Positions 1-64,000 of a DNA stretch of 64,000 nt are shown one piece after another. A program made the translations under genes and the position numbers. The first letter of the stretch is position 1. The number at the start of each line of letters is the position of its first letter. Source of the DNA: Segetibacter aerophilus (GTDB lineage Bacteria; Bacteroidota; Bacteroidia; Chitinophagales; Chitinophagaceae); NCBI RefSeq assembly GCF_007991655.1, contig NZ_BJYT01000016.1, positions 32,889 through 96,888 of the forward strand, given 5' to 3'. A model generated the notes under the pieces. The model was not told the DNA's origin, ran no database searches, and saw nothing but the letters and a program-made list of their open reading frames with translations.

Positions 1-115
1 ATACAAGGTTTCATCGAGTTTCGTACAACTATTAGAAAATGCCATAATGAAGCAACTGATGGCAATCGTGTACTTGTATTTATTAATGAGTTTCATCTTA
101 TTAATTCGTTAAGCG

Positions 116-3067
116 TTAAAATTTAAATTGTAATCCCACAAGCAACTGCAATGATGAAGGGTAGTAGGACAATGATGAGTTGATACCCGGTGTTAATCCA
201 TTAACCTGTACTGACTCAGGATCGCCTGTTGTGAACTTAGTGAATGTGTACAGGTTTCTTCCTGTTAAGTAAAGCCTGCCTGAATTCACAAATTTTATCG
301 GTGACTTAAAGTTGTATCCCAGGGTTACGTTGTCAATTTTTACATAGCTACCTTCTTCCAAAAAGTAATCAGACAAGCTGGAATAAGTTGCAGGGCTGGT
401 CAACGCTGCATATTTACCATCGCCATAGGCTGTAGTAAGCACATTAGCACCTGACTGTGTTACCGGAGTTCCTGCATAAAAGGCAGTAGTATTAAAGATT
501 TTGTACCCAAAAGTTCCTCTCAGGTAAATATTAAGATCGAGGTTTTTATAAGTCAGGGTATTACCAAGACTTGCAGTATACCTTGGCAACCCATTACCTA
601 CGTATTGTTTGTCAGCAGCAGAAGCCTGGTTTCCGGGAATAATTTTTCCGTCTTTATTATACACTAACAATCTTCCGACAGCATCTCTTCCTGCAGACCG
701 CAGCATATAAAAACTACCGATTCTTCTTCCTTCTTCCAAACGTTGCGCTGTTCCTGGTGAACCCGGGCTTGGCATACCAACCATGTCAACAAACTTTTGT
801 CCGCGGTAAGTTTCGTTTGAAAATGATACGAACTTATTTTCATTGGTAGATCCTGCGAAAGAAAGGGAATAATTAAAGTCTTTACCTCTTATTGCCTGCG
901 CTGTCAACTGAACTTCAAATCCTGTATTTTTCATTGTACCAACGTTCGCAAAAGTGGTTCCCTGCACGTTAGGGGGAACGGGAACGTTATAACTTCCCAA
1001 CAAATCTTTATTGGTTCTAACATAATAATTTAAGCTACCTGAAAGAACACTCTTCAAAATGTCGAAATCTACACCAAGGTTGAAGTTTTGTGATTTCTCC
1101 CATCTTAGCTCGTAGTTTGTATTCTGGCTAGGCCCCCATACCTGGTAAGAAGTTCCGTTGTACAGGTAGTAACCATAACCAGAATAAGTATCAAGGGAAA
1201 GGTAATTTCCAAAATCCTGGTTACCTGTTTCGCCATAGTCGGCACGTAATTTCAACTCGCTGATCCAGGGAACGGAAAAGAAGTTTTCGTTGCTAATTCT
1301 CCAACCAACCGAAGCGGCCGGAAAGTAACCCCACTTGTTAGCAATACCGAATTTGGATGAACCCTCTCTTCTTACGCTCGCAGACATAAAATACTTCTTA
1401 CCGAAGTCATAGTTTAATCGGCCAAAAAAGGAAATCAGCTTTGAGTCATTTTTGAAAGATCCAACCCCATTTTGCCCCACCAGAAGATTGTAGGCACCAG
1501 TTCCAAGATTGTTATAGGTTAACACATCTGAAGGAAATCCCTGGTTTGAAGCGTTCAGGCCGGAGCTATTTGCATAAAAGTAAGAATACCCTCCTAAAAG
1601 CTTGAAAGCGTGAGGACCGAGGTTGAGCGAATAATTGGCGATCCACTCAAGGCTTTTCTGGTCATTTTTATTGTAATCTCTGCCGGCAGTATTTCTACCA
1701 CCATTCGAATTGATCAGGCTTGTATTATACGAAGGCGTAAAGTTGAAGCCAAAGAAATCCTGTGTTTGCTCACCTACCGTAAGCTGAGTGTAAAGATCTT
1801 TCGAGATGTTGAGCCTGAATGAGCTGCTCATATCCAGGTATTTGCCTTCTGTTCCACTCAATACTGTATTGAGTTCTTCAATCGGGTTGTATGATCCCGA
1901 AAAACCTGTGCGGATGTTATAGTACCTGTTAGGATTTGCCGTGTCTCTTATAGGAATTGTAGGGTTAAGTGTAATCCCCTGGTTAAATGCTCCGTAACTC
2001 GCATTGCTTGTTTTAAGATAACGGGGAGCTATGGTAACAGCCACCGTATATAAGTTATTAGCTGAAGTATGGTTTAGATTTAAACGCGCACCATATTCCC
2101 TTTTGGCCGATCTTAAATCTAAACCTTGTGCATTACGGTAGTCCAACGAAAGCAAGTAATTTGTCTTTGAACTTCCCCCTGAAAACTGGACTGTATGTTT
2201 TGTAGAGGTTGCATGATCCCTGCTAACTGCTTTAAACCAGTTCGTATTTCCGCCATAGTCAACCCCTCTACCACGTTTTACAAACTCGTCGCGTGAAAGT
2301 ACTTTCAGCTGGTTGGTAGCAAAATCAAAACTCGTGTAACCGTCATAAAAAGCTTGTGGCTGGCCTGTGCCTTTTTTAGTAGTAATGATAATAACACCAT
2401 TTCCACCACGGGTACCATAAATAGCAGAAGCTGCGCCACCCTTCAATACATCAATTGACTCGATATCATTCTGGTTTATGTTATCGATGTTTCCGCCGGG
2501 TATTCCATTTACAACATATAAAGGTCCCAGTCCTGCATTACGAGACGAGGCACCGCGAAGTTGAATATTAGGTGATGAGTTAGGATCTGCAGGAGCAGTA
2601 TTTACAACGGACAATCCTGCCACTTTACCTTGCATTGACATTAAGGCGCCATTTCCACCTACGGTCAGTAAGTCTTTAGAAGAAAGATGGGTAACCGCGC
2701 TGGTAACTTCTCTTTTTTCCAAGGTTCCGTATCCGACCGAAACTACTACTACGCTGGTGAGCGAGTTGGCGGATGAACTAAGCGTAACATTAACAGGCCC
2801 ATTTCCTATCGGCACTTCCTGGGTTACAAAGTTTACAGAACTAATAACCAGGGTAGTGGCATTCGATGACACGCGCAACGAAAAAGCTCCATTAGAAGAA
2901 GTTTGTGTTCCCGTCGTGGCACCTTTTACTAATACAGACGCATTAGCTACCGGTGAACCCGTAGAATCGGTTACCCTTCCGGTAACTTGTCTGTCTTGTG
3001 CAACCGCTCTTCCTGCTAAAAGGAACAAAGGCAGGACGATCGCTAAGAGTAATTGTTTAAACATCAT
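116..3067 (-). CDS. SusC/RagA-family TonB-linked outer membrane receptor
   Basis: A 983-residue TonB-dependent receptor that would import a polymeric or oligomeric nutrient across the outer membrane. A signal peptide ends near AVAQD. A carboxypeptidase-regulatory-like domain (about residues 27-100, VTGRVTDSTGSPVANASVLV) is followed by the plug (VGYGTLEKREVTSAV and the LYVVNGIPGGNIDNIN region) and a long beta-barrel ending in aromatic FKF, as expected for BAM-assembled barrels. The length is normal for SusC. The start is a double ATG; either could be used. The SusD partner normally follows SusC, which here would lie left of base 116, so neither SusD nor the substrate can be judged from this window. 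Confidence 0.95.
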   Translation of the reverse strand: MMFKQLLLAIVLPLFLLAGRAVAQDRQVTGRVTDSTGSPVANASVLVKGATTGTQTSSNGAFSLRVSSNATTLVISSVNFVTQEVPIGNGPVNVTLSSSANSLTSVVVVSVGYGTLEKREVTSAVTHLSSKDLLTVGGNGALMSMQGKVAGLSVVNTAPADPNSSPNIQLRGASSRNAGLGPLYVVNGIPGGNIDNINQNDIESIDVLKGGAASAIYGTRGGNGVIIITTKKGTGQPQAFYDGYTSFDFATNQLKVLSRDEFVKRGRGVDYGGNTNWFKAVSRDHATSTKHTVQFSGGSSKTNYLLSLDYRNAQGLDLRSAKREYGARLNLNHTSANNLYTVAVTIAPRYLKTSNASYGAFNQGITLNPTIPIRDTANPNRYYNIRTGFSGSYNPIEELNTVLSGTEGKYLDMSSSFRLNISKDLYTQLTVGEQTQDFFGFNFTPSYNTSLINSNGGRNTAGRDYNKNDQKSLEWIANYSLNLGPHAFKLLGGYSYFYANSSGLNASNQGFPSDVLTYNNLGTGAYNLLVGQNGVGSFKNDSKLISFFGRLNYDFGKKYFMSASVRREGSSKFGIANKWGYFPAASVGWRISNENFFSVPWISELKLRADYGETGNQDFGNYLSLDTYSGYGYYLYNGTSYQVWGPSQNTNYELRWEKSQNFNLGVDFDILKSVLSGSLNYYVRTNKDLLGSYNVPVPPNVQGTTFANVGTMKNTGFEVQLTAQAIRGKDFNYSLSFAGSTNENKFVSFSNETYRGQKFVDMVGMPSPGSPGTAQRLEEGRRIGSFYMLRSAGRDAVGRLLVYNKDGKIIPGNQASAADKQYVGNGLPRYTASLGNTLTYKNLDLNIYLRGTFGYKIFNTTAFYAGTPVTQSGANVLTTAYGDGKYAALTSPATYSSLSDYFLEEGSYVKIDNVTLGYNFKSPIKFVNSGRLYLTGRNLYTFTKFTTGDPESVQVNGLTPGINSSLSYYPSSLQLLVGLQFKF

Positions 3068-3693
3068 TTGTTTTAAAATTTAATAAAAAGGTTATGGTGA
3101 TGTCAGAATTGGCTGAAGAGTCTGCAGGTAAAGTACTAGGACAAGATCACTTGCTTATTAAAAAGAATACAAGAAGGCGGTGAAAAATGTAAGAGAAACA
3201 AATTTTGAGAAGACCGGTCTACATACAATTTCATACGGCTTTCGTTTATCAAACTTGCTAGAAGCAGCTTTAAGGCGATGCAATATTATGAAACATTAAA
3301 AAGCAAAAACACAAGTGAAGAAAAAAAATTTTCACCGATTCTAACCGACCATTCGTCGTCGAATTTGTAGATTTTTATAGCCTGCAGTGATGATAGTTTA
3401 AGTGGTGGTGTGTGATCATGTTAAGCTGTTAAGTGATTGCAGGAATGAGTTTTATTTATTATAATTGAGGTAAGAGGCATTGCGGCGATGCAAGAGGAGA
3501 GATCGGGAAACAATAGGTTTTATAAGACAAGAACTTTCCTTCCATTGCGTCGTCCTAAAAGCTTCTTTTAGCTGACTGTGTTTTGCTTTCCTTTCTTCCG
3601 CAACGGTTTGCCATGTCCCGATAAGTAGTGTGTAAATTTTAGGTTCTGTGGATTTTAAAAATTATTTTTCTTCTATAACCAAATCTAATTAAG
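3068..3693. other. Divergent intergenic region, no gene seen
   Basis: About 625 bases lie between the SusC gene (-) and the fusion lipoprotein gene (+). No convincing reading frame was found. It should hold both promoters. Two GCGATGCAA-like words (about 3275 and 3487) occur, but I could not assign them a role. Confidence 0.5.
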
Positions 3694-5769
3694 ATGAAAG
3701 CAGCCTTCCCTGCAGTAGCGTTTATTCTTGTCGGACTTATTTCATCTTGTGTTTCTAAACAGGAAAAAGAACTTGGCAGAAATTTGTTACTGGGTGCAGG
3801 ATTTGGCATTAACAGCGCTACATTAATTGTCCAAAACTTAGATAGCGCCCGAAATTATTACACGAATGTTCTAGGGTTTAATTTGCCGCGGCCAAAAAAG
3901 TTCAATCAGGGAAGCTATGATGGAACAGTGGGTCTTTCTGTTTATTTTCCTGACCTTTCGTTTATAGAACTTCTTTCAGTTAAGGATACAGGACTGGTTG
4001 AAACGAAGCATCCATTTATTACTTCTTTTGCCCAGCACCAGGAAGGCGTGCGCGTATACTCGCTATCCACGTCTTCGGCTGATACAACATACAGTTGGAT
4101 GAGTTCACAAGGAATTAAAACAGAGGCAGTCAAGGCCGGCCGTGCCACAGCAGAAATGCCAAAGGGCTGGAATTGGGATGATGGCGGACCTCAATACCGC
4201 ACTATAGAGTTTAGCAGTAAAAACCCTCCCGGTTATCTCCCCAGCTTTACAGAATGGATTGGTTATCCTTACCAGGAAATGCAGGAAGGATGGAAACCTT
4301 ACTCCTGGCGCAAATACTATCCGGAACAGCCTAACGGCGTAGTGGGAATATCTTCTTTGCTTGTTGTTGTTAACAATCTTGACTCTGCGCGTAAGGAGTT
4401 TTTAAAAATAGGACTGACAGAATTGGAAGCAACTAACACCTCTGCCGGTTTTAAAATAGCACACAGCCAAAAGTTGCTTTTGATGGCCCCTAAGTCTCCA
4501 AACAATGAGCTTAGTAACTTTTTGAAAACACGCGGACCAGGTGTGTATGCTATACGTTTTGAAGTAAAAAAACTTAAAGACACGCAGGAGTTTCTGAAAA
4601 AGAAATTGCCGGCTGGAGCTTTGCGGTTTGACACGTCATTGAAACAACTGACAGTACCAAAGGAATATGCATACGGTGTTCAACTTGAATTTATAGAAGA
4701 ACCGAAAGAGCAGGCAGAACTAGCTAAAATATACAACTTTAAGGAAGGTTCGAAACTGGATAGCGCATCGTCGCGGCATGCCTTGGGCATCTACACAAAG
4801 TACTGCGCCTTGTGTCATGGCAAAAATCGTGAAGGCTACGCGGCAGACTTTGCGCCTTCATTACGTTCCCATTCCTTAATGGCGACAACTCTCTTACCCA
4901 GATACAGTTACAATTATCTCAGTCATACTATTGCTTATGGGCGTTCAGGCACCGCTATGGCACCCTATGCAAAAAGCCAGGGCGGACCGTTGGATGAGGA
5001 TGACATCGATTTATTGTTACAATGGCTCCATGAGTTGAGCGGCGTAAAAAAACCTATTGAAATGTCAACCAAACCTGTCATAGGCAATGCAACGCTCGGA
5101 AAAGCACTGTACGCAAAATATTGTGCATCCTGCCATGGTATCAAGGGAGAAGGAATTCGTGCACCTGCACTAGGAAACCCGATGCTGTTAGCTACAGCCA
5201 GCGATGCGTTTTTACGCTACACCATTTCAGAAGGGAGAGACAGCACTCCAATGCCTGCATTTAAAGACAGCCTGAGCAAAGTTGAAATCAATGCGGTTAC
5301 AGCTTATATCAGAAGTCGGGCTTCAGGCTGGAACGCTCCTGAAGCAGTTACTATGACACAACCCCTTTCTAAAAATTATGTATTAAACCCAAACAAGAAG
5401 GCACCGAAGTTTACATTACGTGACGACCGCTACATATCTGCGCAACAACTTCTAAAGGCATTAAAAGACAGTTCGCGTATGATTTTACTGGATGCCAGAT
5501 CGGAGGCGGCATGGCATCAGACACATATTCCAGGTGCTATTTCTGTGCCTTACTACGAAGAGCCTGATACCTTTGTTAAGCGTATACCCAAAGACAGCAC
5601 ATGGATTGTTGCTTATTGTGCTTGTCCTCACGCTGCCTCCAACAGAGTTGTAAACACATTGCGGCGCTTTGGATATAAGCATACAGCAATTCTTGACGAA
5701 GGGATTCTTGTATGGGCGCAGCGCGGGTATCCCGTGCAATACGGACAAGGCAATATGACTAAAAAGTAA
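3694..5769 (+). CDS. Lipoprotein fusing VOC/glyoxalase-like modules, two cytochrome c domains and a rhodanese domain
   Basis: A 691-residue exported lipoprotein (lipobox LISSC near residue 19). Two vicinal-oxygen-chelate-like modules follow (about 38-180, beginning ATLIVQNLDSARNYYTNVLG, and about 215-335, with a parallel VVVNNLDSARKEF start). Two class I cytochrome c domains come next, with heme motifs CALCH (371-375) and CASCH (477-481) and likely Met ligands in TAMAPYAK and STPMPAFK. The C-terminus is rhodanese-like (about 590-680, ILLDARSEAAW and YCACPHAASNRV, with Cys642 and Cys644 in the active-site loop). Periplasmic redox or sulfur chemistry is inferred; the substrate is unknown. The domain order is unusual. 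No neighbour forms an operon with it. Confidence 0.85.
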   Translation: MKAAFPAVAFILVGLISSCVSKQEKELGRNLLLGAGFGINSATLIVQNLDSARNYYTNVLGFNLPRPKKFNQGSYDGTVGLSVYFPDLSFIELLSVKDTGLVETKHPFITSFAQHQEGVRVYSLSTSSADTTYSWMSSQGIKTEAVKAGRATAEMPKGWNWDDGGPQYRTIEFSSKNPPGYLPSFTEWIGYPYQEMQEGWKPYSWRKYYPEQPNGVVGISSLLVVVNNLDSARKEFLKIGLTELEATNTSAGFKIAHSQKLLLMAPKSPNNELSNFLKTRGPGVYAIRFEVKKLKDTQEFLKKKLPAGALRFDTSLKQLTVPKEYAYGVQLEFIEEPKEQAELAKIYNFKEGSKLDSASSRHALGIYTKYCALCHGKNREGYAADFAPSLRSHSLMATTLLPRYSYNYLSHTIAYGRSGTAMAPYAKSQGGPLDEDDIDLLLQWLHELSGVKKPIEMSTKPVIGNATLGKALYAKYCASCHGIKGEGIRAPALGNPMLLATASDAFLRYTISEGRDSTPMPAFKDSLSKVEINAVTAYIRSRASGWNAPEAVTMTQPLSKNYVLNPNKKAPKFTLRDDRYISAQQLLKALKDSSRMILLDARSEAAWHQTHIPGAISVPYYEEPDTFVKRIPKDSTWIVAYCACPHAASNRVVNTLRRFGYKHTAILDEGILVWAQRGYPVQYGQGNMTKK

Positions 5770-5877
5770 AGCAAAGGAACTATTACCACCTATAAGTTCC
5801 AAAAGCTATTGCTGGTAATGGGCGAAACAAGAAGTGGTATCAGTAAGAATTGAACGAAGCTTTATTGGTTTAATTAT

Positions 5878-6540
5878 TTATCCCTTGGCGTAACTTGCCC
5901 ATAACTCGTCTAAAGTTTTCCCGGTCAAATTTTTCCAGCTTTCTGCACTATAAGTATGTTGGCGCAATTGCGAGTCTAATTTTTTTACGATCCCCTTATG
6001 TTGATTTGTTTCAAGCCAATTAAAAAAAGCAGCAGTTATGCGATAACTATTCGTATAGCTTTGTCCCGCTTTATATGCAGGTAGTGCCCATTTTGCTCCT
6101 TCATTATTTACCCCAAACTTAAACCTCGCATAATCTGCGATTCCTTCTGTAAGCCAACCCGGACCGCCGCTTCTCCCATAGTTCTGAACGATATGCATTA
6201 CTTCGTGCGTAACTACATCAATATCCTGTGGATGCTTTTCCATATAGTTCGAACTAAATACTACTTTTCCGCCGCCGGTTGCCGCTACCCCTTTATAAGC
6301 AGTATCGATCAAAAATTTTACCTCCTTGCTTGTATTCTTATTGTATTCTTTCGCCAGCTTAGGATAAACTTTAAAAAAAGTTTTGATAAGTACTTCCTTC
6401 AGAGCTGGATCAAATGAAGAGTTATTGCTTTCGAACGTTAGGGTGTACCCTTTTTTCGAAATGATATCTTGTCCCTTCACTTTTGAAGAAGAAAAACAAA
6501 CAGAGAAAACTGTGGCGGCTAGTAGAATTAATTTTTTCAC
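5878..6540 (-). CDS. Secreted basic-secretory-protein-family putative metallopeptidase
   Basis: A 220-residue protein with a signal peptide (cleavage near VKGQD). It matches the plant/bacterial BSP peptidase-like family. A zinc-type HExxH motif reads HEVMH (His112, Glu113, His116), followed by GGPGWLTEGIADYARF, where Glu132 and Asp136 sit where the third ligand is expected. The C-terminal WKNLTGKTLDELWASY is typical of the family. It is predicted to be secreted or periplasmic; the substrate is unknown. It is the last chromosomal gene before the integrated element and stands alone. Confidence 0.85.
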   Translation of the reverse strand: MKKLILLAATVFSVCFSSSKVKGQDIISKKGYTLTFESNNSSFDPALKEVLIKTFFKVYPKLAKEYNKNTSKEVKFLIDTAYKGVAATGGGKVVFSSNYMEKHPQDIDVVTHEVMHIVQNYGRSGGPGWLTEGIADYARFKFGVNNEGAKWALPAYKAGQSYTNSYRITAAFFNWLETNQHKGIVKKLDSQLRQHTYSAESWKNLTGKTLDELWASYAKG

Positions 6541-6711
6541 TAAGGGGTGTTTTTATAGATGATAATGTTTGCAACAATACTAAGTTTTGTTGTTACATTT
6601 TTCATAGTCATCCAACTTATTTGTTCGAGTATAATTGCATCGAGACTATTTCGTCCTGCTAGTGCTATTAAAGAATTTCTAAGAGGCAGATACAGCGTAT
6701 GTATTGAAATT

Positions 6712-6755
6712 AAAAAACCCTTGTAAGTCATTGCAAAAAATGAAGTACAAGGGTT
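6712..6755 (-). terminator. Original rho-independent terminator of the tRNA-Leu gene, now separated from it
   Basis: On the minus strand a 10-bp stem (AACCCTTGTA with TACAAGGGTT, 20-nt loop) is followed by a T run. It sits just beyond the tRNA 3' fragment at the left junction. It was probably the tRNA terminator before the element moved the tRNA about 23 kb away. Confidence 0.75.
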
Positions 6756-6758
6756 ATT

Positions 6759-6813
6759 AAGTGCCCAAGACTGGATTCGAACCAGCACATCCTTGCGAAC
6801 GCTGCGACCTGAA
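6759..6813. repeat. Left attachment site (attL): 55-bp copy of the tRNA-Leu 3' part
   Basis: These 55 bases are identical to 30173-30227. They contain the tRNA-Leu 3' acceptor strand, the T arm, the variable arm and part of the anticodon arm (read on the minus strand), but the 5' half of the tRNA is missing. The match stops at 6813. Beyond it only loosely tRNA-like words remain (AGTGCGTGTC, then AATCGCC). Confidence 0.95.
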
Positions 6814-7000
6814 GACGAAAAGTGCGTGTCTTTAATCGCCAATATTTATGGCAGCAACTAAATGAGTCGTTTTATATGGGATGTTGTTTTTATTTTCTTA
6901 AAAGATGTAAATGGCTGAAAATGAGCACAAAAGTTTTATAGCGTAATCTTTGATGTGCTGCTCCTTATCCAGTCGGGGCACTTGAAGAAGGGCATTTCCT

Positions 7001-7028
7001 CGGTTTTAAGTGTGCTACTTAAAAACCG
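7001..7028 (+). promoter_or_regulatory. Hairpin just upstream of the integrase start codon
   Basis: CGGTTTTAAGT pairs with ACTTAAAAACCG, ending six bases before the integrase ATG. No T run follows on the plus strand, so it is not a plain terminator. It may limit integrase translation or be a protein-binding site. A related word (TTAAAACCGAGG, about 30092-30103) occurs in inverted orientation near the right end of the element. Confidence 0.5.
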
Positions 7029-7034
7029 AAAAAA

Positions 7035-8252
7035 ATGAGTTTAGGTACAAAAAGATCGAAATTAGGTACAAAAAGTAGAGCATCTAATGGCAGTGTTTCA
7101 ATCCAGAATTTGCAGAACACAACCAGGCTCAAGTACACCTATAAAGGTAGCAGCTGCTATCTTACTATCCCTGCCAAAAGTGAACTCCAATCGACAATGG
7201 TTGAGTTGATTAAAAAGGGAATTGAAAAGGATCTTTATTTGGGTGTATACGATGAATCTCAATTGAAGTATAAGAAGTGGATAACCGAAAGAACTGTAGC
7301 TGAACAGCTTCAGCCAAAGTGCCAAGAATTACCCTTTGATGAGCATTTAATGCTTTGGATGGATGCAACGGACAGAAACGATTCAAAGGATGTTTATCAC
7401 TACACTTATACTATGGTGAGAAATTGGGTAAGAGATGGTCGAGATGTTCAGGCAATGAGGTTGCCTGGTCTTTTAGGTTCCATGAACTATGCCGCAAAAA
7501 CGTATAATAACAGACGATTTGTTTTAAATTTATTCTGCAATTGGTTAGTTAAAAGAAAATTTATTGAATATAATCCTTTTGATGATGTTGCTATCAAAAG
7601 AAGAAAGGTTGGCAAAGATCCTAAAAGAAAAAGACTAACCGATAGTGAAATAAGCAATATTTTGGTTGCAATTAAAGATGATCGATTCCAAAAGCCAAAC
7701 AACCGTGGATACACCCACAGTCATTATTATTCCATTTTTTGTTTTCTGATCTTTACAGGATGTAGACCTGCTGAGGCAATTGGTTTAACGGTTAAAAAGG
7801 TGGATTTTAATAGAAAAGCTATTACCATTGACTCTGCGTTCGCAAGAACCAGGAAAGGAACATCTTTTGCCTGTAGGAGAATGAAGGGAACTAAAACCGA
7901 GGAAATTAGGGAATTGCCATTTGAGGAAAACAGTATGTTATATGCCGTACTTAAGAAAGAATGTGAAGGTAAAAAGGCAAACGATTTCGTTTTTAAAGGT
8001 CCTGACGGTCCGACATGTGACGATAGGAAAATGAATGACACGGTTTTGAAGAATGTACTGGAAGGACTGAACATACCACCACGTGTGCTTTACTGTTTTA
8101 GGCATTCCTTCTGTTCACGTTGCTTTGAACAAGGTATGGATATTAAATCTGTTCAAGCATTGACTGGGCATAGAGATGTAACAGTGTTATTAAATATCTA
8201 TGCAGAGGTAACGCATAAAAAAGTATGTATACCTGAACTAAATATCGTCTGA
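7035..8252 (+). CDS. Tyrosine recombinase (element integrase) with N-terminal arm-binding domain
   Basis: A 405-residue phage-type integrase. The N-terminus (about 17-60, GSVSIQNLQNTTRLKYTYKG) resembles the DUF3596/Min27-like arm-DNA-binding domain. A SAM-like core-binding domain spans about 100-185 and the catalytic domain about 200-400. Likely catalytic residues are Arg244 (TGCRPAEAI), Tyr353-x-x-Arg356 in place of HxxR (YCFRHSF), His379 (TGHRD) and nucleophile Tyr389 (NIYAEV). It should integrate and excise the element at the tRNA-Leu site. The start codon overlaps two putative arm sites. It lacks a segment I can identify as the IntI-specific insertion, so I do not call it an integron integrase. 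Confidence 0.93.
   Translation: MSLGTKRSKLGTKSRASNGSVSIQNLQNTTRLKYTYKGSSCYLTIPAKSELQSTMVELIKKGIEKDLYLGVYDESQLKYKKWITERTVAEQLQPKCQELPFDEHLMLWMDATDRNDSKDVYHYTYTMVRNWVRDGRDVQAMRLPGLLGSMNYAAKTYNNRRFVLNLFCNWLVKRKFIEYNPFDDVAIKRRKVGKDPKRKRLTDSEISNILVAIKDDRFQKPNNRGYTHSHYYSIFCFLIFTGCRPAEAIGLTVKKVDFNRKAITIDSAFARTRKGTSFACRRMKGTKTEEIRELPFEENSMLYAVLKKECEGKKANDFVFKGPDGPTCDDRKMNDTVLKNVLEGLNIPPRVLYCFRHSFCSRCFEQGMDIKSVQALTGHRDVTVLLNIYAEVTHKKVCIPELNIV
7041..7071 (+). repeat. Left pair of putative integrase arm sites (TTAGGTACAA x2)
   Basis: TTAGGTACAA occurs at 7041-7050 and 7062-7071, 21 bases apart. The same decamer occurs twice with the same 21-base spacing and the same orientation at the right end (30059, 30080). 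The left pair lies inside the first codons of the integrase gene, 228 bases from the attL core. Confidence 0.7.
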
Positions 8253-8279
8253 CAGTTTCAAATCCTACTAATTTGGTTT

Positions 8280-8311
8280 GCTCTAACGTTGTTGTTAGGG
8301 CTTTTTAGTTT
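8280..8311 (+). terminator. Rho-independent terminator after the integrase gene
   Basis: GCTCTAAC pairs with GTTAGGGC (one G-T pair, 6-base loop) and is followed by TTTTTAGTTT. Confidence 0.8.
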
Positions 8312-8606
8312 ATTCCCCTTTTAGTTATTACAAATAAGAAATTTATGCATAACTGAGCATATTGTAAAGACACGTTAAAACAGGTCAAAATTGTAATGTT
8401 AGTGGGACGTTTCAACCGTTTTTAAAAGAGATATTTTAGTTTTTGCCGAGAACAGGAATGGCATGTATTTGTGTTTCTTCCTGACAAGCCAAGCTTTAAG
8501 GCCGTAAGATTGACCCTTAAAGCAATCTAACCATTCAATTCGGCAACTTTTTTGTTTTATTCTGGCTTTAGCATCTTCTGGCTACTATTTATAACTAAAT
8601 GAGAAT
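8312..8606. other. Intergenic region between integrase and regulator genes
   Basis: No reading frame worth reporting. It is AT-rich and should hold the promoter of the regulator gene that follows. I see no repeat shared with the cassette sites. Confidence 0.4.
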
Positions 8607-8915
8607 ATGCGAAAAAAGAACGAGCAAGTAGCTCCACCTACAGCAAACGAGCTGCAAGCAGCAGCAACACAGCTATCTAACCCTACTTCATTAACGCTAC
8701 TCAGTTACTTGTACAAATCAGGTTTTGGATTACAAAGCAGCATTATCAAAGCAACAGCGTTTAGCCAATCAACAGTAAGCAAGCAACTAAAGGCGTTATT
8801 GACTGCAGGGTTGGTGTCAAAGGAAAAGTTCCGAACATGTAATATCTACAGCTTGAATCGGCCGCAATTTGTACGGTTCGGATTAGCCATTGACGTATGG
8901 TTAAAAGAAAATTAG
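8607..8915 (+). CDS. Small ArsR/MarR-type winged-helix transcription regulator
   Basis: A 102-residue protein with one winged helix-turn-helix domain: LTLLSYLYKSG, then a recognition helix in FSQSTVSKQLKALLTAGLV, then a wing (SKEKFRTCNIYSLN). There are no metal-binding cysteines in the ArsR pattern, so the signal is unknown. Palindromes just downstream (8923-8941, 9019-9046) are candidate operators, which suggests control of the following small operon (inference). The start ATG is the first in frame. Confidence 0.75.
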   Translation: MRKKNEQVAPPTANELQAAATQLSNPTSLTLLSYLYKSGFGLQSSIIKATAFSQSTVSKQLKALLTAGLVSKEKFRTCNIYSLNRPQFVRFGLAIDVWLKEN

Positions 8916-8922
8916 GTGAAGG

Positions 8923-8941
8923 ACTTACTCTGTTAGTAAGT
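8923..8941. promoter_or_regulatory. Inverted repeat ACTTACT-N5-AGTAAGT
   Basis: A 7-bp perfect inverted repeat with a 5-base centre, 8 bases after the regulator gene. It could be a binding site or a weak terminator, but no T run of useful length follows. Confidence 0.4.
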
Positions 8942-9018
8942 TTAATTTGTTAGTTATTTATTTTTATTCTAATACTCATAGCCTTTATTTATTGCTAAGT
9001 ACATTTAAAAAGGACTGA

Positions 9019-9046
9019 TTTAGTCACTAAAAATTTAGTAACTAAA
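9019..9046. promoter_or_regulatory. Tandem palindromes TTTAGTnACTAAA: candidate operator
   Basis: TTTAGTCACTAAA (9019-9031) and TTTAGTAACTAAA (9034-9046) are two near-identical 13-bp palindromes with centres 15 bases apart. This is a typical layout for a dimeric repressor binding cooperatively. The nearest regulator is the winged-helix protein encoded at 8607-8915. Confidence 0.6.
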
Positions 9047-9123
9047 TTATAAATAAATATAATGTATAAATTCTTGAAAAACAATTTTTTCTTCTTGATT
9101 TGCTGCCACATTTTTGCCAAGCC

Positions 9124-9150
9124 AAGAGTGGGGGCGCCCTCACTTTTAGC
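9124..9150. other. GC-rich inverted repeat
   Basis: AGTGGGGGC and GCCCTCACT form a compact inverted repeat in otherwise AT-rich DNA, followed by TTTTAG. It may be a weak terminator for the regulator transcript. Confidence 0.35.
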
Positions 9151-9226
9151 TTTAAAGCAAGTTACCTATTATGAGGTGAACGCTACTTAGCAGCTCTAAG
9201 AGGTAAATCAACAAAATTTAAGCGTA

Positions 9227-9254
9227 GAGATGTAATAAGCATCTCAATTTTTTT
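9227..9254 (+). terminator. Terminator or attenuator ahead of the 9298 gene
   Basis: GAGATG pairs with CATCTC (7-base loop), followed by AATTTTTTT. It lies 44 bases before the next start codon, so it either ends upstream transcription or attenuates the operon. Confidence 0.55.
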
Positions 9255-9277
9255 AAACCTAAAAAAAGGTAGGGGGA

Positions 9278-9301
9278 ATGCCTTTGCCTAAAAAAATATG
9301 A
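9278..9301 (+). CDS. Possible 7-residue leader peptide
   Basis: ATG CCT TTG CCT AAA AAA ATA TGA would encode MPLPKKI. It has a G-rich purine stretch (AGGTAGGGGG) just upstream. Its stop overlaps the ATG of the next gene in an ATGA arrangement, which would couple translation. This is speculative because the frame is very short. Confidence 0.25.
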   Translation: MPLPKKI

Positions 9302-9666
9302 AGAACATTAAGAATTTTAATAAGATGAGTAATAATAGTGAGAAGTTAGAAATTACAGTGTTTACCGACTGGTTATATTTTCAACCTCAACACTTGAGCA
9401 ACTTGATTGATGTGCTTGAGTTTGTTGAGTGTACTGTGTTGTATTATCATATCAAAAGGGGCAAGCAGGAAATTTATTTATGCATCGAGGAAAAGATGGA
9501 ACTGAACATTAGAGAGGATATAAAAACGAATATTAAAAAGATGAACGATGATGAAACGAAAAAACAGGTGGTTATCGTAAAAGTAAGAGGTATTGACCTG
9601 GAAGGTCATAAAGTTCAAACGGTTACTGTCAAGGAATATGCAGTTGAAATAATGGATGCAGAGTAA
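9298..9666 (+). CDS. Unknown small protein, first gene of an element operon
   Basis: A 122-residue soluble protein with no family I recognise. The N-terminus may instead start at the ATG at 9325 (MSNNSEKLEITVFT). The middle alternates hydrophobic and charged residues (VLYYHIKRGKQEIYLCIEEK) like a small alpha/beta domain. It overlaps the next gene by 11 bases, so the two are probably co-transcribed. Confidence 0.55.
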   Translation: MKNIKNFNKMSNNSEKLEITVFTDWLYFQPQHLSNLIDVLEFVECTVLYYHIKRGKQEIYLCIEEKMELNIREDIKTNIKKMNDDETKKQVVIVKVRGIDLEGHKVQTVTVKEYAVEIMDAE

Positions 9667-10441
9667 TTTAAAAATTCAAGAAATGAAAAAGGTAAAGGAA
9701 GATACAACAGGTAAGATGATACATGTACGCTTAGCTGATTTGAATAGACTAATTGGGGTATCCGACAAAAATGGTATTAAGGTGTTGATGTACTTCGTTG
9801 ACAACTACAATGCAATGATATTAATACCTGAAGAAATGTACATCAATGTGCTCAGAGATGTTACCGAAAGGAAGCTGGCAGCTTGCTTAAAATATAATGG
9901 TTTCAATGGCGCTGAGACCATTGAGTTTCTGGTGAGATTCGATGAAGAGAGAAAAGAGGAAATTCTACACGCACAGAGTTATCTGGTAACGTTGGATGAT
10001 ACCGTGGATACTGGAGTTAAGAATGAAGAGTTGGTTGAACCGATTGAAGTACCAGAGCATACAGACCCGCAAAAAGGCGATGGAGTTATACCAGTACCAG
10101 TGGATGTACTCGTAGACATGCAGAACGGGTTACAGTACGCTGTGGAGTTGTTGTTGACCATTGGTGAAGAGTTTTACAACAACAACTATGATGGCTTCCA
10201 ATATTTAATTACGATACAGAAAAAGGTTAGGCTATTTCAAGACTTTCACATGGGTAAAGGGAAAAAGGACTGTGGAGTTTCCAACGAAGAAGAAGTGGTG
10301 GATAAGTTCAAAGACAAGATTTTCACGTCTAAAGGTGACATAAATCTGCGAACGGTAAAACAGATAGCTTTTGCAGCTGGATGGATAGACCAGACGTACA
10401 TAGGGGTGATACATCTAATCTATATGTTAACGGTGAAATGA
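9656..10441 (+). CDS. Unknown acidic protein, second gene of the operon
   Basis: A 261-residue soluble protein, not recognised. The first half has a compact domain (about 20-100, MIHVRLADLNRLIGVSDKNG); a low-complexity acidic and proline-containing linker follows (about 120-150, VEPIEVPEHTDPQKGDG). The C-terminus is helical. It starts inside the previous gene (an alternative ATG at 9683 removes that overlap) and its stop overlaps the next ATG as ATGA. Confidence 0.55.
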   Translation: MQSNLKIQEMKKVKEDTTGKMIHVRLADLNRLIGVSDKNGIKVLMYFVDNYNAMILIPEEMYINVLRDVTERKLAACLKYNGFNGAETIEFLVRFDEERKEEILHAQSYLVTLDDTVDTGVKNEELVEPIEVPEHTDPQKGDGVIPVPVDVLVDMQNGLQYAVELLLTIGEEFYNNNYDGFQYLITIQKKVRLFQDFHMGKGKKDCGVSNEEEVVDKFKDKIFTSKGDINLRTVKQIAFAAGWIDQTYIGVIHLIYMLTVK

Positions 10442-10572
10442 TCGACCATTACGGTGGTAATGCTGCTGAAGAAGTTGCTTCAGTATATAAGTTCTGTTTA
10501 TACCTAAAAAATAAAGAAGAGTACGCAGTACTGAAAAGGGCAGATATTCGACAGTATCACTATTCAGCCTGA
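10438..10572 (+). CDS. Small unknown protein coupled by an ATGA overlap
   Basis: A 44-residue frame, MIDHYGGNAAEEVASVYKFC onward, ending RQYHYSA. Its ATG overlaps the previous stop codon by one base (ATGA), the usual sign of translational coupling; a longer start at 10381 would overlap deeply and is less likely. Function unknown. Confidence 0.45.
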   Translation: MIDHYGGNAAEEVASVYKFCLYLKNKEEYAVLKRADIRQYHYSA

Positions 10573-10596
10573 CATTATTAATTGAAAAAGATATTG

Positions 10597-10677
10597 ATGA
10601 AACAAAAGAGTAAGCATTCAGAGCAAACACGTAACATATTTTTAGAACTAAGACGGGCAATTGAAGATGAGCTTTAA
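10597..10677 (+). CDS. Very short frame, possible 26-residue peptide or gene remnant
   Basis: Encodes MKQKSKHSEQTRNIFLELRR onward, ending AIEDEL. The charged helical composition looks protein-like. It ends 17 bases before the first cassette gene. It may be the 5' stub of an element gene cut by arrival of the cassette array; no continuation was found. Confidence 0.3.
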   Translation: MKQKSKHSEQTRNIFLELRRAIEDEL

Positions 10678-10693
10678 GGTGCATCTTCTAAGC

Positions 10694-11161
10694 ATGAGAA
10701 GACTTTTAATACTTATACTGCTTGTACCAACACTTACCTTATCACAAAAAGTGACGACGACAGAGTTTGGTGGAGCTAATAACATTTATAATGATGGGAT
10801 AAAACGTTACTTAATTCTATCGGTACAGAATAAAAAACACAACCAAGACACGTTCTATGTTCAGCAGGACAACGTTATTACTGATAGCTTAATGACGAGA
10901 ATTTATGGTAGTAAGGTGGTGGTTGCTGATAGCAGCGTTATTGAAGAGAAGCTTAGGCAAAATGGCTCTTTTATGCTACACAAGTTGTTTCCACTGAGCT
11001 TTGATAAAGGTGTGTTTTACGTTAGCCTTGTGCTCTTTAGTGTAACAAAGACAAATGGTGAAGTTTACTTTGCAAATACAGCGACTTTCAAACTGGAATA
11101 CCTATTCTATACCAGAATGAAAGCGTTTCAATTTACCAAAGGTAGAAGCTACGGTCACTAA
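10694..11161 (+). CDS. Cassette 1: secreted protein of unknown function
   Basis: 155 residues with a signal peptide (MRRLLILILLVPTLTLSQ). I chose the ATG at 10694 because it places the signal peptide at the N-terminus; earlier starts at 10661 (TTG) and 10667 add a polar leader. The mature part is rich in beta-type segments and is not recognised. The stop lies 6 bases before an attC-type R'' box. The 5' boundary of this first cassette is unclear: no base run complementary to its R'' box was found upstream. Confidence 0.65.
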   Translation: MRRLLILILLVPTLTLSQKVTTTEFGGANNIYNDGIKRYLILSVQNKKHNQDTFYVQQDNVITDSLMTRIYGSKVVVADSSVIEEKLRQNGSFMLHKLFPLSFDKGVFYVSLVLFSVTKTNGEVYFANTATFKLEYLFYTRMKAFQFTKGRSYGH

Positions 11162-11167
11162 AGCAGC

Positions 11168-11300
11168 GTACAACAAAGGCTTATGTTCAAGTTGGGCTGA
11201 AGGACGTATATTAACCATTGAAACAATAATTAACGGCAGTGGTGGTTTGAAGCGTTAGCTTTCCAAATAACCAACCTGCGCAAAGCCATCCACGTTGGCT
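11168..11300 (+). repeat. attC-like site 1 (family B)
   Basis: R'' box GTACAAC (11168-11174) and R' box GTTGGCT (11294-11300), 133 bases. Inner arms are GGCTTATGTTCAAGTTGG and, on the other side, CCAACCTGCGCAAAGCC, which pair with an extra unpaired base, as attC arms do. Confidence 0.75.
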
Positions 11301-11308
11301 GCAAAATT

Positions 11309-11974
11309 GTGAGACACTTTCTATCCATATTGGCAATATTTTTCACTGCTTCTTGTTTAACAGCAACCGACAAGACAATTCAAGGAAACACAAGATTTGA
11401 CACGTTGCCTTTGCCTGCTGATAGTGCGACATTCTACTTCAAAATAAAAACTAACTGGCAAGACACAACACGAGATGCACTTGACACATTTGTCAATACA
11501 TGGTATTCTAAGATGTTATTTGCACTAAAAGAGCCAGTTTTAAAAGATTATAAAGCTGGCAAAGAAGTTTATCGTTTCACCTGGCTGCGCACTTTTAATC
11601 ATCCTGTTGTTATTAGACTTGAAAAGCAAGGAGACATTGTTCGACTGTTCAGCAAAGTAAGTGATGGTGCTGGCGGTTACGAGCCAGGAAAGATTATTTT
11701 TGACACGACCGTTAATTTAACTTCAAAGCAGATTGACACCATTAATTCCAGGCTTGATACTGCAAAGTTTTGGTTGCTTCAAACAGAAGCAAATAATAAC
11801 AATGGTAACGATGGCTCAGAATGGATCATTGAAGTCTACAAAGACAAACATTATCACATGGCAGTTCGTTGGACACCAGACAAGGGAACAGCCTTTAGAA
11901 GTATTGGGGAATATCTGCTTTCTATTTTGCAAATTAAAAATGAAATGACAGGTAGAGACCAAGGGGACTATTAA
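11309..11974 (+). CDS. Cassette 2: lipoprotein of unknown function
   Basis: 221 residues from a GTG start nine bases after the R' box. The lipobox is FTASC near residue 16. The mature protein carries WYSKMLFALKEPVL and a WIIEVYKDKHYHMAVRWTP segment. It resembles uncharacterised Bacteroidota lipoproteins, but I assign no function. It is one of a series of single-gene, same-strand units. Confidence 0.7.
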   Translation: MRHFLSILAIFFTASCLTATDKTIQGNTRFDTLPLPADSATFYFKIKTNWQDTTRDALDTFVNTWYSKMLFALKEPVLKDYKAGKEVYRFTWLRTFNHPVVIRLEKQGDIVRLFSKVSDGAGGYEPGKIIFDTTVNLTSKQIDTINSRLDTAKFWLLQTEANNNNGNDGSEWIIEVYKDKHYHMAVRWTPDKGTAFRSIGEYLLSILQIKNEMTGRDQGDY

Positions 11975-11976
11975 TT

Positions 11977-12103
11977 GCCAAAATCAGCTTTATGGAAGCA
12001 GGGCAGAAGAATATAAATTCAACAAACTTTATTGAACAACATCAAGCAAGTGAAGCGACAGAACATTAATTCCCTGCCTTCATAAAGCTGAAAAATGTTA
12101 TAG
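11977..12103 (+). repeat. attC-like site 2 (family C)
   Basis: Degenerate R'' GCCAAAA (11977-11983) and R' GTTATAG (12097-12103). Arms CAGCTTTATGGAAGCAGGG and CCCTGCCTTCATAAAGCTG pair almost perfectly. This R'' closes only weakly with the start of its own cassette (GCCAA against TTGGC). Confidence 0.7.
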
Positions 12104-12120
12104 GCAATTTTTTTCAACAC

Positions 12121-12702
12121 ATGAACTTCACCAATCGTCGATACTTCCTTACGCAAACCTTCCAGATTAAAGGAAGCTCAATACTTGTTAACAGAAAGAC
12201 GCTGTTTGAAGAAGTTGAATTTGAGATTTTGTTTGAGCGGTTAGCAAGTAAGAAAAGAACAGAGGCAAAAACTAACAGTAATCTTTTCTTTACAGGAATT
12301 ATCTTCTTTATAATGAATATGTTTTTCTTATCAGGCTCTATAATTGAAATGGCAGGAATTTGTATTGTGGTTGCTTTGATTTTAATTATTACATCTTTCA
12401 TAGACAAAAAGAGAACGATAACAATTGCTGGCTATGACGGAAACAATATTGTACTATATTTTACAAAATCTAACAAAGGAGAAGTTTCAGGTTTTGTGGA
12501 CCAATTATTCAAAGCAGCCAACGACTTCCTGCTCAATAAGTATAAGAAGATAGATAAGGCTCTTCCTACTGAACCGCAACTTGACAACATTCAGTTTCTT
12601 AGGAACAGAGAAATTATTTCGGAAGAGGAGTACGAAGCTCTTAAAGACAGGTTATATGGACGTGATAATATTTCCAACATTGGATTTGGCAACAGTAATT
12701 AA
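12121..12702 (+). CDS. Cassette 3: membrane protein with a SHOCT-like C-terminus
   Basis: 193 residues. Two hydrophobic segments (FFTGIIFFIMNMFFLSG and GICIVVALILIITSF, about 60-95) form a hairpin in the membrane. The C-terminus, LDNIQFLRNREIISEEEYEA then LKDRLYG, resembles the short SHOCT domain found at the ends of many membrane proteins. Function unknown. The ATG is 17 bases after the R' box. Confidence 0.7.
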   Translation: MNFTNRRYFLTQTFQIKGSSILVNRKTLFEEVEFEILFERLASKKRTEAKTNSNLFFTGIIFFIMNMFFLSGSIIEMAGICIVVALILIITSFIDKKRTITIAGYDGNNIVLYFTKSNKGEVSGFVDQLFKAANDFLLNKYKKIDKALPTEPQLDNIQFLRNREIISEEEYEALKDRLYGRDNISNIGFGNSN

Positions 12703-12708
12703 AACTGC

Positions 12709-12903
12709 CTATAACAAGGGTATTGATGCAAGTGTGGCATGACGTTGTTACTTCAGCTATGTGCAACCATAAGCTGTAGTTCAAGCGTAACGATTAACAT
12801 TCAGCAATCGAACAAACAATGAACTTTTAACTATAAATTGAGCAGCGGTTATCAGCAGACGGAATGCTATTTACCCACCTGCACAAAGCCCTCTTCGTTG
12901 TAA
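12709..12903 (+). repeat. attC-like site 3 (family E, long)
   Basis: R'' CTATAAC (12709-12715; exact complement of this cassette's own R' start GTTATAG) and R' GTTGTAA (12897-12903), 195 bases. Arms AGGGTATTGATGCAAGTGTGG and CCCACCTGCACAAAGCCCT pair with mismatches. It is longer than the usual attC range and may contain an insertion. Confidence 0.7.
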
Positions 12904-12911
12904 GCAACTTT

Positions 12912-13253
12912 ATGACACCACACTTGGAAAACAAACTAAAGGCTGAAATAAGAAAACTTGTTTCAAATGCAAAAGCCATCTTGACTAACCAAATTGGTTT
13001 TCCATTAGGTGTAAGCAAAATGCACACACTAATCGTTTATATCAATCAGATTGAGCCGATAACAAACATTAATTTTTCTGTTGTTAACGAATACCTGTCG
13101 AAGATTGATGGATGTCCAATAGGTTCAGAAAGACTTCAATGGGAAAAGGAAGCACTTAAAAAGCAAGATAAAATTATTGACGAAGCTACTTATTACTATA
13201 AAGATAGAATAGTGGATACTTGCTTTCACATCATTAATCTTCTTAATAATTAA
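12912..13253 (+). CDS. Cassette 4: small soluble protein of unknown function
   Basis: 113 residues from the ATG 8 bases after the R' box; a longer frame from 12864 would begin inside the attC site and is rejected. There is no signal peptide. The sequence is mostly helical with a conserved-looking ERLQWEKEALKKQDKIIDE segment. No family recognised. Confidence 0.65.
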   Translation: MTPHLENKLKAEIRKLVSNAKAILTNQIGFPLGVSKMHTLIVYINQIEPITNINFSVVNEYLSKIDGCPIGSERLQWEKEALKKQDKIIDEATYYYKDRIVDTCFHIINLLNN

Positions 13254-13267
13254 AACGGAAAAGCTGC

Positions 13268-13398
13268 TTACAACATCAGCTTCTATGCAATAGTGGCTTA
13301 GGAACAGCGTTAAACAGAATATCTTTAATAAGCTTTAGAACAGTAGTTAAAATTAAAACATGAATACCACTACTGCATAAAGCTGAAAAACGTTGTGC
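13268..13398 (+). repeat. attC-like site 4 (family A)
   Basis: R'' TTACAAC (13268-13274; complement of the cassette's own start GTTGTAA) and R' GTTGTGC (13392-13398), 131 bases. Arms CAGCTTCTATGCAATAGTGG and CCACTACTGCATAAAGCTG pair with extrahelical bases. Confidence 0.85.
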
Positions 13399-13433
13399 GT
13401 CATGCTAAAGCGAAGAAAATTCCCCTAATCTTT

Positions 13434-13925
13434 ATGAAAGACAGGAAAGTTGATATTGACCAAATGATGATAGATGAATGGAGACAGCTTGGTTTCTATT
13501 ATGACTTTGACGACCGCCTTTCGGTAAATCAGTGGAGATTTTACGGAAGCAAACAAGGACTTTTAAACTTTGTAAAGCTGCTGGGCGATTATGTAAATAA
13601 CAAAAACAACGACCAGTTTTCAGAACATGAACACTACGGACCATATATGTATCTGAAAATTATTACACTGGAGAACCAATGTGTAATAAATGAAAATGCT
13701 ATTGGTGGGACAATTGAGGACTTGAAAAGACTAAGAAATCTACTTGCTGACAAAATCGAAAAAAGTTTACCTGGACAAACGTTTTCAATTGACAAAGACT
13801 TTGGAGAAGACAATACTGTCACCGCAAAATTCTTTGTTATGGCTAAAGACTTTGACCCAGTGACAATGGATGAATTAATAATGTCTGGTAGACAAAAAAT
13901 AGTAAACGAGCAAAACATAAAGTAA
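13434..13925 (+). CDS. Cassette 5: cytosolic protein, possibly immunity-like
   Basis: 163 residues from the ATG at 13434 (a GTG at 13395 inside the R' box would add 13 residues). There is no signal peptide. The segment WRFYGSKQGLLNFVKLLGDY followed by SEHEHYGPYMYLKI is reminiscent of small immunity-type proteins of polymorphic toxin systems (Imm32-like), but this is a weak resemblance from memory. No toxin gene is adjacent. Confidence 0.6.
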   Translation: MKDRKVDIDQMMIDEWRQLGFYYDFDDRLSVNQWRFYGSKQGLLNFVKLLGDYVNNKNNDQFSEHEHYGPYMYLKIITLENQCVINENAIGGTIEDLKRLRNLLADKIEKSLPGQTFSIDKDFGEDNTVTAKFFVMAKDFDPVTMDELIMSGRQKIVNEQNIK

Positions 13926-13955
13926 GAGCTTTTAGGTGCTGAAAGAAGCACGAAC

Positions 13956-14086
13956 GCACAACAGTGTGTTTATAAAATTGTGGCGGCACATTAAGCATTC
14001 AACTTTTTATCTCTATTTTGCTTGTGTGGTTATTGTAACTGACGTTTTTCAATTGCCACAACTTCATTAACACTTTAACGTTAGGC
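13956..14086 (+). repeat. attC-like site 5 (family D)
   Basis: R'' GCACAAC (13956-13962; complement of its cassette's start GTTGTGC) and R' GTTAGGC (14080-14086), 131 bases. Arms GTGTGTTTATAAAATTGTGGC and GCCACAACTTCATTAACAC pair imperfectly. Confidence 0.8.
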
Positions 14087-14127
14087 GCAAATATGGAAAA
14101 CTCTTCAATTAACATCTTATAGTCTGA

Positions 14128-14544
14128 ATGACAAGATTATTTTACTTCTTACTTATTTCTTTGTGCTGTGCGTGTAGTTCATCTACAAATTCAAATCAGG
14201 GTACAGCTCCTAAGCCTGAAACTATTTCAACAGACCATTCCATTCTTGGGGAAGAAAATGCAAGAAAGCAGTTAAATGATTGCCTAAAAGGAAAAGGTCA
14301 GCCCTTTACTTGGGACACCTTAATTAAAACTCCTGCAACTGCAATAGCCATTGCTGAACCAATATTATTTGATGTTTTTGGCAAAGAGCAGATACTCCAA
14401 GAGAAGCCTTATGAAATTTATCAGATGGAAGGATACTGGTACATTGCAGGAACGTTACCAAAGAGCTATAACAAAGGTGGAGCATTTGAAATAATTTTTA
14501 GCGCAAAAGATGGACGGATTATAAGGTTAACGCACTACAAATAA
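14128..14544 (+). CDS. Cassette 6: lipoprotein resembling NTF2-fold immunity proteins
   Basis: 138 residues with a lipobox (LCCAC) near residue 15. The C-terminal half, IAEPILFDVFGKEQI, then KPYEIYQMEGYWYIAGTLP, then GGAFEIIFSAKDGRI, fits the pattern of the NTF2-fold immunity (YbbC/YhhH-like) family. Such proteins usually protect against a toxin delivered by rivals or kin. Here it stands alone without a toxin, which suits an orphan-immunity role (inference). The ATG is 41 bases after the R' box. Confidence 0.7.
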   Translation: MTRLFYFLLISLCCACSSSTNSNQGTAPKPETISTDHSILGEENARKQLNDCLKGKGQPFTWDTLIKTPATAIAIAEPILFDVFGKEQILQEKPYEIYQMEGYWYIAGTLPKSYNKGGAFEIIFSAKDGRIIRLTHYK

Positions 14545-14553
14545 CAAACATGC

Positions 14554-14686
14554 GCCTAACAACAGCTTGTATGCAATAGTGGCTTTAGTAATAACCTTAA
14601 ACACAATATCTTTAATCAGCTTCAGCACAATGGTATACTTCATAACAATGACTACCACTACTGCATAAAGCTGAAAACCGTTAGGC
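14554..14686 (+). repeat. attC-like site 6 (family A)
   Basis: R'' GCCTAAC (14554-14560) and R' GTTAGGC (14680-14686), both fitting the RYYYAAC/GTTRRRY consensus; 133 bases. TGCGCCTAAC is the exact 10-base complement of its own cassette start. Arms CAGCTTGTATGCAATAGTGG and CCACTACTGCATAAAGCTG. Confidence 0.9.
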
Positions 14687-14695
14687 GCAATTCAT

Positions 14696-15088
14696 ATGAA
14701 TAAGTATTCTTCTATTAAATACCGTCCTTCAATTCTCCTAATTGTTTGCTGTCTTCTTTCTTCATGTAGGGGGTCCAAGACTAAAAGCCTCTCGTTCGAA
14801 GGGTGCCGAGCAACATATGTTGAGTACTTAGGCGGTAAAAAAGAATTGTATGCAGGTCACTTTATCACTAATGCGATGGAGTTAGAAGCTGCACAACGAA
14901 AGTTGGGTGATTGCCTTTGTGAGGAGTACTTGAAAACAAGAGACAGCACAATACGTAATAAAATTATCGAACTCTACAATGAAAAGGAAACGTACTTCAC
15001 TCCTTCTACTGAAATCACTACCAATAATTTTGATTCTATTATCAAGCATAGAAAAGAGGTTTTTGACACTACGATGTTGATTGACTAA
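14696..15088 (+). CDS. Cassette 7: lipoprotein of unknown function
   Basis: 130 residues with a lipobox (CLLSSC) near residue 23. The ATG lies 9 bases after the R' box. The mature part is helical (AMELEAAQRKLGDCLCEEYL). No family recognised. Confidence 0.65.
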   Translation: MNKYSSIKYRPSILLIVCCLLSSCRGSKTKSLSFEGCRATYVEYLGGKKELYAGHFITNAMELEAAQRKLGDCLCEEYLKTRDSTIRNKIIELYNEKETYFTPSTEITTNNFDSIIKHRKEVFDTTMLID

Positions 15089-15093
15089 CATGC

Positions 15094-15226
15094 GTCTAAC
15101 AACAGCTTCTATGCAATAGTGGCTTTAGTAATAATTTTAAACAGAATATCTTTAATTAGCTTTAGTAAGGTGGCAAACATTAGAACAACGAATACCACCA
15201 CTGCATAAAGCTGAAAAACGTTGGCT
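15094..15226 (+). repeat. attC-like site 7 (family A)
   Basis: R'' GTCTAAC (15094-15100; one mismatch to its own cassette start GTTAGGC) and R' GTTGGCT (15220-15226), 133 bases. R'' and R' do not match each other, because R' belongs to the next cassette. Arms as in site 6. Confidence 0.85.
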
Positions 15227-15273
15227 GCAACTTATGGAACCAGCCTTAAAATGCGTCTTACTGAAAAGACTTT

Positions 15274-15780
15274 ATGCGATTACCCATTCAACTTATTATC
15301 TGCTTTTGTACTGTGACAACATTTGTTTCGTGTTCACCTAAAGCTGAGAATACTGAAGATGAACTAAGTAGACAGAATAACACTTTTGACACCTCGAAAA
15401 TTGCACTGATCTCCTTCAAGCAGACTTCGAATTGGCCTTTTCCTAATGAATACATACCTACAACTCTAAATGCGCTGGAAATTATTCAGCTGGATAGCCT
15501 AATCAATTCATGCGCCCTAAGCTACAACAGTAGGCTGTCAGAGGACAATAGGGATGCTTATGGAATAAATTTTAGCAAACGTCATTACAAAAGACAGTAT
15601 GTGCCAGTTCTCAATTCAAAAGGCGAAAAAGAGGTGTGGGCAAACTTCTTCTGCAAAGAATGGGAGAATTGGAAACAAGAAATTGTCTTTATAAAAGATG
15701 GTGGAAACTGTTTTTTTGAACTCAAAATTAACTTGACCACCAAGGCCTGTTCTGCGGTACATGTGAATGGTTATGCTTGA
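15274..15780 (+). CDS. Cassette 8: lipoprotein of unknown function
   Basis: 168 residues with a lipobox (TFVSC) near residue 20 followed by a charged linker. The mature domain includes YKRQYVPVLNSKGEKEVWAN and FCKEWENWKQEIVFIKDGG, a pattern I associate with uncharacterised Bacteroidota lipoproteins. No function assigned. The start is 47 bases after the R' box. Confidence 0.65.
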   Translation: MRLPIQLIICFCTVTTFVSCSPKAENTEDELSRQNNTFDTSKIALISFKQTSNWPFPNEYIPTTLNALEIIQLDSLINSCALSYNSRLSEDNRDAYGINFSKRHYKRQYVPVLNSKGEKEVWANFFCKEWENWKQEIVFIKDGGNCFFELKINLTTKACSAVHVNGYA

Positions 15781-15788
15781 CACGCTGC

Positions 15789-15923
15789 AACCAACATAGG
15801 CTTCATGCAATACAGGCAAAAGAATAAATTCTCAACAAAAGAATTACTATTTTGCTTCAGAAAGCGTATGAGGCAACAGAACATAAATTTCCTGTACTGC
15901 ATGAAGCCATTTCAACGTTAGCT
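15789..15923 (+). repeat. attC-like site 8 (family C)
   Basis: R'' AACCAAC (15789-15795; one mismatch to the complement of its cassette start GTTGGCT) and R' GTTAGCT (15917-15923), 135 bases. Arms GGCTTCATGCAATACAGG and CCTGTACTGCATGAAGCC pair nearly perfectly. Confidence 0.85.
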
Positions 15924-15963
15924 GATATGTTAGGAGAGAGGTGGTAAGCCCGAAAACTATTTG

Positions 15964-16563
15964 ATGAAGGAAAAATTTACTGTCTTTTTTATGGTTGTCC
16001 TTATTGTAGGTATAGCCGTCTACTTTAGTTATACAAATGGATGGTACGAGTTTCGGAGAAACACTGATACTCCTAAAGAATTTTTAAACCCGACAAGTAC
16101 AAGTAAAGAAAATTATAGTAGAGACAGCATAGAGATAAACAATCAGGTTAAAACGCTGATAGCAAGACACAAAGATTTTTTTTATAGTAAAGAGTACTTT
16201 GAAGGAACTAACATACTTATTGACACCATCGTTTATAGCCCCCGTTTAGACAAATTAGCCGTTTTAGTAATCACAAAAAATCCAGCATCACGACAGTTGC
16301 AGCCAGCCAAGGACAAGCATTATTATTATAACGGGACAAGTTACTTAGGTGTTAGAAAAGGCGATACAATAAGTCTAAGTTGGCTTGGCCCCGTTTTTAC
16401 TAATTCAATGGACAAAAGTGAATTATCTAATGAGCTAAGAGAGGCTTGCTTCAGAACTTTTGTTTCTAAAGACACCACTAAAGAATATTCTTATAAGTAC
16501 AATCTTAACGACATACGGTTTTGGACAAGCAGCGTATGGCGGTTAATTGATGAAACAAATTAA
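15964..16563 (+). CDS. Cassette 9: single-span membrane-anchored protein
   Basis: 199 residues from the ATG at 15964 (a TTG one codon earlier is possible). The N-terminal hydrophobic segment KFTVFFMVVLIVGIAVYFSY would anchor an outward-facing domain. The rest (KLAVLVITKNPASRQ, HYYYNGTSYLGVRKGDTISL) looks like a beta-rich domain of unknown role. Confidence 0.65.
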   Translation: MKEKFTVFFMVVLIVGIAVYFSYTNGWYEFRRNTDTPKEFLNPTSTSKENYSRDSIEINNQVKTLIARHKDFFYSKEYFEGTNILIDTIVYSPRLDKLAVLVITKNPASRQLQPAKDKHYYYNGTSYLGVRKGDTISLSWLGPVFTNSMDKSELSNELREACFRTFVSKDTTKEYSYKYNLNDIRFWTSSVWRLIDETN

Positions 16564-16638
16564 AACAGAAGAATCAAAAGACGACAAAGTGAAATTCCCT
16601 GAAAATGGTTTACGAACCCATTTTATAGAAAACACATC

Positions 16639-16770
16639 AGCTAACAACAGCTTTATGCAATAGTGGCTTTAGGAATACTTTAAACAGAATATCTTTAATG
16701 AGCTTTAGAAAGTAGTCAGACGGTGAAGCGAATGAACACCACTACTGCATAAAGCTGAAAACCGTGACTT
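16639..16770 (+). repeat. attC-like site 9 (family A)
   Basis: R'' AGCTAAC (16639-16645), with ATCAGCTAAC the exact complement of its cassette start, and R' GTGACTT (16764-16770), 132 bases. R' has GTG where GTT is expected, which may impair recombination at this site. Confidence 0.8.
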
Positions 16771-16779
16771 GCAAGCACA

Positions 16780-17349
16780 ATGACAACTCGGTACTTAATT
16801 ATCTTCTTCTTACTTGTAGCTTCTTGTAATTCTGGTAGGGACACAAATTCTTTAGGTAAACCCACATCTTTTGAAGCACCAGAGCTTTCTGTTGCCTGTT
16901 CGAAAGTCATCAAGACATTACGTAATGAATTTCATGGAGTTGCGATTATAAGCACTGCTGGTAACATCGAGAAAGACAGCCTTATATCACACCTTAATCG
17001 CCTTAAGTCGTATGGCGTGGTAGAGAACAGCGGGTTTGAGACATTCGTCAAGAGATGTAATAATTTGAGGTTTGTTACTTGGAAGTCAAATAACCGTGAA
17101 CAGATTATAACACGGATAGAGAAAGTAACTTACAAAACTGATGTAAGTGGAAATACAATTAAAGTAACAGACTTTGACGTTTATTCTACTAACAAACCAA
17201 ATCATTTTGCATTGAGAATAATCAACGACTACCAATTTGAATATTTAATACTGGACCATGAGAAATACACAAGAGTATCAGAAAGTGTTTTAGTAGGAGT
17301 TGATGAAGCAATGGCGGGCTTAGATGCGACCAGGAATGCCTGCAAGTAA
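16780..17349 (+). CDS. Cassette 10: lipoprotein of unknown function
   Basis: 189 residues with a lipobox (LVASC) near residue 16. The ATG is 9 bases after the R' box. The mature part is an alpha/beta domain (FHGVAIISTAGNIEKDSLIS, YEYLILDHEKY-like end). Not recognised. Its stop codon lies inside the R'' box of the following attC site. Confidence 0.65.
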   Translation: MTTRYLIIFFLLVASCNSGRDTNSLGKPTSFEAPELSVACSKVIKTLRNEFHGVAIISTAGNIEKDSLISHLNRLKSYGVVENSGFETFVKRCNNLRFVTWKSNNREQIITRIEKVTYKTDVSGNTIKVTDFDVYSTNKPNHFALRIINDYQFEYLILDHEKYTRVSESVLVGVDEAMAGLDATRNACK

Positions 17350-17410
17350 CAATAGCTTATATGCAATAGTGGCTTTAGGGCCTGCCTTCATAAAGGTGTA
17401 AACGTTGTGC
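17344..17410 (+). repeat. attC-like site 10 (short, apparent A/C hybrid)
   Basis: R'' AAGTAAC (17344-17350) and R' GTTGTGC (17404-17410), only 67 bases. The left half (AGCTTATATGCAATAGTGGC) is of family A, the right half (CCTGCCTTCATAAAGGTG) of family C. It looks like a fusion of two site types with loss of the loop. Confidence 0.7.
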
Positions 17411-17440
17411 GTCATTTTACAGGGACTCCAATTTCAAAGA

Positions 17441-17902
17441 ATGGTAAGACTCAAATTAACTTTTTTATTTTTCATCGGATTGCTTTTTAGTAACTGTTGG
17501 GAACAACTGTGGGGCGACAATGACCTGGGTGATAATTTCTCATTACTGGAAGGCGATAGAACTGAAGACAGGATAATAGTATACTGTAGTGGACGAAGTG
17601 CTGGTGCTTGTATGGCTGGTACCCCTATCGTACCTGTTTACTCAAGGCACATGGACAGCGAAGGACAGTATGCGGAATATGTAGAAACCGCTAACTCAAA
17701 TGACAATTTTATTATTGCCAAGACTGTACAGCTAAAGGACAAAAGAACAAACTATTGGATTATCACAAAAGGTTACGGTATTGACAATTGCGACAAGATA
17801 AACTGTGACAGTATTATTCAATCTCATGTCCTTGGACCTCTGGACCAAAACCAGTTTCAAAAAGAGGCTTCCAAACTTAAAATAAATTTAAGGTTTCAAT
17901 AA
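17441..17902 (+). CDS. Cassette 11: probable lipoprotein of unknown function
   Basis: 153 residues from the ATG at 17441, with a hydrophobic N-terminus and a possible lipobox (LLFSNC). The middle has IIVYCSGRSAGACMAGTPIV, with several cysteines in the exported part. No family recognised. A TTG start at 17405 would begin in the R' box and is less likely. Confidence 0.6.
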   Translation: MVRLKLTFLFFIGLLFSNCWEQLWGDNDLGDNFSLLEGDRTEDRIIVYCSGRSAGACMAGTPIVPVYSRHMDSEGQYAEYVETANSNDNFIIAKTVQLKDKRTNYWIITKGYGIDNCDKINCDSIIQSHVLGPLDQNQFQKEASKLKINLRFQ

Positions 17903-17921
17903 CTGCGTGACAAAAACGAAC

Positions 17922-17992
17922 GCACAACAGCAGCTTCTATGCAATAGTGGCTTGAGGAATAACTCTAAACAAAAAGCTAAAAAACGTTAGCC
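17922..17992 (+). repeat. attC-like site 11 (family A, right arm deleted)
   Basis: R'' GCACAAC (17922-17928; complement of its cassette start) and R' GTTAGCC (17986-17992), 71 bases. The left arm CAGCTTCTATGCAATAGTGG is present but the matching CCACTACTGCAT is missing, leaving only a short AGCT pairing. Confidence 0.7.
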
Positions 17993-17999
17993 GCAACTG

Positions 18000-18398
18000 A
18001 TGAAGCAGATAATCATTACAACTCTTTTCTTAATAATCGGACTTGCTGCATTCAGTCAGAAAGACTCCGTTCGTGGAAAGCAATTTCACCTAAAAGGCAA
18101 GTTAACAGAGACGGTTCAGATTACACCATCTTGTGGTTATATCGCTTTTGGAACCGTTGTAGAATTTGAAGTGAAAGACCTTTTAGGCATGCGGTACAAA
18201 AATAAAAACATAGGAATTATTGTTACCTGTCCAGACATGTATAAAGAGGGATTTTTTAAAAAAGGGAAAATGTATGAGGTATCGTTTTCCGACACCAATC
18301 CAGCAGACTTCGGGTGGACTGTTGGGAATAGAAATCTGCTGAAAAAGAATGGTCTTGCTTTTGACCCCTATGTAGTATCCCTGAAAAGAATACAGTGA
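18000..18398 (+). CDS. Cassette 12: secreted protein of unknown function
   Basis: 132 residues with a signal peptide (cleavage after AAFSQ). The ATG is 7 bases after the R' box. The mature domain (GYIAFGTVVEFEVKDLLGMR, KKGKMYEVSFSDTNP) looks beta-rich. Not recognised. It is the last unit whose R'' box (TGCGGCTAAC) closes exactly with its own start. Confidence 0.65.
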   Translation: MKQIIITTLFLIIGLAAFSQKDSVRGKQFHLKGKLTETVQITPSCGYIAFGTVVEFEVKDLLGMRYKNKNIGIIVTCPDMYKEGFFKKGKMYEVSFSDTNPADFGWTVGNRNLLKKNGLAFDPYVVSLKRIQ

Positions 18399-18401
18399 TG
18401 C

Positions 18402-18490
18402 GGCTAACAAAGGCTTCTGTGCAAGTCGGGCTGAAGGAAGTATATTTAAACTGTAAAACAATCATTAACGGTATTGGTGGTGTGAGGTTC
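18402..18490 (+). repeat. attC-like site 12, left half only (family B)
   Basis: R'' GGCTAAC (18402-18408), then DNA alignable with site 1 (AAAGGCTTCTGTGCAAGT, CTGAAGGAAGTATAT, ATTAACGG, TTGGTGGT). The similarity stops near 18490 and no right arm or R' follows, so the array appears broken here. Confidence 0.65.
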
Positions 18491-19060
18491 GGGCGTACTG
18501 TACAACTTTACCATCCACAGCTCCCCTAAGCCCGCTTAGCCCCTTCAAATGACATGTTTAACCTTGGTGATGCTGGGAAGTTATAACCGTATTTTCTTTG
18601 GATGTTGAGCGACATGTTGAGCACGCCAGAGTCTTGCCTAATCCTGCACCTTCCCCAGCTTTAAAACTGTACAATCCACAATCTCCACCAGACCAATAGA
18701 CAGAAGGAAGCAGAACAGTTATTCGAATAGCTGTGAGGAGCGTCTGGCTGGCCCTTTGGTTGACTCTGGTCACGGTATCATCTTCAACCTTTACAAGTCA
18801 TGCAAGCCTTTATGGCCCTTGATCTAAATGGTGAACTGAGCTTAATCTTGGGTATTACCAACGGTAACCTGATGTCTCTGGCTGCTTCCCGTAGAACAGG
18901 TCCAGTACCAGCAGCGAGCTGAAATGGTAGCAAATCTCCAATGTTTGGTAAATGATCATTGGTAAATGAGTAATAACTTCAGTAGTCCAGTGGAGAAAGT
19001 AATATGTGCTTTACCTGAAAGGTTATCTTCACTTCAAACGTTAATGAGTAACAGCAAGCT
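18491..19060. other. Gene-free stretch after the cassette array
   Basis: About 570 bases without a supportable gene; short frames on both strands lack any family pattern. A direct repeat TTGGTAAATGA occurs at 18945 and 18959. GTTAATG at 19040-19046 could be a worn R' box, since the next gene ends in TATTAAC, but the evidence is weak. Confidence 0.4.
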
Positions 19061-19657
19061 ATGATCAAACAACTGAAGTTTACCTGTATCACTTCTACAG
19101 TTCTAATATTAGCTTTTATTGTGACACGTGCTAATGCTTGCTCATGCTTGGGGAAAGAAAAGCAAACGCTTTCGGTCACAGGCGATAGACAAGTTGATAC
19201 TTATTCAATTGATAGTTTATTCAAGAGAGTTCCTGAGCTTACTATCGAAACTACACTGCCTGATAGTGTTTTTTCCAGTTATTTCAAAATAATTAGGCTT
19301 GAGCAAAGTGACGGAATTACGCTACGTGCAGACTCCACTTTTGAAAGTGTTATTAGAAGTTCTTTTTCTAAAAGCGGTAAATGGCGAATTGACAAGAGAG
19401 AGAAGCAGATCGTTTTCAATTCTAACCAAAAGAAACAAGAACGGTTTTATGTTGTTAAGTACTGGGGTTGGCTTTACTTAGTTCGTCCGCAGGAAATAAG
19501 AGATTTTGTTAATCGCTTTAACGTTAGTAGAAAAAAACATAAAAACGCAAAACCCTTTGAACTGGAAACAGGGGGCAAGCTATACACATGGGAGTTCTTG
19601 GTAGCTTCTGATTTAGCTAATAAAACTTACGTCATGAATTGGTCGGATGATTATTAA
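19061..19657 (+). CDS. Secreted protein of unknown function
   Basis: 198 residues with a signal peptide (cleavage near TRANA, followed by CSC). The mature part has FKIIRLEQSDGITLRADSTF and a KQERFYVVKYWGWLYLVRPQ segment. It resembles the cassette products in being exported and unassigned. A worn attC-like context is possible but not shown. Confidence 0.6.
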   Translation: MIKQLKFTCITSTVLILAFIVTRANACSCLGKEKQTLSVTGDRQVDTYSIDSLFKRVPELTIETTLPDSVFSSYFKIIRLEQSDGITLRADSTFESVIRSSFSKSGKWRIDKREKQIVFNSNQKKQERFYVVKYWGWLYLVRPQEIRDFVNRFNVSRKKHKNAKPFELETGGKLYTWEFLVASDLANKTYVMNWSDDY

Positions 19658-20093
19658 CAACACCCAACCCAAACCTACCGTTGACGTAGCTAAAATAAAT
19701 ATTTATACTTTGACGGCATCTGTGGTTCCCAATATAAAGAAAGCTTGGAATAGCCTTTACAGCTCTTTCAATCATGCTATCTCGTGCTGCAACGACAACT
19801 ACCAGCAAACCACGGAACCTGTCCTCACCAAAGCCCATCAAAATGCGAAGCTAACCTTATCAAACGAGCAGGGTTATCCTGCAATTTTCATACGGCCCGT
19901 ATCGTTATAGAAGTGCACAAGTTTCAAGGTTCGACTGGACAGGAAAGTTGCATACAGCATCAGTCGTTGTGATTCGACCTTTGACCGATTATATTTAAAC
20001 AGTAAATATACACCAACAGTATCCATTCATCGAATACGCAACATTCAGTAAGCGGAAACCGTCGTCAGTCATACTAAACTGACACCTCACCAT
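19658..20093. other. Gene-free stretch
   Basis: An 87-residue frame (19647-19910) overlaps the end of the previous gene and shows no domain or signal, so it is not called. Nothing else was seen. Confidence 0.35.
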
Positions 20094-20803
20094 ATGAAAA
20101 ACTTAACGCTAACTGCTTTTTTTTTCTTACATGTCTCGCTGGACAATCGCAGACAAAGAATTTTCTTGACCAGCCTTATTTAGAGGTTACTGGAAGTGCA
20201 GACACATTGGTAACACCGAATGAAATCTTAATCAAAATTTTCATTTCGGAGAAAGATAGGAAGGACAAAACATCAGTTGAACAATTAGAAATAAAAATGT
20301 TCAACACCCTTAAGACATTAGGTATAGACGTTGAAAACAACTTAACGACAAGCGACATGTCGAGCAATTTCAAATTCTACTTTTTAAAAAGTAAGGATGT
20401 AATTAAGACAAAACAGTATCTTTTAAAAGTAGGTGATGCTGTGACAGCCAGCAAAGTGTTCATCCAACTCGAAGATTTAGGCATTTCAAATACATCTATT
20501 GACCATGTTGACCACTCGGAATTGGAGAACATAAGAAATATTATCCGAACTAAAGCGGTGGCTAATGCAAGAACAAGAGCATTGGCCTTAATAAAACCAT
20601 TAAATCAGAATATCGGACCCGCTATTCATATTGCTGACAATGAAGCATACAATGTAAACCAACAGCTTCAAGGACGAGTAGCAGGAGTTGTTGTGACAGG
20701 ATATTCGATAAGAGGAAAAGCTTCTGATGAATTACCAAAAATTGAGTTTGAAAAGATTAACGTCACTACGAACATCAATGTGAAGTTCATTCTTAAACCA
20801 TAA
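20094..20803 (+). pseudogene. SIMPL/DUF541-type secreted protein with a frameshift in a run of nine T
   Basis: The ATG at 20094 opens a signal peptide (MKNLTLTAFFF) that runs into nine T (20117-20125). In the +1-shifted reading the peptide continues as LTCLAGQSQTKNFLDQPYLE, then VTGSADTLVTPNEILIKIFI, a good SIMPL/DUF541 start, to the stop at 20803. One extra T, or two fewer, restores a normal 236-residue or similar secreted protein. It could be slippage-controlled, a true pseudogene or a base-calling error. The C-terminal half has ARTRALALIKPLNQNIG, usual for the family. Confidence 0.75.
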
Positions 20804-20814
20804 GCACCAATGCA

Positions 20815-20875
20815 CAGCATGCCGCTTTGTAGAAATTGGACGGAAGGCAGCATATTCAACAGTAAAAAGAGCCAA
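20815..20875 (+). repeat. Worn attC-like left half (family B)
   Basis: GGACGGAAGGCAGCATATTC and AACAGTAAAA align with the corresponding part of site 12 (GGCTGAAGGAAGTATATTT, ACTGTAAAA). There is no clear R'' or R' box, so it is probably inactive. Confidence 0.45.
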
Positions 20876-20920
20876 TTGTTATTTTACCTTCCACAATAGA
20901 AATTACTAATAAACAATTAT

Positions 20921-21445
20921 ATGAGAAAAGTATTTTTTTTAATAGTCCAAACACTGCTTTTTAATACTTGCTACAGCCAGCATCAAGAAGATTTAAAAAT
21001 TTTGTGGCCTGAAGAATTTAAATGGAAATTGGCGTTAAACCAAGAGGACTCATTTTCGCATACAATTACTTTGATTCCTGAAAATGAAAGCTTAACAAAG
21101 TGGACCGTTTTAGGGCAGATGATGGCAATTAAAAATAATTTTAAAGCAAACAATATAGATCAGGTTGTCAGTACATTTACGCAAGCGTCACTACAAGAAT
21201 CTCCGAAAGCAAAATACTTGGTTTTAGAAAAAGATGAAACGACAAAGAATTTTTGGGCAATTTTTAAAGTTGAGACCCCTAACTATCCAAACGACCCTAT
21301 CCCTGAGTCGCAACTGTGGTATGCAATACAAGGAAACTCTACTTTATACGTGAATTTTGTTGCAATCAAGGAAAAGACGTTAAGCAAAGCATTTGTTGAA
21401 AAGTGGATAAAGGTTTTTAAAAGCAGTCACCTGATCAACAAATAA
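20921..21445 (+). CDS. Secreted protein of unknown function
   Basis: 174 residues with a signal peptide (cleavage after TCYSQ). The mature part is an alpha/beta domain (EFKWKLALNQEDSFSHTITL, AKYLVLEKDETTKNFWAIFK, SQLWYAIQGNSTLYVNFVAI). The layout recalls small stress-type lipoproteins of Bacteroidota, but I assign no family. It is followed by a worn family D attC-like sequence. Confidence 0.6.
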   Translation: MRKVFFLIVQTLLFNTCYSQHQEDLKILWPEEFKWKLALNQEDSFSHTITLIPENESLTKWTVLGQMMAIKNNFKANNIDQVVSTFTQASLQESPKAKYLVLEKDETTKNFWAIFKVETPNYPNDPIPESQLWYAIQGNSTLYVNFVAIKEKTLSKAFVEKWIKVFKSSHLINK

Positions 21446-21454
21446 TTATCTTTC

Positions 21455-21578
21455 AATATCATTTTGCAGTGTTTCTATTGTAAATAGTAAAGCTTTCAAA
21501 AGATGATTTGCTTTTGTGGTCAATTGAACTCGACGTTTTTTTAATTGCCACCACTTCATAGACTCTGTAACGTTGTCA
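21455..21578 (+). repeat. Worn attC-like site 13 (family D)
   Basis: The right half (GCTTTTGTGGTCAATTGAAC, GACGTTTTTTTAATTGCCAC, ACTTCATAGACTCTGTAAC, then R' GTTGTCA at 21572-21578) aligns well with site 5. The left half keeps CAGTGTTTCTATTGT but no R'' box ending in AAC was found. Confidence 0.55.
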
Positions 21579-21622
21579 CAGACGTGTTTGCCAAACAACT
21601 GGTTATAGGAAAAAAAATCTTG

Positions 21623-22180
21623 ATGTATTTGATTGACGATACGGAAGCAAGTCTTTTAATTGATGACTTTACACAAAATAAATCGATTCAGATTACTAAA
21701 GTTGCTGGTAATAGACTAAATCTTTTTGTAGATACTTTTGAATTCCCTGAAAGAGATTGCTCCATAGAAAGTTTAAGAAAAGTTAGTTTTCAATTTGCTT
21801 ATCATGAGAGACAATTCTACATACGTTTGAAAGGATCTATTAACAAAGGAGACACCATTTATTTCTTGTTTGAAAATGGTAAAGTAATCGAAAAGACTAT
21901 AACTAAGGCTCTTCCTTTTCATAGGGCAGAATACGCAGAAGCAGTTCAAATAAGTGTCGAAGAAACAAAAGTATTTGCCACTACTTTATTAAAAAAATGG
22001 AAGGTAACAACGAGCCGAACGAATACTTTCATTATCGGTGGATTTATTGATAACAAATACCTGGAACAATACCCAACCAGTGAGGAAGGCCAATATCTTT
22101 TATTGCTTACTGCACGACAATTAATCAAACAGGTAATTTTTCATTATCCTAACTTGGAATATCAACAGCTACTGGGGTAA
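21623..22180 (+). CDS. Soluble protein of unknown function
   Basis: 185 residues from the ATG at 21623, the first in a plausible position after the attC-like R' box; a longer frame from 21545 begins inside that site. There is no signal peptide. It has YFLFENGKVIEKTITKALPF and a helical C-terminus. No family recognised. The next gene follows after 22 bases. Confidence 0.55.
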   Translation: MYLIDDTEASLLIDDFTQNKSIQITKVAGNRLNLFVDTFEFPERDCSIESLRKVSFQFAYHERQFYIRLKGSINKGDTIYFLFENGKVIEKTITKALPFHRAEYAEAVQISVEETKVFATTLLKKWKVTTSRTNTFIIGGFIDNKYLEQYPTSEEGQYLLLLTARQLIKQVIFHYPNLEYQQLLG

Positions 22181-22202
22181 AGCTTGAGAACCAAACTAAG
22201 AA

Positions 22203-22679
22203 ATGACTACAATAGAACTTTACACCTATATCAAAGCTCCAATTACCGTTTGCTTCAACCTCTCCAGAAGTGCTGAACTTCATATGATTTCCACTTCAAA
22301 AACAGATGAAAAAGTCATTGCAGGAAGATCATCAGGTTTATTTGAAAAGGGTGATACTGTTACCTGGAAAGCAAGACATTTCGGGGTATACCACACCCTG
22401 CAAATGGAAATATCGGCTTTGTCATTTCCTTACAGCTTTGAAGATAGAATGGTCAGGGGTCCTTTTAAATCCATTTGTCACAACCATCATTTTCAGGAAG
22501 CGAATGGACTAACGGTAATGAAGGACGTATTCCAGTACGAAGTTCCTTTTAGCTTGTTTGGTCAATTGTTCAACCAAATGATTTTAAGGAAGCACATGAG
22601 AAATCTGCTTGAAGAAAGGAACAGAACGATAAAGGAATATGCTGAGTCGAATAGATGGAGAGAGGTATTACCTGTTTAA
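22203..22679 (+). CDS. SRPBCC (START/Bet v1-like) family protein
   Basis: 158 residues starting IELYTYIKAPITVCFNLSRS, the usual opening of SRPBCC cyclase/cell-division-inhibitor-like proteins, followed by TVTWKARHFGVYHTLQMEIS and an amphipathic C-terminal helix that lines a hydrophobic pocket in the family. Ligand unknown. It follows the preceding gene by 22 bases and may be co-transcribed with it. Confidence 0.8.
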   Translation: MTTIELYTYIKAPITVCFNLSRSAELHMISTSKTDEKVIAGRSSGLFEKGDTVTWKARHFGVYHTLQMEISALSFPYSFEDRMVRGPFKSICHNHHFQEANGLTVMKDVFQYEVPFSLFGQLFNQMILRKHMRNLLEERNRTIKEYAESNRWREVLPV

Positions 22680-22742
22680 TTCCTTGTCTTTAAATCTTAT
22701 TAAAAAGCCTTATAGATCGCTAATAACTTCAACTTAACCCAC

Positions 22743-23384
22743 ATGTTCAAAAACACCGTTTTTATCCTCACTGTTGCCCTCATTATTTTTACAGGCTGTC
22801 GCAGCAAAATGTTAGCGCAAGTCCCAAAAACAGCTTCTAATGCAGAAGTAGAGGCAAAGTTTCTCGATTCGATTGAAAGAGTGGCTCAGGCAATAAAATT
22901 TGAACCACCTGGAGAACTGATAGCAACCATAGAATTTAGAATCAGGGCGACAGGGGAAGACTTGAAAAACTTCAAAGAAGGTTTTATTCCCTGGGTTAGC
23001 CTGGAACATCCAGAGAAGCAATTGCCCAACTTAATAAATCCAGAGCAAGTGGCTTTGCCTTACCAGCATGTATTCTTAATCATTGGTTATCCTTTGAACC
23101 ATCCTGATACTTCTCAGCTCACTGGGGCTGTTGCTGGTTTTACAAATAAAATGTTGATACAAAAGATAAGCGAACGTTATCGTCAGATTTATCAAGAGGA
23201 AGAAGCAGGAGCAAAAGTCAAGACCATCCCAATTGAAAAAAGAACGGGTTTAATCAACAGGAATCAAACTGATGGGAAATACGAGGTATGGGGACATGAC
23301 TTGGGCGATTTGGATTTAAGCAGCGTAGAGGTGTATAGAACTGCTGAAGGTAAAATCGTATTAATGTTAGGGGTGGAGTCTTAA
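22743..23384 (+). CDS. Lipoprotein of unknown function
   Basis: 213 residues with a lipobox (IFTGC) near residue 19. The mature part includes ELIATIEFRIRATGEDLKNF and AYQHVFLIIGYPLNHP-like hydrophobic stretches. Not recognised. Confidence 0.6.
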   Translation: MFKNTVFILTVALIIFTGCRSKMLAQVPKTASNAEVEAKFLDSIERVAQAIKFEPPGELIATIEFRIRATGEDLKNFKEGFIPWVSLEHPEKQLPNLINPEQVALPYQHVFLIIGYPLNHPDTSQLTGAVAGFTNKMLIQKISERYRQIYQEEEAGAKVKTIPIEKRTGLINRNQTDGKYEVWGHDLGDLDLSSVEVYRTAEGKIVLMLGVES

Positions 23385-23425
23385 CAGCCTTCATGCTGTC
23401 AGGACTATTTGAATATTTTTAAGTT

Positions 23426-23850
23426 ATGGTAGTTTCCAAATGGCATATTTATCTGGCGGTTCTACTTCTGTTGACCTCACCGTTTGTGATATACCGATTC
23501 ATATGGTTACATCGGTCATTGCCGACAAAGGCAGTAGTGTTGTACGTAGAGGGGACAAGGTTGGTTCGTCCTCAACAAACTTTTCCAGTCTTTAGATACA
23601 CTGTCGATGGACGCACCATATTGTCCTCTGGTAACTATAATTCACCCTTTGTTGCTGGTGATTCTATTTTTATAAGATACAATCCCTAAAAACAACTGAA
23701 TTTAAAATAGATAACACCTGGGATTGTTGGAAGGATCTCATTTTTTATTTCAGTCTCCCGTTAATTTTCATTACGATGATATTTGCTGCAAGAGATATAT
23801 TTCCAGGCAATATCAAATTAGGTCCAAAACAGAAAGGAGTTGTTAGCTAA
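23426..23850 (+). pseudogene. DUF3592-like membrane protein split by a frameshift
   Basis: The ATG at 23426 opens a transmembrane segment and a small domain (FPVFRYTVDGRTILSSGNYN) ending at a stop at 23687-23689 (RYNP). In the shifted frame right after the stop, reading resumes as KTTEFKIDNTWDCWKDLIFY and a second hydrophobic segment (FSLPLIFITMIFAARDIF), to a stop at 23848. TM-domain-TM is the normal DUF3592 layout, so one indel near CCCTAAAAA appears to have broken one gene. A sequencing error remains possible. Confidence 0.7.
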
Positions 23851-24094
23851 GAGGCATTCAGATGACATTAACGATGGCATGAATGGTGAATAAAGCTGCT
23901 GCTTCCCGTAATTTAAGGCATAATAAAGACGTTATTAGAGATGTGAGTGTAATGTTGGCCTTAAAAGGAAATTTCCGTTGTAGGTATATTCATTTGCTAC
24001 GAGAAACACTAAGGGTGTTTGCTGGAGTAGATTAACCTAATTTTTTTGAATTTTTAAACTGCATACATTAGCAGAAATAACCCTGAAACAAAAT

Positions 24095-24631
24095 ATGCAC
24101 TTTTTCAAAATTGCTATTATTTCCTTTGTCTACCACGTAACTTTTATTAATGCATCAAGTGCACAGAAAGCAACCTCTCCAGCAACTAACCTTAAAAGGC
24201 AGGCTGAACAGATGGTGAACTTTTTCAGTACTGGTGACCTCGATAAGTTCAGCAAATTCACCTATCCAAAAGTTATTCAAATGATTGGTGGAGAAACAAA
24301 AATGATTTCAGTTTTAAAAAAAGAAATGGACAGTTGGGAGAGCCAGGGAATAAGGATAGATTCAGTAAGTGTGGGAGATGTATCCAAAATTGTAAAAGCT
24401 GGGAACGAATTACATTCTTTGATTACACAGCGTCTGGTAATGAAGGTTCCAGGCGGCAGGATGGTGAAAAATTCATTTTTACTTGCCATATCACCAAATA
24501 ATGGTGCTAATTGGTATTTTCTCGATACAGCTCCATTAACCCCTGATATTTTGAAAAAGCTTTTTCCAAACTTTAATAAAGAAATTGTCATTCCAACTAA
24601 GGAAGAGCCAGTGATGATACCTAACGAATAA
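24095..24631 (+). CDS. Secreted protein, possibly NTF2-like
   Basis: 178 residues with a signal peptide (cleavage near SSAQK). The start KRQAEQMVNFFSTGDLDKFS, then TYPKVIQMIGG, and the ending NGANWYFLDT resemble SnoaL/NTF2-type domains (a helix followed by a beta sheet). No function assigned. Confidence 0.6.
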   Translation: MHFFKIAIISFVYHVTFINASSAQKATSPATNLKRQAEQMVNFFSTGDLDKFSKFTYPKVIQMIGGETKMISVLKKEMDSWESQGIRIDSVSVGDVSKIVKAGNELHSLITQRLVMKVPGGRMVKNSFLLAISPNNGANWYFLDTAPLTPDILKKLFPNFNKEIVIPTKEEPVMIPNE

Positions 24632-24874
24632 CCTCTTTTCATTTCAGCTATAACAAATCTATTAACCTGGATAGAAGTGTATGAACAGTGTTAGAAGAAA
24701 TGTATTTTCAATGCTGCGGAAAGTATTTTTAACTAATAAGTTTCTCACAGCCACCTCTTATGTTCGTCATTTTTCAATTCAAGTAAACCTGAGTACCTAA
24801 ATTATAACGGGGATTTAAAATAAAAAAAGATGAAAGCTTTGTAATATGGGGGCCGTTTCCTATGATTGTTACAT

Positions 24875-25333
24875 ATGGATAACGCTATGAAAAAAGAACC
24901 AAAAGCACTTGAAGGAGTTAAGCGCATTTACATGGATTTCACGTATTACAGAGCTGAAAGCTTACAGGATGAAATTTTAGTAAGTGAAATGACAGAGTTT
25001 TTTAAACTACAAAGTTTTGAACACCGTTTTTTTGAAGACAATTCATTTACTACAGAAGAAAATTTGATTCTTTTCGAAAGAGATATACATGCTACTATAT
25101 TCTTTTCATTAAAACCATTTAGAGAGGCTTGTAAAAGCAACGAAGCATTAAATAGCTCTTTTTTCACTTTTTTCATGTCCACTGTAAAAACTTTCAAAAG
25201 TTTATATGAAGTTGATTTCTTTAAAATTTCTAAGGAAAGTTTAAACCTTTTTTCTCGTCAAAGACACTTGCGTTTAAGACATTCAGGTAAATTTTGTCAA
25301 CTTTTACTGAGGAAGAATTTGACTAACAAGTAA
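24875..25333 (+). CDS. Soluble protein of unknown function
   Basis: 152 residues from the ATG at 24875 (a TTG at 24866 is possible). It is rich in Phe, Lys and Glu, probably all-helical, with no signal peptide and no known motif. It lies upstream of the replication protein gene. Confidence 0.5.
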   Translation: MDNAMKKEPKALEGVKRIYMDFTYYRAESLQDEILVSEMTEFFKLQSFEHRFFEDNSFTTEENLILFERDIHATIFFSLKPFREACKSNEALNSSFFTFFMSTVKTFKSLYEVDFFKISKESLNLFSRQRHLRLRHSGKFCQLLLRKNLTNK

Positions 25334-25574
25334 TATCTTCCCACCCTCTTATGTTAGTCAAATTTCTTCTAAGTCACTTGGTGATCCCACTTAATTTTCC
25401 TATTATTATTAAAAAGCTTCCAACCGTTTTATCTGGAAGTGCTTTAGTTTTCTGTTGAACTTAACCAACAGATAATGCAGGTGTGTTTTCACCCTTCACC
25501 TTCCACTTGCGTTACTACACTCTCTTCATTTGAAGAATATAATAAAAAGGAGTCAAAAGGGAAATGCATAAGAA

Positions 25575-27167
25575 ATGCATTATAAGAGAATGTACCTGTT
25601 CGATGACAATTCAGAGCTGGACAGGTTGATAGAAGAAAACTGTGAAGGAAACCTTAGGATTAAAAAGGTTAAGTTCAAGTTTATAATAAGCAAAGGACTT
25701 ACGGTTAAAGCTCACCACAAAAAACAGTATGAGCAGAGTGGATTTGGACTACGTATTCAAGCTGGTCCTGGCGCATTAGCAAATGATCCAAACGCAAATA
25801 TTGGTACTCTTCAATATCTTTTTGGCGGTTCGACCAAGCAAATCACCGAAATTATTAATCAGCTAAAAAGCTGGGGCATTATTTATGTCTTTAAGGAAGC
25901 TGTCAGAGGAGAATCTTCACGAAAGTATAAGTTTACCCCACACTACGAAGGCCAGGACATGACCATGAGATGGTTCTCACGGAAGGATGCAAAGTTCATT
26001 GAAAAGTGGCATAACCTCTGGCAGGAGAGACTAAAAGACCCTCTTTACCAAAGGACCCAGGACATTTTGGACGACAACATAAAGCTTAGCGACGAAGGAT
26101 TGGAATTTTTGAAAAACAAATACCAGGGACATAAGGGAGTCTCAGACTTGGTGGAAGCGTACAGGCTCGGCTGCGTAAGGGACAACTGGATACATTTGAA
26201 TGAGATTCTAAAAGGTATTCTCATAAAAGATGAGGACATTGTTCTCTTTCAGTTTCTATTGATGAACGCTCAAGTTTATCCAAGAAAGAAGACCAAAAGG
26301 TTGTTTCATACCTTCTGCAACCTAAAAAGATGTTATCGAAAATTTATACTACTGGATGGAAGGCCGTTATTAGAAACTGATATTTCCAATAGCCAGCCAA
26401 CTTTCTCAGTGGCTTTAATCAACAGTTATTTAAAGGAGAAAAAACCACAGCTTTATGGCAAGCACGACATGAGGGTTTATGAGAAGCATTGCAGAGAAGG
26501 GAACTTTTATGAGGTAATTGCTGGAAAGGCTGGTGTTGATATTACAGATGGTGAACAGCGTGATCAGTTTAAAGAAGATTTTTATAAGCAGATATTCTTT
26601 GCTGTTAACTCAGGCCGTTCAACTCCCATAATGGAAGCCTTTACACAGCTGTTTCCGACTGCTGCAAGAGCCATTTCTGGATTAAAGAAAGGGAACTATA
26701 AAAGGTTTGCACTGGAGTTACAAGGGTTGGAAGCTGAGCTAATGGTTTACACAGTATATAAGCAGCTTTTGGATGAGGGGCACGTTGTTTTACCGTTGCA
26801 TGATGCCATCTACAGCAACAACGAGGAGACTAAGCAAAGGGCAGAGGAATTAATCAAGCTCCAGTTCCAGGTTAAGCACGGAATGCAGGTAGCTGTTAAA
26901 AACAAAAAAAATGATGGCATGGGAACAAGCGTGTGTAAAGCTACCGTTGGAACAGGAGAGGCTGCTAACGAAGTATTTCAACAACAACCTTTAACTGTGA
27001 TAGAATCTCGGCAAGAAGTTTCATCGGTTGCAGTTAATGAAACGCCAATCAACTTGGAAGCAATGGTTGATGGACAATCTCTGACTCCAGATCAATTGGC
27101 AAAAGTGGTAGCTTTTATACGAAAGGAAGTCATAAACGGAAAAACGGATATAAAGAACGCTGCCTAA
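25575..27167 (+). CDS. Family A DNA polymerase-like replication protein
   Basis: 530 residues. The C-terminal half shows a divergent single-subunit polymerase palm: motif A-like ETDISNSQPTF (Asp269), a helix with ALELQGLEAELM (Gln383-Gly384) matching the segment after motif B, and motif C-like LPLHDAIYS (His409-Asp410, compare VHDE). The N-terminal 250 residues contain a possible HTH (IGTLQYLFGGSTKQITEIIN). It probably replicates the element or a circular form of it (inference). The tail after about 450 looks disordered. An unrelated plasmid replication family is the alternative. Confidence 0.6.
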   Translation: MHYKRMYLFDDNSELDRLIEENCEGNLRIKKVKFKFIISKGLTVKAHHKKQYEQSGFGLRIQAGPGALANDPNANIGTLQYLFGGSTKQITEIINQLKSWGIIYVFKEAVRGESSRKYKFTPHYEGQDMTMRWFSRKDAKFIEKWHNLWQERLKDPLYQRTQDILDDNIKLSDEGLEFLKNKYQGHKGVSDLVEAYRLGCVRDNWIHLNEILKGILIKDEDIVLFQFLLMNAQVYPRKKTKRLFHTFCNLKRCYRKFILLDGRPLLETDISNSQPTFSVALINSYLKEKKPQLYGKHDMRVYEKHCREGNFYEVIAGKAGVDITDGEQRDQFKEDFYKQIFFAVNSGRSTPIMEAFTQLFPTAARAISGLKKGNYKRFALELQGLEAELMVYTVYKQLLDEGHVVLPLHDAIYSNNEETKQRAEELIKLQFQVKHGMQVAVKNKKNDGMGTSVCKATVGTGEAANEVFQQQPLTVIESRQEVSSVAVNETPINLEAMVDGQSLTPDQLAKVVAFIRKEVINGKTDIKNAA

Positions 27168-27189
27168 AAGCGTTTAATGTAATATTATT

Positions 27190-27220
27190 AAAGCCTGGAG
27201 TTCAATCCAGGCTTTATCAT
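27190..27220 (+). terminator. Terminator after the polymerase-like gene
   Basis: AAAGCCTGGA pairs perfectly with TCCAGGCTTT around a 6-base loop. The T run is short (TTTATCATTT), so it may act in both directions between convergent genes. Confidence 0.65.
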
Positions 27221-27267
27221 TTCAGGATAGTAGCAGTGCGACTTCTTGCATTAGCAAATGGCTTCTT

Positions 27268-27798
27268 TTACGCAACCAGTTTCTCCTGGCACATTTGAAC
27301 CACTCTTCTCTCTTCCACCTTTCTCAATCTGGCTTGTCTCTGCTTTTCTTTTGTCTCTGCTTTATGTGCTAATCCGTCCGTTCCCACACCACCTCTGGTC
27401 ATGTTAGTTAACTCAGCTCCTGCATCCCTGAACCCTTTGATATATGCTCTTTCAGCGTCACAGGCATCTGACTTGGTTTGAATACCATCTTCGATGACGA
27501 CCATGATTAGTTTATGTCCATTTGTCAGTATCTCATTGACCCATTTATCCTTATTGCTTTTTCTCTTTCCAGCGTCCACAACATGCCTGATATATCTTAG
27601 GTTTAGCTTCATACTGGTGTACCCTACATATCGTATGTTTGTTGGTGCGTCACTTGACACCAGGACATAAATTAAATAAGGGTTTTCATAGGGGAAAGAA
27701 TGGTTTTCTGCTTCTTTCTGCATCAGGCTGCGCTTATACCAGCCTTTTTGGTTTCTGCCAGGATAGCGAGGGTTTTTGGTTTGAGTTGTATTCGTCAT
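27268..27798 (-). CDS. GIY-YIG nuclease-family protein
   Basis: 176 residues from the ATG at 27798 (a TTG 28 codons earlier adds no domain). The motif IYVLVSSDAPTNIRYVGYTS, followed by RYIRHV, and Glu in CDAERAYIKGF fit a GIY-YIG nuclease domain. NMTRGGVGTDGLAHKAETKE then adds a NUMOD3-like DNA-binding tail. Homing endonucleases and Seg-type proteins share this form. It lies opposite the polymerase-like gene. The target is unknown. Confidence 0.75.
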   Translation of the reverse strand: MTNTTQTKNPRYPGRNQKGWYKRSLMQKEAENHSFPYENPYLIYVLVSSDAPTNIRYVGYTSMKLNLRYIRHVVDAGKRKSNKDKWVNEILTNGHKLIMVVIEDGIQTKSDACDAERAYIKGFRDAGAELTNMTRGGVGTDGLAHKAETKEKQRQARLRKVEERRVVQMCQEKLVA

Positions 27799-28045
27799 AA
27801 CTATTTTAGATAAATAGTCATGGTCGGGAGCAGAAGTTCTAAAATTCGAAAAGCGACTGTAATCCTTACTTAACAACAGCAACAGCTTCTTCCAGAAAAA
27901 AAATTATTTATTTTTTTGTAAATCCTTTGTAATACTATAGTGGAATCCTATTATTATCACAGTTACAACGAAGAGATACAGGATTTGAAGAGGTGGCCAC
28001 CATTAATCTAAGTGAATCGGGAATTGTGCAAAAAATTAATATACT

Positions 28046-28930
28046 ATGAAAAGGAAAACCAGTGGAACGGACACTTCAAAACCGATAAGTTTTAGGCAGC
28101 TTAGAAGAAAGCTGGAACAACAAGAAAACTATGAATTAAACGGAATAATCTTCTCTTTACAAAGGAGTAAAGGTGGCAAAGATGCAATTAGATTTAAAGC
28201 CGTTGGGACCAGTGATCTTGGTGTATTTGCTTGTGATCAGTGGCTAATAAAAGGAGTTTTACGAAAGGAGAACATAAAAGGTAAAGAGCATAACGTGCAT
28301 CATTACACAGCTGAAGATCTTTTTGAGATGTCAGAAGGCCGTCAGGTATTTCACTCAGGATTAGCTTTCACTGAGAACTACATAATTGATGATGAATCGG
28401 AAAAAGTAACGCTGGAGTCCCCAATGTCCCTACTTGAAATATTAAGCTATGGAATCGATGACTTTGACGATGCTTTAGTTGACGATGAATTTATTCGGAA
28501 AAGCCAGTTGGATGAGATAAAGAAAGTTAACTACTGTAACAAGCACGGGTTGAAGTTTTCTTTTCAAGCTGTCCCATTAGCCTCAATCCGAGTAGCTGCG
28601 AGCGATTTAAATATGGGTAGCGTTATTAGTATTGGAATGTACCTCAAATTAGTCAAACGTGGAATTGACACGATGGGAGAAGGAATTTTTATTGACTTGT
28701 TATCAAAAGGAGAAGCCATTTATATCAACGACGTTTTTTTTATTCCTGCCATAAGTGACCTACACAACGATGAGGAAAACATATTAGATAAAGAGTTAGT
28801 CATACAAGTTGGAGATGAACACGGCTTGATAGTAGAAAAAAAGTTAGGTATTGATATAGTTTCTACAACCGATCTATTAAAAGCTGCTTTAAACATGAAG
28901 AATTTCGCTGAGACTCCTATTCTAAATTAA
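28046..28930 (+). CDS. Soluble protein of unknown function
   Basis: 294 residues, not recognised. It has an N-terminal charged helix (FRQLRRKLEQQENYELNGII), a central acidic stretch (SYGIDDFDDALVDDEFIRK) and a C-terminal beta-rich part. It is divergent from the GIY-YIG gene and followed by a structured spacer and another unknown gene. Confidence 0.55.
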   Translation: MKRKTSGTDTSKPISFRQLRRKLEQQENYELNGIIFSLQRSKGGKDAIRFKAVGTSDLGVFACDQWLIKGVLRKENIKGKEHNVHHYTAEDLFEMSEGRQVFHSGLAFTENYIIDDESEKVTLESPMSLLEILSYGIDDFDDALVDDEFIRKSQLDEIKKVNYCNKHGLKFSFQAVPLASIRVAASDLNMGSVISIGMYLKLVKRGIDTMGEGIFIDLLSKGEAIYINDVFFIPAISDLHNDEENILDKELVIQVGDEHGLIVEKKLGIDIVSTTDLLKAALNMKNFAETPILN

Positions 28931-28938
28931 AATTACAA

Positions 28939-28993
28939 GGGTAGGATAATTTAAAATGGCTGTGATAGCAGATACAATCACAGCCACCCTACC
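28939..28993 (+). other. Nested hairpin between two unknown genes
   Basis: TGGCTGTGAT (28957) pairs perfectly with ATCACAGCCA (28977). Outside it GGTAGG (28940) pairs with CCTACC (28988). No T run follows, so it could be an RNA regulator, a processing site or a DNA-binding site. Confidence 0.5.
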
Positions 28994-29059
28994 AATTCTA
29001 AATTCACAAATAAAAGAAGATCCAACAGGCATAGCCATGTTTGGAACAAAAACAATCCT

Positions 29060-29881
29060 ATGAAAGATTTACAACAAACAACAACAGAAGGAACAGTCGT
29101 GGCAGATGATACTACGCAAGAGGAAATAAAGGCAACTGCAACAGTCCCAGAAGAAAAGCGTCACCAGGACAACGAGGACCAACAGTATATTGATTACCTG
29201 ATTGGCGAATCGGAAAGGGAAGAGCAGGTAATCGAAGATTATTATCAGACCTTTAGTGAGGAAGCTTTGGCCCAGGAAAATGGCTTAATTGATTACGGCT
29301 ATTATGATGAGCCGATTGAACAAGATCAGGTTTATTCCACCTATTGGTGCAGCCTAAATGGTACACATGAAGTTTTGGACCAACGGAATGAAGCACAGAA
29401 AAGGACCATCGGAATTGCGATAAACGTTGAGACGATGAATGGTTTTCTTTTTAAAAACAGTAAAACGTATCAAAATGAAATCGAAGTTGAGACTTATTTG
29501 AATGGCAGAAAGCTGGTGACCCGTATCTCACTGAACAAGTACAATGAATTATGCAGGGTAGGGCTTAACACAATAGACATTTGGTCGTTTTTTCAGTTAT
29601 TCTATGACCAAGGTTCAATCGCAGTTGATAACCTACATTTTAGTCAATGCCCTAATACTTCCAGTCTTAACTATCTGAGCGAAGATGAAGAGAAAGTGGT
29701 ATATGTGGAGAATATCGAGATTTGGAATGACAGCATTTACGACTGCATAACCGTTCCCTGCACGACTTACTTCAATCACCCCACACAGTTTCTGGAGTTT
29801 ACTGAGCATCAGTTCTTTGAGGAATACAACAAGAACATTCCTTTTGCTTCGCTGATATTTGGAGAATCAATGGCAGCCTAA
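29060..29881 (+). CDS. Acidic protein of unknown function
   Basis: 273 residues. The first 85 are highly acidic and Gln/Thr-rich (EEIKATATVPEEKRHQDNED), then a folded domain (RTIGIAINVETMNGFLFKN, WSFFQLFYDQGSIAVDNLHF). The acidic N-terminus could mimic DNA, as in some anti-defence proteins, but nothing specific supports this. It is the last gene of the element. Confidence 0.55.
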   Translation: MKDLQQTTTEGTVVADDTTQEEIKATATVPEEKRHQDNEDQQYIDYLIGESEREEQVIEDYYQTFSEEALAQENGLIDYGYYDEPIEQDQVYSTYWCSLNGTHEVLDQRNEAQKRTIGIAINVETMNGFLFKNSKTYQNEIEVETYLNGRKLVTRISLNKYNELCRVGLNTIDIWSFFQLFYDQGSIAVDNLHFSQCPNTSSLNYLSEDEEKVVYVENIEIWNDSIYDCITVPCTTYFNHPTQFLEFTEHQFFEEYNKNIPFASLIFGESMAA

Positions 29882-29892
29882 AGAGTGTTAAA

Positions 29893-29940
29893 TGAAGAAG
29901 AAAGCTTTGTATTGTTATTAGGCTTTCTTCTTCATTTTTT
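29893..29940 (+). terminator. Strong terminator closing the element's last gene
   Basis: A perfect 13-bp stem (TGAAGAAGAAAGC with GCTTTCTTCTTCA) and a six-T run. Confidence 0.9.
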
Positions 29941-30058
29941 ACCTCTTTAAAATTTCAAAGACTACCCAATTATCTTGTTACCTGGTGCATTTACATTTTT
30001 CGCCCAGATGATAGAATTGACAGGTTGGTGAACGTTCTAAACAAAAAACATTCTACAT

Positions 30059-30089
30059 TTAGGTACAATTTATTAAAACTTAGGTACAA
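30059..30089 (+). repeat. Right pair of putative integrase arm sites (TTAGGTACAA x2)
   Basis: TTAGGTACAA at 30059-30068 and 30080-30089, with the same 21-base spacing and orientation as the left pair at 7041 and 7062. The pair ends 84 bases before the attR core. Confidence 0.7.
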
Positions 30090-30131
30090 TTTTAAAACCG
30101 AGGAAGTTTTGCTTCAAGATGTTCTAAAACT

Positions 30132-30167
30132 AAAAAAGCCCTGAAAGCTAATGCTATCAAGGCTTTT
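30132..30167 (-). terminator. Element-supplied terminator downstream of tRNA-Leu
   Basis: On the minus strand AAAGCCTTGA pairs with TCAGGGCTTT (one G-T pair) and a T run follows. It lies inside the element just after the tRNA 3' end, replacing the terminator left behind at 6712-6755. Confidence 0.75.
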
Positions 30168-30172
30168 AAGAA

Positions 30173-30227
30173 AAGTGCCCAAGACTGGATTCGAACCAGC
30201 ACATCCTTGCGAACGCTGCGACCTGAA
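30173..30227. repeat. Right attachment site (attR)
   Basis: A 55-base identical copy of 6759-6813, lying within the 3' part of the intact tRNA-Leu gene. Confidence 0.95.
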
Positions 30228-30259
30228 CACAGTGCGTCTACCAATTTCGCCACTTGGGC
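30176..30259 (-). tRNA. tRNA-Leu (anticodon CAG), element insertion site
   Basis: 84 bases on the minus strand. The acceptor GCCCAAG pairs with CTTGGGC. The anticodon stem CTGTG/CGCAG holds the loop TTCAGGT with anticodon CAG. There is a long variable arm typical of Leu, a T loop TTCGAAT and discriminator A. CCA is not encoded. The gene is intact because the element brought its own copy of the 3' part. Confidence 0.95.
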
Positions 30260-30445
30260 ATTAAGGAAAGAGCTTGTCTGGTATCTTGTACTTATACTAC
30301 GTTAGATATCCGGTTCCAAAAATAGTCTTATTTGCTATTCGAAGAATATTCAGGATATGAATCCGCCCTAGTTTAAAGAAAAATAAGAGACTTTTCCTAA
30401 AACGCTAAAATAGTAAGTAGTAAATCTCGCTTGCTCTTAACCTCG

Positions 30446-31852
30446 TTACTCTTGTTCGAAAGCTTCTTGCTGTTTTTTGTTTTTCTTGAACCAGAAATAC
30501 ATTGGAACCCCTGTTAGCATTAGCACTACCCCGATTGCTGCTTCGCGGGGGCGAGCGAAAATGGTATTGATAAAAAGGGCTGCACAGAACAAAATAACTA
30601 TCGCCGGAACAGCAGGGTAACCCCAAACTTTATATGGCCGGGGAGTGTCAGGCATTTTTTTACGAAGTATAAAAACGCCTAAGGTAGTTGCACCATAATA
30701 AATAAAAACCGCGAAAATGATCATGTCTGTCAACTGGTCAAACGTTCCTGAAAGTATTAGCAGGCATGCCCAGACACATTGATATAGGAGGGAATTAGCA
30801 GGGGCTTTTGCGTTGTTCAATCTAGCCACACTGGGAAAGAAAAGTTCTTCTCTCGCCATCGCAAAGTAAGTCCTGCTACTGGAGAGAATAGTTGCATTGG
30901 TGCAGCCCAAGGTCGTAACAAGAATAAGAACTGAAATGAATAAAGCGCCGTTTTGTCCCCAAAAGGTCCTTACTGCTTCGATTGCTGCAATCTGGTTTCC
31001 GCCTTTATAAATTTGCTCAAGGGCTGGAATTGAAAGCAGCGAAAGATAGGTCGCGTTGACAAGCATGTATAAGCCGATGATGATAAAGACTCCTATTGTA
31101 ATTCCTTTTGGAATGTTTCGTTTTGCATCTTTGATTTCACCCCCTACGTACCCTACCGACGCCCAACCCTGGTAACCCCAGAAGGCGGCTAACATGGCAG
31201 TAAAAACTGCGCTAAAAGTTACCGGTGCATTATTAGCGGTTTTCATGTCAAAGGCCTGGCTAATATTAGAATGGCCTGTAGAAAGGCCTGCACCTATAAT
31301 TAAAAATATTCCTCCGAAGACTAATATCAATATTGCGCTGCTAACCCATGTGCCGGTTTTTATTCCCCTCGCATTGACAAGCGTCAGCAAAATGATTAAA
31401 ATTATGGCGGTGAGTTTTACATTAAAATCTGCAAAAGGGTAGAAGATTCCTCCAATATTAAAATCGGGCATGGAAAGTAAAGGCGGGAATGGGAAAATAC
31501 TATTGAAAGATTGGGCAAATACATACGCTAATGACGAAATGCCTGCCGTTTGAATAACAGCAAAGAGTGACCAACCAAAAATAAAAGCAAAAAACTTGTT
31601 GTAAATTTTTTTGTAGTAAGCGTACTCGCCACCTGTGTCTGCAAGTAGTCCGGCTACTTCTGCGTTGCTTAGTGCTCCAAACAGTGTAATAATTCCACCT
31701 AACATCCAGCAAATTAATACCCAACCCGAGGAGTGGAGTTCTGCTGCCATTGGCGCCACTTTTTTGTAAACACCCGAGCCAATGATGTTTCCTATAACAA
31801 CCACAATCACCATTCTTATTCCCAGAGATCTATTAAGCTGATTTGCGCCCAT
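30446..31852 (-). CDS. APC-superfamily amino acid permease
   Basis: 468 residues, about 12 hydrophobic helices. The first helix carries the family glycine motif (IGNIIGSGVYKKVAP), and WAYQGWASVGYVGGEIKDAK-type sequence (FWGYQGWASVGYVGGEIK) marks helix 6 and the loop after it, as in LAT/AdiC-like transporters. It should move amino acids across the inner membrane; the substrate is not predictable. It ends 187 bases from the tRNA-Leu gene and is transcribed alone. Confidence 0.92.
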   Translation of the reverse strand: MGANQLNRSLGIRMVIVVVIGNIIGSGVYKKVAPMAAELHSSGWVLICWMLGGIITLFGALSNAEVAGLLADTGGEYAYYKKIYNKFFAFIFGWSLFAVIQTAGISSLAYVFAQSFNSIFPFPPLLSMPDFNIGGIFYPFADFNVKLTAIILIILLTLVNARGIKTGTWVSSAILILVFGGIFLIIGAGLSTGHSNISQAFDMKTANNAPVTFSAVFTAMLAAFWGYQGWASVGYVGGEIKDAKRNIPKGITIGVFIIIGLYMLVNATYLSLLSIPALEQIYKGGNQIAAIEAVRTFWGQNGALFISVLILVTTLGCTNATILSSSRTYFAMAREELFFPSVARLNNAKAPANSLLYQCVWACLLILSGTFDQLTDMIIFAVFIYYGATTLGVFILRKKMPDTPRPYKVWGYPAVPAIVILFCAALFINTIFARPREAAIGVVLMLTGVPMYFWFKKNKKQQEAFEQE

Positions 31853-32102
31853 AAAGCCAGTTTAGTTATTATCCGAAATCTTAAAAGTTGTTAAAAATAA
31901 ATCGAAAGAGTAAAAATCAGTTAAAAGAATATTCTCACCAAATCATCTAAACAGTTGGGAATAATAGAATTACTAAAGTTAAAAGAAGTGCGTCGCAACA
32001 AAAGTAAAATCAGGGATACTATGCCCGGCTCCACAAATGCTTTTAAGAGTTTCTTCACTATTAATCCGAAAAGATTGGTAGGATTATTGCCATTGTGAGG
32101 GT

Positions 32103-32708
32103 ATGTACTACTACGGCAGAGATAAAAAACGAAGAGCGAAAAAAAGATTAAAGCAGGGCCTGGTTGCCCTTGCATTAGTAGGTATTATTGCTGTTTCTTA
32201 CTTTTTATTTAGCGGCACTAATACTGACGATTTAGCTGCAGTTGATCCTGTAGAAAATAGTTTACAGGCTCGTCGAATACTAGCAGGTAACAGACAACCG
32301 AATCCCGGTAAGGCAGATAACCACCCAGACCCGAAAAAGGTTGAAACCGGTAAAGAGGATTATCAAACAGCTATTATTCCTAAAGAGGAAAAAGGCAGCG
32401 ATTTTGCTACAAAGGACGACGGTAAAAAAGTTGATAGTGGTGAAGTAAGTTCTGAAGGAAAACATTTGGGATCTTTTTACGAGGTTAAGTCCGTTGCACA
32501 CTTTTACAGTAAGCCCGTTGAAAAGGCGCGTAGAAAAGAAGTAATTAACTACTGGAACCACTCCTATGCTTCTATTAAGCCAAAGGATGAAAAGAATGGC
32601 TTTATCTATGTGGAATTTAAGTATCCTTTAGGACAGACAACGAAAGGGTGGTTACGAAAAAAAGATCTTAAGCAGGTAAATACTGTTTACGGAAATAATA
32701 AAGATTAG
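32103..32708 (+). CDS. Membrane-anchored protein with SH3-like C-terminus
   Basis: 201 residues: a basic cytosolic start (RDKKRRAKKRLKQG), one membrane span (LVALALVGIIAVSYFLF), a long charged, probably disordered linker, and a C-terminal domain (FYEVKSVAHFYSKPVEKARR to GWLRKKDL) resembling bacterial SH3 folds. A cell-envelope role is likely; the exact function is unknown. It is followed by a terminator. Confidence 0.65.
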   Translation: MYYYGRDKKRRAKKRLKQGLVALALVGIIAVSYFLFSGTNTDDLAAVDPVENSLQARRILAGNRQPNPGKADNHPDPKKVETGKEDYQTAIIPKEEKGSDFATKDDGKKVDSGEVSSEGKHLGSFYEVKSVAHFYSKPVEKARRKEVINYWNHSYASIKPKDEKNGFIYVEFKYPLGQTTKGWLRKKDLKQVNTVYGNNKD

Positions 32709-32733
32709 TAGAATAATACGTACTACCTGGCTG

Positions 32734-32766
32734 ATGCCGCATCTTAAAAGGGTGTGGCATTTTTTT
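32734..32766 (+). terminator. Rho-independent terminator upstream of rnpB
   Basis: ATGCCGCA pairs with TGTGGCAT (one G-T pair), then TTTTTT. Confidence 0.8.
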
Positions 32767-32771
32767 ATTAA

Positions 32772-32791
32772 TTAATTTTCCGGAAAATTAA
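32772..32791. promoter_or_regulatory. 20-bp perfect palindrome abutting rnpB
   Basis: TTAATTTTCCGGAAAATTAA is self-complementary over its full length and ends five bases before the proposed RNase P RNA 5' end. Confidence 0.6.
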
Positions 32792-32796
32792 AGAAT

Positions 32797-33158
32797 ACTG
32801 CCAACCGAGCTATCGCCTCTGTAACAAGGGGAGGAAAGTCCGGACAGCAAAGAGCAACTTACCGGTGAATAGCCGGCTGCTTCAGAAATGAGGTAAGAGA
32901 CAGTGCCACAGAAAATAACTATCCGTTTGAATTCGGAAAAAGGTGAAAATGTGAGGTAAGAGCTTACAACGTTGTTAAGTAATTAACGATGTGGGTAAAC
33001 CTTAAGTGCTGAAATGCCATGTATAGGATTGGTTTGAGAGCTGCTCGTTCGATCTTCGCAAGAAGAACCATCCAGGGTAGGCAGAAGCAGGTGTTTAGTA
33101 ATAAGCATCGCAGATAAATGATAGCGTTGAAACAAAATCCGGCTTATGAGTTGGCAGT
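32797..33158 (+). ncRNA. rnpB: RNase P RNA (type A)
   Basis: The ribozyme that removes tRNA 5' leaders. The conserved core GAGGAAAGTCCGGACA is near 32830, the AGGGTAGG region near 33075, and the 3' partner ACAAAATCCGGCTTA near 33132. The ends CTGCCAAC and GTTGGCAG pair to form P1, which sets the limits within a few bases. Confidence 0.93.
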
Positions 33159-33201
33159 AATCTTAATTTTTTAGTTTGTTCGTTTTTAGCAGAAAAATTT
33201 A

Positions 33202-33246
33202 AATAACAAAAAACCCTGTTGCGCCGCAACAGGGTTTTTTGTTATT
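33202..33246. terminator. Bidirectional terminator between rnpB and hppA
   Basis: A 22-bp perfect inverted repeat with a one-base centre (ACCCTGTTGCG/CGCAACAGGGT core flanked by A and T runs). It serves both convergent transcripts. Confidence 0.95.
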
Positions 33247-33264
33247 GGGTGAATAGTTTCTGGA

Positions 33265-35553
33265 CTAGTTACCGTTGAAATTTGCGGTAAGAGGAGCATT
33301 GCTTTTGTCTCCTGCCTTAGCTACTTTAATTTCAATTGTCTTTTCTTTGATTGTTTGTGTGCGTTCTGCCGGACGTCTTGTTCCATAAATACTTGCAAGT
33401 GTTGGAGCAATTACCAACGAAACAATAGACATTAGTTTAATTAAAATGTTCATAGAAGGACCGGATGTGTCTTTGAAAGGATCTCCGACAGTATCACCAG
33501 TTACCGAGGCTTTGTGCGGGTCGGACTTCTTGTAATACATTACGCCATTAATTTCCACGCCTTTTTCAAAGCTTTTTTTAGCGTTATCCCACGCGCCACC
33601 AGCGTTGTTTTGAAACATACCCATTAACACTCCACTTACCGTCGCGCCTGCTAAAAATCCGCCTAAGGCTTCAGGGCCGAAAATAAAACCGATAATCAAA
33701 GGAGAAATAATAGCAATAGCACCAGGAAGCATCATTTTCTTGATCGAAGCTTCAGTCGAAATCGCAACGCATTTATCATATTCAGGTTTTCCTGTTCCTT
33801 CCATAATGCCCGGAATTGTTTTAAACTGCCGGCGCACTTCTTCAACCATCGCCATCGCCGCTTCACCTACCGCACGGATTGCAAGGGATGAGAAAATGTA
33901 AGGGATCATTCCACCCACAAATAAGCAGGCTAATACATCGGCCTTATAAATATCAATACCTCGGATGCCTGCAATACCCACAAAAGCTGCAAATAAAGCC
34001 AGCGCTGTTAAGGCAGCAGAAGCAATTGCAAACCCTTTACCTGATGCTGCAGTAGTATTTCCCACGGCGTCAAGAATATCTGTTTTTTCACGAACCTCTT
34101 TTGGCAATTCGCTCATTTCGGCAATACCGCCTGCGTTATCCGCTATCGGGCCGAAGGCATCAATGGCCAATTGCATCGCAGTTGTAGCCATCATACCCGC
34201 AGCGGCAATTGCTACACCATATAAACCAGCAAAGTGGTAGCTACCGTAAATTCCGGCGGCTAAAACCAAAATTGGTAAAAAAGTACTTTCCATACCGACA
34301 GCAAGTCCACCGATAACGTTAGTAGCATGTCCCGTAGCTGACTGACGAATGATGCTCATCACCGGGCGTTTTCCCATGGCGGTATAGTATTCCGTTATAA
34401 TACTCATTAAAGTACCCACCAACAATCCAACAGCAATTGCACCCATAACACCATTTTTAGTAAAATGGCTAATGCTCTGCAATTCCTCACCTGTTGGCCT
34501 GATGTCTCTGCTAAGGTATAAGTCTCCATCAGGTAGTATTCCATTCACAAGAAAATAAGATGCAATAGCAGTCAGCACAATTGAACCCCAGTTACCCATG
34601 TTCAACGCCCTTTGTACAACAGAAGTATTTAGTCCCGCTGTATCACTGATACGAACAAAGGCGGTAGCAACGATTGAAAATAAAATTCCCACACCTGCAA
34701 TCAGCATTGGTAGCAGGATAGGAGAGAAGCCCGAATAGCCATCAGAAAGGGCTGCTCCGGTACTTGTGGTTACCTCATGTCCTAAAACAATTGTTGCTAA
34801 AACTGTAGCGACATAAGAGCCAAAAAGGTCAGCGCCCATACCCGCAACATCTCCAACGTTATCTCCCACATTGTCGGCAATCGTTGCAGGATTCCGTGGG
34901 TCATCCTCGGGGATACCAGCTTCAACCTTTCCCACAAGGTCAGCGCCAACGTCTGCAGCTTTGGTATAAATACCACCACCAACACGGGCAAACAAAGCGA
35001 TACTTTCGGCTCCTAAAGAAAAGCCTGTTAAAACCTCGATAGCCTTAGTTACGTCTGCAGAAGTGGACAAAGCTCCGGGAGCAAAATATTTGATAAGGAT
35101 AATAAACAATCCACCTAGACCAAGAACAGCAAGACCCGCAACACCCATTCCCATCACCGCACCGCCTGTGAAAGAAACATTCAGGGCTTTTGATAAAGAG
35201 GTACGAGCTGCGTGTGCAGTCCGTGTATTTGCCAGCGTGGCAACGCGCATACCTACATAACCAGCTAAAGCGCTAAAAAAGGCACCGATAATAAAAGCTA
35301 TAGCAATTGTCCAATCAGACTCAGCACTTCTACTGCCCATAAAGCCTAGGAGAATAGCGACAATAACCCCGAAGTAAGCCATGATCTTATATTCAGCTCT
35401 CAAAAAAGCCATGGCTCCTTCCTGGATATAACGGGCTATCTCTTTCATCCGGTCATTTCCTGGATCTTGTTTAGATACCCAATTGAACTTGACCAAGGTG
35501 TAGAGTAGTCCGATAATGCCCATTGCCGGAACCGCATAAATCAATTTGTCCAT
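33265..35553 (-). CDS. hppA: Membrane-bound ion-translocating pyrophosphatase
   Basis: 762 residues, about 16 membrane helices. It hydrolyses pyrophosphate and pumps H+ and/or Na+. The substrate-binding signature is present ([20 protein letters not shown], then [20 protein letters not shown]). At the potassium determinant the sequence is [13 protein letters not shown] with Ala502 and Gly505, as in K+-dependent enzymes. Whether it pumps H+, Na+ or both cannot be decided here. The C-terminal extension after [10 protein letters not shown] is short and charged. Single-gene unit. Confidence 0.96.
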
Positions 35554-35678
35554 ATCTGTTTTAGTCTTTTATTTTTTAAAAAGTGGTCAAAAATAGTATA
35601 AAAGTCCATATTAACACTTTATTAAATAATCCTTCTTTTCCCGATATAATTCGTAATGAAGCGTGAGATATGACGCTA

Positions 35679-37169
35679 TTAATTGGCTATTGAAAGAAAG
35701 GCTTTACCAAGATATTCGGTGATATCTCCTGCAACCAATGCTTCCTGTGAAGTTGTCTTTACTGCAATATCTGCTGATAGCCCATGAAGGAACATTCCTA
35801 ATAGACAGCTTTCTTTTGCTGAGTATCCTTGTGCGAGAAGGCCGGTTAAAATACCGGTTAAAACGTCGCCGCTACCGCCAGTGGCCATACCGGAGTTGCC
35901 GGTTGAATTAAAATACACTTCGCCGTCGGGACAAGCGACAAAACTATAATGACCCTTTACTATAATATAAACAAACAACTTCTGGGCTTGTAATCTGGCA
36001 GTTTGAATTCTTTCAAGGTGATTTTCAGTTTTACCAAATATTCGTTCAAACTCTTTGGGGTGCGGACTTAAAATACTTCCAGGTGGCAGCTCTGATAATA
36101 GTTCGTCGTTAGCTGCAATAATATTTAAACCGTCCGCATCGATTACTATTGGCCTGTTGTAGTTTACCAGTACTCTTTGTAACAACCTTGCACTTTCTTC
36201 GCTTGTACCCGTACCCGGACCTATACCAACGGTTGTATATTTTGATAAGTCTACTGTCTCGATTGTTTCCTGGGCTATAGCCATTGCTTCAGGAACTGCT
36301 GTCTGAATTATCGCAAACTGTTCTTCTGGAACCATTGCAGATACAAGTCCTGCACCCGAACGAAGGCAGCCTCTCGTACATAAAACTGCAGCACCCATTT
36401 TGCCTTTTTCACCGGCAACAATGAGCGCATGACCATAAGTTCCTTTGTGAGAGAATTGTTTTCGCGGCTTGTATATTTCTTTAATCATTTTCCAGTCCGT
36501 CAATTCGAACATAGAATTTCCGGCAATCGAAAAATCGGGATGCAATCCAATATTTAACACATGAACCTCTCCAAAAAAAGGCTCATTCTCGGGAAACAAA
36601 AAACAGAATTTAAGTTGCTGAAAGGTGAGTGTTTCATGCGCTTTGATTACAGCGTTAGTAGGAGAGGGCTTGTCGGCAAACATGCCACTTGGCAGGTCAA
36701 TAGCGATGATTGTTGCTGCCGACTTATTGAGATGTTGTACTAGTTGCAGAGACAATCCGTCCAATGGCCTGTTAAGTCCTGACCCGAAAAGTGCATCTAT
36801 AATTAGATCTGCTTTATCTATTACGGGAAAAAAATCCTGGTGTTGAATGAAATGAATAGTAACGGGGAAGGAGTGAAGTCGGCTAAGATTGGTCTGAAAA
36901 TCATTAGTGCCTAAAGAGCCAAATTCAAGGATATAAACGTCTGATAAAATGTCTTTCTCCACAAGCTGTCGGGCAATTGCCAAGCCGTCGCCACCGTTAT
37001 TTCCTTTGCCACAGAAAATTCTGATTTTGCGAAAACCCCCTTTTTTTTGTTCAAACCACTGGGTGCACTGGCGAGCTGCTCGTTCCATCAGGTCTATCGA
37101 ACTTATTGGCTCATTCAATATTGTAAACTCATCCCATTTACGTATTTGTTCTGCAGATAAAATCTTCAT
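35679..37169 (-). CDS. nnr: Bifunctional NAD(P)H-hydrate epimerase/dehydratase
   Basis: 496 residues from the ATG at 37169, chosen because the family begins at MKILSAEQIRKWDEFTI; an upstream start would add 29 unrelated residues. The N-terminal YjeF_N epimerase domain (about 1-215) has FCGKGNNGGDGLAIARQL and IDALFGSGLNRPL. The C-terminal ADP- or ATP-dependent dehydratase (about 225-490) has GIGPGTGTSEESARLL, LSPHPKEFERIFG and NSGMATGGSGDVLTGILTGL. It repairs damaged NADH and NADPH in the cytosol. Confidence 0.96.
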   Translation of the reverse strand: MKILSAEQIRKWDEFTILNEPISSIDLMERAARQCTQWFEQKKGGFRKIRIFCGKGNNGGDGLAIARQLVEKDILSDVYILEFGSLGTNDFQTNLSRLHSFPVTIHFIQHQDFFPVIDKADLIIDALFGSGLNRPLDGLSLQLVQHLNKSAATIIAIDLPSGMFADKPSPTNAVIKAHETLTFQQLKFCFLFPENEPFFGEVHVLNIGLHPDFSIAGNSMFELTDWKMIKEIYKPRKQFSHKGTYGHALIVAGEKGKMGAAVLCTRGCLRSGAGLVSAMVPEEQFAIIQTAVPEAMAIAQETIETVDLSKYTTVGIGPGTGTSEESARLLQRVLVNYNRPIVIDADGLNIIAANDELLSELPPGSILSPHPKEFERIFGKTENHLERIQTARLQAQKLFVYIIVKGHYSFVACPDGEVYFNSTGNSGMATGGSGDVLTGILTGLLAQGYSAKESCLLGMFLHGLSADIAVKTTSQEALVAGDITEYLGKAFLSIAN

Positions 37170-37400
37170 AAACGCTTGCACTGTTAGTGGGTGAAGGTCA
37201 GGATTCTTTGCAGCACGAGACAAAAAAAGAAAGAAATTCCGGAGATTAATTTTCAATAAGTATGAGCGAAGTTGGTGGTCCCATTTAATTCTCTGCTAAA
37301 GTTGGTACAATGGAGAAATGAATGCTTCACCAAAGTAACTGAGGCCCTACCAATAAGTGTAGGAATTGACGGGAGAGTAATTGGTGCGAGTTAACAAAGA

Positions 37401-37424
37401 GTACAAGTGAGTGACACAACAATG
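37401..37424 (-). repeat. Interspersed repeat copy (CATCGTTGYGTC family)
   Basis: Read on the minus strand: CATTGTTGTGTCACTCACTT then GTAC, close to the copy at 63828. It lies between two minus-strand genes. Confidence 0.6.
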
Positions 37425-37459
37425 CTGCTATAAAAACTACAGCCGGTCCAACTCGACAA

Positions 37460-38614
37460 TTATTCCTCGGTCTTCTCGACTTCGGTCTTCTTACTATTAT
37501 TAAAAATAGTACCAATTTTCATTCCGGCGTAAATGCCTTTATTAAACTTATTGCCTAGAATTATGATTGTGGCAGTATCTGCAACGAGACGTGTGAAGCA
37601 GGTATTATTGCCATGCCACCAGCCGTTGTGATAGACAATTTTAGTCGCGTTAGGCATGATCATCAGGCGCCAGCCGAGGCCGTAATTATGCATGGATGGC
37701 CTTTCATTACTGTTCGGTTGTGTCGCTTCTTCGTACGTTGCCTGCGAAACAATCCTGTTACTATAAATAGCCTTGTCCCACAGCAACATGTCGCGTGCAG
37801 TGCTGTAAACATTTTTATCTCCATACACGCAGTCCATTGGCTCCAGGTTAAATGGCCTGTTGTTGTATTGATAACTCGGATGATAGTTAGCTGAGTCTTT
37901 TATTGAAAATACAAAGGTGTTCTTCATCCCCAGGGGAGAAAAAATGGTGTTGCTTAAGTATTCGGGAAAAGTTTGACCGGCCACTTTTTCAACTATCAGC
38001 GCCAGTAATGCATAATTGGTATTGCAGTAGTGGAAGCCGCGGTTAGGATAGCTGTAAAGGGCTGGTTTTTTATCTATCATAAACTGCAGCATGTCGTTAT
38101 TGGTGGCAAGCTTGTGCTTCCACTCGGGGTCGGCAGGCATGAAGTAAACATAATTAGGCAAGCCGCTTCTGTGGCTTAATAACATTCTAACCGTAATACC
38201 GGAGTAAGGAAACTGAGGGAAGAACACTTGTAATGAGTCGTCGAGGTTTAATTTCTTTTCTTCGTACAACTTCATAATTGCCATTCCTGTAAACGTCTTG
38301 GATGTTGAGGCAAGATGAAATGGTGTAGTTGGAGTAATCGAATCTTTTGTATGGAGGTTGGAGTAGCCATGGTAATCTTCAAACAGCACTTGGCCGTTCT
38401 TTGCTACAAGGATGCTGCCGTTGAAGCCATGTTTACCCAGCATCGAGTCATACATTCTCTGGACTGCTGCTGCGTATTGTGCTTTTTCTTCTGGAGATAA
38501 TTGTCGGTATTCAAAGCCGCCTGCATCGGCGACGGATGTATGCTTATCGCTGGGTGTAGAGTGTTTGCACGAAACCACTAGCGCTATGATAAATATATAT
38601 AGTAGAATTTTCAA
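37460..38614 (-). CDS. Serine hydrolase lipoprotein, class C beta-lactamase/PBP-like
   Basis: 384 residues with a lipobox (ALVVSC) near residue 16. The nucleophile motif SxxK is in LASTSKTFTGMAIMKLYEE, the second motif YxN in FHYCNTNYALLALIVEK, and HNG in KIVYHNGWWHGNN stands for the KTG-type third motif. Such proteins are periplasmic esterases, D-aminopeptidases or DD-peptidase relatives; resistance cannot be inferred. Confidence 0.9.
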   Translation of the reverse strand: MKILLYIFIIALVVSCKHSTPSDKHTSVADAGGFEYRQLSPEEKAQYAAAVQRMYDSMLGKHGFNGSILVAKNGQVLFEDYHGYSNLHTKDSITPTTPFHLASTSKTFTGMAIMKLYEEKKLNLDDSLQVFFPQFPYSGITVRMLLSHRSGLPNYVYFMPADPEWKHKLATNNDMLQFMIDKKPALYSYPNRGFHYCNTNYALLALIVEKVAGQTFPEYLSNTIFSPLGMKNTFVFSIKDSANYHPSYQYNNRPFNLEPMDCVYGDKNVYSTARDMLLWDKAIYSNRIVSQATYEEATQPNSNERPSMHNYGLGWRLMIMPNATKIVYHNGWWHGNNTCFTRLVADTATIIILGNKFNKGIYAGMKIGTIFNNSKKTEVEKTEE

Positions 38615-38754
38615 GGAAGTACGTTTTTGAACACAACAAAAATAGGGTAACAGGTAAACGTTTTTTCACTGACAAAATTTTACTTAATAACATTTTTTTA
38701 ATACAATAGTTATTAACCAATGTGAATACCGGAAGAAAGCAAATACTATACCTT

Positions 38755-39183
38755 TTAACCCGGAAGCCGCACACATTCGACCCAAAATTTTCCTATCTTA
38801 TTCATTTTGTCGCACCATTCTTCCAGGTTGTTCGGCTTGCTTATAAAGCAGCTGGCGCCAAGGTCGTAGGCCTTCTCAATGTCTTTTTGAGCGTTTGATG
38901 TGGAGAAAATTACGACAGGTATTTTGCGGAGGGTTTCGCTACTTTTTATTTCTTCTAAAGCTTCGAAGCCACCTTTACGTGGCATATTTAAATCGAGCAA
39001 TATAAGGTGAGGAAGATTTTTAGTATCTGCTTTAAGATGTTCCATTAAAATTTGGCCGTCGTATACCTCTTTTATCTGGACCCCCATTTTGTTTTCGATA
39101 AAACAATCTTTGGTTATCTGCACATCATCGGTATCGTCGTCGGCAATTAATATCTTAAATGGAGAGGCTGAATTATTTGTCAT
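38755..39183 (-). CDS. Stand-alone response regulator receiver protein
   Basis: 142 residues forming one CheY-like domain: ILIADDDTDDVQITKDCF (acidic pocket), LILLDLNMPRKGG (phospho-accepting Asp), VVIFSTSNAQKD (switch Ser/Thr) and CFISKPNNLEEW (Lys). There is no output domain, so it would act by protein contact. The TDDVQ form is of the Rcp1 type that often works with phytochrome-like or hybrid kinases, but no kinase gene is near. Confidence 0.93.
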   Translation of the reverse strand: MTNNSASPFKILIADDDTDDVQITKDCFIENKMGVQIKEVYDGQILMEHLKADTKNLPHLILLDLNMPRKGGFEALEEIKSSETLRKIPVVIFSTSNAQKDIEKAYDLGASCFISKPNNLEEWCDKMNKIGKFWVECVRLPG

Positions 39184-39347
39184 TATGGGATGAAGTTAGA
39201 AAATATTGGAGCAGTTGCAGCAATTGCGGGGTCAAAAATCCCATTTAAACGGTAGAATAAAAAAATGATTTAATTTGGCGCTTTTTAAAATGGTAAAGCA
39301 TTTACCGCTTTTATTATAAAATTTATTAAAAAACCAAAACAGGTTTA

Positions 39348-40583
39348 ATGAATAACCAAATAACGAGCTATCCGAAAGAAAAAATTCAAATTCTGCTGTT
39401 AGAGAATATTAGTCCAAATGCATCGAAAGTTTTTAAAAATAATGGATATAGCAATATAGAAACAATTGCAGGAGCAATGTCTGAGGATGATTTAATAAAG
39501 GCTGTCAAAGATGTGCATCTGTTAGGAATTAGAAGCAAAACAAAGGTGACCGAGAGAGTGCTTGCTTCTGCTAAAAAATTACAGGCGATTGGCTGTTTTT
39601 GTATTGGTGTAAACCAGGTGGATCTGCAGGCCGCAACAAAGTTTGGCGTTACAGTTTTCAACGCCCCTTATAGCAATACCAGGAGTGTGGCTGAATTGGT
39701 GATAGGCGCAGCGATCATGTTGATCCGGCGTATCCCTGATAAAAATATGGCGGCTCACAAGGGAGTCTGGATGAAAGATGCTAAGGGCAGCTACGAGCTT
39801 CGCGGAAAAACTTTAGGTATCATCGGTTATGGAAATATTGGAAGTCAGCTCAGTATTTTGGCAGAAGCTTTAGGCATGAAGGTGCTTTTTTACGACGTGG
39901 AAACAAAAATGCCACTTGGCAATGCGGCTGCTGTAAAAACTTTACCCGAACTGGTAGCTACGGCCGATGTCATCTCTCTACACGTGCCCGAAAATGCGGG
40001 AACCAAAAACCTCATAAACAAAGAGATATTGGCTGAATTTAAAAAAGGTTCGATTTTGATCAATTATGCCAGGGGGAAGGTGGTGGATATAGAAGCTTTA
40101 AGCGCAAGCCTTGCTGAAGGAAGGCTAGGTGGAGCTGCAATAGATGTCTTCCCCGTGGAGCCTGAAAAAAATGGCGACCAATTTATTACGCCTTTGCAAA
40201 ACCTTCCGAATGTCTTGCTTACACCGCACATTGGCGGAAGTACAGAGGAAGCACAACAGAACATTGGGGAAGACGTAAGCAATAAGCTTTTTCAATTTTT
40301 GGAAAAAGGCATCACAAACGGCTCTCACACTGTACCGTCGCTGGCTCTTCCTCCGCAGGAAAATACACACCGTATTTTGCACGTTCATAAAAACGTTCCG
40401 GGGGTCTTGAGTGCCATAAACACTCAGCTTTCCACGAATGACATAAACATCATCGCGCAATATCTAAAGACGAACGATGAGATCGGCTATGTGGTGCTTG
40501 ACGTCGACAAAAAACTTTCTGCGCAGGCGGTCGAATTACTGAAAGATGTAAGGGAAACGATTAAGGTTAGGTTACTTTATTAA
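39348..40583 (+). CDS. serA: D-3-phosphoglycerate dehydrogenase
   Basis: 411 residues, NAD-dependent first step of serine synthesis. The catalytic segment follows a Rossmann motif (LGIIGYGNIGSQLSILAEAL). Catalytic Arg, Glu and His lie in NYARGKVVDIEAL, DVFPVEPE and LTPHIGGSTEEAQ. A C-terminal ACT domain (about 340-411, HKNVPGVLSAINTQLSTNDI) suggests serine feedback. The length matches the E. coli-type short enzyme. Confidence 0.95.
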   Translation: MNNQITSYPKEKIQILLLENISPNASKVFKNNGYSNIETIAGAMSEDDLIKAVKDVHLLGIRSKTKVTERVLASAKKLQAIGCFCIGVNQVDLQAATKFGVTVFNAPYSNTRSVAELVIGAAIMLIRRIPDKNMAAHKGVWMKDAKGSYELRGKTLGIIGYGNIGSQLSILAEALGMKVLFYDVETKMPLGNAAAVKTLPELVATADVISLHVPENAGTKNLINKEILAEFKKGSILINYARGKVVDIEALSASLAEGRLGGAAIDVFPVEPEKNGDQFITPLQNLPNVLLTPHIGGSTEEAQQNIGEDVSNKLFQFLEKGITNGSHTVPSLALPPQENTHRILHVHKNVPGVLSAINTQLSTNDINIIAQYLKTNDEIGYVVLDVDKKLSAQAVELLKDVRETIKVRLLY

Positions 40584-40655
40584 GCTTCAGTAAAAAGATT
40601 TTTAGGTGACACGAGGAGAATTTTTGTATGAAACCAACATTGGTTTTCATAGCAA

Positions 40656-40680
40656 CATCGTTGCGTCGCAATCACTTCAC
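40656..40680 (+). repeat. Interspersed repeat copy (CATCGTTGYGTC family)
   Basis: CATCGTTGCGTCGCAATCAC then TTCAC, in the serA to 40744 spacer. Confidence 0.6.
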
Positions 40681-40743
40681 CTTAACGTCAATTTGCATCT
40701 TCAGCTTTACCCACAAGCCGTCTTGAAATTTTAACAGCCTCCA

Positions 40744-41949
40744 ATGAAAGTTATCTTACCCGTATTCTTATTCTTGATTTTTCCGCTGTTAGCCATAAGT
40801 CAAAATAAAGTTTCGGGTACTGTTGTCAACGGATCGGATGGTAAGCCCCTACCGGGCGCAAGCATATTTATAAACAACGGATCAAATGGAACCGTCACAG
40901 ATGCAGAGGGGAAATTCGCCCTTGCAGGTATCACCAGCGCTAACTTCGAACTGGTTGTTTCCTTTGTGAACTACCAGACCATTGTCGTAAAAATAACTCC
41001 TGAAAATATCGGTAAAAGGTTCCGCATCGAAATGGAACCGAAACCGCAAGAACTGCAGGAAGTAGTGATCGGCCCGATATTAAAAGACGGTTGGCAGGTC
41101 TGGGGCAAAACATTTACAGATTATTTTATCGGAACATCTAAAAACGCGACCCAGTGCGTTATTAAAAATCCGAAGGTGCTGCGCTTTCGTTACGACAAGA
41201 AAAACCAGGTGTTGAAAGTAACGGCTTTAGATAAAATGATCATTTTAAACAATGCGTTAGGATTACAAATAGACTATCAACTGGAAGAATTTCGCTACGA
41301 TGGAAAGGCCCGTATGATGAGTTTTTATGGCTATTCTTCGTTTAAAAAGATGACTTCCAAACGCCGCAAAAAACAGGAGGAGTGGATCAATAAAAGAAGA
41401 GAGGCTTATAACGGTTCTATGATGCATTTCATCAGGTCAGTTTACGAAAACAAGACTGAACAGGAAGGCTTCGAACTGAGACAATTAATCAGGTTGTATA
41501 AAAGCGACACTTTGTTGCGACCATACTACGACAGCATCATGGCCGGCCTCAAAACGATTTTCGACCCAGCCCTCTATTCGATGCAATTGATGAAAGATGG
41601 GCAGTTTTCCAGTGATCCCATCATCTATATTCTTGGGAAACAACCCTTGTCCTGCGACTCAATAAGAACTTTCGATACGACTAGTAAGAGTTGGTACTTA
41701 ACCTTCCAGAACAATTTGCAGCTGGTCTATAAGAAGGAACTCGAGACAGAGGAGTATGCACAACAAATGGGACAGAAAGTTACGAGCAGGAAATACCAAA
41801 CTTCTATTTTGCAATTACCAAATCAAAGAGCAGTGTTGATAGAGAAAAACGGCTTGTATTTCGATCCGCTCGATTTATTTTCCGAGGGTTATCTCGGGTG
41901 GGAAAAGATGGCTGAAATGCTTCCAAACGACTACGAGCCGGGGGACTAA
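40744..41949 (+). CDS. Exported protein with carboxypeptidase-regulatory-like domain
   Basis: 401 residues with a signal peptide (cleavage after LAISQ). A CarboxypepD_reg-like beta-sandwich (about 20-105, VSGTVVNGSDGKPLPGASIF and FALAGITSANFELVVSFVNY) is followed by a large domain without a known family. Bacteroidota use this layout for envelope proteins of unknown role. No TonB-receptor plug or barrel is attached. Confidence 0.85.
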   Translation: MKVILPVFLFLIFPLLAISQNKVSGTVVNGSDGKPLPGASIFINNGSNGTVTDAEGKFALAGITSANFELVVSFVNYQTIVVKITPENIGKRFRIEMEPKPQELQEVVIGPILKDGWQVWGKTFTDYFIGTSKNATQCVIKNPKVLRFRYDKKNQVLKVTALDKMIILNNALGLQIDYQLEEFRYDGKARMMSFYGYSSFKKMTSKRRKKQEEWINKRREAYNGSMMHFIRSVYENKTEQEGFELRQLIRLYKSDTLLRPYYDSIMAGLKTIFDPALYSMQLMKDGQFSSDPIIYILGKQPLSCDSIRTFDTTSKSWYLTFQNNLQLVYKKELETEEYAQQMGQKVTSRKYQTSILQLPNQRAVLIEKNGLYFDPLDLFSEGYLGWEKMAEMLPNDYEPGD

Positions 41950-42061
41950 AAGATAAGAAGGTGAGCTCCTGGTTTTCCTTCACAAGATCATTTTCTCTTT
42001 TTCAGCAAACACTGGTTATTATGTTCAAACCCTTATTTTTATCGCCTAAAAGCAAAATTGC

Positions 42062-43012
42062 ATGTCATACAAATCACGTCGAAAATTTATCACTCAATTA
42101 GCAGGTGTAGCCGCGCTGGGCATTGGAGCAACTTCCTGCGCCATGAGTAAAAAAACTACCTCAACAGGTAATAATTCAATGGCTGGTTTCTTTGAAATTT
42201 CTTTAGCAGAATGGAGTTTTCACAAAGCCTTGTTCGCTAATAAAATGACCAATCTAGATTTCCCGGTTATTGCTAAACAGCAATACGGAATAAGCGTGGT
42301 TGAATATGTGAACCAGTTTTTCAAGGACAAAGCAAAAGACACAAACTACCTCAACGAACTATTGAAGCGTTGCAAGGACAATGGTGTTAAAAATCATCTG
42401 ATTATGATTGATGGTGAAGGCAACCTTGGTAATCTTGACAACACTAAAAGATTACAGGCTGTAGAAAACCATTATCGCTGGGTGGAAGCTGCAAAATATT
42501 TAGGTTGCCGCACAATACGGGTTAATGCTGCCGGAGACGGAAGCGCCGAAGATGTACAAAAGGCAGCTATTGACGGCCTGGGCAGACTGGGGGAATTTGC
42601 CGCAAAAGAAAATATCAATGTAATTGTTGAAAACCACGGCGGCTACTCTTCCAATGGAATTTGGTTGACAGGTGTAATGAAAAGCATTAATCGACCTAAC
42701 GTTGGTGTACTCCCTGACTTTAATAATTTCTGTATAAAACGAGGATCGGGTAAATGTGTTGAAGAATATGACAGGTATAAAGGAGTTACTGAACTTATGC
42801 CATTTGCAAAGGGTGCAAGCGCTAAGTCAATAGACTTTGATGAAAACGGCAACTGTGTTGAAACAGATTATACGAGGATGCTTAAAATTGTAAAAGACTC
42901 AGGGTTCCATGGCTATATCGGGATTGAATATGAAGGCAATAAACTAAGCGAAGAAGAAGGAGTACGCAAAACAAAAGCGCTGCTTGAAAAAGTGGCGGCA
43001 AGCATGGCGTAA
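42062..43012 (+). CDS. Sugar phosphate isomerase/epimerase-type TIM-barrel protein
   Basis: 316 residues. The N-terminus ([20 protein letters not shown] then SC) combines a Tat-like RR motif with a lipobox, so it is exported and probably lipid-anchored. The remainder is an AP-endonuclease-2-like (xylose isomerase-like) TIM barrel with metal-ligand candidates in [13 protein letters not shown] and GYIGIEYEG. Substrate unknown. It precedes the PQQ dehydrogenase, but a terminator lies between them. Confidence 0.88.
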
Positions 43013-43034
43013 AGAATTTCTTGAAACAAATTTT

Positions 43035-43077
43035 CAAAAAGCTTGTAGGGTCACTTACAAGCTTTTTGTTTTTTTCT
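43035..43077 (+). terminator. Terminator after the TIM-barrel gene
   Basis: AAAAAGCTTGTA pairs with TACAAGCTTTTT around an 8-base loop, followed by a T run. It ends within the region where a longer frame for the next gene would start, which supports the later start at 43197. Confidence 0.88.
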
Positions 43078-43196
43078 TCCTAAGAAAGAAGTGTAGAAGG
43101 TCAAAGAGTTTGCCTCATTTCTGGCCCCGTCTCCCACACTTTTATTCTAGACTAAATCCTTTAATTTCATTCTTTGCATTAAACACTACCTCGACA

Positions 43197-45371
43197 ATGG
43201 CAGATGTAGGAATAAATAGAATTGCAAGATTGCATCGTTTTCCCTTTCAAGTGCTGTTAGTAGCAGGCCTTCTGCTATGTTGCTTTCATCAACCAATTAA
43301 AAACCTTGCTTCTACTAAATCAACCGCGAAGAACCCAACTTATACTAATTGGACCGAGTACAACGGCGATGGAAACCGGAGCCATTATTCAACCATTGGC
43401 GAGATCACAAAAGATAATATCGGCAAACTAAAAGTGGCCTGGGAGTATTCATCAGGAGGAGCCGATGACCAGGGCAACAGATCGCAAATACAATGCAATC
43501 CAATTATTATAGATCGAATTCTGTACGGCGTAAGTGCCAACACACAAGTATTTGCTCTTGATGCAGCAAATGGCAAAGAATTATGGCGAACAAATCTTAC
43601 CGATAACGGTGGCACAACAAGTCGTGGAGTGACTTATTTTGCTGACAACCTTTCTAAGACTATTTTCTTTGGAGCCGGTAAATACTTGTATGCTTTAGAT
43701 GCCGAGACTGGCAAAGCCGTCATGAGTTTTGGTGACAGCGGCCGGATTGATTTAAAGAACGGATTGGAGCAACCTGGGAGCGACAACTACGCAGTCTCTA
43801 ATACTCCCAACACCATTTACGAAAACTTAATAATAACCGGGGTTCGGGTGTCAGAATCTGAAACAGCCATGTTGGGCGACATACGAGCCTTTGACGTTCA
43901 CACCGGAAAACTAGCCTGGACGTTTAGAACAATACCTGCAAAAAGCGACTTGGGGTACAGTTCGTGGTCTCCCAATCCACGACAATCAATGGGAGGAGCC
44001 AATAGCTGGGCAGGTATGGCGATCGATCGCGAACGAGGTATAGTGTATATACCAACAGGTTCTGCTGCATTCGATTTTTATGGAGGTAATCGTGTCGGCA
44101 ATAATCTTTTTGCCAATTGCTTGCTCGCACTTGATGCAGCAACCGGTAGACGGTTGTGGCATTATCAACTGGTTCATCACGACATTTGGGATAGAGATCC
44201 ACCTGCTCCGCCAAACCTGGTTACTGTCACCAGCAATGGAAGGAAGATTGCTGCTGTTGCTCAAATCACCAAACAAGGATATGTGTATGTTTTCAACCGC
44301 GTTACCGGCGAGCCAATTTTTAAGATCGAGGAAAAAGCTTTTAGCACTAAAGCAATCGCGGGCGAACATCCAAGTCTTACACAACCCATCCCTGTTAAGC
44401 CTGCACCTTTTACACGTCAAACCTTTACTGAAAAAGATTTCAATTCATTTGTCGCAGACAAGGACTCCCTTGTTCAAATTCTCAAACAGGCAAAGACCGG
44501 TAGCATTTATTTGCCTGTAACCAAGGCAATGACCATTATCTATCCAGGCACTGATGGTGGCGCGCAATGGGGTGGTGCGGCTACAGATCCTGAAGGTATT
44601 TTATATGTCCCTGCTAAAGAATTACCCTGCTATACATCTCTCAAGAATGTCGATAATTCTGGTGACAATGCAACTGTCACCGGTGCCACGTTATACAACA
44701 ATCTTTGCTCATCCTGCCATGGCAAAGATCGTAGCGGTACGCACGATGGTTCATACCCTTCTTTAATAGGCGTTGAGAAGAGATTGTCGTCAGCAGCTAT
44801 CCTCAATATCTTGTCAAAAGGAAAAGGAATGATGTCATCCTATTCTCACATTTCTATTGAACAGCGAAAAGCAATTACAGATTTCATACTTAATAAGAAA
44901 ACAACAGTAAAATTCGAAAAAGGCAAAATGCCGCTGAAGAAAGTTCCTTACCAGATGACAGGTTACAATCGATGGTACGATAAGAACGGCTATCCTGTTA
45001 ACACGCCTCCATGGGGAACGCTAACCGCTATTGACCTCAATACAGGTCAGCATAAATGGCAGGTTCCTTTAGGCGAATACAAAGAGCTCGTCGATAAAGG
45101 CATCCCTCCAACAGGAACAGACAATTATGGTGGTCCGCTCGTAACCAGTAGTGGCTTGATATTTATTGCCGCTACAAGAGACGAAAAGTTTAGGGCCTTT
45201 GATAAACGTACGGGAAAAATTGTCTGGCAGACGCAGTTGCCTGCTGCTGGTTATGCCTCACCAAGTACCTACGCTATCAACGGCAAACAATACATAGTGA
45301 TCGCATGTGGAGGTGGGAAGTTGAAAACAAAATCAGGTGATAAATATGTCGCTTTCGCCTTGCAAGACTGA
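43197..45371 (+). CDS. PQQ-dependent dehydrogenase with an inserted cytochrome c domain
   Basis: 724 residues from the ATG at 43197; the open frame extends back to 42984 but that part crosses a terminator. An N-terminal membrane or signal segment (VLLVAGLLLCCF) is followed by a quinoprotein beta-propeller (FALDAANGKELWRTNL, LVHHDIWDRDPPAPP). A cytochrome c domain with CSSCH (about 495-500, NLCSSCHGKDRSG) sits within the propeller, and propeller sequence resumes afterwards. It should oxidise a sugar or alcohol in the periplasm and pass electrons to its own heme. Confidence 0.92.
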   Translation: MADVGINRIARLHRFPFQVLLVAGLLLCCFHQPIKNLASTKSTAKNPTYTNWTEYNGDGNRSHYSTIGEITKDNIGKLKVAWEYSSGGADDQGNRSQIQCNPIIIDRILYGVSANTQVFALDAANGKELWRTNLTDNGGTTSRGVTYFADNLSKTIFFGAGKYLYALDAETGKAVMSFGDSGRIDLKNGLEQPGSDNYAVSNTPNTIYENLIITGVRVSESETAMLGDIRAFDVHTGKLAWTFRTIPAKSDLGYSSWSPNPRQSMGGANSWAGMAIDRERGIVYIPTGSAAFDFYGGNRVGNNLFANCLLALDAATGRRLWHYQLVHHDIWDRDPPAPPNLVTVTSNGRKIAAVAQITKQGYVYVFNRVTGEPIFKIEEKAFSTKAIAGEHPSLTQPIPVKPAPFTRQTFTEKDFNSFVADKDSLVQILKQAKTGSIYLPVTKAMTIIYPGTDGGAQWGGAATDPEGILYVPAKELPCYTSLKNVDNSGDNATVTGATLYNNLCSSCHGKDRSGTHDGSYPSLIGVEKRLSSAAILNILSKGKGMMSSYSHISIEQRKAITDFILNKKTTVKFEKGKMPLKKVPYQMTGYNRWYDKNGYPVNTPPWGTLTAIDLNTGQHKWQVPLGEYKELVDKGIPPTGTDNYGGPLVTSSGLIFIAATRDEKFRAFDKRTGKIVWQTQLPAAGYASPSTYAINGKQYIVIACGGGKLKTKSGDKYVAFALQD

Positions 45372-45420
45372 TGAGTAAAGAAGTGGTTATGTAGATACCG
45401 GCATTTGTTTTACAATTAAT

Positions 45421-45446
45421 CATCGTTGCGTCGCAAGCACTTTTAC
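45421..45446 (+). repeat. Interspersed repeat copy (CATCGTTGYGTC family)
   Basis: CATCGTTGCGTCGCAAGCAC then TTTTAC, downstream of the PQQ dehydrogenase gene. Confidence 0.6.
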
Positions 45447-45563
45447 GTCATCGCTTTGTGGAGCTTTGGTTTCTTGCCATGGTTGCAAACAACACAATTA
45501 TTCGTTTTAGCTGAATCTCTTGTTAATATAATCAAACCTGGACTTTCAGATAAATACAATCTT

Positions 45564-45899
45564 ATGAAAAAATATTGTTTGGCAGTAGATCTAGTAGATG
45601 ACCCTGCATTAATAACAGAATACGAACGATTGCATAAACCTGAAAACGTACGGCCCGAAATCAGGCAAAGTATTTTTGATGCAGGCGTTACCAGTATGGA
45701 AATTTACCGAACCGGCAACCGCATGTTCATGATAATGGAAACAGACGATTCTTTCAGCTTCGACCGTAAAGCAGCTATGGACAGTAGTAACCCTAAAGTG
45801 CAGGAATGGGAGCAGTTCGTGTGGAAGTTTCAGCAACCCCTGCCATGGGCAAAAGAAGGGGAGAAGTGGGTACTAATGGACCAAATCTTCCAGATCTAG
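45564..45899 (+). CDS. L-rhamnose mutarotase-family protein
   Basis: 111 residues from the ATG at 45564; earlier in-frame sequence lacks family resemblance and crosses an interspersed repeat. The DUF718/RhaM-type ferredoxin-like fold is seen in YCLAVDLVDDPALITEYERL, GVTSMEIYRTGNRMFMIMET and QPLPWAKEGEKWVLMDQIF. It would speed interconversion of sugar anomers. A typical RhaM length is about 105. Its place after a PQQ sugar dehydrogenase is suggestive only. Confidence 0.9.
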   Translation: MKKYCLAVDLVDDPALITEYERLHKPENVRPEIRQSIFDAGVTSMEIYRTGNRMFMIMETDDSFSFDRKAAMDSSNPKVQEWEQFVWKFQQPLPWAKEGEKWVLMDQIFQI

Positions 45900-45981
45900 C
45901 TACAGCCACCAGCAAAAGTCACAGCAACACAATTAGCACAATCTCAAACCTGATCTTGCAACAATCTTTTCAATCTAATCT

Positions 45982-47013
45982 ATGGATCTACCTTCTGAAA
46001 AGCCCCACGAGCAACTTAGTTTCCAACAAAAGGTTTGGATCACTTGCAGCATCACTGCCTTGTTTGTTATTTTCATCTGGTTTTTTATTGCCACTTTCAA
46101 TGTTTTTCTGCTCATTTTGGCCGGCGCTCTAATCGCCCTATTCTTTCACGGTTTTGCATACCTGATTCAAAACAGGCTTCATTTAACGCATAAAGTTTCT
46201 TTACTGATCTCCATCATTTCAACGTTTGTAATTATCGGCCTGCTGTTTTGGTTTATGGGTGCAAGAATACAAGCGCAGGTTACAGAACTAGCCAAGACTT
46301 TACCCGCGACTATTAATACTGCGAAGCAACAACTATCAACCACATCTTTAGGACAAAAGCTTTTAGAAAAGACTTCTTCCGAAGATGTTTATAATAAAGG
46401 TTACGCCTTTGTAAGCAAATTTTTCAATAGCACATTTGGGGTATTTACCGACACTTATATTGTTTTGTTCCTCGGGCTTTTTTTTACCGGAGCTCCTAAA
46501 ACGTACATTGAAGGTTTTTTGCAGCTAATTCCAAAAAGAGCAAAAAAAGGTACCAGAGATACAATTAGTAAAGTAGGTTTTACATTAACGAAGTGGTTAA
46601 AAGGACAGGTTTTTTCTATGGTAATTGTAGCCATACTTAAAGGAGTAGCCCTGGCTGTGTTAGGTATTCCCATGGCTACCGCCCTTGCCTTAATTGCAGG
46701 AATTTTGAATTTCATTCCCAATTTTGGCCCGCTGATTTCTATGTTTCCGGCAATTCTGATTGCTCTGACCTTAGGCATCAATAAAGCGATTCTTGTTACA
46801 GTAGTTTACCTCGTCATCCAAATCTTCGATGGCAATGTCATCACGCCATCCATACAACGGAAGTTGATAAATATGCCAGCCGCCCTTATCATCATCGCCC
46901 AATTATTTATGGGATACTTTGCCGGAGTCTGGGGACTAATCCTCGCCACCCCAATTGTTGCCATCCTGATCGTCGTTGTACAGGAGGTCTACGTAAAAAA
47001 GATTAACGAGTAG
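45982..47013 (+). CDS. AI-2E family transporter (YdiK/TqsA-like)
   Basis: 343 residues, about 8 membrane helices. Family features include a central soluble stretch (VTELAKTLPATINTAKQQLS) and the C-terminal conserved LALIAGILNFIPNFGPLIS. Members are exporters or Na+/H+ antiporters; autoinducer-2 export is proven for few, so the substrate stays open. Confidence 0.9.
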   Translation: MDLPSEKPHEQLSFQQKVWITCSITALFVIFIWFFIATFNVFLLILAGALIALFFHGFAYLIQNRLHLTHKVSLLISIISTFVIIGLLFWFMGARIQAQVTELAKTLPATINTAKQQLSTTSLGQKLLEKTSSEDVYNKGYAFVSKFFNSTFGVFTDTYIVLFLGLFFTGAPKTYIEGFLQLIPKRAKKGTRDTISKVGFTLTKWLKGQVFSMVIVAILKGVALAVLGIPMATALALIAGILNFIPNFGPLISMFPAILIALTLGINKAILVTVVYLVIQIFDGNVITPSIQRKLINMPAALIIIAQLFMGYFAGVWGLILATPIVAILIVVVQEVYVKKINE

Positions 47014-47110
47014 GAGAGTTTAAGGTTTAGGGTTTTGAGTCTAAAGTTGGTTGCGTGATAACTCCGGCCTGGCTACTCACCACTCACAGCTAACAGCTCG
47101 CATCTCCCAT

Positions 47111-47163
47111 CTCAAAACCCAAAACGCAAAACTCACAACCCAAAACTCAAAACCCGAAACTCT
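47111..47163 (+). repeat. Low-complexity AAAACYC-type tandem
   Basis: Irregular repeats of CTCAAAACCC, AAAACGC, AAACTC and CAACCC, about seven units, in the spacer before the MFS gene. The low-G strand run makes slippage likely. Confidence 0.7.
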
Positions 47164-47208
47164 TCTATTTCCTTACTTTCGCTTCCTCAATTTTCAACTG
47201 CAAGTTTT

Positions 47209-48438
47209 ATGGCTTCAAATGCTAAGGCCGCAATGGGTTTTATTTTCGTTACACTTTTAATCGACGTTATAGGTTTTGGTATTATTATTCCTGTTTTCCC
47301 TAAACTCATAGAGCAGTTAATTCATGGGGGTATCAGCGAAGCAAGTCAATGGGGTGGATGGCTCACATTTGCCTACGCTTTCATGCAGTTTTTATTCGCG
47401 CCCGTTCTTGGTAACCTAAGTGATAAATACGGTCGCCGACCTATTTTGTTATTCTCACTTCTCGGTTTTGGAGTCGATTATATCTTTCTCTCCATAGCTC
47501 CCAGTATAGGTTGGTTATTCGTTGGAAGAGTGATTGCAGGGATAACGGGTGCCAGTTTCACAACCGCTACTGCATACATTGCTGACATCAGCACCGACGA
47601 AAACAGGGCGCAGAACTTTGGTATGATTGGGGCCGCTTTTGGCATTGGATTTATCATTGGCCCTGTGCTAGGTGGTGTGTTAGGAGAGTATGGAGCGCGT
47701 TTACCTTTTATCGTAGCGGCTTGCCTTGCCCTCCTTAATGCATTGTATGGTTATTTTGTTTTGCCGGAATCTCTTAGCAAAGAAAACCGCCGACCTTTTG
47801 ATTGGAAACGCGCTAATCCTCTTGGCTCCCTGATGCAGCTTAAAAAATATCCTTCTATGGGTGGATTGATAGGGGCTCTTGTATTGGTATACATTGCTGC
47901 ACACGCGGTGCAAAGCACCTGGACTTTCATAAACATCGAAAAGTTTCAATGGTCAGAAGCGATGATTGGATACTCATTGGGTATGGTGGGAATTCTCGTA
48001 GCGATCGTGCAAGGTGGTCTCATTCGTTTCATTAATCCAAAGCTTGGAAATGAGCGAAGTGTATACATCGGTCTCACGCTGTATGCGCTCGGGTTGCTGT
48101 TATTTGCCTTCGCCTCTCAAACCTGGATGATGTTTGCGTTCCTTGTTCCGTATTGCCTCGGCGGCATTGCCGGCCCTGCATTGCAGAGTATTATTTCCGG
48201 CGAAGTCCCTTCAAATGAACAAGGCGAATTGCAGGGCGCACTTACCAGTTTAATGAGCGCTACTTCCATTGTCGGCCCTTTGATTATGACTCATTTATTT
48301 GCCTTTTTTACAAAAAGCAACGCACCGGTACGATTTGCAGGAGCGCCGTTTTTATTAGGCGCAGTCCTCATGCTGTTGAGCGCCATCCTTTCTTACATGG
48401 CCTTGCATTCACGAAAAGATGTGGTTAGAGGTAAATGA
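47209..48438 (+). CDS. MFS transporter, Tet/TCR-type drug:H+ antiporter family
   Basis: 409 residues, 12 membrane helices. The loop 2-3 signature is [14 protein letters not shown], and helix 5 motif C appears as [20 protein letters not shown]. TetA-like relatives export tetracyclines, but many chromosomal members of Bacteroidota export other compounds, so resistance is not claimed. Confidence 0.9.
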
Positions 48439-48478
48439 TTGGTGTTTTTATTTTCCCGGCATTTGTACTTTTATGATA

Positions 48479-48503
48479 CATCGTTGCGTCGCATTTCGTT
48501 CGT
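48479..48503 (+). repeat. Interspersed repeat copy (CATCGTTGYGTC family)
   Basis: CATCGTTGCGTCGCATTTCG then TTCGTC, shortly after the MFS gene. Confidence 0.6.
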
Positions 48504-48609
48504 CTTTTTGTATTCTATTCAGCCTGGCCTAACCTTTTGCCCGATTTATTGTTGAGCTCTAAAAGCCATTATCACAAAGAGAACCCTCCATACAATTTCC
48601 CGCTACATT

Positions 48610-48978
48610 ATGGCAGTGCTTTATATTGCTGCCGGCATCAATCATTTTAGGTCGCCAAAATTTTATCAAAAGATAATGCCGCCTTACTTACCGTATTCTT
48701 ACCCGTTAATTTATATCAGCGGCTTCTTTGAAGCATTTTTAGGGATATTATTATTTTTTGATAAAACAAGAAATCTTGCTGCATGGGGATTAGTAGTTTT
48801 ATTGATTGCAGTGTTTCCTGCTAATGTTCAAATGTTAGTGGATTACATCCGCGAAAACAATCCCCGTTTTTGGGTAGCTATTGCCAGGCTGCCATTACAG
48901 TTGCCTCTAATTTGGTGGGCCTACAGCTTTACTGATCGGAGAAATAATCGAAGAAATGTTTCTAAAGTTCCCGCCTGA
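48610..48978 (+). CDS. DoxX-like small membrane protein
   Basis: 122 residues with four hydrophobic helices: AVLYIAAGINHFRSPKFYQK (family start), LIYISGFFEAFLGILLFF, AWGLVVLLIAVFPANVQM and a last helix ending LIWWAYSF. The open frame extends upstream without an ATG (HTISRYI precedes the Met), so the true start may lie slightly earlier at a rare codon. Function in the family is poorly known. Confidence 0.82.
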   Translation: MAVLYIAAGINHFRSPKFYQKIMPPYLPYSYPLIYISGFFEAFLGILLFFDKTRNLAAWGLVVLLIAVFPANVQMLVDYIRENNPRFWVAIARLPLQLPLIWWAYSFTDRRNNRRNVSKVPA

Positions 48979-49027
48979 CAACCTTCACTTTTACATTTCA
49001 AATTCTCCACTAGCTTTCGCGACCTTT

Positions 49028-49055
49028 TTTGCTCAGCCAGATAAAGTTACTTTTG
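49028..49055 (+). promoter_or_regulatory. Bacteroidota-type promoter for the cysteine desulfurase gene
   Basis: A -7 box TACTTTTG (49048-49055, consensus TAnnTTTG) and a -33-like TTTG (49028-49031), spaced slightly shorter than usual; 42 bases before the start codon. Confidence 0.6.
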
Positions 49056-49097
49056 CCGCACTTTTTCAGTCTTTAGCAACTGGAGGATAATTTAAAA

Positions 49098-50222
49098 ATG
49101 ACAGAACGTATTTACTTAGACAACGCAGCCACTACCGCTCTTGACCCGCAGGTTTTAGATGCGATGATGCCCTATCTTACTACCAACTATGGCAACCCAT
49201 CCTCAATTTATAGTTATGGACGTGAAAGCCGTTTGGCTGTAGAAAACGCCAGAAAAACAGTAGCTAAAATTTTAAATGCACATCCCGCCGAAATATTCTT
49301 TACTAGCGGCGGAACAGAAAGCAGCAACACCGCTATTACAGCATCAATCAGAGATTTAGGTTGTAAGCATATCATCACTTCACAAATTGAGCATCATGCT
49401 ACTTTACATACCGTTCAGTTCTTGCAGCAAACAGGAGCGAAGGTTTCTTATGTAAGAATTCTTCCTACCGGTCATATAGATATGCAACATCTGGAAGAAC
49501 TTTTATCAGAAAGCGGCGAAAAAACGCTGGTTACACTCATGCATGCAAATAATGAGATAGGTAACATGATTGATTTGCATGAGACCGGAAATCTTTGCAG
49601 GAAGTATAACGCGATATTTCATAGCGATACGGTTCAAACTGTGGGTCATTTTCCTTTTGACCTTAGAAATACGCCTGTTGATTTCATCACTGGAGCAGGC
49701 CATAAATTCCATGGGCCGAAAGGAGTTGGGATACTTTACATCAACGAAAATGTAAAGATCAAACCGTATGTGCATGGTGGTAGCCAGGAAAGAAACATGC
49801 GTGCGGGAACAGAGAATTTATACGGCATAGTAGGATTTGCAAAAGCGCTTCAATTAGCGACCGATAACTATGAAACGGACAGCAACTACATCAAAGGTTT
49901 GAAGTTGTATATGATGGAACAACTTCAAAAAGACCTCCCTGGAATTACCTTTAATGGCGATCCAACGGGTCGTTCCTTATATACAGTTTTGAGTGTTAAT
50001 TTTCCTAAAACCGATAAAAGCGAAATGATCCTTTTCAACATGGACATCAACAACATTTGCGTTAGCGGCGGAAGCGCGTGCTCAAGCGGAATTGAGGGCA
50101 GTCATGTTATTAGTGCCATTAGTAGTGATCCTGATGCAGTAACCGTTCGTTTTTCTTTTAGCAAGTACAATACAAAGGATGAGATAGATACGGTAATTAA
50201 GAAATTGAAGGGGATGATTTAA
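49098..50222 (+). CDS. Cysteine desulfurase (NifS/IscS family)
   Basis: 374 residues. PLP enzyme that takes sulfur from cysteine to form alanine and a persulfide for Fe-S clusters or thiolation. It begins MTERIYLDNAATTALDPQVL. The PLP Lys is in TGAGHKFHGPKGVG, and the active-site loop Cys is in SGGSACSSG, as in group I (IscS/NifS). No iscU, sufB or regulator gene is adjacent. An AHG/EHHAT region (SQIEHHATLH) supports the family. Confidence 0.94.
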   Translation: MTERIYLDNAATTALDPQVLDAMMPYLTTNYGNPSSIYSYGRESRLAVENARKTVAKILNAHPAEIFFTSGGTESSNTAITASIRDLGCKHIITSQIEHHATLHTVQFLQQTGAKVSYVRILPTGHIDMQHLEELLSESGEKTLVTLMHANNEIGNMIDLHETGNLCRKYNAIFHSDTVQTVGHFPFDLRNTPVDFITGAGHKFHGPKGVGILYINENVKIKPYVHGGSQERNMRAGTENLYGIVGFAKALQLATDNYETDSNYIKGLKLYMMEQLQKDLPGITFNGDPTGRSLYTVLSVNFPKTDKSEMILFNMDINNICVSGGSACSSGIEGSHVISAISSDPDAVTVRFSFSKYNTKDEIDTVIKKLKGMI

Positions 50223-50336
50223 AAGGAGCACTATTTAGTCGGGCTTGGATGATACCAACTAAAAGCATTTTGTTCTATCTTTTTTAAGTCTATCACAGAA
50301 AGTGATCCATTAAATTCGTTGCTTTAACTGCTTACT

Positions 50337-51911
50337 ATGCCTCACATAAAACTGTCCTTAATCTTTGTTTTTATTGTAGCGCGTACTGCTCTTTCAACTG
50401 CACAGGTAACAAGTTCGCGGCCGCTTACAATTTCTATCAATCCAAATAATAAGGCGCAAATCATTCAAACCTTTGGCGCTTCAGGTTGCTGGTATTCGGA
50501 AAGCATTGGCAAACATTGGCCAGCTAATAAAAAGGAGCATATTGCTGAATTATTGTTTAGTCGTGAAATAGATAAGACTGGCAATCCGAAAGGGATCGGA
50601 CTATCTGCCTTTCGTTTCAACATTGGTGGCGGCACTGCAGAACAAGGACAAGCGAGCGGTATCTCAAATCCTAGTCGCCGAGTAGAATGTTTTTTAAATC
50701 CTGATGGCACTTATGATTGGAGTAAACAGTCAGGTTACGTGTGGTTTTTGAGAAAAGCAAAAGAATATGGGGTAGAGGAGTTGATTACATTTTCTAATAC
50801 ACCACCTGTTCAGTTTACCCAAAACGGTTTTGGATTCAAGTTGAACAAAGACGGACTTGCCAATCTGAAACCTGATAAGTATGTAGCCTATGCAAATTTT
50901 CTCACCGACGTTGCAAATCATTTTGATAAGGAGAAGCTACACTTCAACTATATAAGCCCGGTTAACGAACCTCAGTGGGATTGGAGCGGAACGGTCGGCT
51001 CGGCAAAGCAGGAAGGTTCTTCCTGGACTAACCCGGAAATTTATAGGGTAGTAAAGTCTTTAGATAGTTTGTTACAGGCAAGAAAACTAAAGTCAAAAAT
51101 TTCCACTCCTGAAGCAGCCATGCTGACTTATTTATACAGTAATAAATCGCCCAATTCAAAACAAATACAAAGCTTTTTCGCTGATACCAGCTCGCTAAAT
51201 TTTAGAAATTTTAAAAGCCTTCCTCCAGTAGTTGCCGGACACAGTTATTTTACAGACGTTACGGATTCGGCAATAGTAAACATTCGGAAAGCGGTTGCAG
51301 ATACCGCAAGAAAATACAATGTCGACTTCTGGCAATCGGAATATTCTATGCTTGGAGATGGTTATAAGGAAGGCTTAAAAGGCAGACGTACTCCAATGGA
51401 TTGCGCTTTATTTCTAGCCAAAATTATTCACAACGACCTTGCCGTCGCCAATGCTACAGCCTGGCATTTGTGGAATGCCTATGAACCTGGCAGCGCAGAT
51501 TTTGATACCCGTTATTATCTCATTGCTTTGAAGCCTGACTCTGGCTTTGTTAATGGCGATTATACGGTAACAAAAAACCTCTGGGCACTTGGTCACTACA
51601 GTTTGTTTATTCGTCCCGGCATGCAGCGATTGAATGTGAAGCGCAACGACAATTTAAACGATATTGAAGCAGCTCAAAAAACAATGGTTTCAGCCTTTAA
51701 AGGTAATAATGGCAAAATGGTGATAGTAGCCATTAACTATGCAAAAGATCAACAAGCTCTGAGTATTGACCTGGAAAATATGCCTATAAAAACGCTGCGA
51801 AGCTATGTAACAACAGCGGCTGGGGAGGATAATATGAAAGCTACTAAACTTCGAAATTTAAAAGATGTAATGCTTCCGTCACGTTCGATCACAACTTTTG
51901 TTATTAATTAA
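50337..51911 (+). CDS. Secreted glycoside hydrolase family 30 enzyme
   Basis: 524 residues with a signal peptide (cleavage near LSTAQ). It is a clan GH-A TIM barrel with acid/base Glu in SPVNEPQWDWSGT and nucleophile Glu in FWQSEYSMLGDG, followed by a C-terminal beta-sandwich (about 430-524). It most resembles endo-beta-1,6-galactanase-like GH30; the substrate is uncertain. Its stop overlaps the convergent dipeptidase stop by four bases. Confidence 0.88.
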   Translation: MPHIKLSLIFVFIVARTALSTAQVTSSRPLTISINPNNKAQIIQTFGASGCWYSESIGKHWPANKKEHIAELLFSREIDKTGNPKGIGLSAFRFNIGGGTAEQGQASGISNPSRRVECFLNPDGTYDWSKQSGYVWFLRKAKEYGVEELITFSNTPPVQFTQNGFGFKLNKDGLANLKPDKYVAYANFLTDVANHFDKEKLHFNYISPVNEPQWDWSGTVGSAKQEGSSWTNPEIYRVVKSLDSLLQARKLKSKISTPEAAMLTYLYSNKSPNSKQIQSFFADTSSLNFRNFKSLPPVVAGHSYFTDVTDSAIVNIRKAVADTARKYNVDFWQSEYSMLGDGYKEGLKGRRTPMDCALFLAKIIHNDLAVANATAWHLWNAYEPGSADFDTRYYLIALKPDSGFVNGDYTVTKNLWALGHYSLFIRPGMQRLNVKRNDNLNDIEAAQKTMVSAFKGNNGKMVIVAINYAKDQQALSIDLENMPIKTLRSYVTTAAGEDNMKATKLRNLKDVMLPSRSITTFVIN

Positions 51912-52993
51912 TCTGCGGAGACGGGCCTCATTGCATTCCTTAAAAATCGTAACCAGTTTCCATGCATGATATTTTCAATGTCTTTGTCGGTGTACCCCCG
52001 CTTGCTTAGCAACTCGTTCAGCTTCTGCAAATCCGCTATCGTTTGCAAATCATATGGACACTGTTCAGTACCAAAAGCGCCGTCAAGATCAGACCCGATT
52101 CCTATATGGAGTGTATTACCGGCAATATCGCATATGTGATCGAGGTGATCGATGAGGGTGTTTAGCGTAACCTTCATCTCACGCGGAGTTGATTTACCTC
52201 TTACCCAATTTGGAACCATCATCCATGCATCTAATGCTCCCCCTATAACAGCTCCTCTTTCTATAAGTGCCTTTATCTGTTCATTACTAAATTGTCGGTT
52301 GTGATTTACGAGAGCACGAGTAAGATTATGACTGGCCCAAACAGCACCATTGAAATGATCTAGTGCCTGCCAAAAAGCATCATCGCATAAATGGGTTGCA
52401 TCGAGAATGATGTTCAGGCGTTCCATTTCTTTTAGAAGGGCAATTCCATCAGGTCCCATTTTGCCTGTTGCATCCGTTCCGTTTGCATAGCGTCCCGGTC
52501 CATAATGCGCCGGACCAACCGCACGAAGCCCGTAGTGCCAGGCTCGCTCGAGGTACTCAACCGTTATTAGTGAGTCTGCACCTTCAAGGCTTAAAATATA
52601 GCCAATAGGTTTTTTGCCTTCTGCGGTTTCGCTTGTCCATAATGCTACATGCCTTTCTAAGGAAGCAAGGTTATTTATCTGCACCATTTCTCCCACCTCT
52701 TCCATTGCCTTATACCATGCAACCTGCCCTTGCGTTTGCGCCCACGCCTGTGCCGGTGAATGCCATCCCGGCAAAGAGTTCCCCGGGGCAACATACCTTG
52801 CTATTTGTGTAGCTACTACCAGTCCGATACTTCCTTTTCTTAGTTCAGCAAGTGAAACAGTTGCTTTGCCTCTGTCCGGCTTATCTGTAAGGTTTGCTTC
52901 TCTGGCGTTAATTTCTGCAACCGGCTTTGTAAGGTCACGGTTCCATTCCAAAACATTCATGCTAAGATCAAGGTGGGCGTCGATTATAAACAT
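51908..52993 (-). CDS. Membrane dipeptidase family (peptidase M19) protein
   Basis: 361 residues from the ATG at 52993, which gives the usual M19 start (MFIIDAHLDLSMNVLEWNRD) and avoids overlap with the upstream gene. Metal ligands are expected in DAHLD, in EGADSL (bridging Glu), and in the two His motifs ILDATHLCDDAFWQ and VWASHNLTRALVNHNRQ. IGIGSDLDGAF is conserved. It hydrolyses dipeptides, often with a D-residue at the C-terminus. No signal peptide. It is third in an operon with the two genes upstream. Confidence 0.92.
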   Translation of the reverse strand: MFIIDAHLDLSMNVLEWNRDLTKPVAEINAREANLTDKPDRGKATVSLAELRKGSIGLVVATQIARYVAPGNSLPGWHSPAQAWAQTQGQVAWYKAMEEVGEMVQINNLASLERHVALWTSETAEGKKPIGYILSLEGADSLITVEYLERAWHYGLRAVGPAHYGPGRYANGTDATGKMGPDGIALLKEMERLNIILDATHLCDDAFWQALDHFNGAVWASHNLTRALVNHNRQFSNEQIKALIERGAVIGGALDAWMMVPNWVRGKSTPREMKVTLNTLIDHLDHICDIAGNTLHIGIGSDLDGAFGTEQCPYDLQTIADLQKLNELLSKRGYTDKDIENIMHGNWLRFLRNAMRPVSAD

Positions 52994-53006
52994 TTTGGAA
53001 GGTTCT

Positions 53007-54116
53007 CTAGACTGTGATTTTTCTATCTCTGGCAATGATTTTCCACTCGTCAACTACTTCATGATTTTCTACAACAAGCGCCCTTTCATACAATGCACAG
53101 GTAGGGCAGATGTGATAAGGAAGTCCGTACAAGACATTCCCGGGTTTGTAGCTATGACCTTCTGGTACTTCTGCAACAAGGTGCTCCTCGCTATGTCCTA
53201 TAAATTTTAATTCTGGAGCATTTAAAAAATAAACCCGTTTACCTAATTCGTTTTCTGACGCTATTGACTTGTGGCCAAGATCAAGGCATAAAGTATTTTT
53301 ATCAGGCAGAGAAATGACCCGTGAAACAACCAAAGCTGCAGTAACAAAAGGTTGTTCAGGACAAGCAGTTTGATATCCTTTGTCCCAAAAAATGAAAGTT
53401 CCGGGGCTGCACTCAACATCTTTTCTTTTAGCGTGAATAGGAAAAGTAGGGGAGCCGCCTGCAATAATAATCGGTTCAGCAAACCCTTTTTCAGCCAGCT
53501 TTTTTTTCATCTCTTCAACCTGTAGAAAAGCTTCGTTTGACTCTTTAGTTCGTTGTTCAAAATCAGGAGATCTAAAGTGGCCGTCGTACCCATGAAGTCC
53601 TTTTAGTTGCACGCCTTTTAAACACGTGCAGGAATCATAGAGATCAATTGCGTCTTCGTCGGGCGTTATTCCCGTACGGTTCATACCCAAGTTTATATCA
53701 ATGTAGATGGGAATGACAATGCCATTGGAAGCAGCTGCTTCAGCAATATTAGTCGCGGAAACAAGGTTGTCAACCAGGCAGGAAAAAGTAGTTGCAGGAT
53801 ATTTATTTGCCAGCGAAATAAACCGCTGCAACTTAGGACCATAAGGCTGGTAGGCTAACAAGACATCAGGAGCATTGACGATTGCCAGCATTTCTGCCTC
53901 AGCAATGGTTGCACATTTAAATTTCTCAATGCCTGCTTCCAACATCATTTGGCTGACTTCTTTTGATTTATGTGTTTTTACGTGCGGCCTTGATCTCTTT
54001 GGATCATCTATCATTGACAGCAATACACGAATGTTTTCTTCAACCCGCTCCTTGTAAATTACCAGGGCCGGCGAGTCTATTTCATCGATGTTTTTTATTT
54101 TATACCAATTCTCCAT
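53007..54116 (-). CDS. D-threonine aldolase/D-serine dehydratase-like PLP enzyme
   Basis: 369 residues from the ATG at 54116, where the family begins (ENWYKIKNIDEIDSPALVIY); the longer frame adds 33 unrelated residues. The alanine-racemase-type barrel has its PLP Lys in RPHVKTHKSKEVSQMML. The C-terminal metal-binding part carries the expected His and Cys near GLPYHICPTCALYERALVVE. It acts on beta-hydroxy D-amino acids. It is 13 bases from the M19 gene and 85 from RidA. Confidence 0.9.
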   Translation of the reverse strand: MENWYKIKNIDEIDSPALVIYKERVEENIRVLLSMIDDPKRSRPHVKTHKSKEVSQMMLEAGIEKFKCATIAEAEMLAIVNAPDVLLAYQPYGPKLQRFISLANKYPATTFSCLVDNLVSATNIAEAAASNGIVIPIYIDINLGMNRTGITPDEDAIDLYDSCTCLKGVQLKGLHGYDGHFRSPDFEQRTKESNEAFLQVEEMKKKLAEKGFAEPIIIAGGSPTFPIHAKRKDVECSPGTFIFWDKGYQTACPEQPFVTAALVVSRVISLPDKNTLCLDLGHKSIASENELGKRVYFLNAPELKFIGHSEEHLVAEVPEGHSYKPGNVLYGLPYHICPTCALYERALVVENHEVVDEWKIIARDRKITV

Positions 54117-54201
54117 TATCCTTAATTTTTGCTTCAAACCTTGTAGATGGCAACCCGAGCTTTCGATCTTTTTTAATCTAACGTCCTTTCGAAGTTGATT
54201 A

Positions 54202-54672
54202 CTATACCAGTTCAAAGATCGCTTCTATCTCGACAGGAATATTATCTGGTAAAGATCCCATACCAACTGCGCTTCTTACACCCACGCCATTTTCTTCTCC
54301 CCAGATTTCTTTAAACAACAGACTACAACCGTTGATGATATAAGGATGTTTTTCAAAATCAGGCGTACAGTTTACCATACCCAAAACTTTGATCACCCGT
54401 TTTACTTTGTCAAGGCTTCCAAGATTTGCCTTGATGGTCGCAAGAATTGTTAGCCCTACTTGTTGTGCCGCCTTGTGGCCTTTTTCTATATCCATTGTTT
54501 CACCGATACGTCCTATGATCAGCGTTCCATCGGTTTGAACAGGTCCGTGACCTGATACGTAGAGGTACTTACCATCGATCAGAAATGGTTTGTATACGCC
54601 TAATGGCTTTGGAGGGGGTGGAAGGGTTAAAACTGTTTTGGCAAAACGTTCTTCTGGTGTGGTTGTTTCCAT
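54202..54672 (-). CDS. RidA (YjgF/YER057c/UK114) family protein
   Basis: 156 residues with the RidA fold: LYVSGHGPVQTDGTLIIGRI, KAAQQVGLTILATIKANLGS, VIKVLGMVNCTPDFEKHPYI and GVGVRSAVGMGSLPDNIPVE, which contains the Arg that binds the substrate carboxylate. RidA deaminates reactive enamines made by PLP enzymes, which fits the PLP enzyme encoded next in the operon. Confidence 0.92.
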   Translation of the reverse strand: METTTPEERFAKTVLTLPPPPKPLGVYKPFLIDGKYLYVSGHGPVQTDGTLIIGRIGETMDIEKGHKAAQQVGLTILATIKANLGSLDKVKRVIKVLGMVNCTPDFEKHPYIINGCSLLFKEIWGEENGVGVRSAVGMGSLPDNIPVEIEAIFELV

Positions 54673-54910
54673 TTTAATTGATTTTGAAATAGCTTCTGCA
54701 AAAGTGGAAAGAAAGTCAACACCAATTACGGTGCACTTATTATTTCTTTGAAACTTTTTTGAACCCTTTCTTCTAAACTGTAAAACTTCTCTATTTAATG
54801 TCGGCTACTTTCTAAAAACTAAAACTTAAATCCTTTAAGGAGCAATGGTTTCCTATTGTAAGTTTGTATCCCAATTAGAACAAACGCTCATTTAAAAATT
54901 GATTATAAGA

Positions 54911-57226
54911 ATGACAAAAGGCAAGTATTTAATTACAGCATTTTTAGGATTGTTATCGTTAAGTGTAACCGCACAAATGGTTGATAAAATTTCAGATCCG
55001 GTTGAGTGGGTTAATCCTCTAATGGGCTCCGACTCGAAGCCTAGTCTATCCAACGGAAATACATATCCATCCATTGCAATTCCCTGGGGAATGAATTACT
55101 GGATGCCTCAAACCGGACCCATGGGTAACGGGTGGGCGTACACCTATAGTGCCGATAAAATAAGAGGGTTTAAGCAAACGCACCAGCCATCGCCATGGAT
55201 GAATGACTACGGCTCTTTTGCTATCATGCCTGTCTCAGGACATTTGAAATTTACTGAGAATGATAGGGCTAGCTGGTTCTCGCATAAGGCCGAAGTTTCG
55301 AAGCCATATTATTACAGTGTTTATCTCGCTGATCACGATATCACAACAGAGATTACTCCTACAGAAAGAGCTGCGCAGTTTCGGATAACTTACCCTTCAT
55401 CAGATAGCTCATTCATTGTTGTAGATGCGCTTGACAGAGGTTCTTATGTGAAGGTGATACCGGAGCAAAGAAAAATCATTGGGTATTCAACAAGGTATAG
55501 CAGCGGTAAGCTTACGAACTTTAAGAACTATTTTGTTATTTATGTGAATAAGCCCTTTACTGTTTCTTATACCTACAATGATAACAGGTTAGTAACGGAC
55601 TCTTTGGAAATGAACGCTAACAAAAGCGGGGCTGTTATTGGCTTCAAAACAGCAAAAGGGGAGAAGGTATCGCTAAAAGTTGCCTCATCATTTATTAGTC
55701 CTGAGCAAGCTGATCTGAATCTAAAGCGCGAACTGGCGTCTGATGCATTTGATGTAACGATGCAAAAGGCAAAGGCCGCATGGAACAAGGAATTAGGTAA
55801 AATATTGGTAGAAGGGGGCACGTCTGAACAGATTAAAACCTTTTACTCATGCCTTTATCGCGCACTTCAGTTTCCTCAACGCTTATATGAGGTTGACGCA
55901 GCTGGTAAAATAGTGCACTATAGTCCTTACAATGGTAAGGTGCTGCCAGGGTATATGTTTGCAGGAACGGGCTTCTGGGATACTTTCCGTGCTTTATACC
56001 CGTTCCTAAATTTTGCCTATCCTGCTATTAATAAAGAAATGCAGGAAGGGCTTATTAACGACTACAAGGAAGGAGGCTTTTTACCTGAATGGTCGAGCCC
56101 TGGTTTCGCCGATATTATGGTTGGAAACAACTCCGCTGCTGTTGTAGCTGATGCTTACATTAAAGGTTTAAGAGGATATGATATTAATACATTGTACGAG
56201 GCTTTGAAGCACGGGGCAAATAACGAGGGGCCAATGACAGCTGTAGGACGAAAAGGTGTTAGTTATTACAACGAGCTTGGCTATGTGCCTTACGATGTGA
56301 AAATAAGAGAGAATGCCGCCCGTACTCTGGAGTATGCATACGACGATTTTACTATTTACCAGCTGGGAAAAGCCTTGGGTAAACCAAAAGAAGAAATTGA
56401 TTTATACGCCAAGCGTAGCATGAATTATCGCAACCTTTTTGATAATGAAACGAAGCTGATGCGTGGAAAGAATGCTGACGGAACATTTCAAAAACCTTTC
56501 AATCCTTTTAAGTGGGGTGATGCTTTTACGGAGGGTAACAGCTGGCATTACAGCTGGAGTGTTTTTCATGATATTGAAGGTTTGAAGAAATTAATGGGAG
56601 GGAATGAAATGTTTGTAAAAATGCTTGATTCTGTTTTTAATATGCCGCCTGTTTTTGATGAAAGTTATTATCGTGGAGTCATTCATGAAATACGTGAAAT
56701 GCAGATTATGAACATGGGGCAATATGCCCATGGCAACCAGCCCATTCAACACATGATATACTTGTACAATTATGCAGGTCAGCCCTGGAAAACACAGTAC
56801 TGGGTGCGTGAGGTGATGAACCGTTTGTATAAGCCAACTCCTGATGGGTATTGTGGTGATGAAGACAACGGGCAGACTTCTGCGTGGTATGTGTTTTCGG
56901 CGCTCGGATTTTATCCTGTTTGTCCGGCAACTGATCAATATGTTTTAGGAACTCCGTTATTCAAGAAGGTTACAGTATCATTTGAGAATGGTAAAAAGCT
57001 GGTGATAAATGCCCCGAACAACAGCGAAAAAAATAAGTACGTTCAGTCCGTTCAACTGAATGGAAAGCCTTACGATAAAAACTGGGTTAGTCACGCCGAA
57101 CTACAAAAGGGTGGAACAATTAACATGACCATGAGCCCTACGCCGGATAAAAAAAGAGGTACTACCGAAAACGCTTATCCTTATTCGTTTTCGAAAGAAA
57201 GTGCCGAAATTCCTCGAAAGCTCTAA
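54911..57226 (+). CDS. GH92 family alpha-mannosidase, secreted
   Basis: 771 residues from the ATG at 54911 (the TTG at 54899 is less likely), with a signal peptide ending near SVTAQ. An N-terminal beta-sandwich (VNPLMGSDSKPSLSNGNTYP, QTHQPSPWMNDYG) precedes an (alpha/alpha)6 barrel with FAGTGFWDTFRALYPFLNF, AHGNQPIQHMIYLYNYAGQP and GYCGDEDNGQTSAWYVFSAL, which holds the calcium and catalytic residues typical of GH92. It removes alpha-mannose residues outside the cytosol. Confidence 0.95.
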   Translation: MTKGKYLITAFLGLLSLSVTAQMVDKISDPVEWVNPLMGSDSKPSLSNGNTYPSIAIPWGMNYWMPQTGPMGNGWAYTYSADKIRGFKQTHQPSPWMNDYGSFAIMPVSGHLKFTENDRASWFSHKAEVSKPYYYSVYLADHDITTEITPTERAAQFRITYPSSDSSFIVVDALDRGSYVKVIPEQRKIIGYSTRYSSGKLTNFKNYFVIYVNKPFTVSYTYNDNRLVTDSLEMNANKSGAVIGFKTAKGEKVSLKVASSFISPEQADLNLKRELASDAFDVTMQKAKAAWNKELGKILVEGGTSEQIKTFYSCLYRALQFPQRLYEVDAAGKIVHYSPYNGKVLPGYMFAGTGFWDTFRALYPFLNFAYPAINKEMQEGLINDYKEGGFLPEWSSPGFADIMVGNNSAAVVADAYIKGLRGYDINTLYEALKHGANNEGPMTAVGRKGVSYYNELGYVPYDVKIRENAARTLEYAYDDFTIYQLGKALGKPKEEIDLYAKRSMNYRNLFDNETKLMRGKNADGTFQKPFNPFKWGDAFTEGNSWHYSWSVFHDIEGLKKLMGGNEMFVKMLDSVFNMPPVFDESYYRGVIHEIREMQIMNMGQYAHGNQPIQHMIYLYNYAGQPWKTQYWVREVMNRLYKPTPDGYCGDEDNGQTSAWYVFSALGFYPVCPATDQYVLGTPLFKKVTVSFENGKKLVINAPNNSEKNKYVQSVQLNGKPYDKNWVSHAELQKGGTINMTMSPTPDKKRGTTENAYPYSFSKESAEIPRKL

Positions 57227-57287
57227 TCGGGTCTAGTCGAATTTCAAGCTCCTTCTGATACCCGTTTTAAAGTGTCAAAATAGCTTT

Positions 57288-58523
57288 ATGAACAAGTACG
57301 TCGCTACAATTGGTCTTTGCATAATTCTTACTAATGCTACAAATGCGCAGGATAAAAGCACGACCAAAGTGAACGATAGGGTAGCGTGGTTAAACTATCT
57401 CGATAAGGTTTCGAGACCGGTAATGTCAAGCCTGGCTGAAGGTCGACTAAAGGAAAAGCTACCAAAGGTCATGTCGAAAAGAATTGACAATGCGGAATCG
57501 AGATCCGCCGTTGCTTACCTCGAAGCTTTTGGAAGAACGTTGATGGGTATTGCGCCATGGATGAACCTGGAAGGAGGCTCAAAGGAAGAAGTTGCTCTGA
57601 GAAATAAGTATCGCGAATGGTCTTTAAAAGCCGTTGCAAATGCGGTAGATACTGCGTTGAAAGATTATATGGTATGGGATAAAGGTGGACAACCTTTGGT
57701 AGATGCATCTTTCGTTGCACTTGGGTTTATCCGTTGCCCATGGTTATGGGAGCACTTGAATGGCAAGACAAAAAGCCAGGTAGTTGCCGCCTTCAAAAAA
57801 ACCAGGTCGATCGTTCCCACTTACAGCAATTGGATTCTTTTTACTGGGATGATTGAAGCTTTTTTCTGTAAATATGGATTAGAGTATGACAAGGTGCGAA
57901 TTGAATATGGGGTAAGAGAATTCTCCAGTCACTGGTATGTTGGTGACGGCATGTTTTCTGACGGAATGGATTTCGCGATGGATTATTACAACAGCTATGT
58001 GATACAACCTTACCTCGCTACAATAGTAGAGATCGCCAACAATAAGACAAAATCTTACACTGCTTTCGCTACCAAGCTTGACAGGATCAACAAGCGTTAT
58101 GCAGAAATCCAGGAGAGGATGATTAGTGCGGATGGAAGTTATCCTGCGCTTGGAAGATCGATAGTGTACAGGGGAGCAGCGTTCCAACACCTCGCAGACA
58201 TGGCTCTAAGAAAACAGTTACCGGCCTCGTTAAAACCGGCACAAGTAAGAGGTGCACTAACTGCTGTTATACGTAAGACGCTTGATCCCGCTGGCACTTT
58301 TGATAAAGACGGTTGGTTAACCATCGGCCTCGGCGGTAACCAGCCTGACTTGGCGGATGTTTATAATACAACTGGTAGTTTGTACTTATGTACCGCAATA
58401 TTTCTTCCGCTTGGTCTACCCGAAACAGATGAATTTTGGTCTTCACCGGCACTACCATGGAGCTCTGTTAAGATCTGGAGCGGACAGGATACGCCTGGAG
58501 ACCATGCGCTACACATAAACTAG
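57288..58523 (+). CDS. Secreted DUF2264 domain protein
   Basis: 411 residues with a signal peptide (cleavage near TNAQD). It shows family segments AFGRTLMGIAPWMNLEGGSK, VPTYSNWILFTGMIEAFFCK and HWYVGDGMFSDGMDFAMDYY, in a barrel of alpha/alpha type. Members are often found in carbohydrate-degradation loci and are suspected glycoside hydrolases or lyases; activity is unproven. It follows GH92 by 61 bases and may share its transcript. Confidence 0.88.
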   Translation: MNKYVATIGLCIILTNATNAQDKSTTKVNDRVAWLNYLDKVSRPVMSSLAEGRLKEKLPKVMSKRIDNAESRSAVAYLEAFGRTLMGIAPWMNLEGGSKEEVALRNKYREWSLKAVANAVDTALKDYMVWDKGGQPLVDASFVALGFIRCPWLWEHLNGKTKSQVVAAFKKTRSIVPTYSNWILFTGMIEAFFCKYGLEYDKVRIEYGVREFSSHWYVGDGMFSDGMDFAMDYYNSYVIQPYLATIVEIANNKTKSYTAFATKLDRINKRYAEIQERMISADGSYPALGRSIVYRGAAFQHLADMALRKQLPASLKPAQVRGALTAVIRKTLDPAGTFDKDGWLTIGLGGNQPDLADVYNTTGSLYLCTAIFLPLGLPETDEFWSSPALPWSSVKIWSGQDTPGDHALHIN

Positions 58524-58769
58524 TCACTGACGTTTCTTACGCAACAAGGCCACGCTCTTAGAAATTTTTTTTCAATCGCGATCAAATGTTTACTGCATTA
58601 AAAATTAATAAGATGATTATTATTAAAAAAACTATGTAAGCGAAGAACACTGAATCGTTGTTAAAACAAAGAAAGAATTGCATGGTTATTGTTTTCAGCG
58701 TTACTACCGAATACATTGCTAGCCAACCATACTAATCCTTAATCTTAACTTTTAAAAAAAGCTGTTTTT

Positions 58770-58994
58770 ATGAGCAATCATCAGTTTTCGATTTTATTCA
58801 ATGGTCACCCCGTTTCGGTCACTGCCCTTGACAATGACAGTTATTTGGTACAGGTAACTTACAAACCTGTAACTATTCAATTAAAGAAAACCAGCGATGG
58901 CCGGGAACATTGGCTTGACCAGGAAACCCAACAAGAAACCTATGTAAGTAGAGAATTGGGCAAACTTATTACAGCTCACCTTTGCACTGCCTAA
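58770..58994 (+). CDS. Small unknown protein
   Basis: 74 residues, soluble. FSILFNGHPVSVTALDNDSY, LVQVTYKPVTIQLKKTSDGR then EHWLDQETQQETYVSRELGK form a compact, mostly beta unit. A terminator follows. No family recognised. Confidence 0.6.
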   Translation: MSNHQFSILFNGHPVSVTALDNDSYLVQVTYKPVTIQLKKTSDGREHWLDQETQQETYVSRELGKLITAHLCTA

Positions 58995-59063
58995 AACCTT
59001 GCCTTCGCTTAAAAGCGTTGTAAAAACACCAACTAGTATTCACTTTTTTAACCCATTTTATCT

Positions 59064-59098
59064 AACGAGTTGCCCTTGAAACGGCGCTCGTTTTTTTT
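59064..59098 (+). terminator. Terminator after the 58770 gene
   Basis: AACGAG pairs with CTCGTT, extended by GCC/GGC, followed by eight T. Confidence 0.8.
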
Positions 59099-59173
59099 AG
59101 CACAACTATTTTAAGTTCCGGTACTGAAGTGTGGGAGTTAAAAATATTGGTAGTTATTTCTAATCTTGCACCT

Positions 59174-59689
59174 ATGTCAATAAAAATTGAAAAGGTAAGT
59201 ATCGACGATTTAGATGAGCTGGTGAAGATTAGCTTCGAAACTTTTTACGAAACTTTTTATCAGCAAAACACAGAAGAAGATATGGAGCTTTTTCTTGCAA
59301 GTTCCTTTAATCCTGATAAGTTGCACGAGGAAATGTTGCAGCCAGATAACCATTTTTTCTTCGCCAAAGAGAGTGAGATGGTAGCAGGGTATTTAAAACT
59401 TTCAACGGCGCCATCTAGTGAACTCGGTAGAGAAGTTTTAGAAATAGCAAGGATTTATGTGGTGAAAGAAAAGCTGGGAAGTGGGGTTGGTAAAGCACTT
59501 CTTGAATTTGCCATTTCTTTTGCAAGTGAACTTGCTAAAAAAACAGTTTACCTGGGTGTGTGGGAGCACAATAAAAAAGCCATCAACTTTTACGAAAGGT
59601 TTGGCTTCACAAAATTTGGTGAACATATTTTTATGGTTGGAAAAGATCCGCAGACAGATTGGCTCTTTAAGAAGGAACTTGAGAACTGA
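59174..59689 (+). CDS. GNAT-family N-acetyltransferase
   Basis: 171 residues from the ATG at 59174; a GTG start at 59129 would add 15 residues with no match. The acetyl-CoA loop is LEIARIYVVKEKLGSGVGKA, with the end of the fold in VYLGVWEHNKKAINFYERFG and FTKFGEHIFMVGKDPQTDWL. It resembles spermidine/PaiA-like acetyltransferases; the acceptor is unknown. Confidence 0.9.
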   Translation: MSIKIEKVSIDDLDELVKISFETFYETFYQQNTEEDMELFLASSFNPDKLHEEMLQPDNHFFFAKESEMVAGYLKLSTAPSSELGREVLEIARIYVVKEKLGSGVGKALLEFAISFASELAKKTVYLGVWEHNKKAINFYERFGFTKFGEHIFMVGKDPQTDWLFKKELEN

Positions 59690-59762
59690 GTAAAAGTCGA
59701 TGAAAACGAAATTGACGGACTATTCGTGCAGTATTAACAAGGATAGCTGAGCAATGAAAACA

Positions 59763-59788
59763 AGGCACAAGAGTGAGACGCAACGATG
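59763..59788 (-). repeat. Interspersed repeat copy (CATCGTTGYGTC family)
   Basis: Minus-strand reading CATCGTTGCGTCTCACTCTT then GTGCC, between the GNAT and thiolase genes. Confidence 0.6.
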
Positions 59789-59878
59789 CTGAATAAAGAT
59801 TAATGGGTCGCTTAATATAAACCCTGTTAAACTATTTTGCCTGCAACTGATTCATCTTTCCCCGGTTCACTTACCCCT

Positions 59879-59886
59879 TATCTTTG
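59879..59886 (+). promoter_or_regulatory. Candidate -7 box of the thiolase promoter
   Basis: TATCTTTG fits TAnnTTTG, 34 bases before the start codon. A clear TTTG at -33 is missing (TTTC near 59856). Confidence 0.45.
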
Positions 59887-59920
59887 AAGCCGTTTTAATT
59901 CACCAGACGATTGTCAAATT

Positions 59921-61105
59921 ATGAACACAAGAGAAGTTTATATTATCTCTGCCGTACGCACGCCGATAGGCAGTTTTGGAGGTTCACTCAAAGAAGTTAG
60001 TGCTACTAAACTTGGGGCCATTGCAATTAATGGTGCTGTTGCCAAAGCAGGAATTGAGCCAGAACAGGTGGATGAATTATTAATGGGGAGCGTTATCCAG
60101 GCGGGGCTTGGCCAGGCACCCGCTCGACAGGCCTGCAAAGCTTCCGGATTGCCAGACAAAGTTATTTGTACAACTGTAAACAAAGTGTGCGCAAGCGGAA
60201 TGAAAGCTGTCTCGCAAGGAGCGGCGAGTATTGCTTTGGGAGAAGCGGACATTATTGTGGCTGGAGGAATGGAAAGCATGAGCAACGTGCCTTTTTATGT
60301 AGAGAATATGCGCTGGGGAAATAAGTACGGAAATAGCTCACTGATTGATGGGATAGCAAAAGACGGCTTGACCGATGTTTATGACGGACTTGCAATGGGC
60401 AACGCAGCAGATTTTTGTGCGAAGGAATGTGACATCAGCCGCGAAAAGCAGGATGAATTTGCTATTGAAAGTTATAAACGCAGCCAGGCCGCATGGAGCG
60501 AAGGGAAGTTTTCAAATGAAGTTGTTCCCGTAGAAATTCCGCAACGGAAGGGAGAGGCCTTGGTAGTAAATAGAGATGATGAACCGTTCAACGTAAAGTT
60601 TGAAAAGATCTCTGAACTACGTCCCGCATTTAGTAAAGAGGGAACGGTAACCGCTGCCAATGCTTCTACCATGAACGATGGAGCTGCTGCGTTAGTGATC
60701 ATGAGCAAAGAAAAGATGGAGGCATTGGGCTTGAAGCCAATTGCTAAAATTGTAAGTTATGCCGATGCAGAACAAGACCCAAAGTGGTTCACAACAACTC
60801 CTTCGTTGGCTTTACCGAAGGCTGTTGAAAGGGCAGGTCTACAAATGACTGACATTGACTTTGTGGAATTGAATGAAGCCTTTTCTGTAGTTGGAATTGA
60901 AAACATGCGACGTATGAACCTTGACCCTAGCAAGGTAAATGTGCATGGTGGCGCTGTCTCACTTGGTCACCCCTTGGGATGTAGTGGAGCAAGAATACTG
61001 GTTACTCTAATAAATGTTTTGAAACAAAATGGCGGGAAATATGGAGCAGCTGCTGTTTGTAACGGCGGAGGTGGAGCGAGTGCAATGGTAATCGAACTGC
61101 AGTAG
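59921..61105 (+). CDS. Acetyl-CoA C-acetyltransferase (thiolase II type)
   Basis: 394 residues. It joins or cleaves acetoacetyl-CoA. The acylated Cys is in TVNKVCASGMKAVSQGA; the second active-site set is NEAFSVVG, NVHGGAVSLGHPLGCSGAR and VCNGGGGASAMVIEL. The length matches bacterial biosynthetic thiolases. No other beta-oxidation or PHB gene is adjacent. Confidence 0.95.
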   Translation: MNTREVYIISAVRTPIGSFGGSLKEVSATKLGAIAINGAVAKAGIEPEQVDELLMGSVIQAGLGQAPARQACKASGLPDKVICTTVNKVCASGMKAVSQGAASIALGEADIIVAGGMESMSNVPFYVENMRWGNKYGNSSLIDGIAKDGLTDVYDGLAMGNAADFCAKECDISREKQDEFAIESYKRSQAAWSEGKFSNEVVPVEIPQRKGEALVVNRDDEPFNVKFEKISELRPAFSKEGTVTAANASTMNDGAAALVIMSKEKMEALGLKPIAKIVSYADAEQDPKWFTTTPSLALPKAVERAGLQMTDIDFVELNEAFSVVGIENMRRMNLDPSKVNVHGGAVSLGHPLGCSGARILVTLINVLKQNGGKYGAAAVCNGGGGASAMVIELQ

Positions 61106-61120
61106 TCAGCTTGTTTCTAT

Positions 61121-61222
61121 TTAGTCTTCCTCGAAGATTTTATCAAAAAACGAGCGGAGGGTTATTACTACTAATATGAATAGCAGGAAAGACAAGAAGA
61201 ATATGACAGCTTTAGTAATCAT
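61121..61222 (-). CDS. Predicted 33-residue single-span membrane protein
   Basis: Encodes MITKAVIFFLSFLLFILVVI then TLRSFFDKIFEED. A hydrophobic helix followed by a charged tail is the common pattern of small membrane proteins. It lies in the thiolase to holA spacer. There is no strong ribosome site, but Bacteroidota often lack one. Confidence 0.4.
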   Translation of the reverse strand: MITKAVIFFLSFLLFILVVITLRSFFDKIFEED

Positions 61223-61395
61223 AAAAAGACAATAATTATTACAGAGACTCGCCATAAGGATGAAAAGATGCTTTTAGCCTAAGCAATTTTTATTTTGGAA
61301 CAAGATCCACGAGGATTGCATGCGATTGGTGTGGCAACCTTTCTTAATAATTCCAATGTCAGCTTTATCTTGCAGCCGCAGGAAGTTTTTTAAAT

Positions 61396-62394
61396 ATGTC
61401 GGTAGAAAAGATATTATCAGAATGGAAAATAGGTGCATATAAACCTATTTATTGGCTGGAAGGTGAGGAGCCTTATTTTATAGATAAGGTTGTGGATTAT
61501 GCGGAGCACAAGATTTTAAATGAAAGTGAAGCCGGCTTCAATCTCACCGTTTTTTATGGAAGAGATGCCGATTGGACGGTGGTCGTAAATGCCTGCCGTC
61601 GATATCCCATGTTTTCCGACAGGCAAGTAGTGCTGCTAAAGGAAGCCCAGCACATGAAAGACATCGAAAAGCTGGAAGGGTATGTAAGTAAACCTCTTTC
61701 CTCTACCATTTTTGTGGTAGCCTACAAGGATAAAAAGATGGATGGCCGAACGAACTTTTCGAAGGTTATCAAAAAGAATGGCGAATTGTTTCAAAGTAAA
61801 AAAATCTTTGAGAATCAGTTACCCGATTGGACAAGGGGAATGATCCAATCCAAAGGATATGACATTACACCCCAAGCCTTACAACTATTAATTGACAACA
61901 TCGGGAACGACCTCAGCAGGCTGGAAAATGAAGTAGAGAAAGTTTGGATCAACCTTGGTAACACCAAAACGATCGATGAGAATGCTATCGAGAAATATGT
62001 TGGTATCAGCAAGGAGTTCAATGCATTTGAGCTGCAAGCGGCCATCGGAAAAAAAGACTTAGCAAAGGCAATTCGTATCATTCAATATTTTAAGGCTAAT
62101 CCAAAAGCTGCCCCCATACAATTGATACTTCCGGCAGTCTATTCCTACTTCAGCAAAGTTTACTGCATTTTTGGTATGGACGATAAAAGTGAAAATGGCG
62201 TAAAGGGCCTTTTTAGTAATAACTTTTATGCTGCAAAAGATGCACTTGCTACCGCTAAAACCTTCGGCATCGCTGGTGTGGAAAAAATATTGTTGCTGCT
62301 GCACGAATACAATTTGCGGAGCATCGGTATTCACGACTCAGGCACCTCAGATGCGGATTTGATGAAAGAGATGGTAGTAAAAATGGTGAGCTGA
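61396..62394 (+). CDS. holA: DNA polymerase III subunit delta
   Basis: 332 residues, clamp-loader subunit that opens the sliding clamp. The HolA N-terminus is PIYWLEGEEPYFIDKVVDYA; a middle domain has FVVAYKDKKMDGRTNFSKVI and DNIGNDLSRLENEVEKVWIN, and the collar domain at the C-terminus has NFYAAKDALATAKTFGIAGV. The length is typical. Confidence 0.94.
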   Translation: MSVEKILSEWKIGAYKPIYWLEGEEPYFIDKVVDYAEHKILNESEAGFNLTVFYGRDADWTVVVNACRRYPMFSDRQVVLLKEAQHMKDIEKLEGYVSKPLSSTIFVVAYKDKKMDGRTNFSKVIKKNGELFQSKKIFENQLPDWTRGMIQSKGYDITPQALQLLIDNIGNDLSRLENEVEKVWINLGNTKTIDENAIEKYVGISKEFNAFELQAAIGKKDLAKAIRIIQYFKANPKAAPIQLILPAVYSYFSKVYCIFGMDDKSENGVKGLFSNNFYAAKDALATAKTFGIAGVEKILLLLHEYNLRSIGIHDSGTSDADLMKEMVVKMVS

Positions 62395-62488
62395 CAAGAC
62401 TTTCAAGTGGCCATTCTTCACTTAAAACCCCAGGTTGAAGACCGTAAATTCGGATAGTTTTGCTACTGTTCGCGAAGACCTTTTTCCC

Positions 62489-62496
62489 TACATTTG
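62489..62496 (+). promoter_or_regulatory. Candidate -7 box of the aminotransferase promoter
   Basis: TACATTTG fits TAnnTTTG, 21 bases before the start codon. A TTTG at 62459 is 26 bases upstream, longer than usual spacing. Confidence 0.5.
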
Positions 62497-62517
62497 CGCT
62501 TCAAAATATTAAACCTC

Positions 62518-63708
62518 ATGCCTTTATCAAGTATTTTAGATCGTTTTGCTGAACCGGAAACCCTTAAAATGGCTAAACTTGGCCGCCAACTTAGAAGCGA
62601 GGGAAAAGATGTTGTTGATCTCAGCCTTGGAGAACCTGATTTTGATACCCCAGATCATATCAAACAGGCAGCTATTAAAGCCATCAACGACAACTACTCA
62701 CATTATACTCCTGTTGGTGGTTATTTAGATTTAAAAGAAGCAGTTTGCCACAAGTTGAAACGTGATAATAATCTTGATTACAAACCTGAAAACATAGTTA
62801 CCTCCACCGGTGCTAAGCAAAGCATTGCAAACCTGATTTTAGCCGTGGTTGACAAAGGGGATGAAGTGATTATTCCCACTCCTTACTGGGTTACTTATTC
62901 CGAACTGGTTAAAATTGCTGAAGGTATTGTCGTTCCGATAGAAACAACGATCGAAAGCAATTATAAAATTACGCCTGCTCAGCTTGAAGCAACGATTACT
63001 GAGAAGACAAGATTGTTCATGTTTTCATCGCCATGTAATCCGTCAGGCTCTGTTTACAGCAAAGAAGAGTTGGAAGGTTTAGCAGATGTTTTTGTAAAAT
63101 ACCCAAATATCTACATCATGAGCGACGAGATTTATGAGTACATAAATTTTGTTGGCGGACACGAAAGCATCGCACAATTCGATGAAATAAAAGACAGGGT
63201 AATTATTGTGAACGGCTTAAGTAAAGGTTTCGCAATGACCGGCTGGAGACTTGGTTATATTGCTGCCTCCGCTGAAATTGCTAAAGCGTGCGAAAAGTTA
63301 CAGGGACAATTTACAAGCGGTCCAAATTCAATTGCTCAAAAAGCAGGGGTGGTAGCTTTAACTGCAAGCCTCGATCCTACATTTGCAATGGTTAAGGAGT
63401 TTGAAAGAAGAAAAAACCGTGTGCAAGAATTGGTTTGTGATATCCCTTCTTTTAAGTGTTATGTTCCCGAAGGTGCTTTCTATATTTTCCCTGATATCAG
63501 TAGCCTCTTTGGTACCTCCGACGGCGAAACTAAAATCGAAAACGCCGAAGATCTTTGTATGTATTTGTTGCATACAGCCAACGTATCCACCGTAACTGGT
63601 TCTGCGTTTGGTAGTCCAAATTGCATTCGTATTGGGTTTGCCAACAGCATGGAAAATATTGAAAAAGGTTTTTCAAGAATTAAAGACGCGTTGGATAAAT
63701 TGAAATAA
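62518..63708 (+). CDS. Pyridoxal-phosphate aminotransferase, class I (aspartate aminotransferase-like)
   Basis: 396 residues from the ATG at 62518; the longer frame would start upstream of the likely promoter. Family segments: VDLSLGEPDFDTPDHIKQAA, TSTGAKQSIANLILAVVDKG, MFSSPCNPSGSVYSKEELEG, PLP Lys in NGLSKGFAMTGWRLGYIAA, and the carboxylate-binding Arg in NCIRIGFANS. It is close to class Ib aspartate/prephenate aminotransferases; the exact substrate is not settled. Confidence 0.93.
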   Translation: MPLSSILDRFAEPETLKMAKLGRQLRSEGKDVVDLSLGEPDFDTPDHIKQAAIKAINDNYSHYTPVGGYLDLKEAVCHKLKRDNNLDYKPENIVTSTGAKQSIANLILAVVDKGDEVIIPTPYWVTYSELVKIAEGIVVPIETTIESNYKITPAQLEATITEKTRLFMFSSPCNPSGSVYSKEELEGLADVFVKYPNIYIMSDEIYEYINFVGGHESIAQFDEIKDRVIIVNGLSKGFAMTGWRLGYIAASAEIAKACEKLQGQFTSGPNSIAQKAGVVALTASLDPTFAMVKEFERRKNRVQELVCDIPSFKCYVPEGAFYIFPDISSLFGTSDGETKIENAEDLCMYLLHTANVSTVTGSAFGSPNCIRIGFANSMENIEKGFSRIKDALDKLK

Positions 63709-63758
63709 AGCTCCCTTTAGAGGGACTTAAAATCAAACAAAAACTTTGAATTTTATTA

Positions 63759-63797
63759 AGAGCAGTAATTGTGCAATATCAATTACTGCTCTTTTTT
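63759..63797 (+). terminator. Terminator after the aminotransferase gene
   Basis: AGAGCAGTAATTG pairs perfectly with CAATTACTGCTCT around an 8-base loop, followed by TTTTTT. Confidence 0.92.
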
Positions 63798-63827
63798 ATT
63801 TTGCACTAACAGTAGTTCTTCCCTTTA

Positions 63828-63851
63828 CATCGTTGTGTCACTCCCTTGTAC
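63828..63851 (+). repeat. Interspersed repeat copy (CATCGTTGYGTC family)
   Basis: CATCGTTGTGTCACTCCCTT then GTAC, shortly after the last terminator. The remaining bases to 64000 hold no visible gene. Confidence 0.6.
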
Positions 63852-64000
63852 CTTAAATCTTTTATGGGCACATTTGCCACCACGCTATAAATTCTACAAT
63901 AAGTTTTTTTCAAACGAACCTCGGCCAGTGTGCACCCGTTTATCAAGGCTTCTAGTATCGACGAAGTTTGTTTTACGAGTGACACTAATATGCGCCAACC

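What the first reader, a model, noticed from the sequence alone, without database searches (positions are those of the whole stretch)
10694..18490. Integron-like cassette array without an integron integrase, inside a tRNA-integrated Bacteroidota element
Twelve one-gene units on the same strand are separated by attC-like imperfect inverted repeats with R''/R' boxes. In units 3 to 12, ten in a row, the first 9-10 bases of the unit are complementary to the R'' box at its own end: five runs exact over 9-10 bases (units 3, 6, 9, 12 and, over nine, 5 and 11), the rest with at most one mismatch or one base shorter. This is what recombination of circular cassettes at G|TT predicts and what ordinary intergenic repeats do not. 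Integron cassette arrays are well known in Proteobacteria but little described in Bacteroidota (established knowledge, from memory). No IntI was seen.
Basis: partly seen in the sequence, partly recalled or inferred. Interest (0 to 1): 0.95.

Follow-up and report, generated by a model that had tools for sequence, protein, structure and literature searches.

The report
Bacteroidota integron cassettes, integrase lacking I2
Ten of twelve small gene units here carry the end-to-end sequence match left by gene cassettes that were once circles, and in related bacteria the same kind of array lies behind a recombinase gene that lacks the segment (I2) thought essential for integron integrases, so this is likely a stranded piece of a widespread, overlooked type of integron.

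Summary
The first ten bases of units 3-12 are complementary to their own R'' box (9-10 of 10; 0 of 200,000 permutations), and a covariance model built only from other organisms' sites finds exactly the window's 11 complete sites. The genome has 30 model matches but neither a canonical integron integrase (IntI) nor the enzyme described next. Main result: in many Bacteroidota these arrays start behind a tyrosine recombinase that keeps the catalytic residues but lacks the IntI-specific I2 insert (14-17 residues where 12 IntI have 56). For 39 recombinase loci taken in score order, 66 of 66 attC sites lie downstream on the same strand. In 22 of 31 loci the first cassette's head lies under 700 nt from the recombinase, at an attI-like point. 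In 296 Bacteroidota genomes these sites go with this recombinase (66 of 93 against 44 of 203), not with canonical IntI. The window's array is likely a stranded (CALIN-like) cluster of an I2-less integron class. Eight literature searches found no description. Recombination is untested.

The parts
6759..30230 (.). tRNA-Leu-integrated element bounded by a 58-nt direct repeat (6759-6816 / 30173-30230)
   Evidence: 98% repeat; tRNA-Leu 30175-30259
7035..8252 (+). 405-aa tyrosine recombinase of the element; not IntI and not the new integrase family
   Evidence: TIGR02249 38.9 bits, cut-off 265; A7 37.9 bits
10694..11161 (+). unit 1 ORF (no head match found upstream)
11165..11303 (+). attC-like site 1
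   Evidence: E 8.3e-14
11309..11974 (+). unit 2 ORF (head and tail do not match)
11973..12106 (+). attC-like site 2 (R'' altered)
   Evidence: E 3.7e-9
12121..12702 (+). unit 3 ORF; weak SHOCT / bPH_7 hits below cut-off
12706..12906 (+). attC-like site 3 (long form, about 200 nt)
   Evidence: E 1.5e-4
12864..13253 (+). unit 4 ORF as listed mechanically; starts inside site 3, so a start after 12906 is more likely
13265..13401 (+). attC-like site 4
   Evidence: E 9.1e-17
13395..13925 (+). unit 5 ORF
13953..14089 (+). attC-like site 5
   Evidence: E 1.1e-14
14128..14544 (+). unit 6 ORF, NTF2-fold immunity protein (PF15631, 74.2 bits, cut-off 26)
14551..14689 (+). attC-like site 6
   Evidence: (E 1.6e-20)
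14696..15088 (+). unit 7 ORF, lipoprotein-like N-terminus (read by eye)
15091..15229 (+). attC-like site 7
   Evidence: E 2.5e-20
15274..15780 (+). unit 8 ORF
15786..15926 (+). attC-like site 8
   Evidence: E 2.7e-11
15961..16563 (+). unit 9 ORF
16636..16773 (+). attC-like site 9 (next core reads GTG, not GTT)
   Evidence: E 1.2e-15
16780..17349 (+). unit 10 ORF
17341..17413 (+). attC-like site 10, deletion form
   Evidence: E 0.04
17432..17902 (+). unit 11 ORF
17919..17995 (+). attC-like site 11, deletion form
   Evidence: E 0.0022
18000..18398 (+). unit 12 ORF
18399..18490 (+). 5' half of site 12; 3' half not found
   Evidence: R'' complementary to the head of unit 12 over 10 bases

Best explanation
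The window holds gene cassettes with attC-like ends whose own-end match is the mark of recombination between circular cassettes at G|TT; the array is likely a stranded cluster from an integron class that in related Bacteroidota starts behind an I2-less, IntI/XerA-related tyrosine recombinase. Shown: the own-end match at 6-7 of 7 bases in 131 of 146 cassettes tested (6 of the 146 from the window); the covarying arms; the recombinase at the start of arrays; an attI-like point between recombinase and first cassette in 22 of 31 loci; no match to this recombinase family or to canonical IntI above Xer level in the window's genome. Inferred: the recombinase inserts circular cassettes at attI by cutting between G and TT and excises them by attC x attC exchange; the folded bottom strand of attC is the likely substrate; the N-terminal domain found in 70 of 79 examined members, and in none of 28 IntI or Xer controls, may do the work of I2. 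In this genome the cassettes were likely inserted when such an enzyme was present, or arrived with the tRNA-Leu element, and would now be immobile unless an integrase is supplied from outside.
For: Own-end signature: window; 110 cassettes in 29 loci, 6 of them in the window, mean 6.41 of 7 bases against 3.40 inside one integrated site, 0 of 20,000 permutations, also when shuffled within loci; 36 more in 13 stretches of other Bacteroidota, mean 5.92, 0 of 20,000. Arms: 25 of 28 pairs with changes on both sides, 87.5% of cells paired, slid controls 28-42%. Position: 39 recombinase loci in score order, 66 of 66 sites downstream on the same strand (150 kb searched), 0 upstream (216 kb searched); all 61 loci, 130 downstream same strand and 6 upstream opposite strand, no other. 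attI-like point: head of the first detected cassette found between recombinase and attC at 9-10 of 10 in 29 of 31 loci, other tails reach 9 or 10 in 412 of 5,043; in 22 of the 29 it lies under 700 nt from the recombinase behind a shared motif, in the other 7 behind what reads as a missed attC. Co-occurrence: 84 of 94 against 60 of 150 in the family; 66 of 93 against 44 of 203 in the phylum, canonical IntI 24 of 86 against 86 of 210; 0 sites in 12 canonical IntI loci. No I2: 14-17 residues in 32 of 32 against 56 in 12 of 12 IntI; six catalytic residues in 32 of 32. Fold: best Foldseek hit is IntI4 2a3v.
Against: No recombination has been observed. The window has no attI-like start and no integrase, so its array cannot be tied to the enzyme directly. 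60 of 150 family genomes without a detected recombinase still have sites, and 10 of 94 with it have none detected. 64 of 80 named loci of the wider recombinase group gave no site, many Bacteroidota ones among them. Only 16 of 177 heads fit GTTRRRY, the consensus I recall for canonical integrons. The strand bias of the stem is net towards the bottom strand (237 of 300) but sits at fixed positions and is reversed in the outer stem, so it does not prove a single-stranded substrate. 9 of 79 members lack the N-terminal domain. Co-occurrence counts are not corrected for kinship.
Confidence: 0.82

Rival explanations
1. The array is an ordinary CALIN of canonical integrons: a canonical IntI, lost from this genome or acting from elsewhere, made it, and the I2-less recombinases beside arrays in relatives are unrelated neighbours.
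For: A decayed canonical intI (287 bits, internal stop) exists in one genus relative, G098; CALINs are common in bacteria (passages of PMC8618304 and PMC9668308).
Against: R2 sites go with the I2-less recombinase and not with canonical IntI (OR 8.8 against 0.56); 0 sites in 12 canonical IntI loci, which however carry only about 1.5 kb on each side; canonical IntI over cut-off in 1 of 244 family genomes while 144 of 244 have sites; 66 of 66 sites downstream of the recombinase.
Confidence: 0.1
2. The repeats are intergenic repeats or terminator-like hairpins spread by another route (for example a transposon or gene conversion), and the units are not cassettes.
For: Many sites are dispersed singly, e.g. 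among the 40 R2 matches of the closed genome G004.
Against: I know of no explanation for the own-head/own-tail match other than circular intermediates cut at G|TT; in the window the sites bound single ORFs in one orientation; first cassette heads start at an attI-like point in 22 of 31 loci.
Confidence: 0.03
3. The cassettes are moved by the host's XerC/XerD or by the element's own 405-aa recombinase.
For: These enzymes are present in the window's genome.
Against: XerC/XerD are near universal in bacteria (general knowledge) while the sites track the I2-less recombinase; the 405-aa recombinase has no close relative in the array stretches L060-L071 (best hit there 15.5 bits).
Confidence: 0.05

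Closest known systems
Integrons (canonical: intI, attI, attC cassette array), e.g. the Vibrio superintegron and class 1 integrons
   Same: One-gene cassettes in one orientation, attC-like imperfect inverted repeats with R and L arms, own-end complementarity, cut point G|TT, attI-like first insertion point, tyrosine recombinase at the array start.
   Different: Recombinase lacks the I2 insert and mostly has its own N-terminal domain; it is mostly co-directional with the array (divergent in 3 of 61 loci); core GTTRNNNG-like (G8 in 162 of 177 heads) rather than GTTRRRY; attI-like core near GCGTATATTTACG.
CALIN (cluster of attC sites lacking integrase)
   Same: The window's array: 11 complete sites, no integrase found in the genome.
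   Different: The sites belong to a class that the published attC model may not detect (untested), inside a tRNA-Leu element.
IntI4 / VchIntIA (PDB 2a3v) and archaeal XerA (4a8e, 5hxy)
   Same: Best fold and sequence matches of the new recombinase.
   Different: IntI4 has about 55 residues where the query has about 12; XerA acts on dif-like double-stranded sites and is not array-linked (recalled).
Integron of Salinibacter ruber M1 (Bacteroidetes), PMC9024848
   Same: An integron in Bacteroidetes.
   Different: Reported there as a complete integron by IntegronFinder (passage), so presumably with a canonical IntI; its sequence was not examined here.

Membership tests
Canonical integron | IntI with the additional I2 domain encoded by the element or genome | tested here: not met
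   Own genome 0 matches over the TIGR02249 cut-off; the recombinase beside arrays in relatives lacks the insert
Canonical integron | attC with R''/R' boxes, own-end complementarity, cut at G|TT | tested here: met
   (the cut point is inferred from the matches)
Canonical integron | Core consensus GTTRRRY (recalled) | tested here: not met
   16 of 177 heads
Canonical integron | attI next to the integrase gene | tested here: not met
   Not found in the window; in relatives an attI-like point under 700 nt from the recombinase in 22 of 31 loci
Canonical integron | Site-specific insertion and excision of circular cassettes | not testable with these tools
   needs an assay or junction reads
CALIN as defined by IntegronFinder | At least two attC detected by its covariance model, no integrase nearby | tested here: inconclusive
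   11 sites by our model and no integrase; IntegronFinder's own model was not available
IntI family TIGR02249 (for the recombinases of relatives) | Score over the curated 265 bits | tested here: not met
   157.4 and 230.8 bits for the two members scored
IntI clade by phylogeny | Groups with IntI apart from Xer recombinases | tested here: inconclusive
   Sister to IntI when only XerC/D are outgroup; nearer XerA-like proteins with more outgroups; one clade with IntI not rejected, p-AU 0.112
XerC / XerD / XerA (TIGR02224, TIGR02225, NF040815) | Score over curated cut-offs | tested here: not met
   178, 158.9, 194.5 bits against 335.15, 329.6, 220 for G223; 169.2, 166.1, 209.2 for G236
tRNA-integrated element | Integrase next to one end, direct repeat with a tRNA gene | tested here: met

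The most novel reading that the evidence does not exclude
A second integron system exists, spread through Bacteroidota, in which a Xer-like integrase without I2 captures and shuffles cassettes through folded single-stranded attC sites; I2, held to be the innovation that made integrons possible, is not required, and an N-terminal domain of the enzyme took its place, possibly by independent evolution.
Probability: 0.5. Interest if true: 0.97.

Novelty: new variant of a known kind. Interest (0 to 1): 0.92.

Why it matters
The literature I read states that the I2 domain is necessary for cassette capture and that integron integrases most parsimoniously arose by acquiring it (Introduction of PMC7790495, which cites Messier and Roy 2001 and MacDonald et al. 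2006, neither read here), and an early survey selected intI genes by that domain or patch (PMC2426708, passage). An array-forming integrase without I2 would explain why such arrays look integrase-less, would open a large pool of cassettes in Bacteroidota to study, and makes testable whether I2 is needed for single-strand attC recombination or is one of two solutions.

Tried and rejected
XerC/XerD or the element's own integrase as mover: not preferred. Phage records similar to 13395-15790: no match. Rfam at gathering thresholds: only tRNA and RNase P. Defence genes in 10 of the 12 units: one weak AbiEi hit in unit 10, E 0.0067; units 7 and 12 were not given to that call. Pfam: of the 12 units only unit 6 passes a cut-off. 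attI-like core in the window: none convincing. The N-terminal domain was not tested alone; the full model has mean pLDDT 82 but pTM 0.48, and the rows of pdb_via span mostly residues 109-380. A claim of uniform bottom-strand preference was dropped after the per-position count. A claim that the new family is the sister of IntI was dropped after the wider tree. On checking, the attI-like count was cut from 29 to 22 of 31, since in 7 loci the found head follows what reads as a missed attC end.

Counts with known bias: the 20 loci, the G104 locus, L069 and most of the stretches were picked partly because sites were already known nearby; the 39 loci (ranks 1-39) were not. Model R2 was trained on 52 sites that include 8 window sites and some sites later counted; R3 was not trained on the window. 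In scans over 40 genomes only 11-13 site candidates per genome were scored, so site counts there are lower bounds. Palindromic sites also score on the other strand; overlapping second hits were dropped before counting, but the counts were taken as printed. In one search, 37 of 214 sites without AAC/GTT boxes in place were left out. The line E <= 1e-58 was drawn after seeing the list. In tree 1 one of 12 Bacteroidota IntI loci (L202, very long frame) was left out; in tree 2, 17 near-duplicate rows were left out and one of 20 outgroup loci gave no row. 13 rows of the N-terminal profile come from the proteins it was then searched in.
Full report
1. The array. The window (G000, contig C16 of a 5.89 Mb, 79-contig genome) carries 12 single-ORF units on + at 10694-18398. 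Each is followed by an attC-like site; 11 are complete, the twelfth has lost its 3' half, sites 10 and 11 are deletion forms. The first ten bases of units 3-12 are complementary to the R'' box at their own end: 10 of 10 in units 3, 4, 6, 9, 12 and 9 of 10 in units 5, 7, 8, 10, 11. Unit 2 fails, and unit 1 has no head. Over bases 4-10 the sum is 67 for 11 units against a permuted mean of 37.9 and maximum 64 in 200,000 permutations; the R'' and R' that face each other inside one integrated site match far less. This is what circular cassettes cut between G and TT leave behind (established for integrons).

2. Independent detection. A covariance model from 6 window sites (R1) finds further sites in the same genome on contigs C2, C6, C41, C30 and C5. 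A broader model from 52 sites (R2) rests on strong covariation: 25 of 28 pairs have changes on both sides, 87.5% of 1,444 cells pair, slid controls pair 28-42%. A third model built only from 30 sites of other organisms (R3) returns exactly the 11 window sites.

3. No integrase here. Canonical IntI (TIGR02249): 0 over the cut-off in the own genome; the best hits are XerD and a XerC-like protein. The new family, searched with a 15-sequence profile, also gives only these two at its best (163.6 and 127.7 bits). A genus relative, G098, has a decayed canonical intI with an internal stop.

4. The recombinase of the class. A genus relative, G223, has a 330-aa open frame of a tyrosine recombinase directly upstream of an array; the N-terminal domain was not found in this frame, which may be truncated. 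Its homolog in G236 was used as query: 94 of 244 family genomes at E <= 1e-40; R2 sites in 144 of 244; both in 84, recombinase alone in 10, sites alone in 60, neither in 90. G236 itself has 106 R2 matches. With the G104 member as query, 6,595 proteins reach E <= 1e-50 among the 8,000 candidates scored; of the 120 listed, the names given are 'tyrosine-type recombinase/integrase', 'site-specific integrase' or 'XerD'; organisms named among them are Terrimonas alba, Flavisolibacter sp. (two entries) and 'Bacteroidota bacterium', so the family is likely Chitinophagaceae.

5. Position. For the 39 recombinase loci taken in score order, 66 sites were found and all 66 lie downstream on the same strand (150 kb searched); none upstream (216 kb searched). 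23 of 39 loci have a site; of the 16 without, 13 hold under 1.6 kb downstream because the contig ends. For all 61 loci: 130 downstream same strand, 6 upstream opposite strand in three loci (L127, L128, L133). For 20 stretches from 18 genomes of other Bacteroidota families: 61 sites, of which 45 downstream same strand, 3 upstream opposite strand, 13 in pieces without the recombinase. Of 80 named loci found with the family profile, many of them outside Bacteroidota, 16 gave sites and 64 none; with a Persicobacter plasmid added, 29 of 31 sites are downstream same strand and 2 upstream opposite strand.

6. attI-like point. In 31 loci with a first detected attC within reach, the head expected from that attC's R'' was sought between recombinase and attC: 22 match 10 of 10, 7 match 9, one 8, one 7. 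Tails of other loci reach 9 or 10 in 412 of 5,043 trials. In 22 of the 29 that match 9 or 10, the head lies 54-566 nt behind the recombinase frame, and the bases before it are biased towards GCGTATATTTACG (C at -13 in 21 of 22, A at -8 in 21 of 22, T at -7 in 19 of 22). In the other 7 (923-1958 nt; L122, L138, L141, L143, L153, L158, L160) the bases before the head read as an attC end that the model missed, so there the head is that of a later cassette.

7. Larger cassette test. 110 cassettes bounded by consecutive sites in 29 loci (6 in the window): own ends match 6.41 of 7 on average (101 of 110 at 6 or 7), facing ends within a site 3.40; 0 of 20,000 permutations, also within loci. 36 cassettes in 13 other stretches: 5.92 (30 of 36 at 6 or 7), 0 of 20,000. 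The model used to find the sites rewards pairing inside a site, which works against this contrast.

8. Which integrase goes with these sites. In 296 Bacteroidota genomes: new recombinase (E <= 1e-58) 93, R2 sites 110, canonical IntI 86 at 1e-45 (84 over cut-off). Sites occur in 66 of 93 genomes with the new recombinase and 44 of 203 without (OR 8.8), but in 24 of 86 with canonical IntI and 86 of 210 without (OR 0.56); among genomes without canonical IntI the OR is 6.6. The E <= 1e-58 line was drawn after seeing the list, to leave out XerC/D-level scores near 1e-50. 12 canonical IntI loci gave 0 sites. These counts are not corrected for kinship.

10. Strand. The L stem folds better on the bottom strand in 237 of 300 unequal sites (303 examined), and in 69 of 83 loci. 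But this comes from fixed positions: A.C on top (G.T on bottom) in the inner stem, and the reverse in the outer stem. It shows strand-polarised sites, as in integrons, and makes the bottom strand the likely substrate; it does not prove it.

11. Cassette content and exchange. Only unit 6 has a clear family (PF15631 immunity protein). Proteins like unit 6 (69% and 68%, twice on contig C38) and unit 9 (61%, contig C34) lie in arrays of G172; five units (1, 2, 6, 8, 9) had any match at E <= 1e-8 in the loci held.

12. Prior art. Searches of the held open-access library gave, in their listings, no report of an I2-less integron integrase or of this attC class; subscription papers and preprints are not held. 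Read: passages of PMC9024848, PMC8618304, PMC9668308, PMC4792948 and PMC2426708; Introduction and first part of Results of PMC7790495.

Noticed in passing
L058 (G098 contig C24:31071-31796): Decayed canonical intI with the I2 segment and an internal stop in a genus relative of the window; no R2 site in L058 or L060 around it.
   Followed up: partly
G004 (closed genome), e.g. C1:276569 to C1:4920995: 40 R2 matches, many dispersed over the chromosome rather than in one array, which could reflect insertion outside attI.
   Followed up: no
sites of about 200 nt, e.g. window 12706-12906, L105, L138, L069:8170-8374: A second length class of attC-like sites beside the 138-nt class, with a longer loop.
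   Followed up: no
phylum sample: Canonical IntI is over the cut-off in 84 of 296 Bacteroidota genomes, all but one outside the window's class; more than the literature passages suggest.
   Followed up: no
window 18490-30000: Rest of the tRNA-Leu element has small + strand genes (19061-22180, one with a SIMPL domain) without model-detected sites between them.
   Followed up: partly
G000 C2:99379-137131: Sites on C2 lie between further element-type integrase genes, so other arrays of this genome may also sit in mobile elements.
   Followed up: no
loci L106, L108, L120, L130 and others: The recombinase gene often lies within a few hundred bases of a contig end, as expected if repetitive arrays break the assembly.
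   Followed up: partly
window 32797-33162: RNase P RNA (class A) just outside the element.
   Followed up: no
L127, L128, L133, L223: In four loci the array is divergent from the recombinase, the layout of canonical integrons; L128 and L223 also lack the N-terminal domain and group together in the tree.
   Followed up: partly
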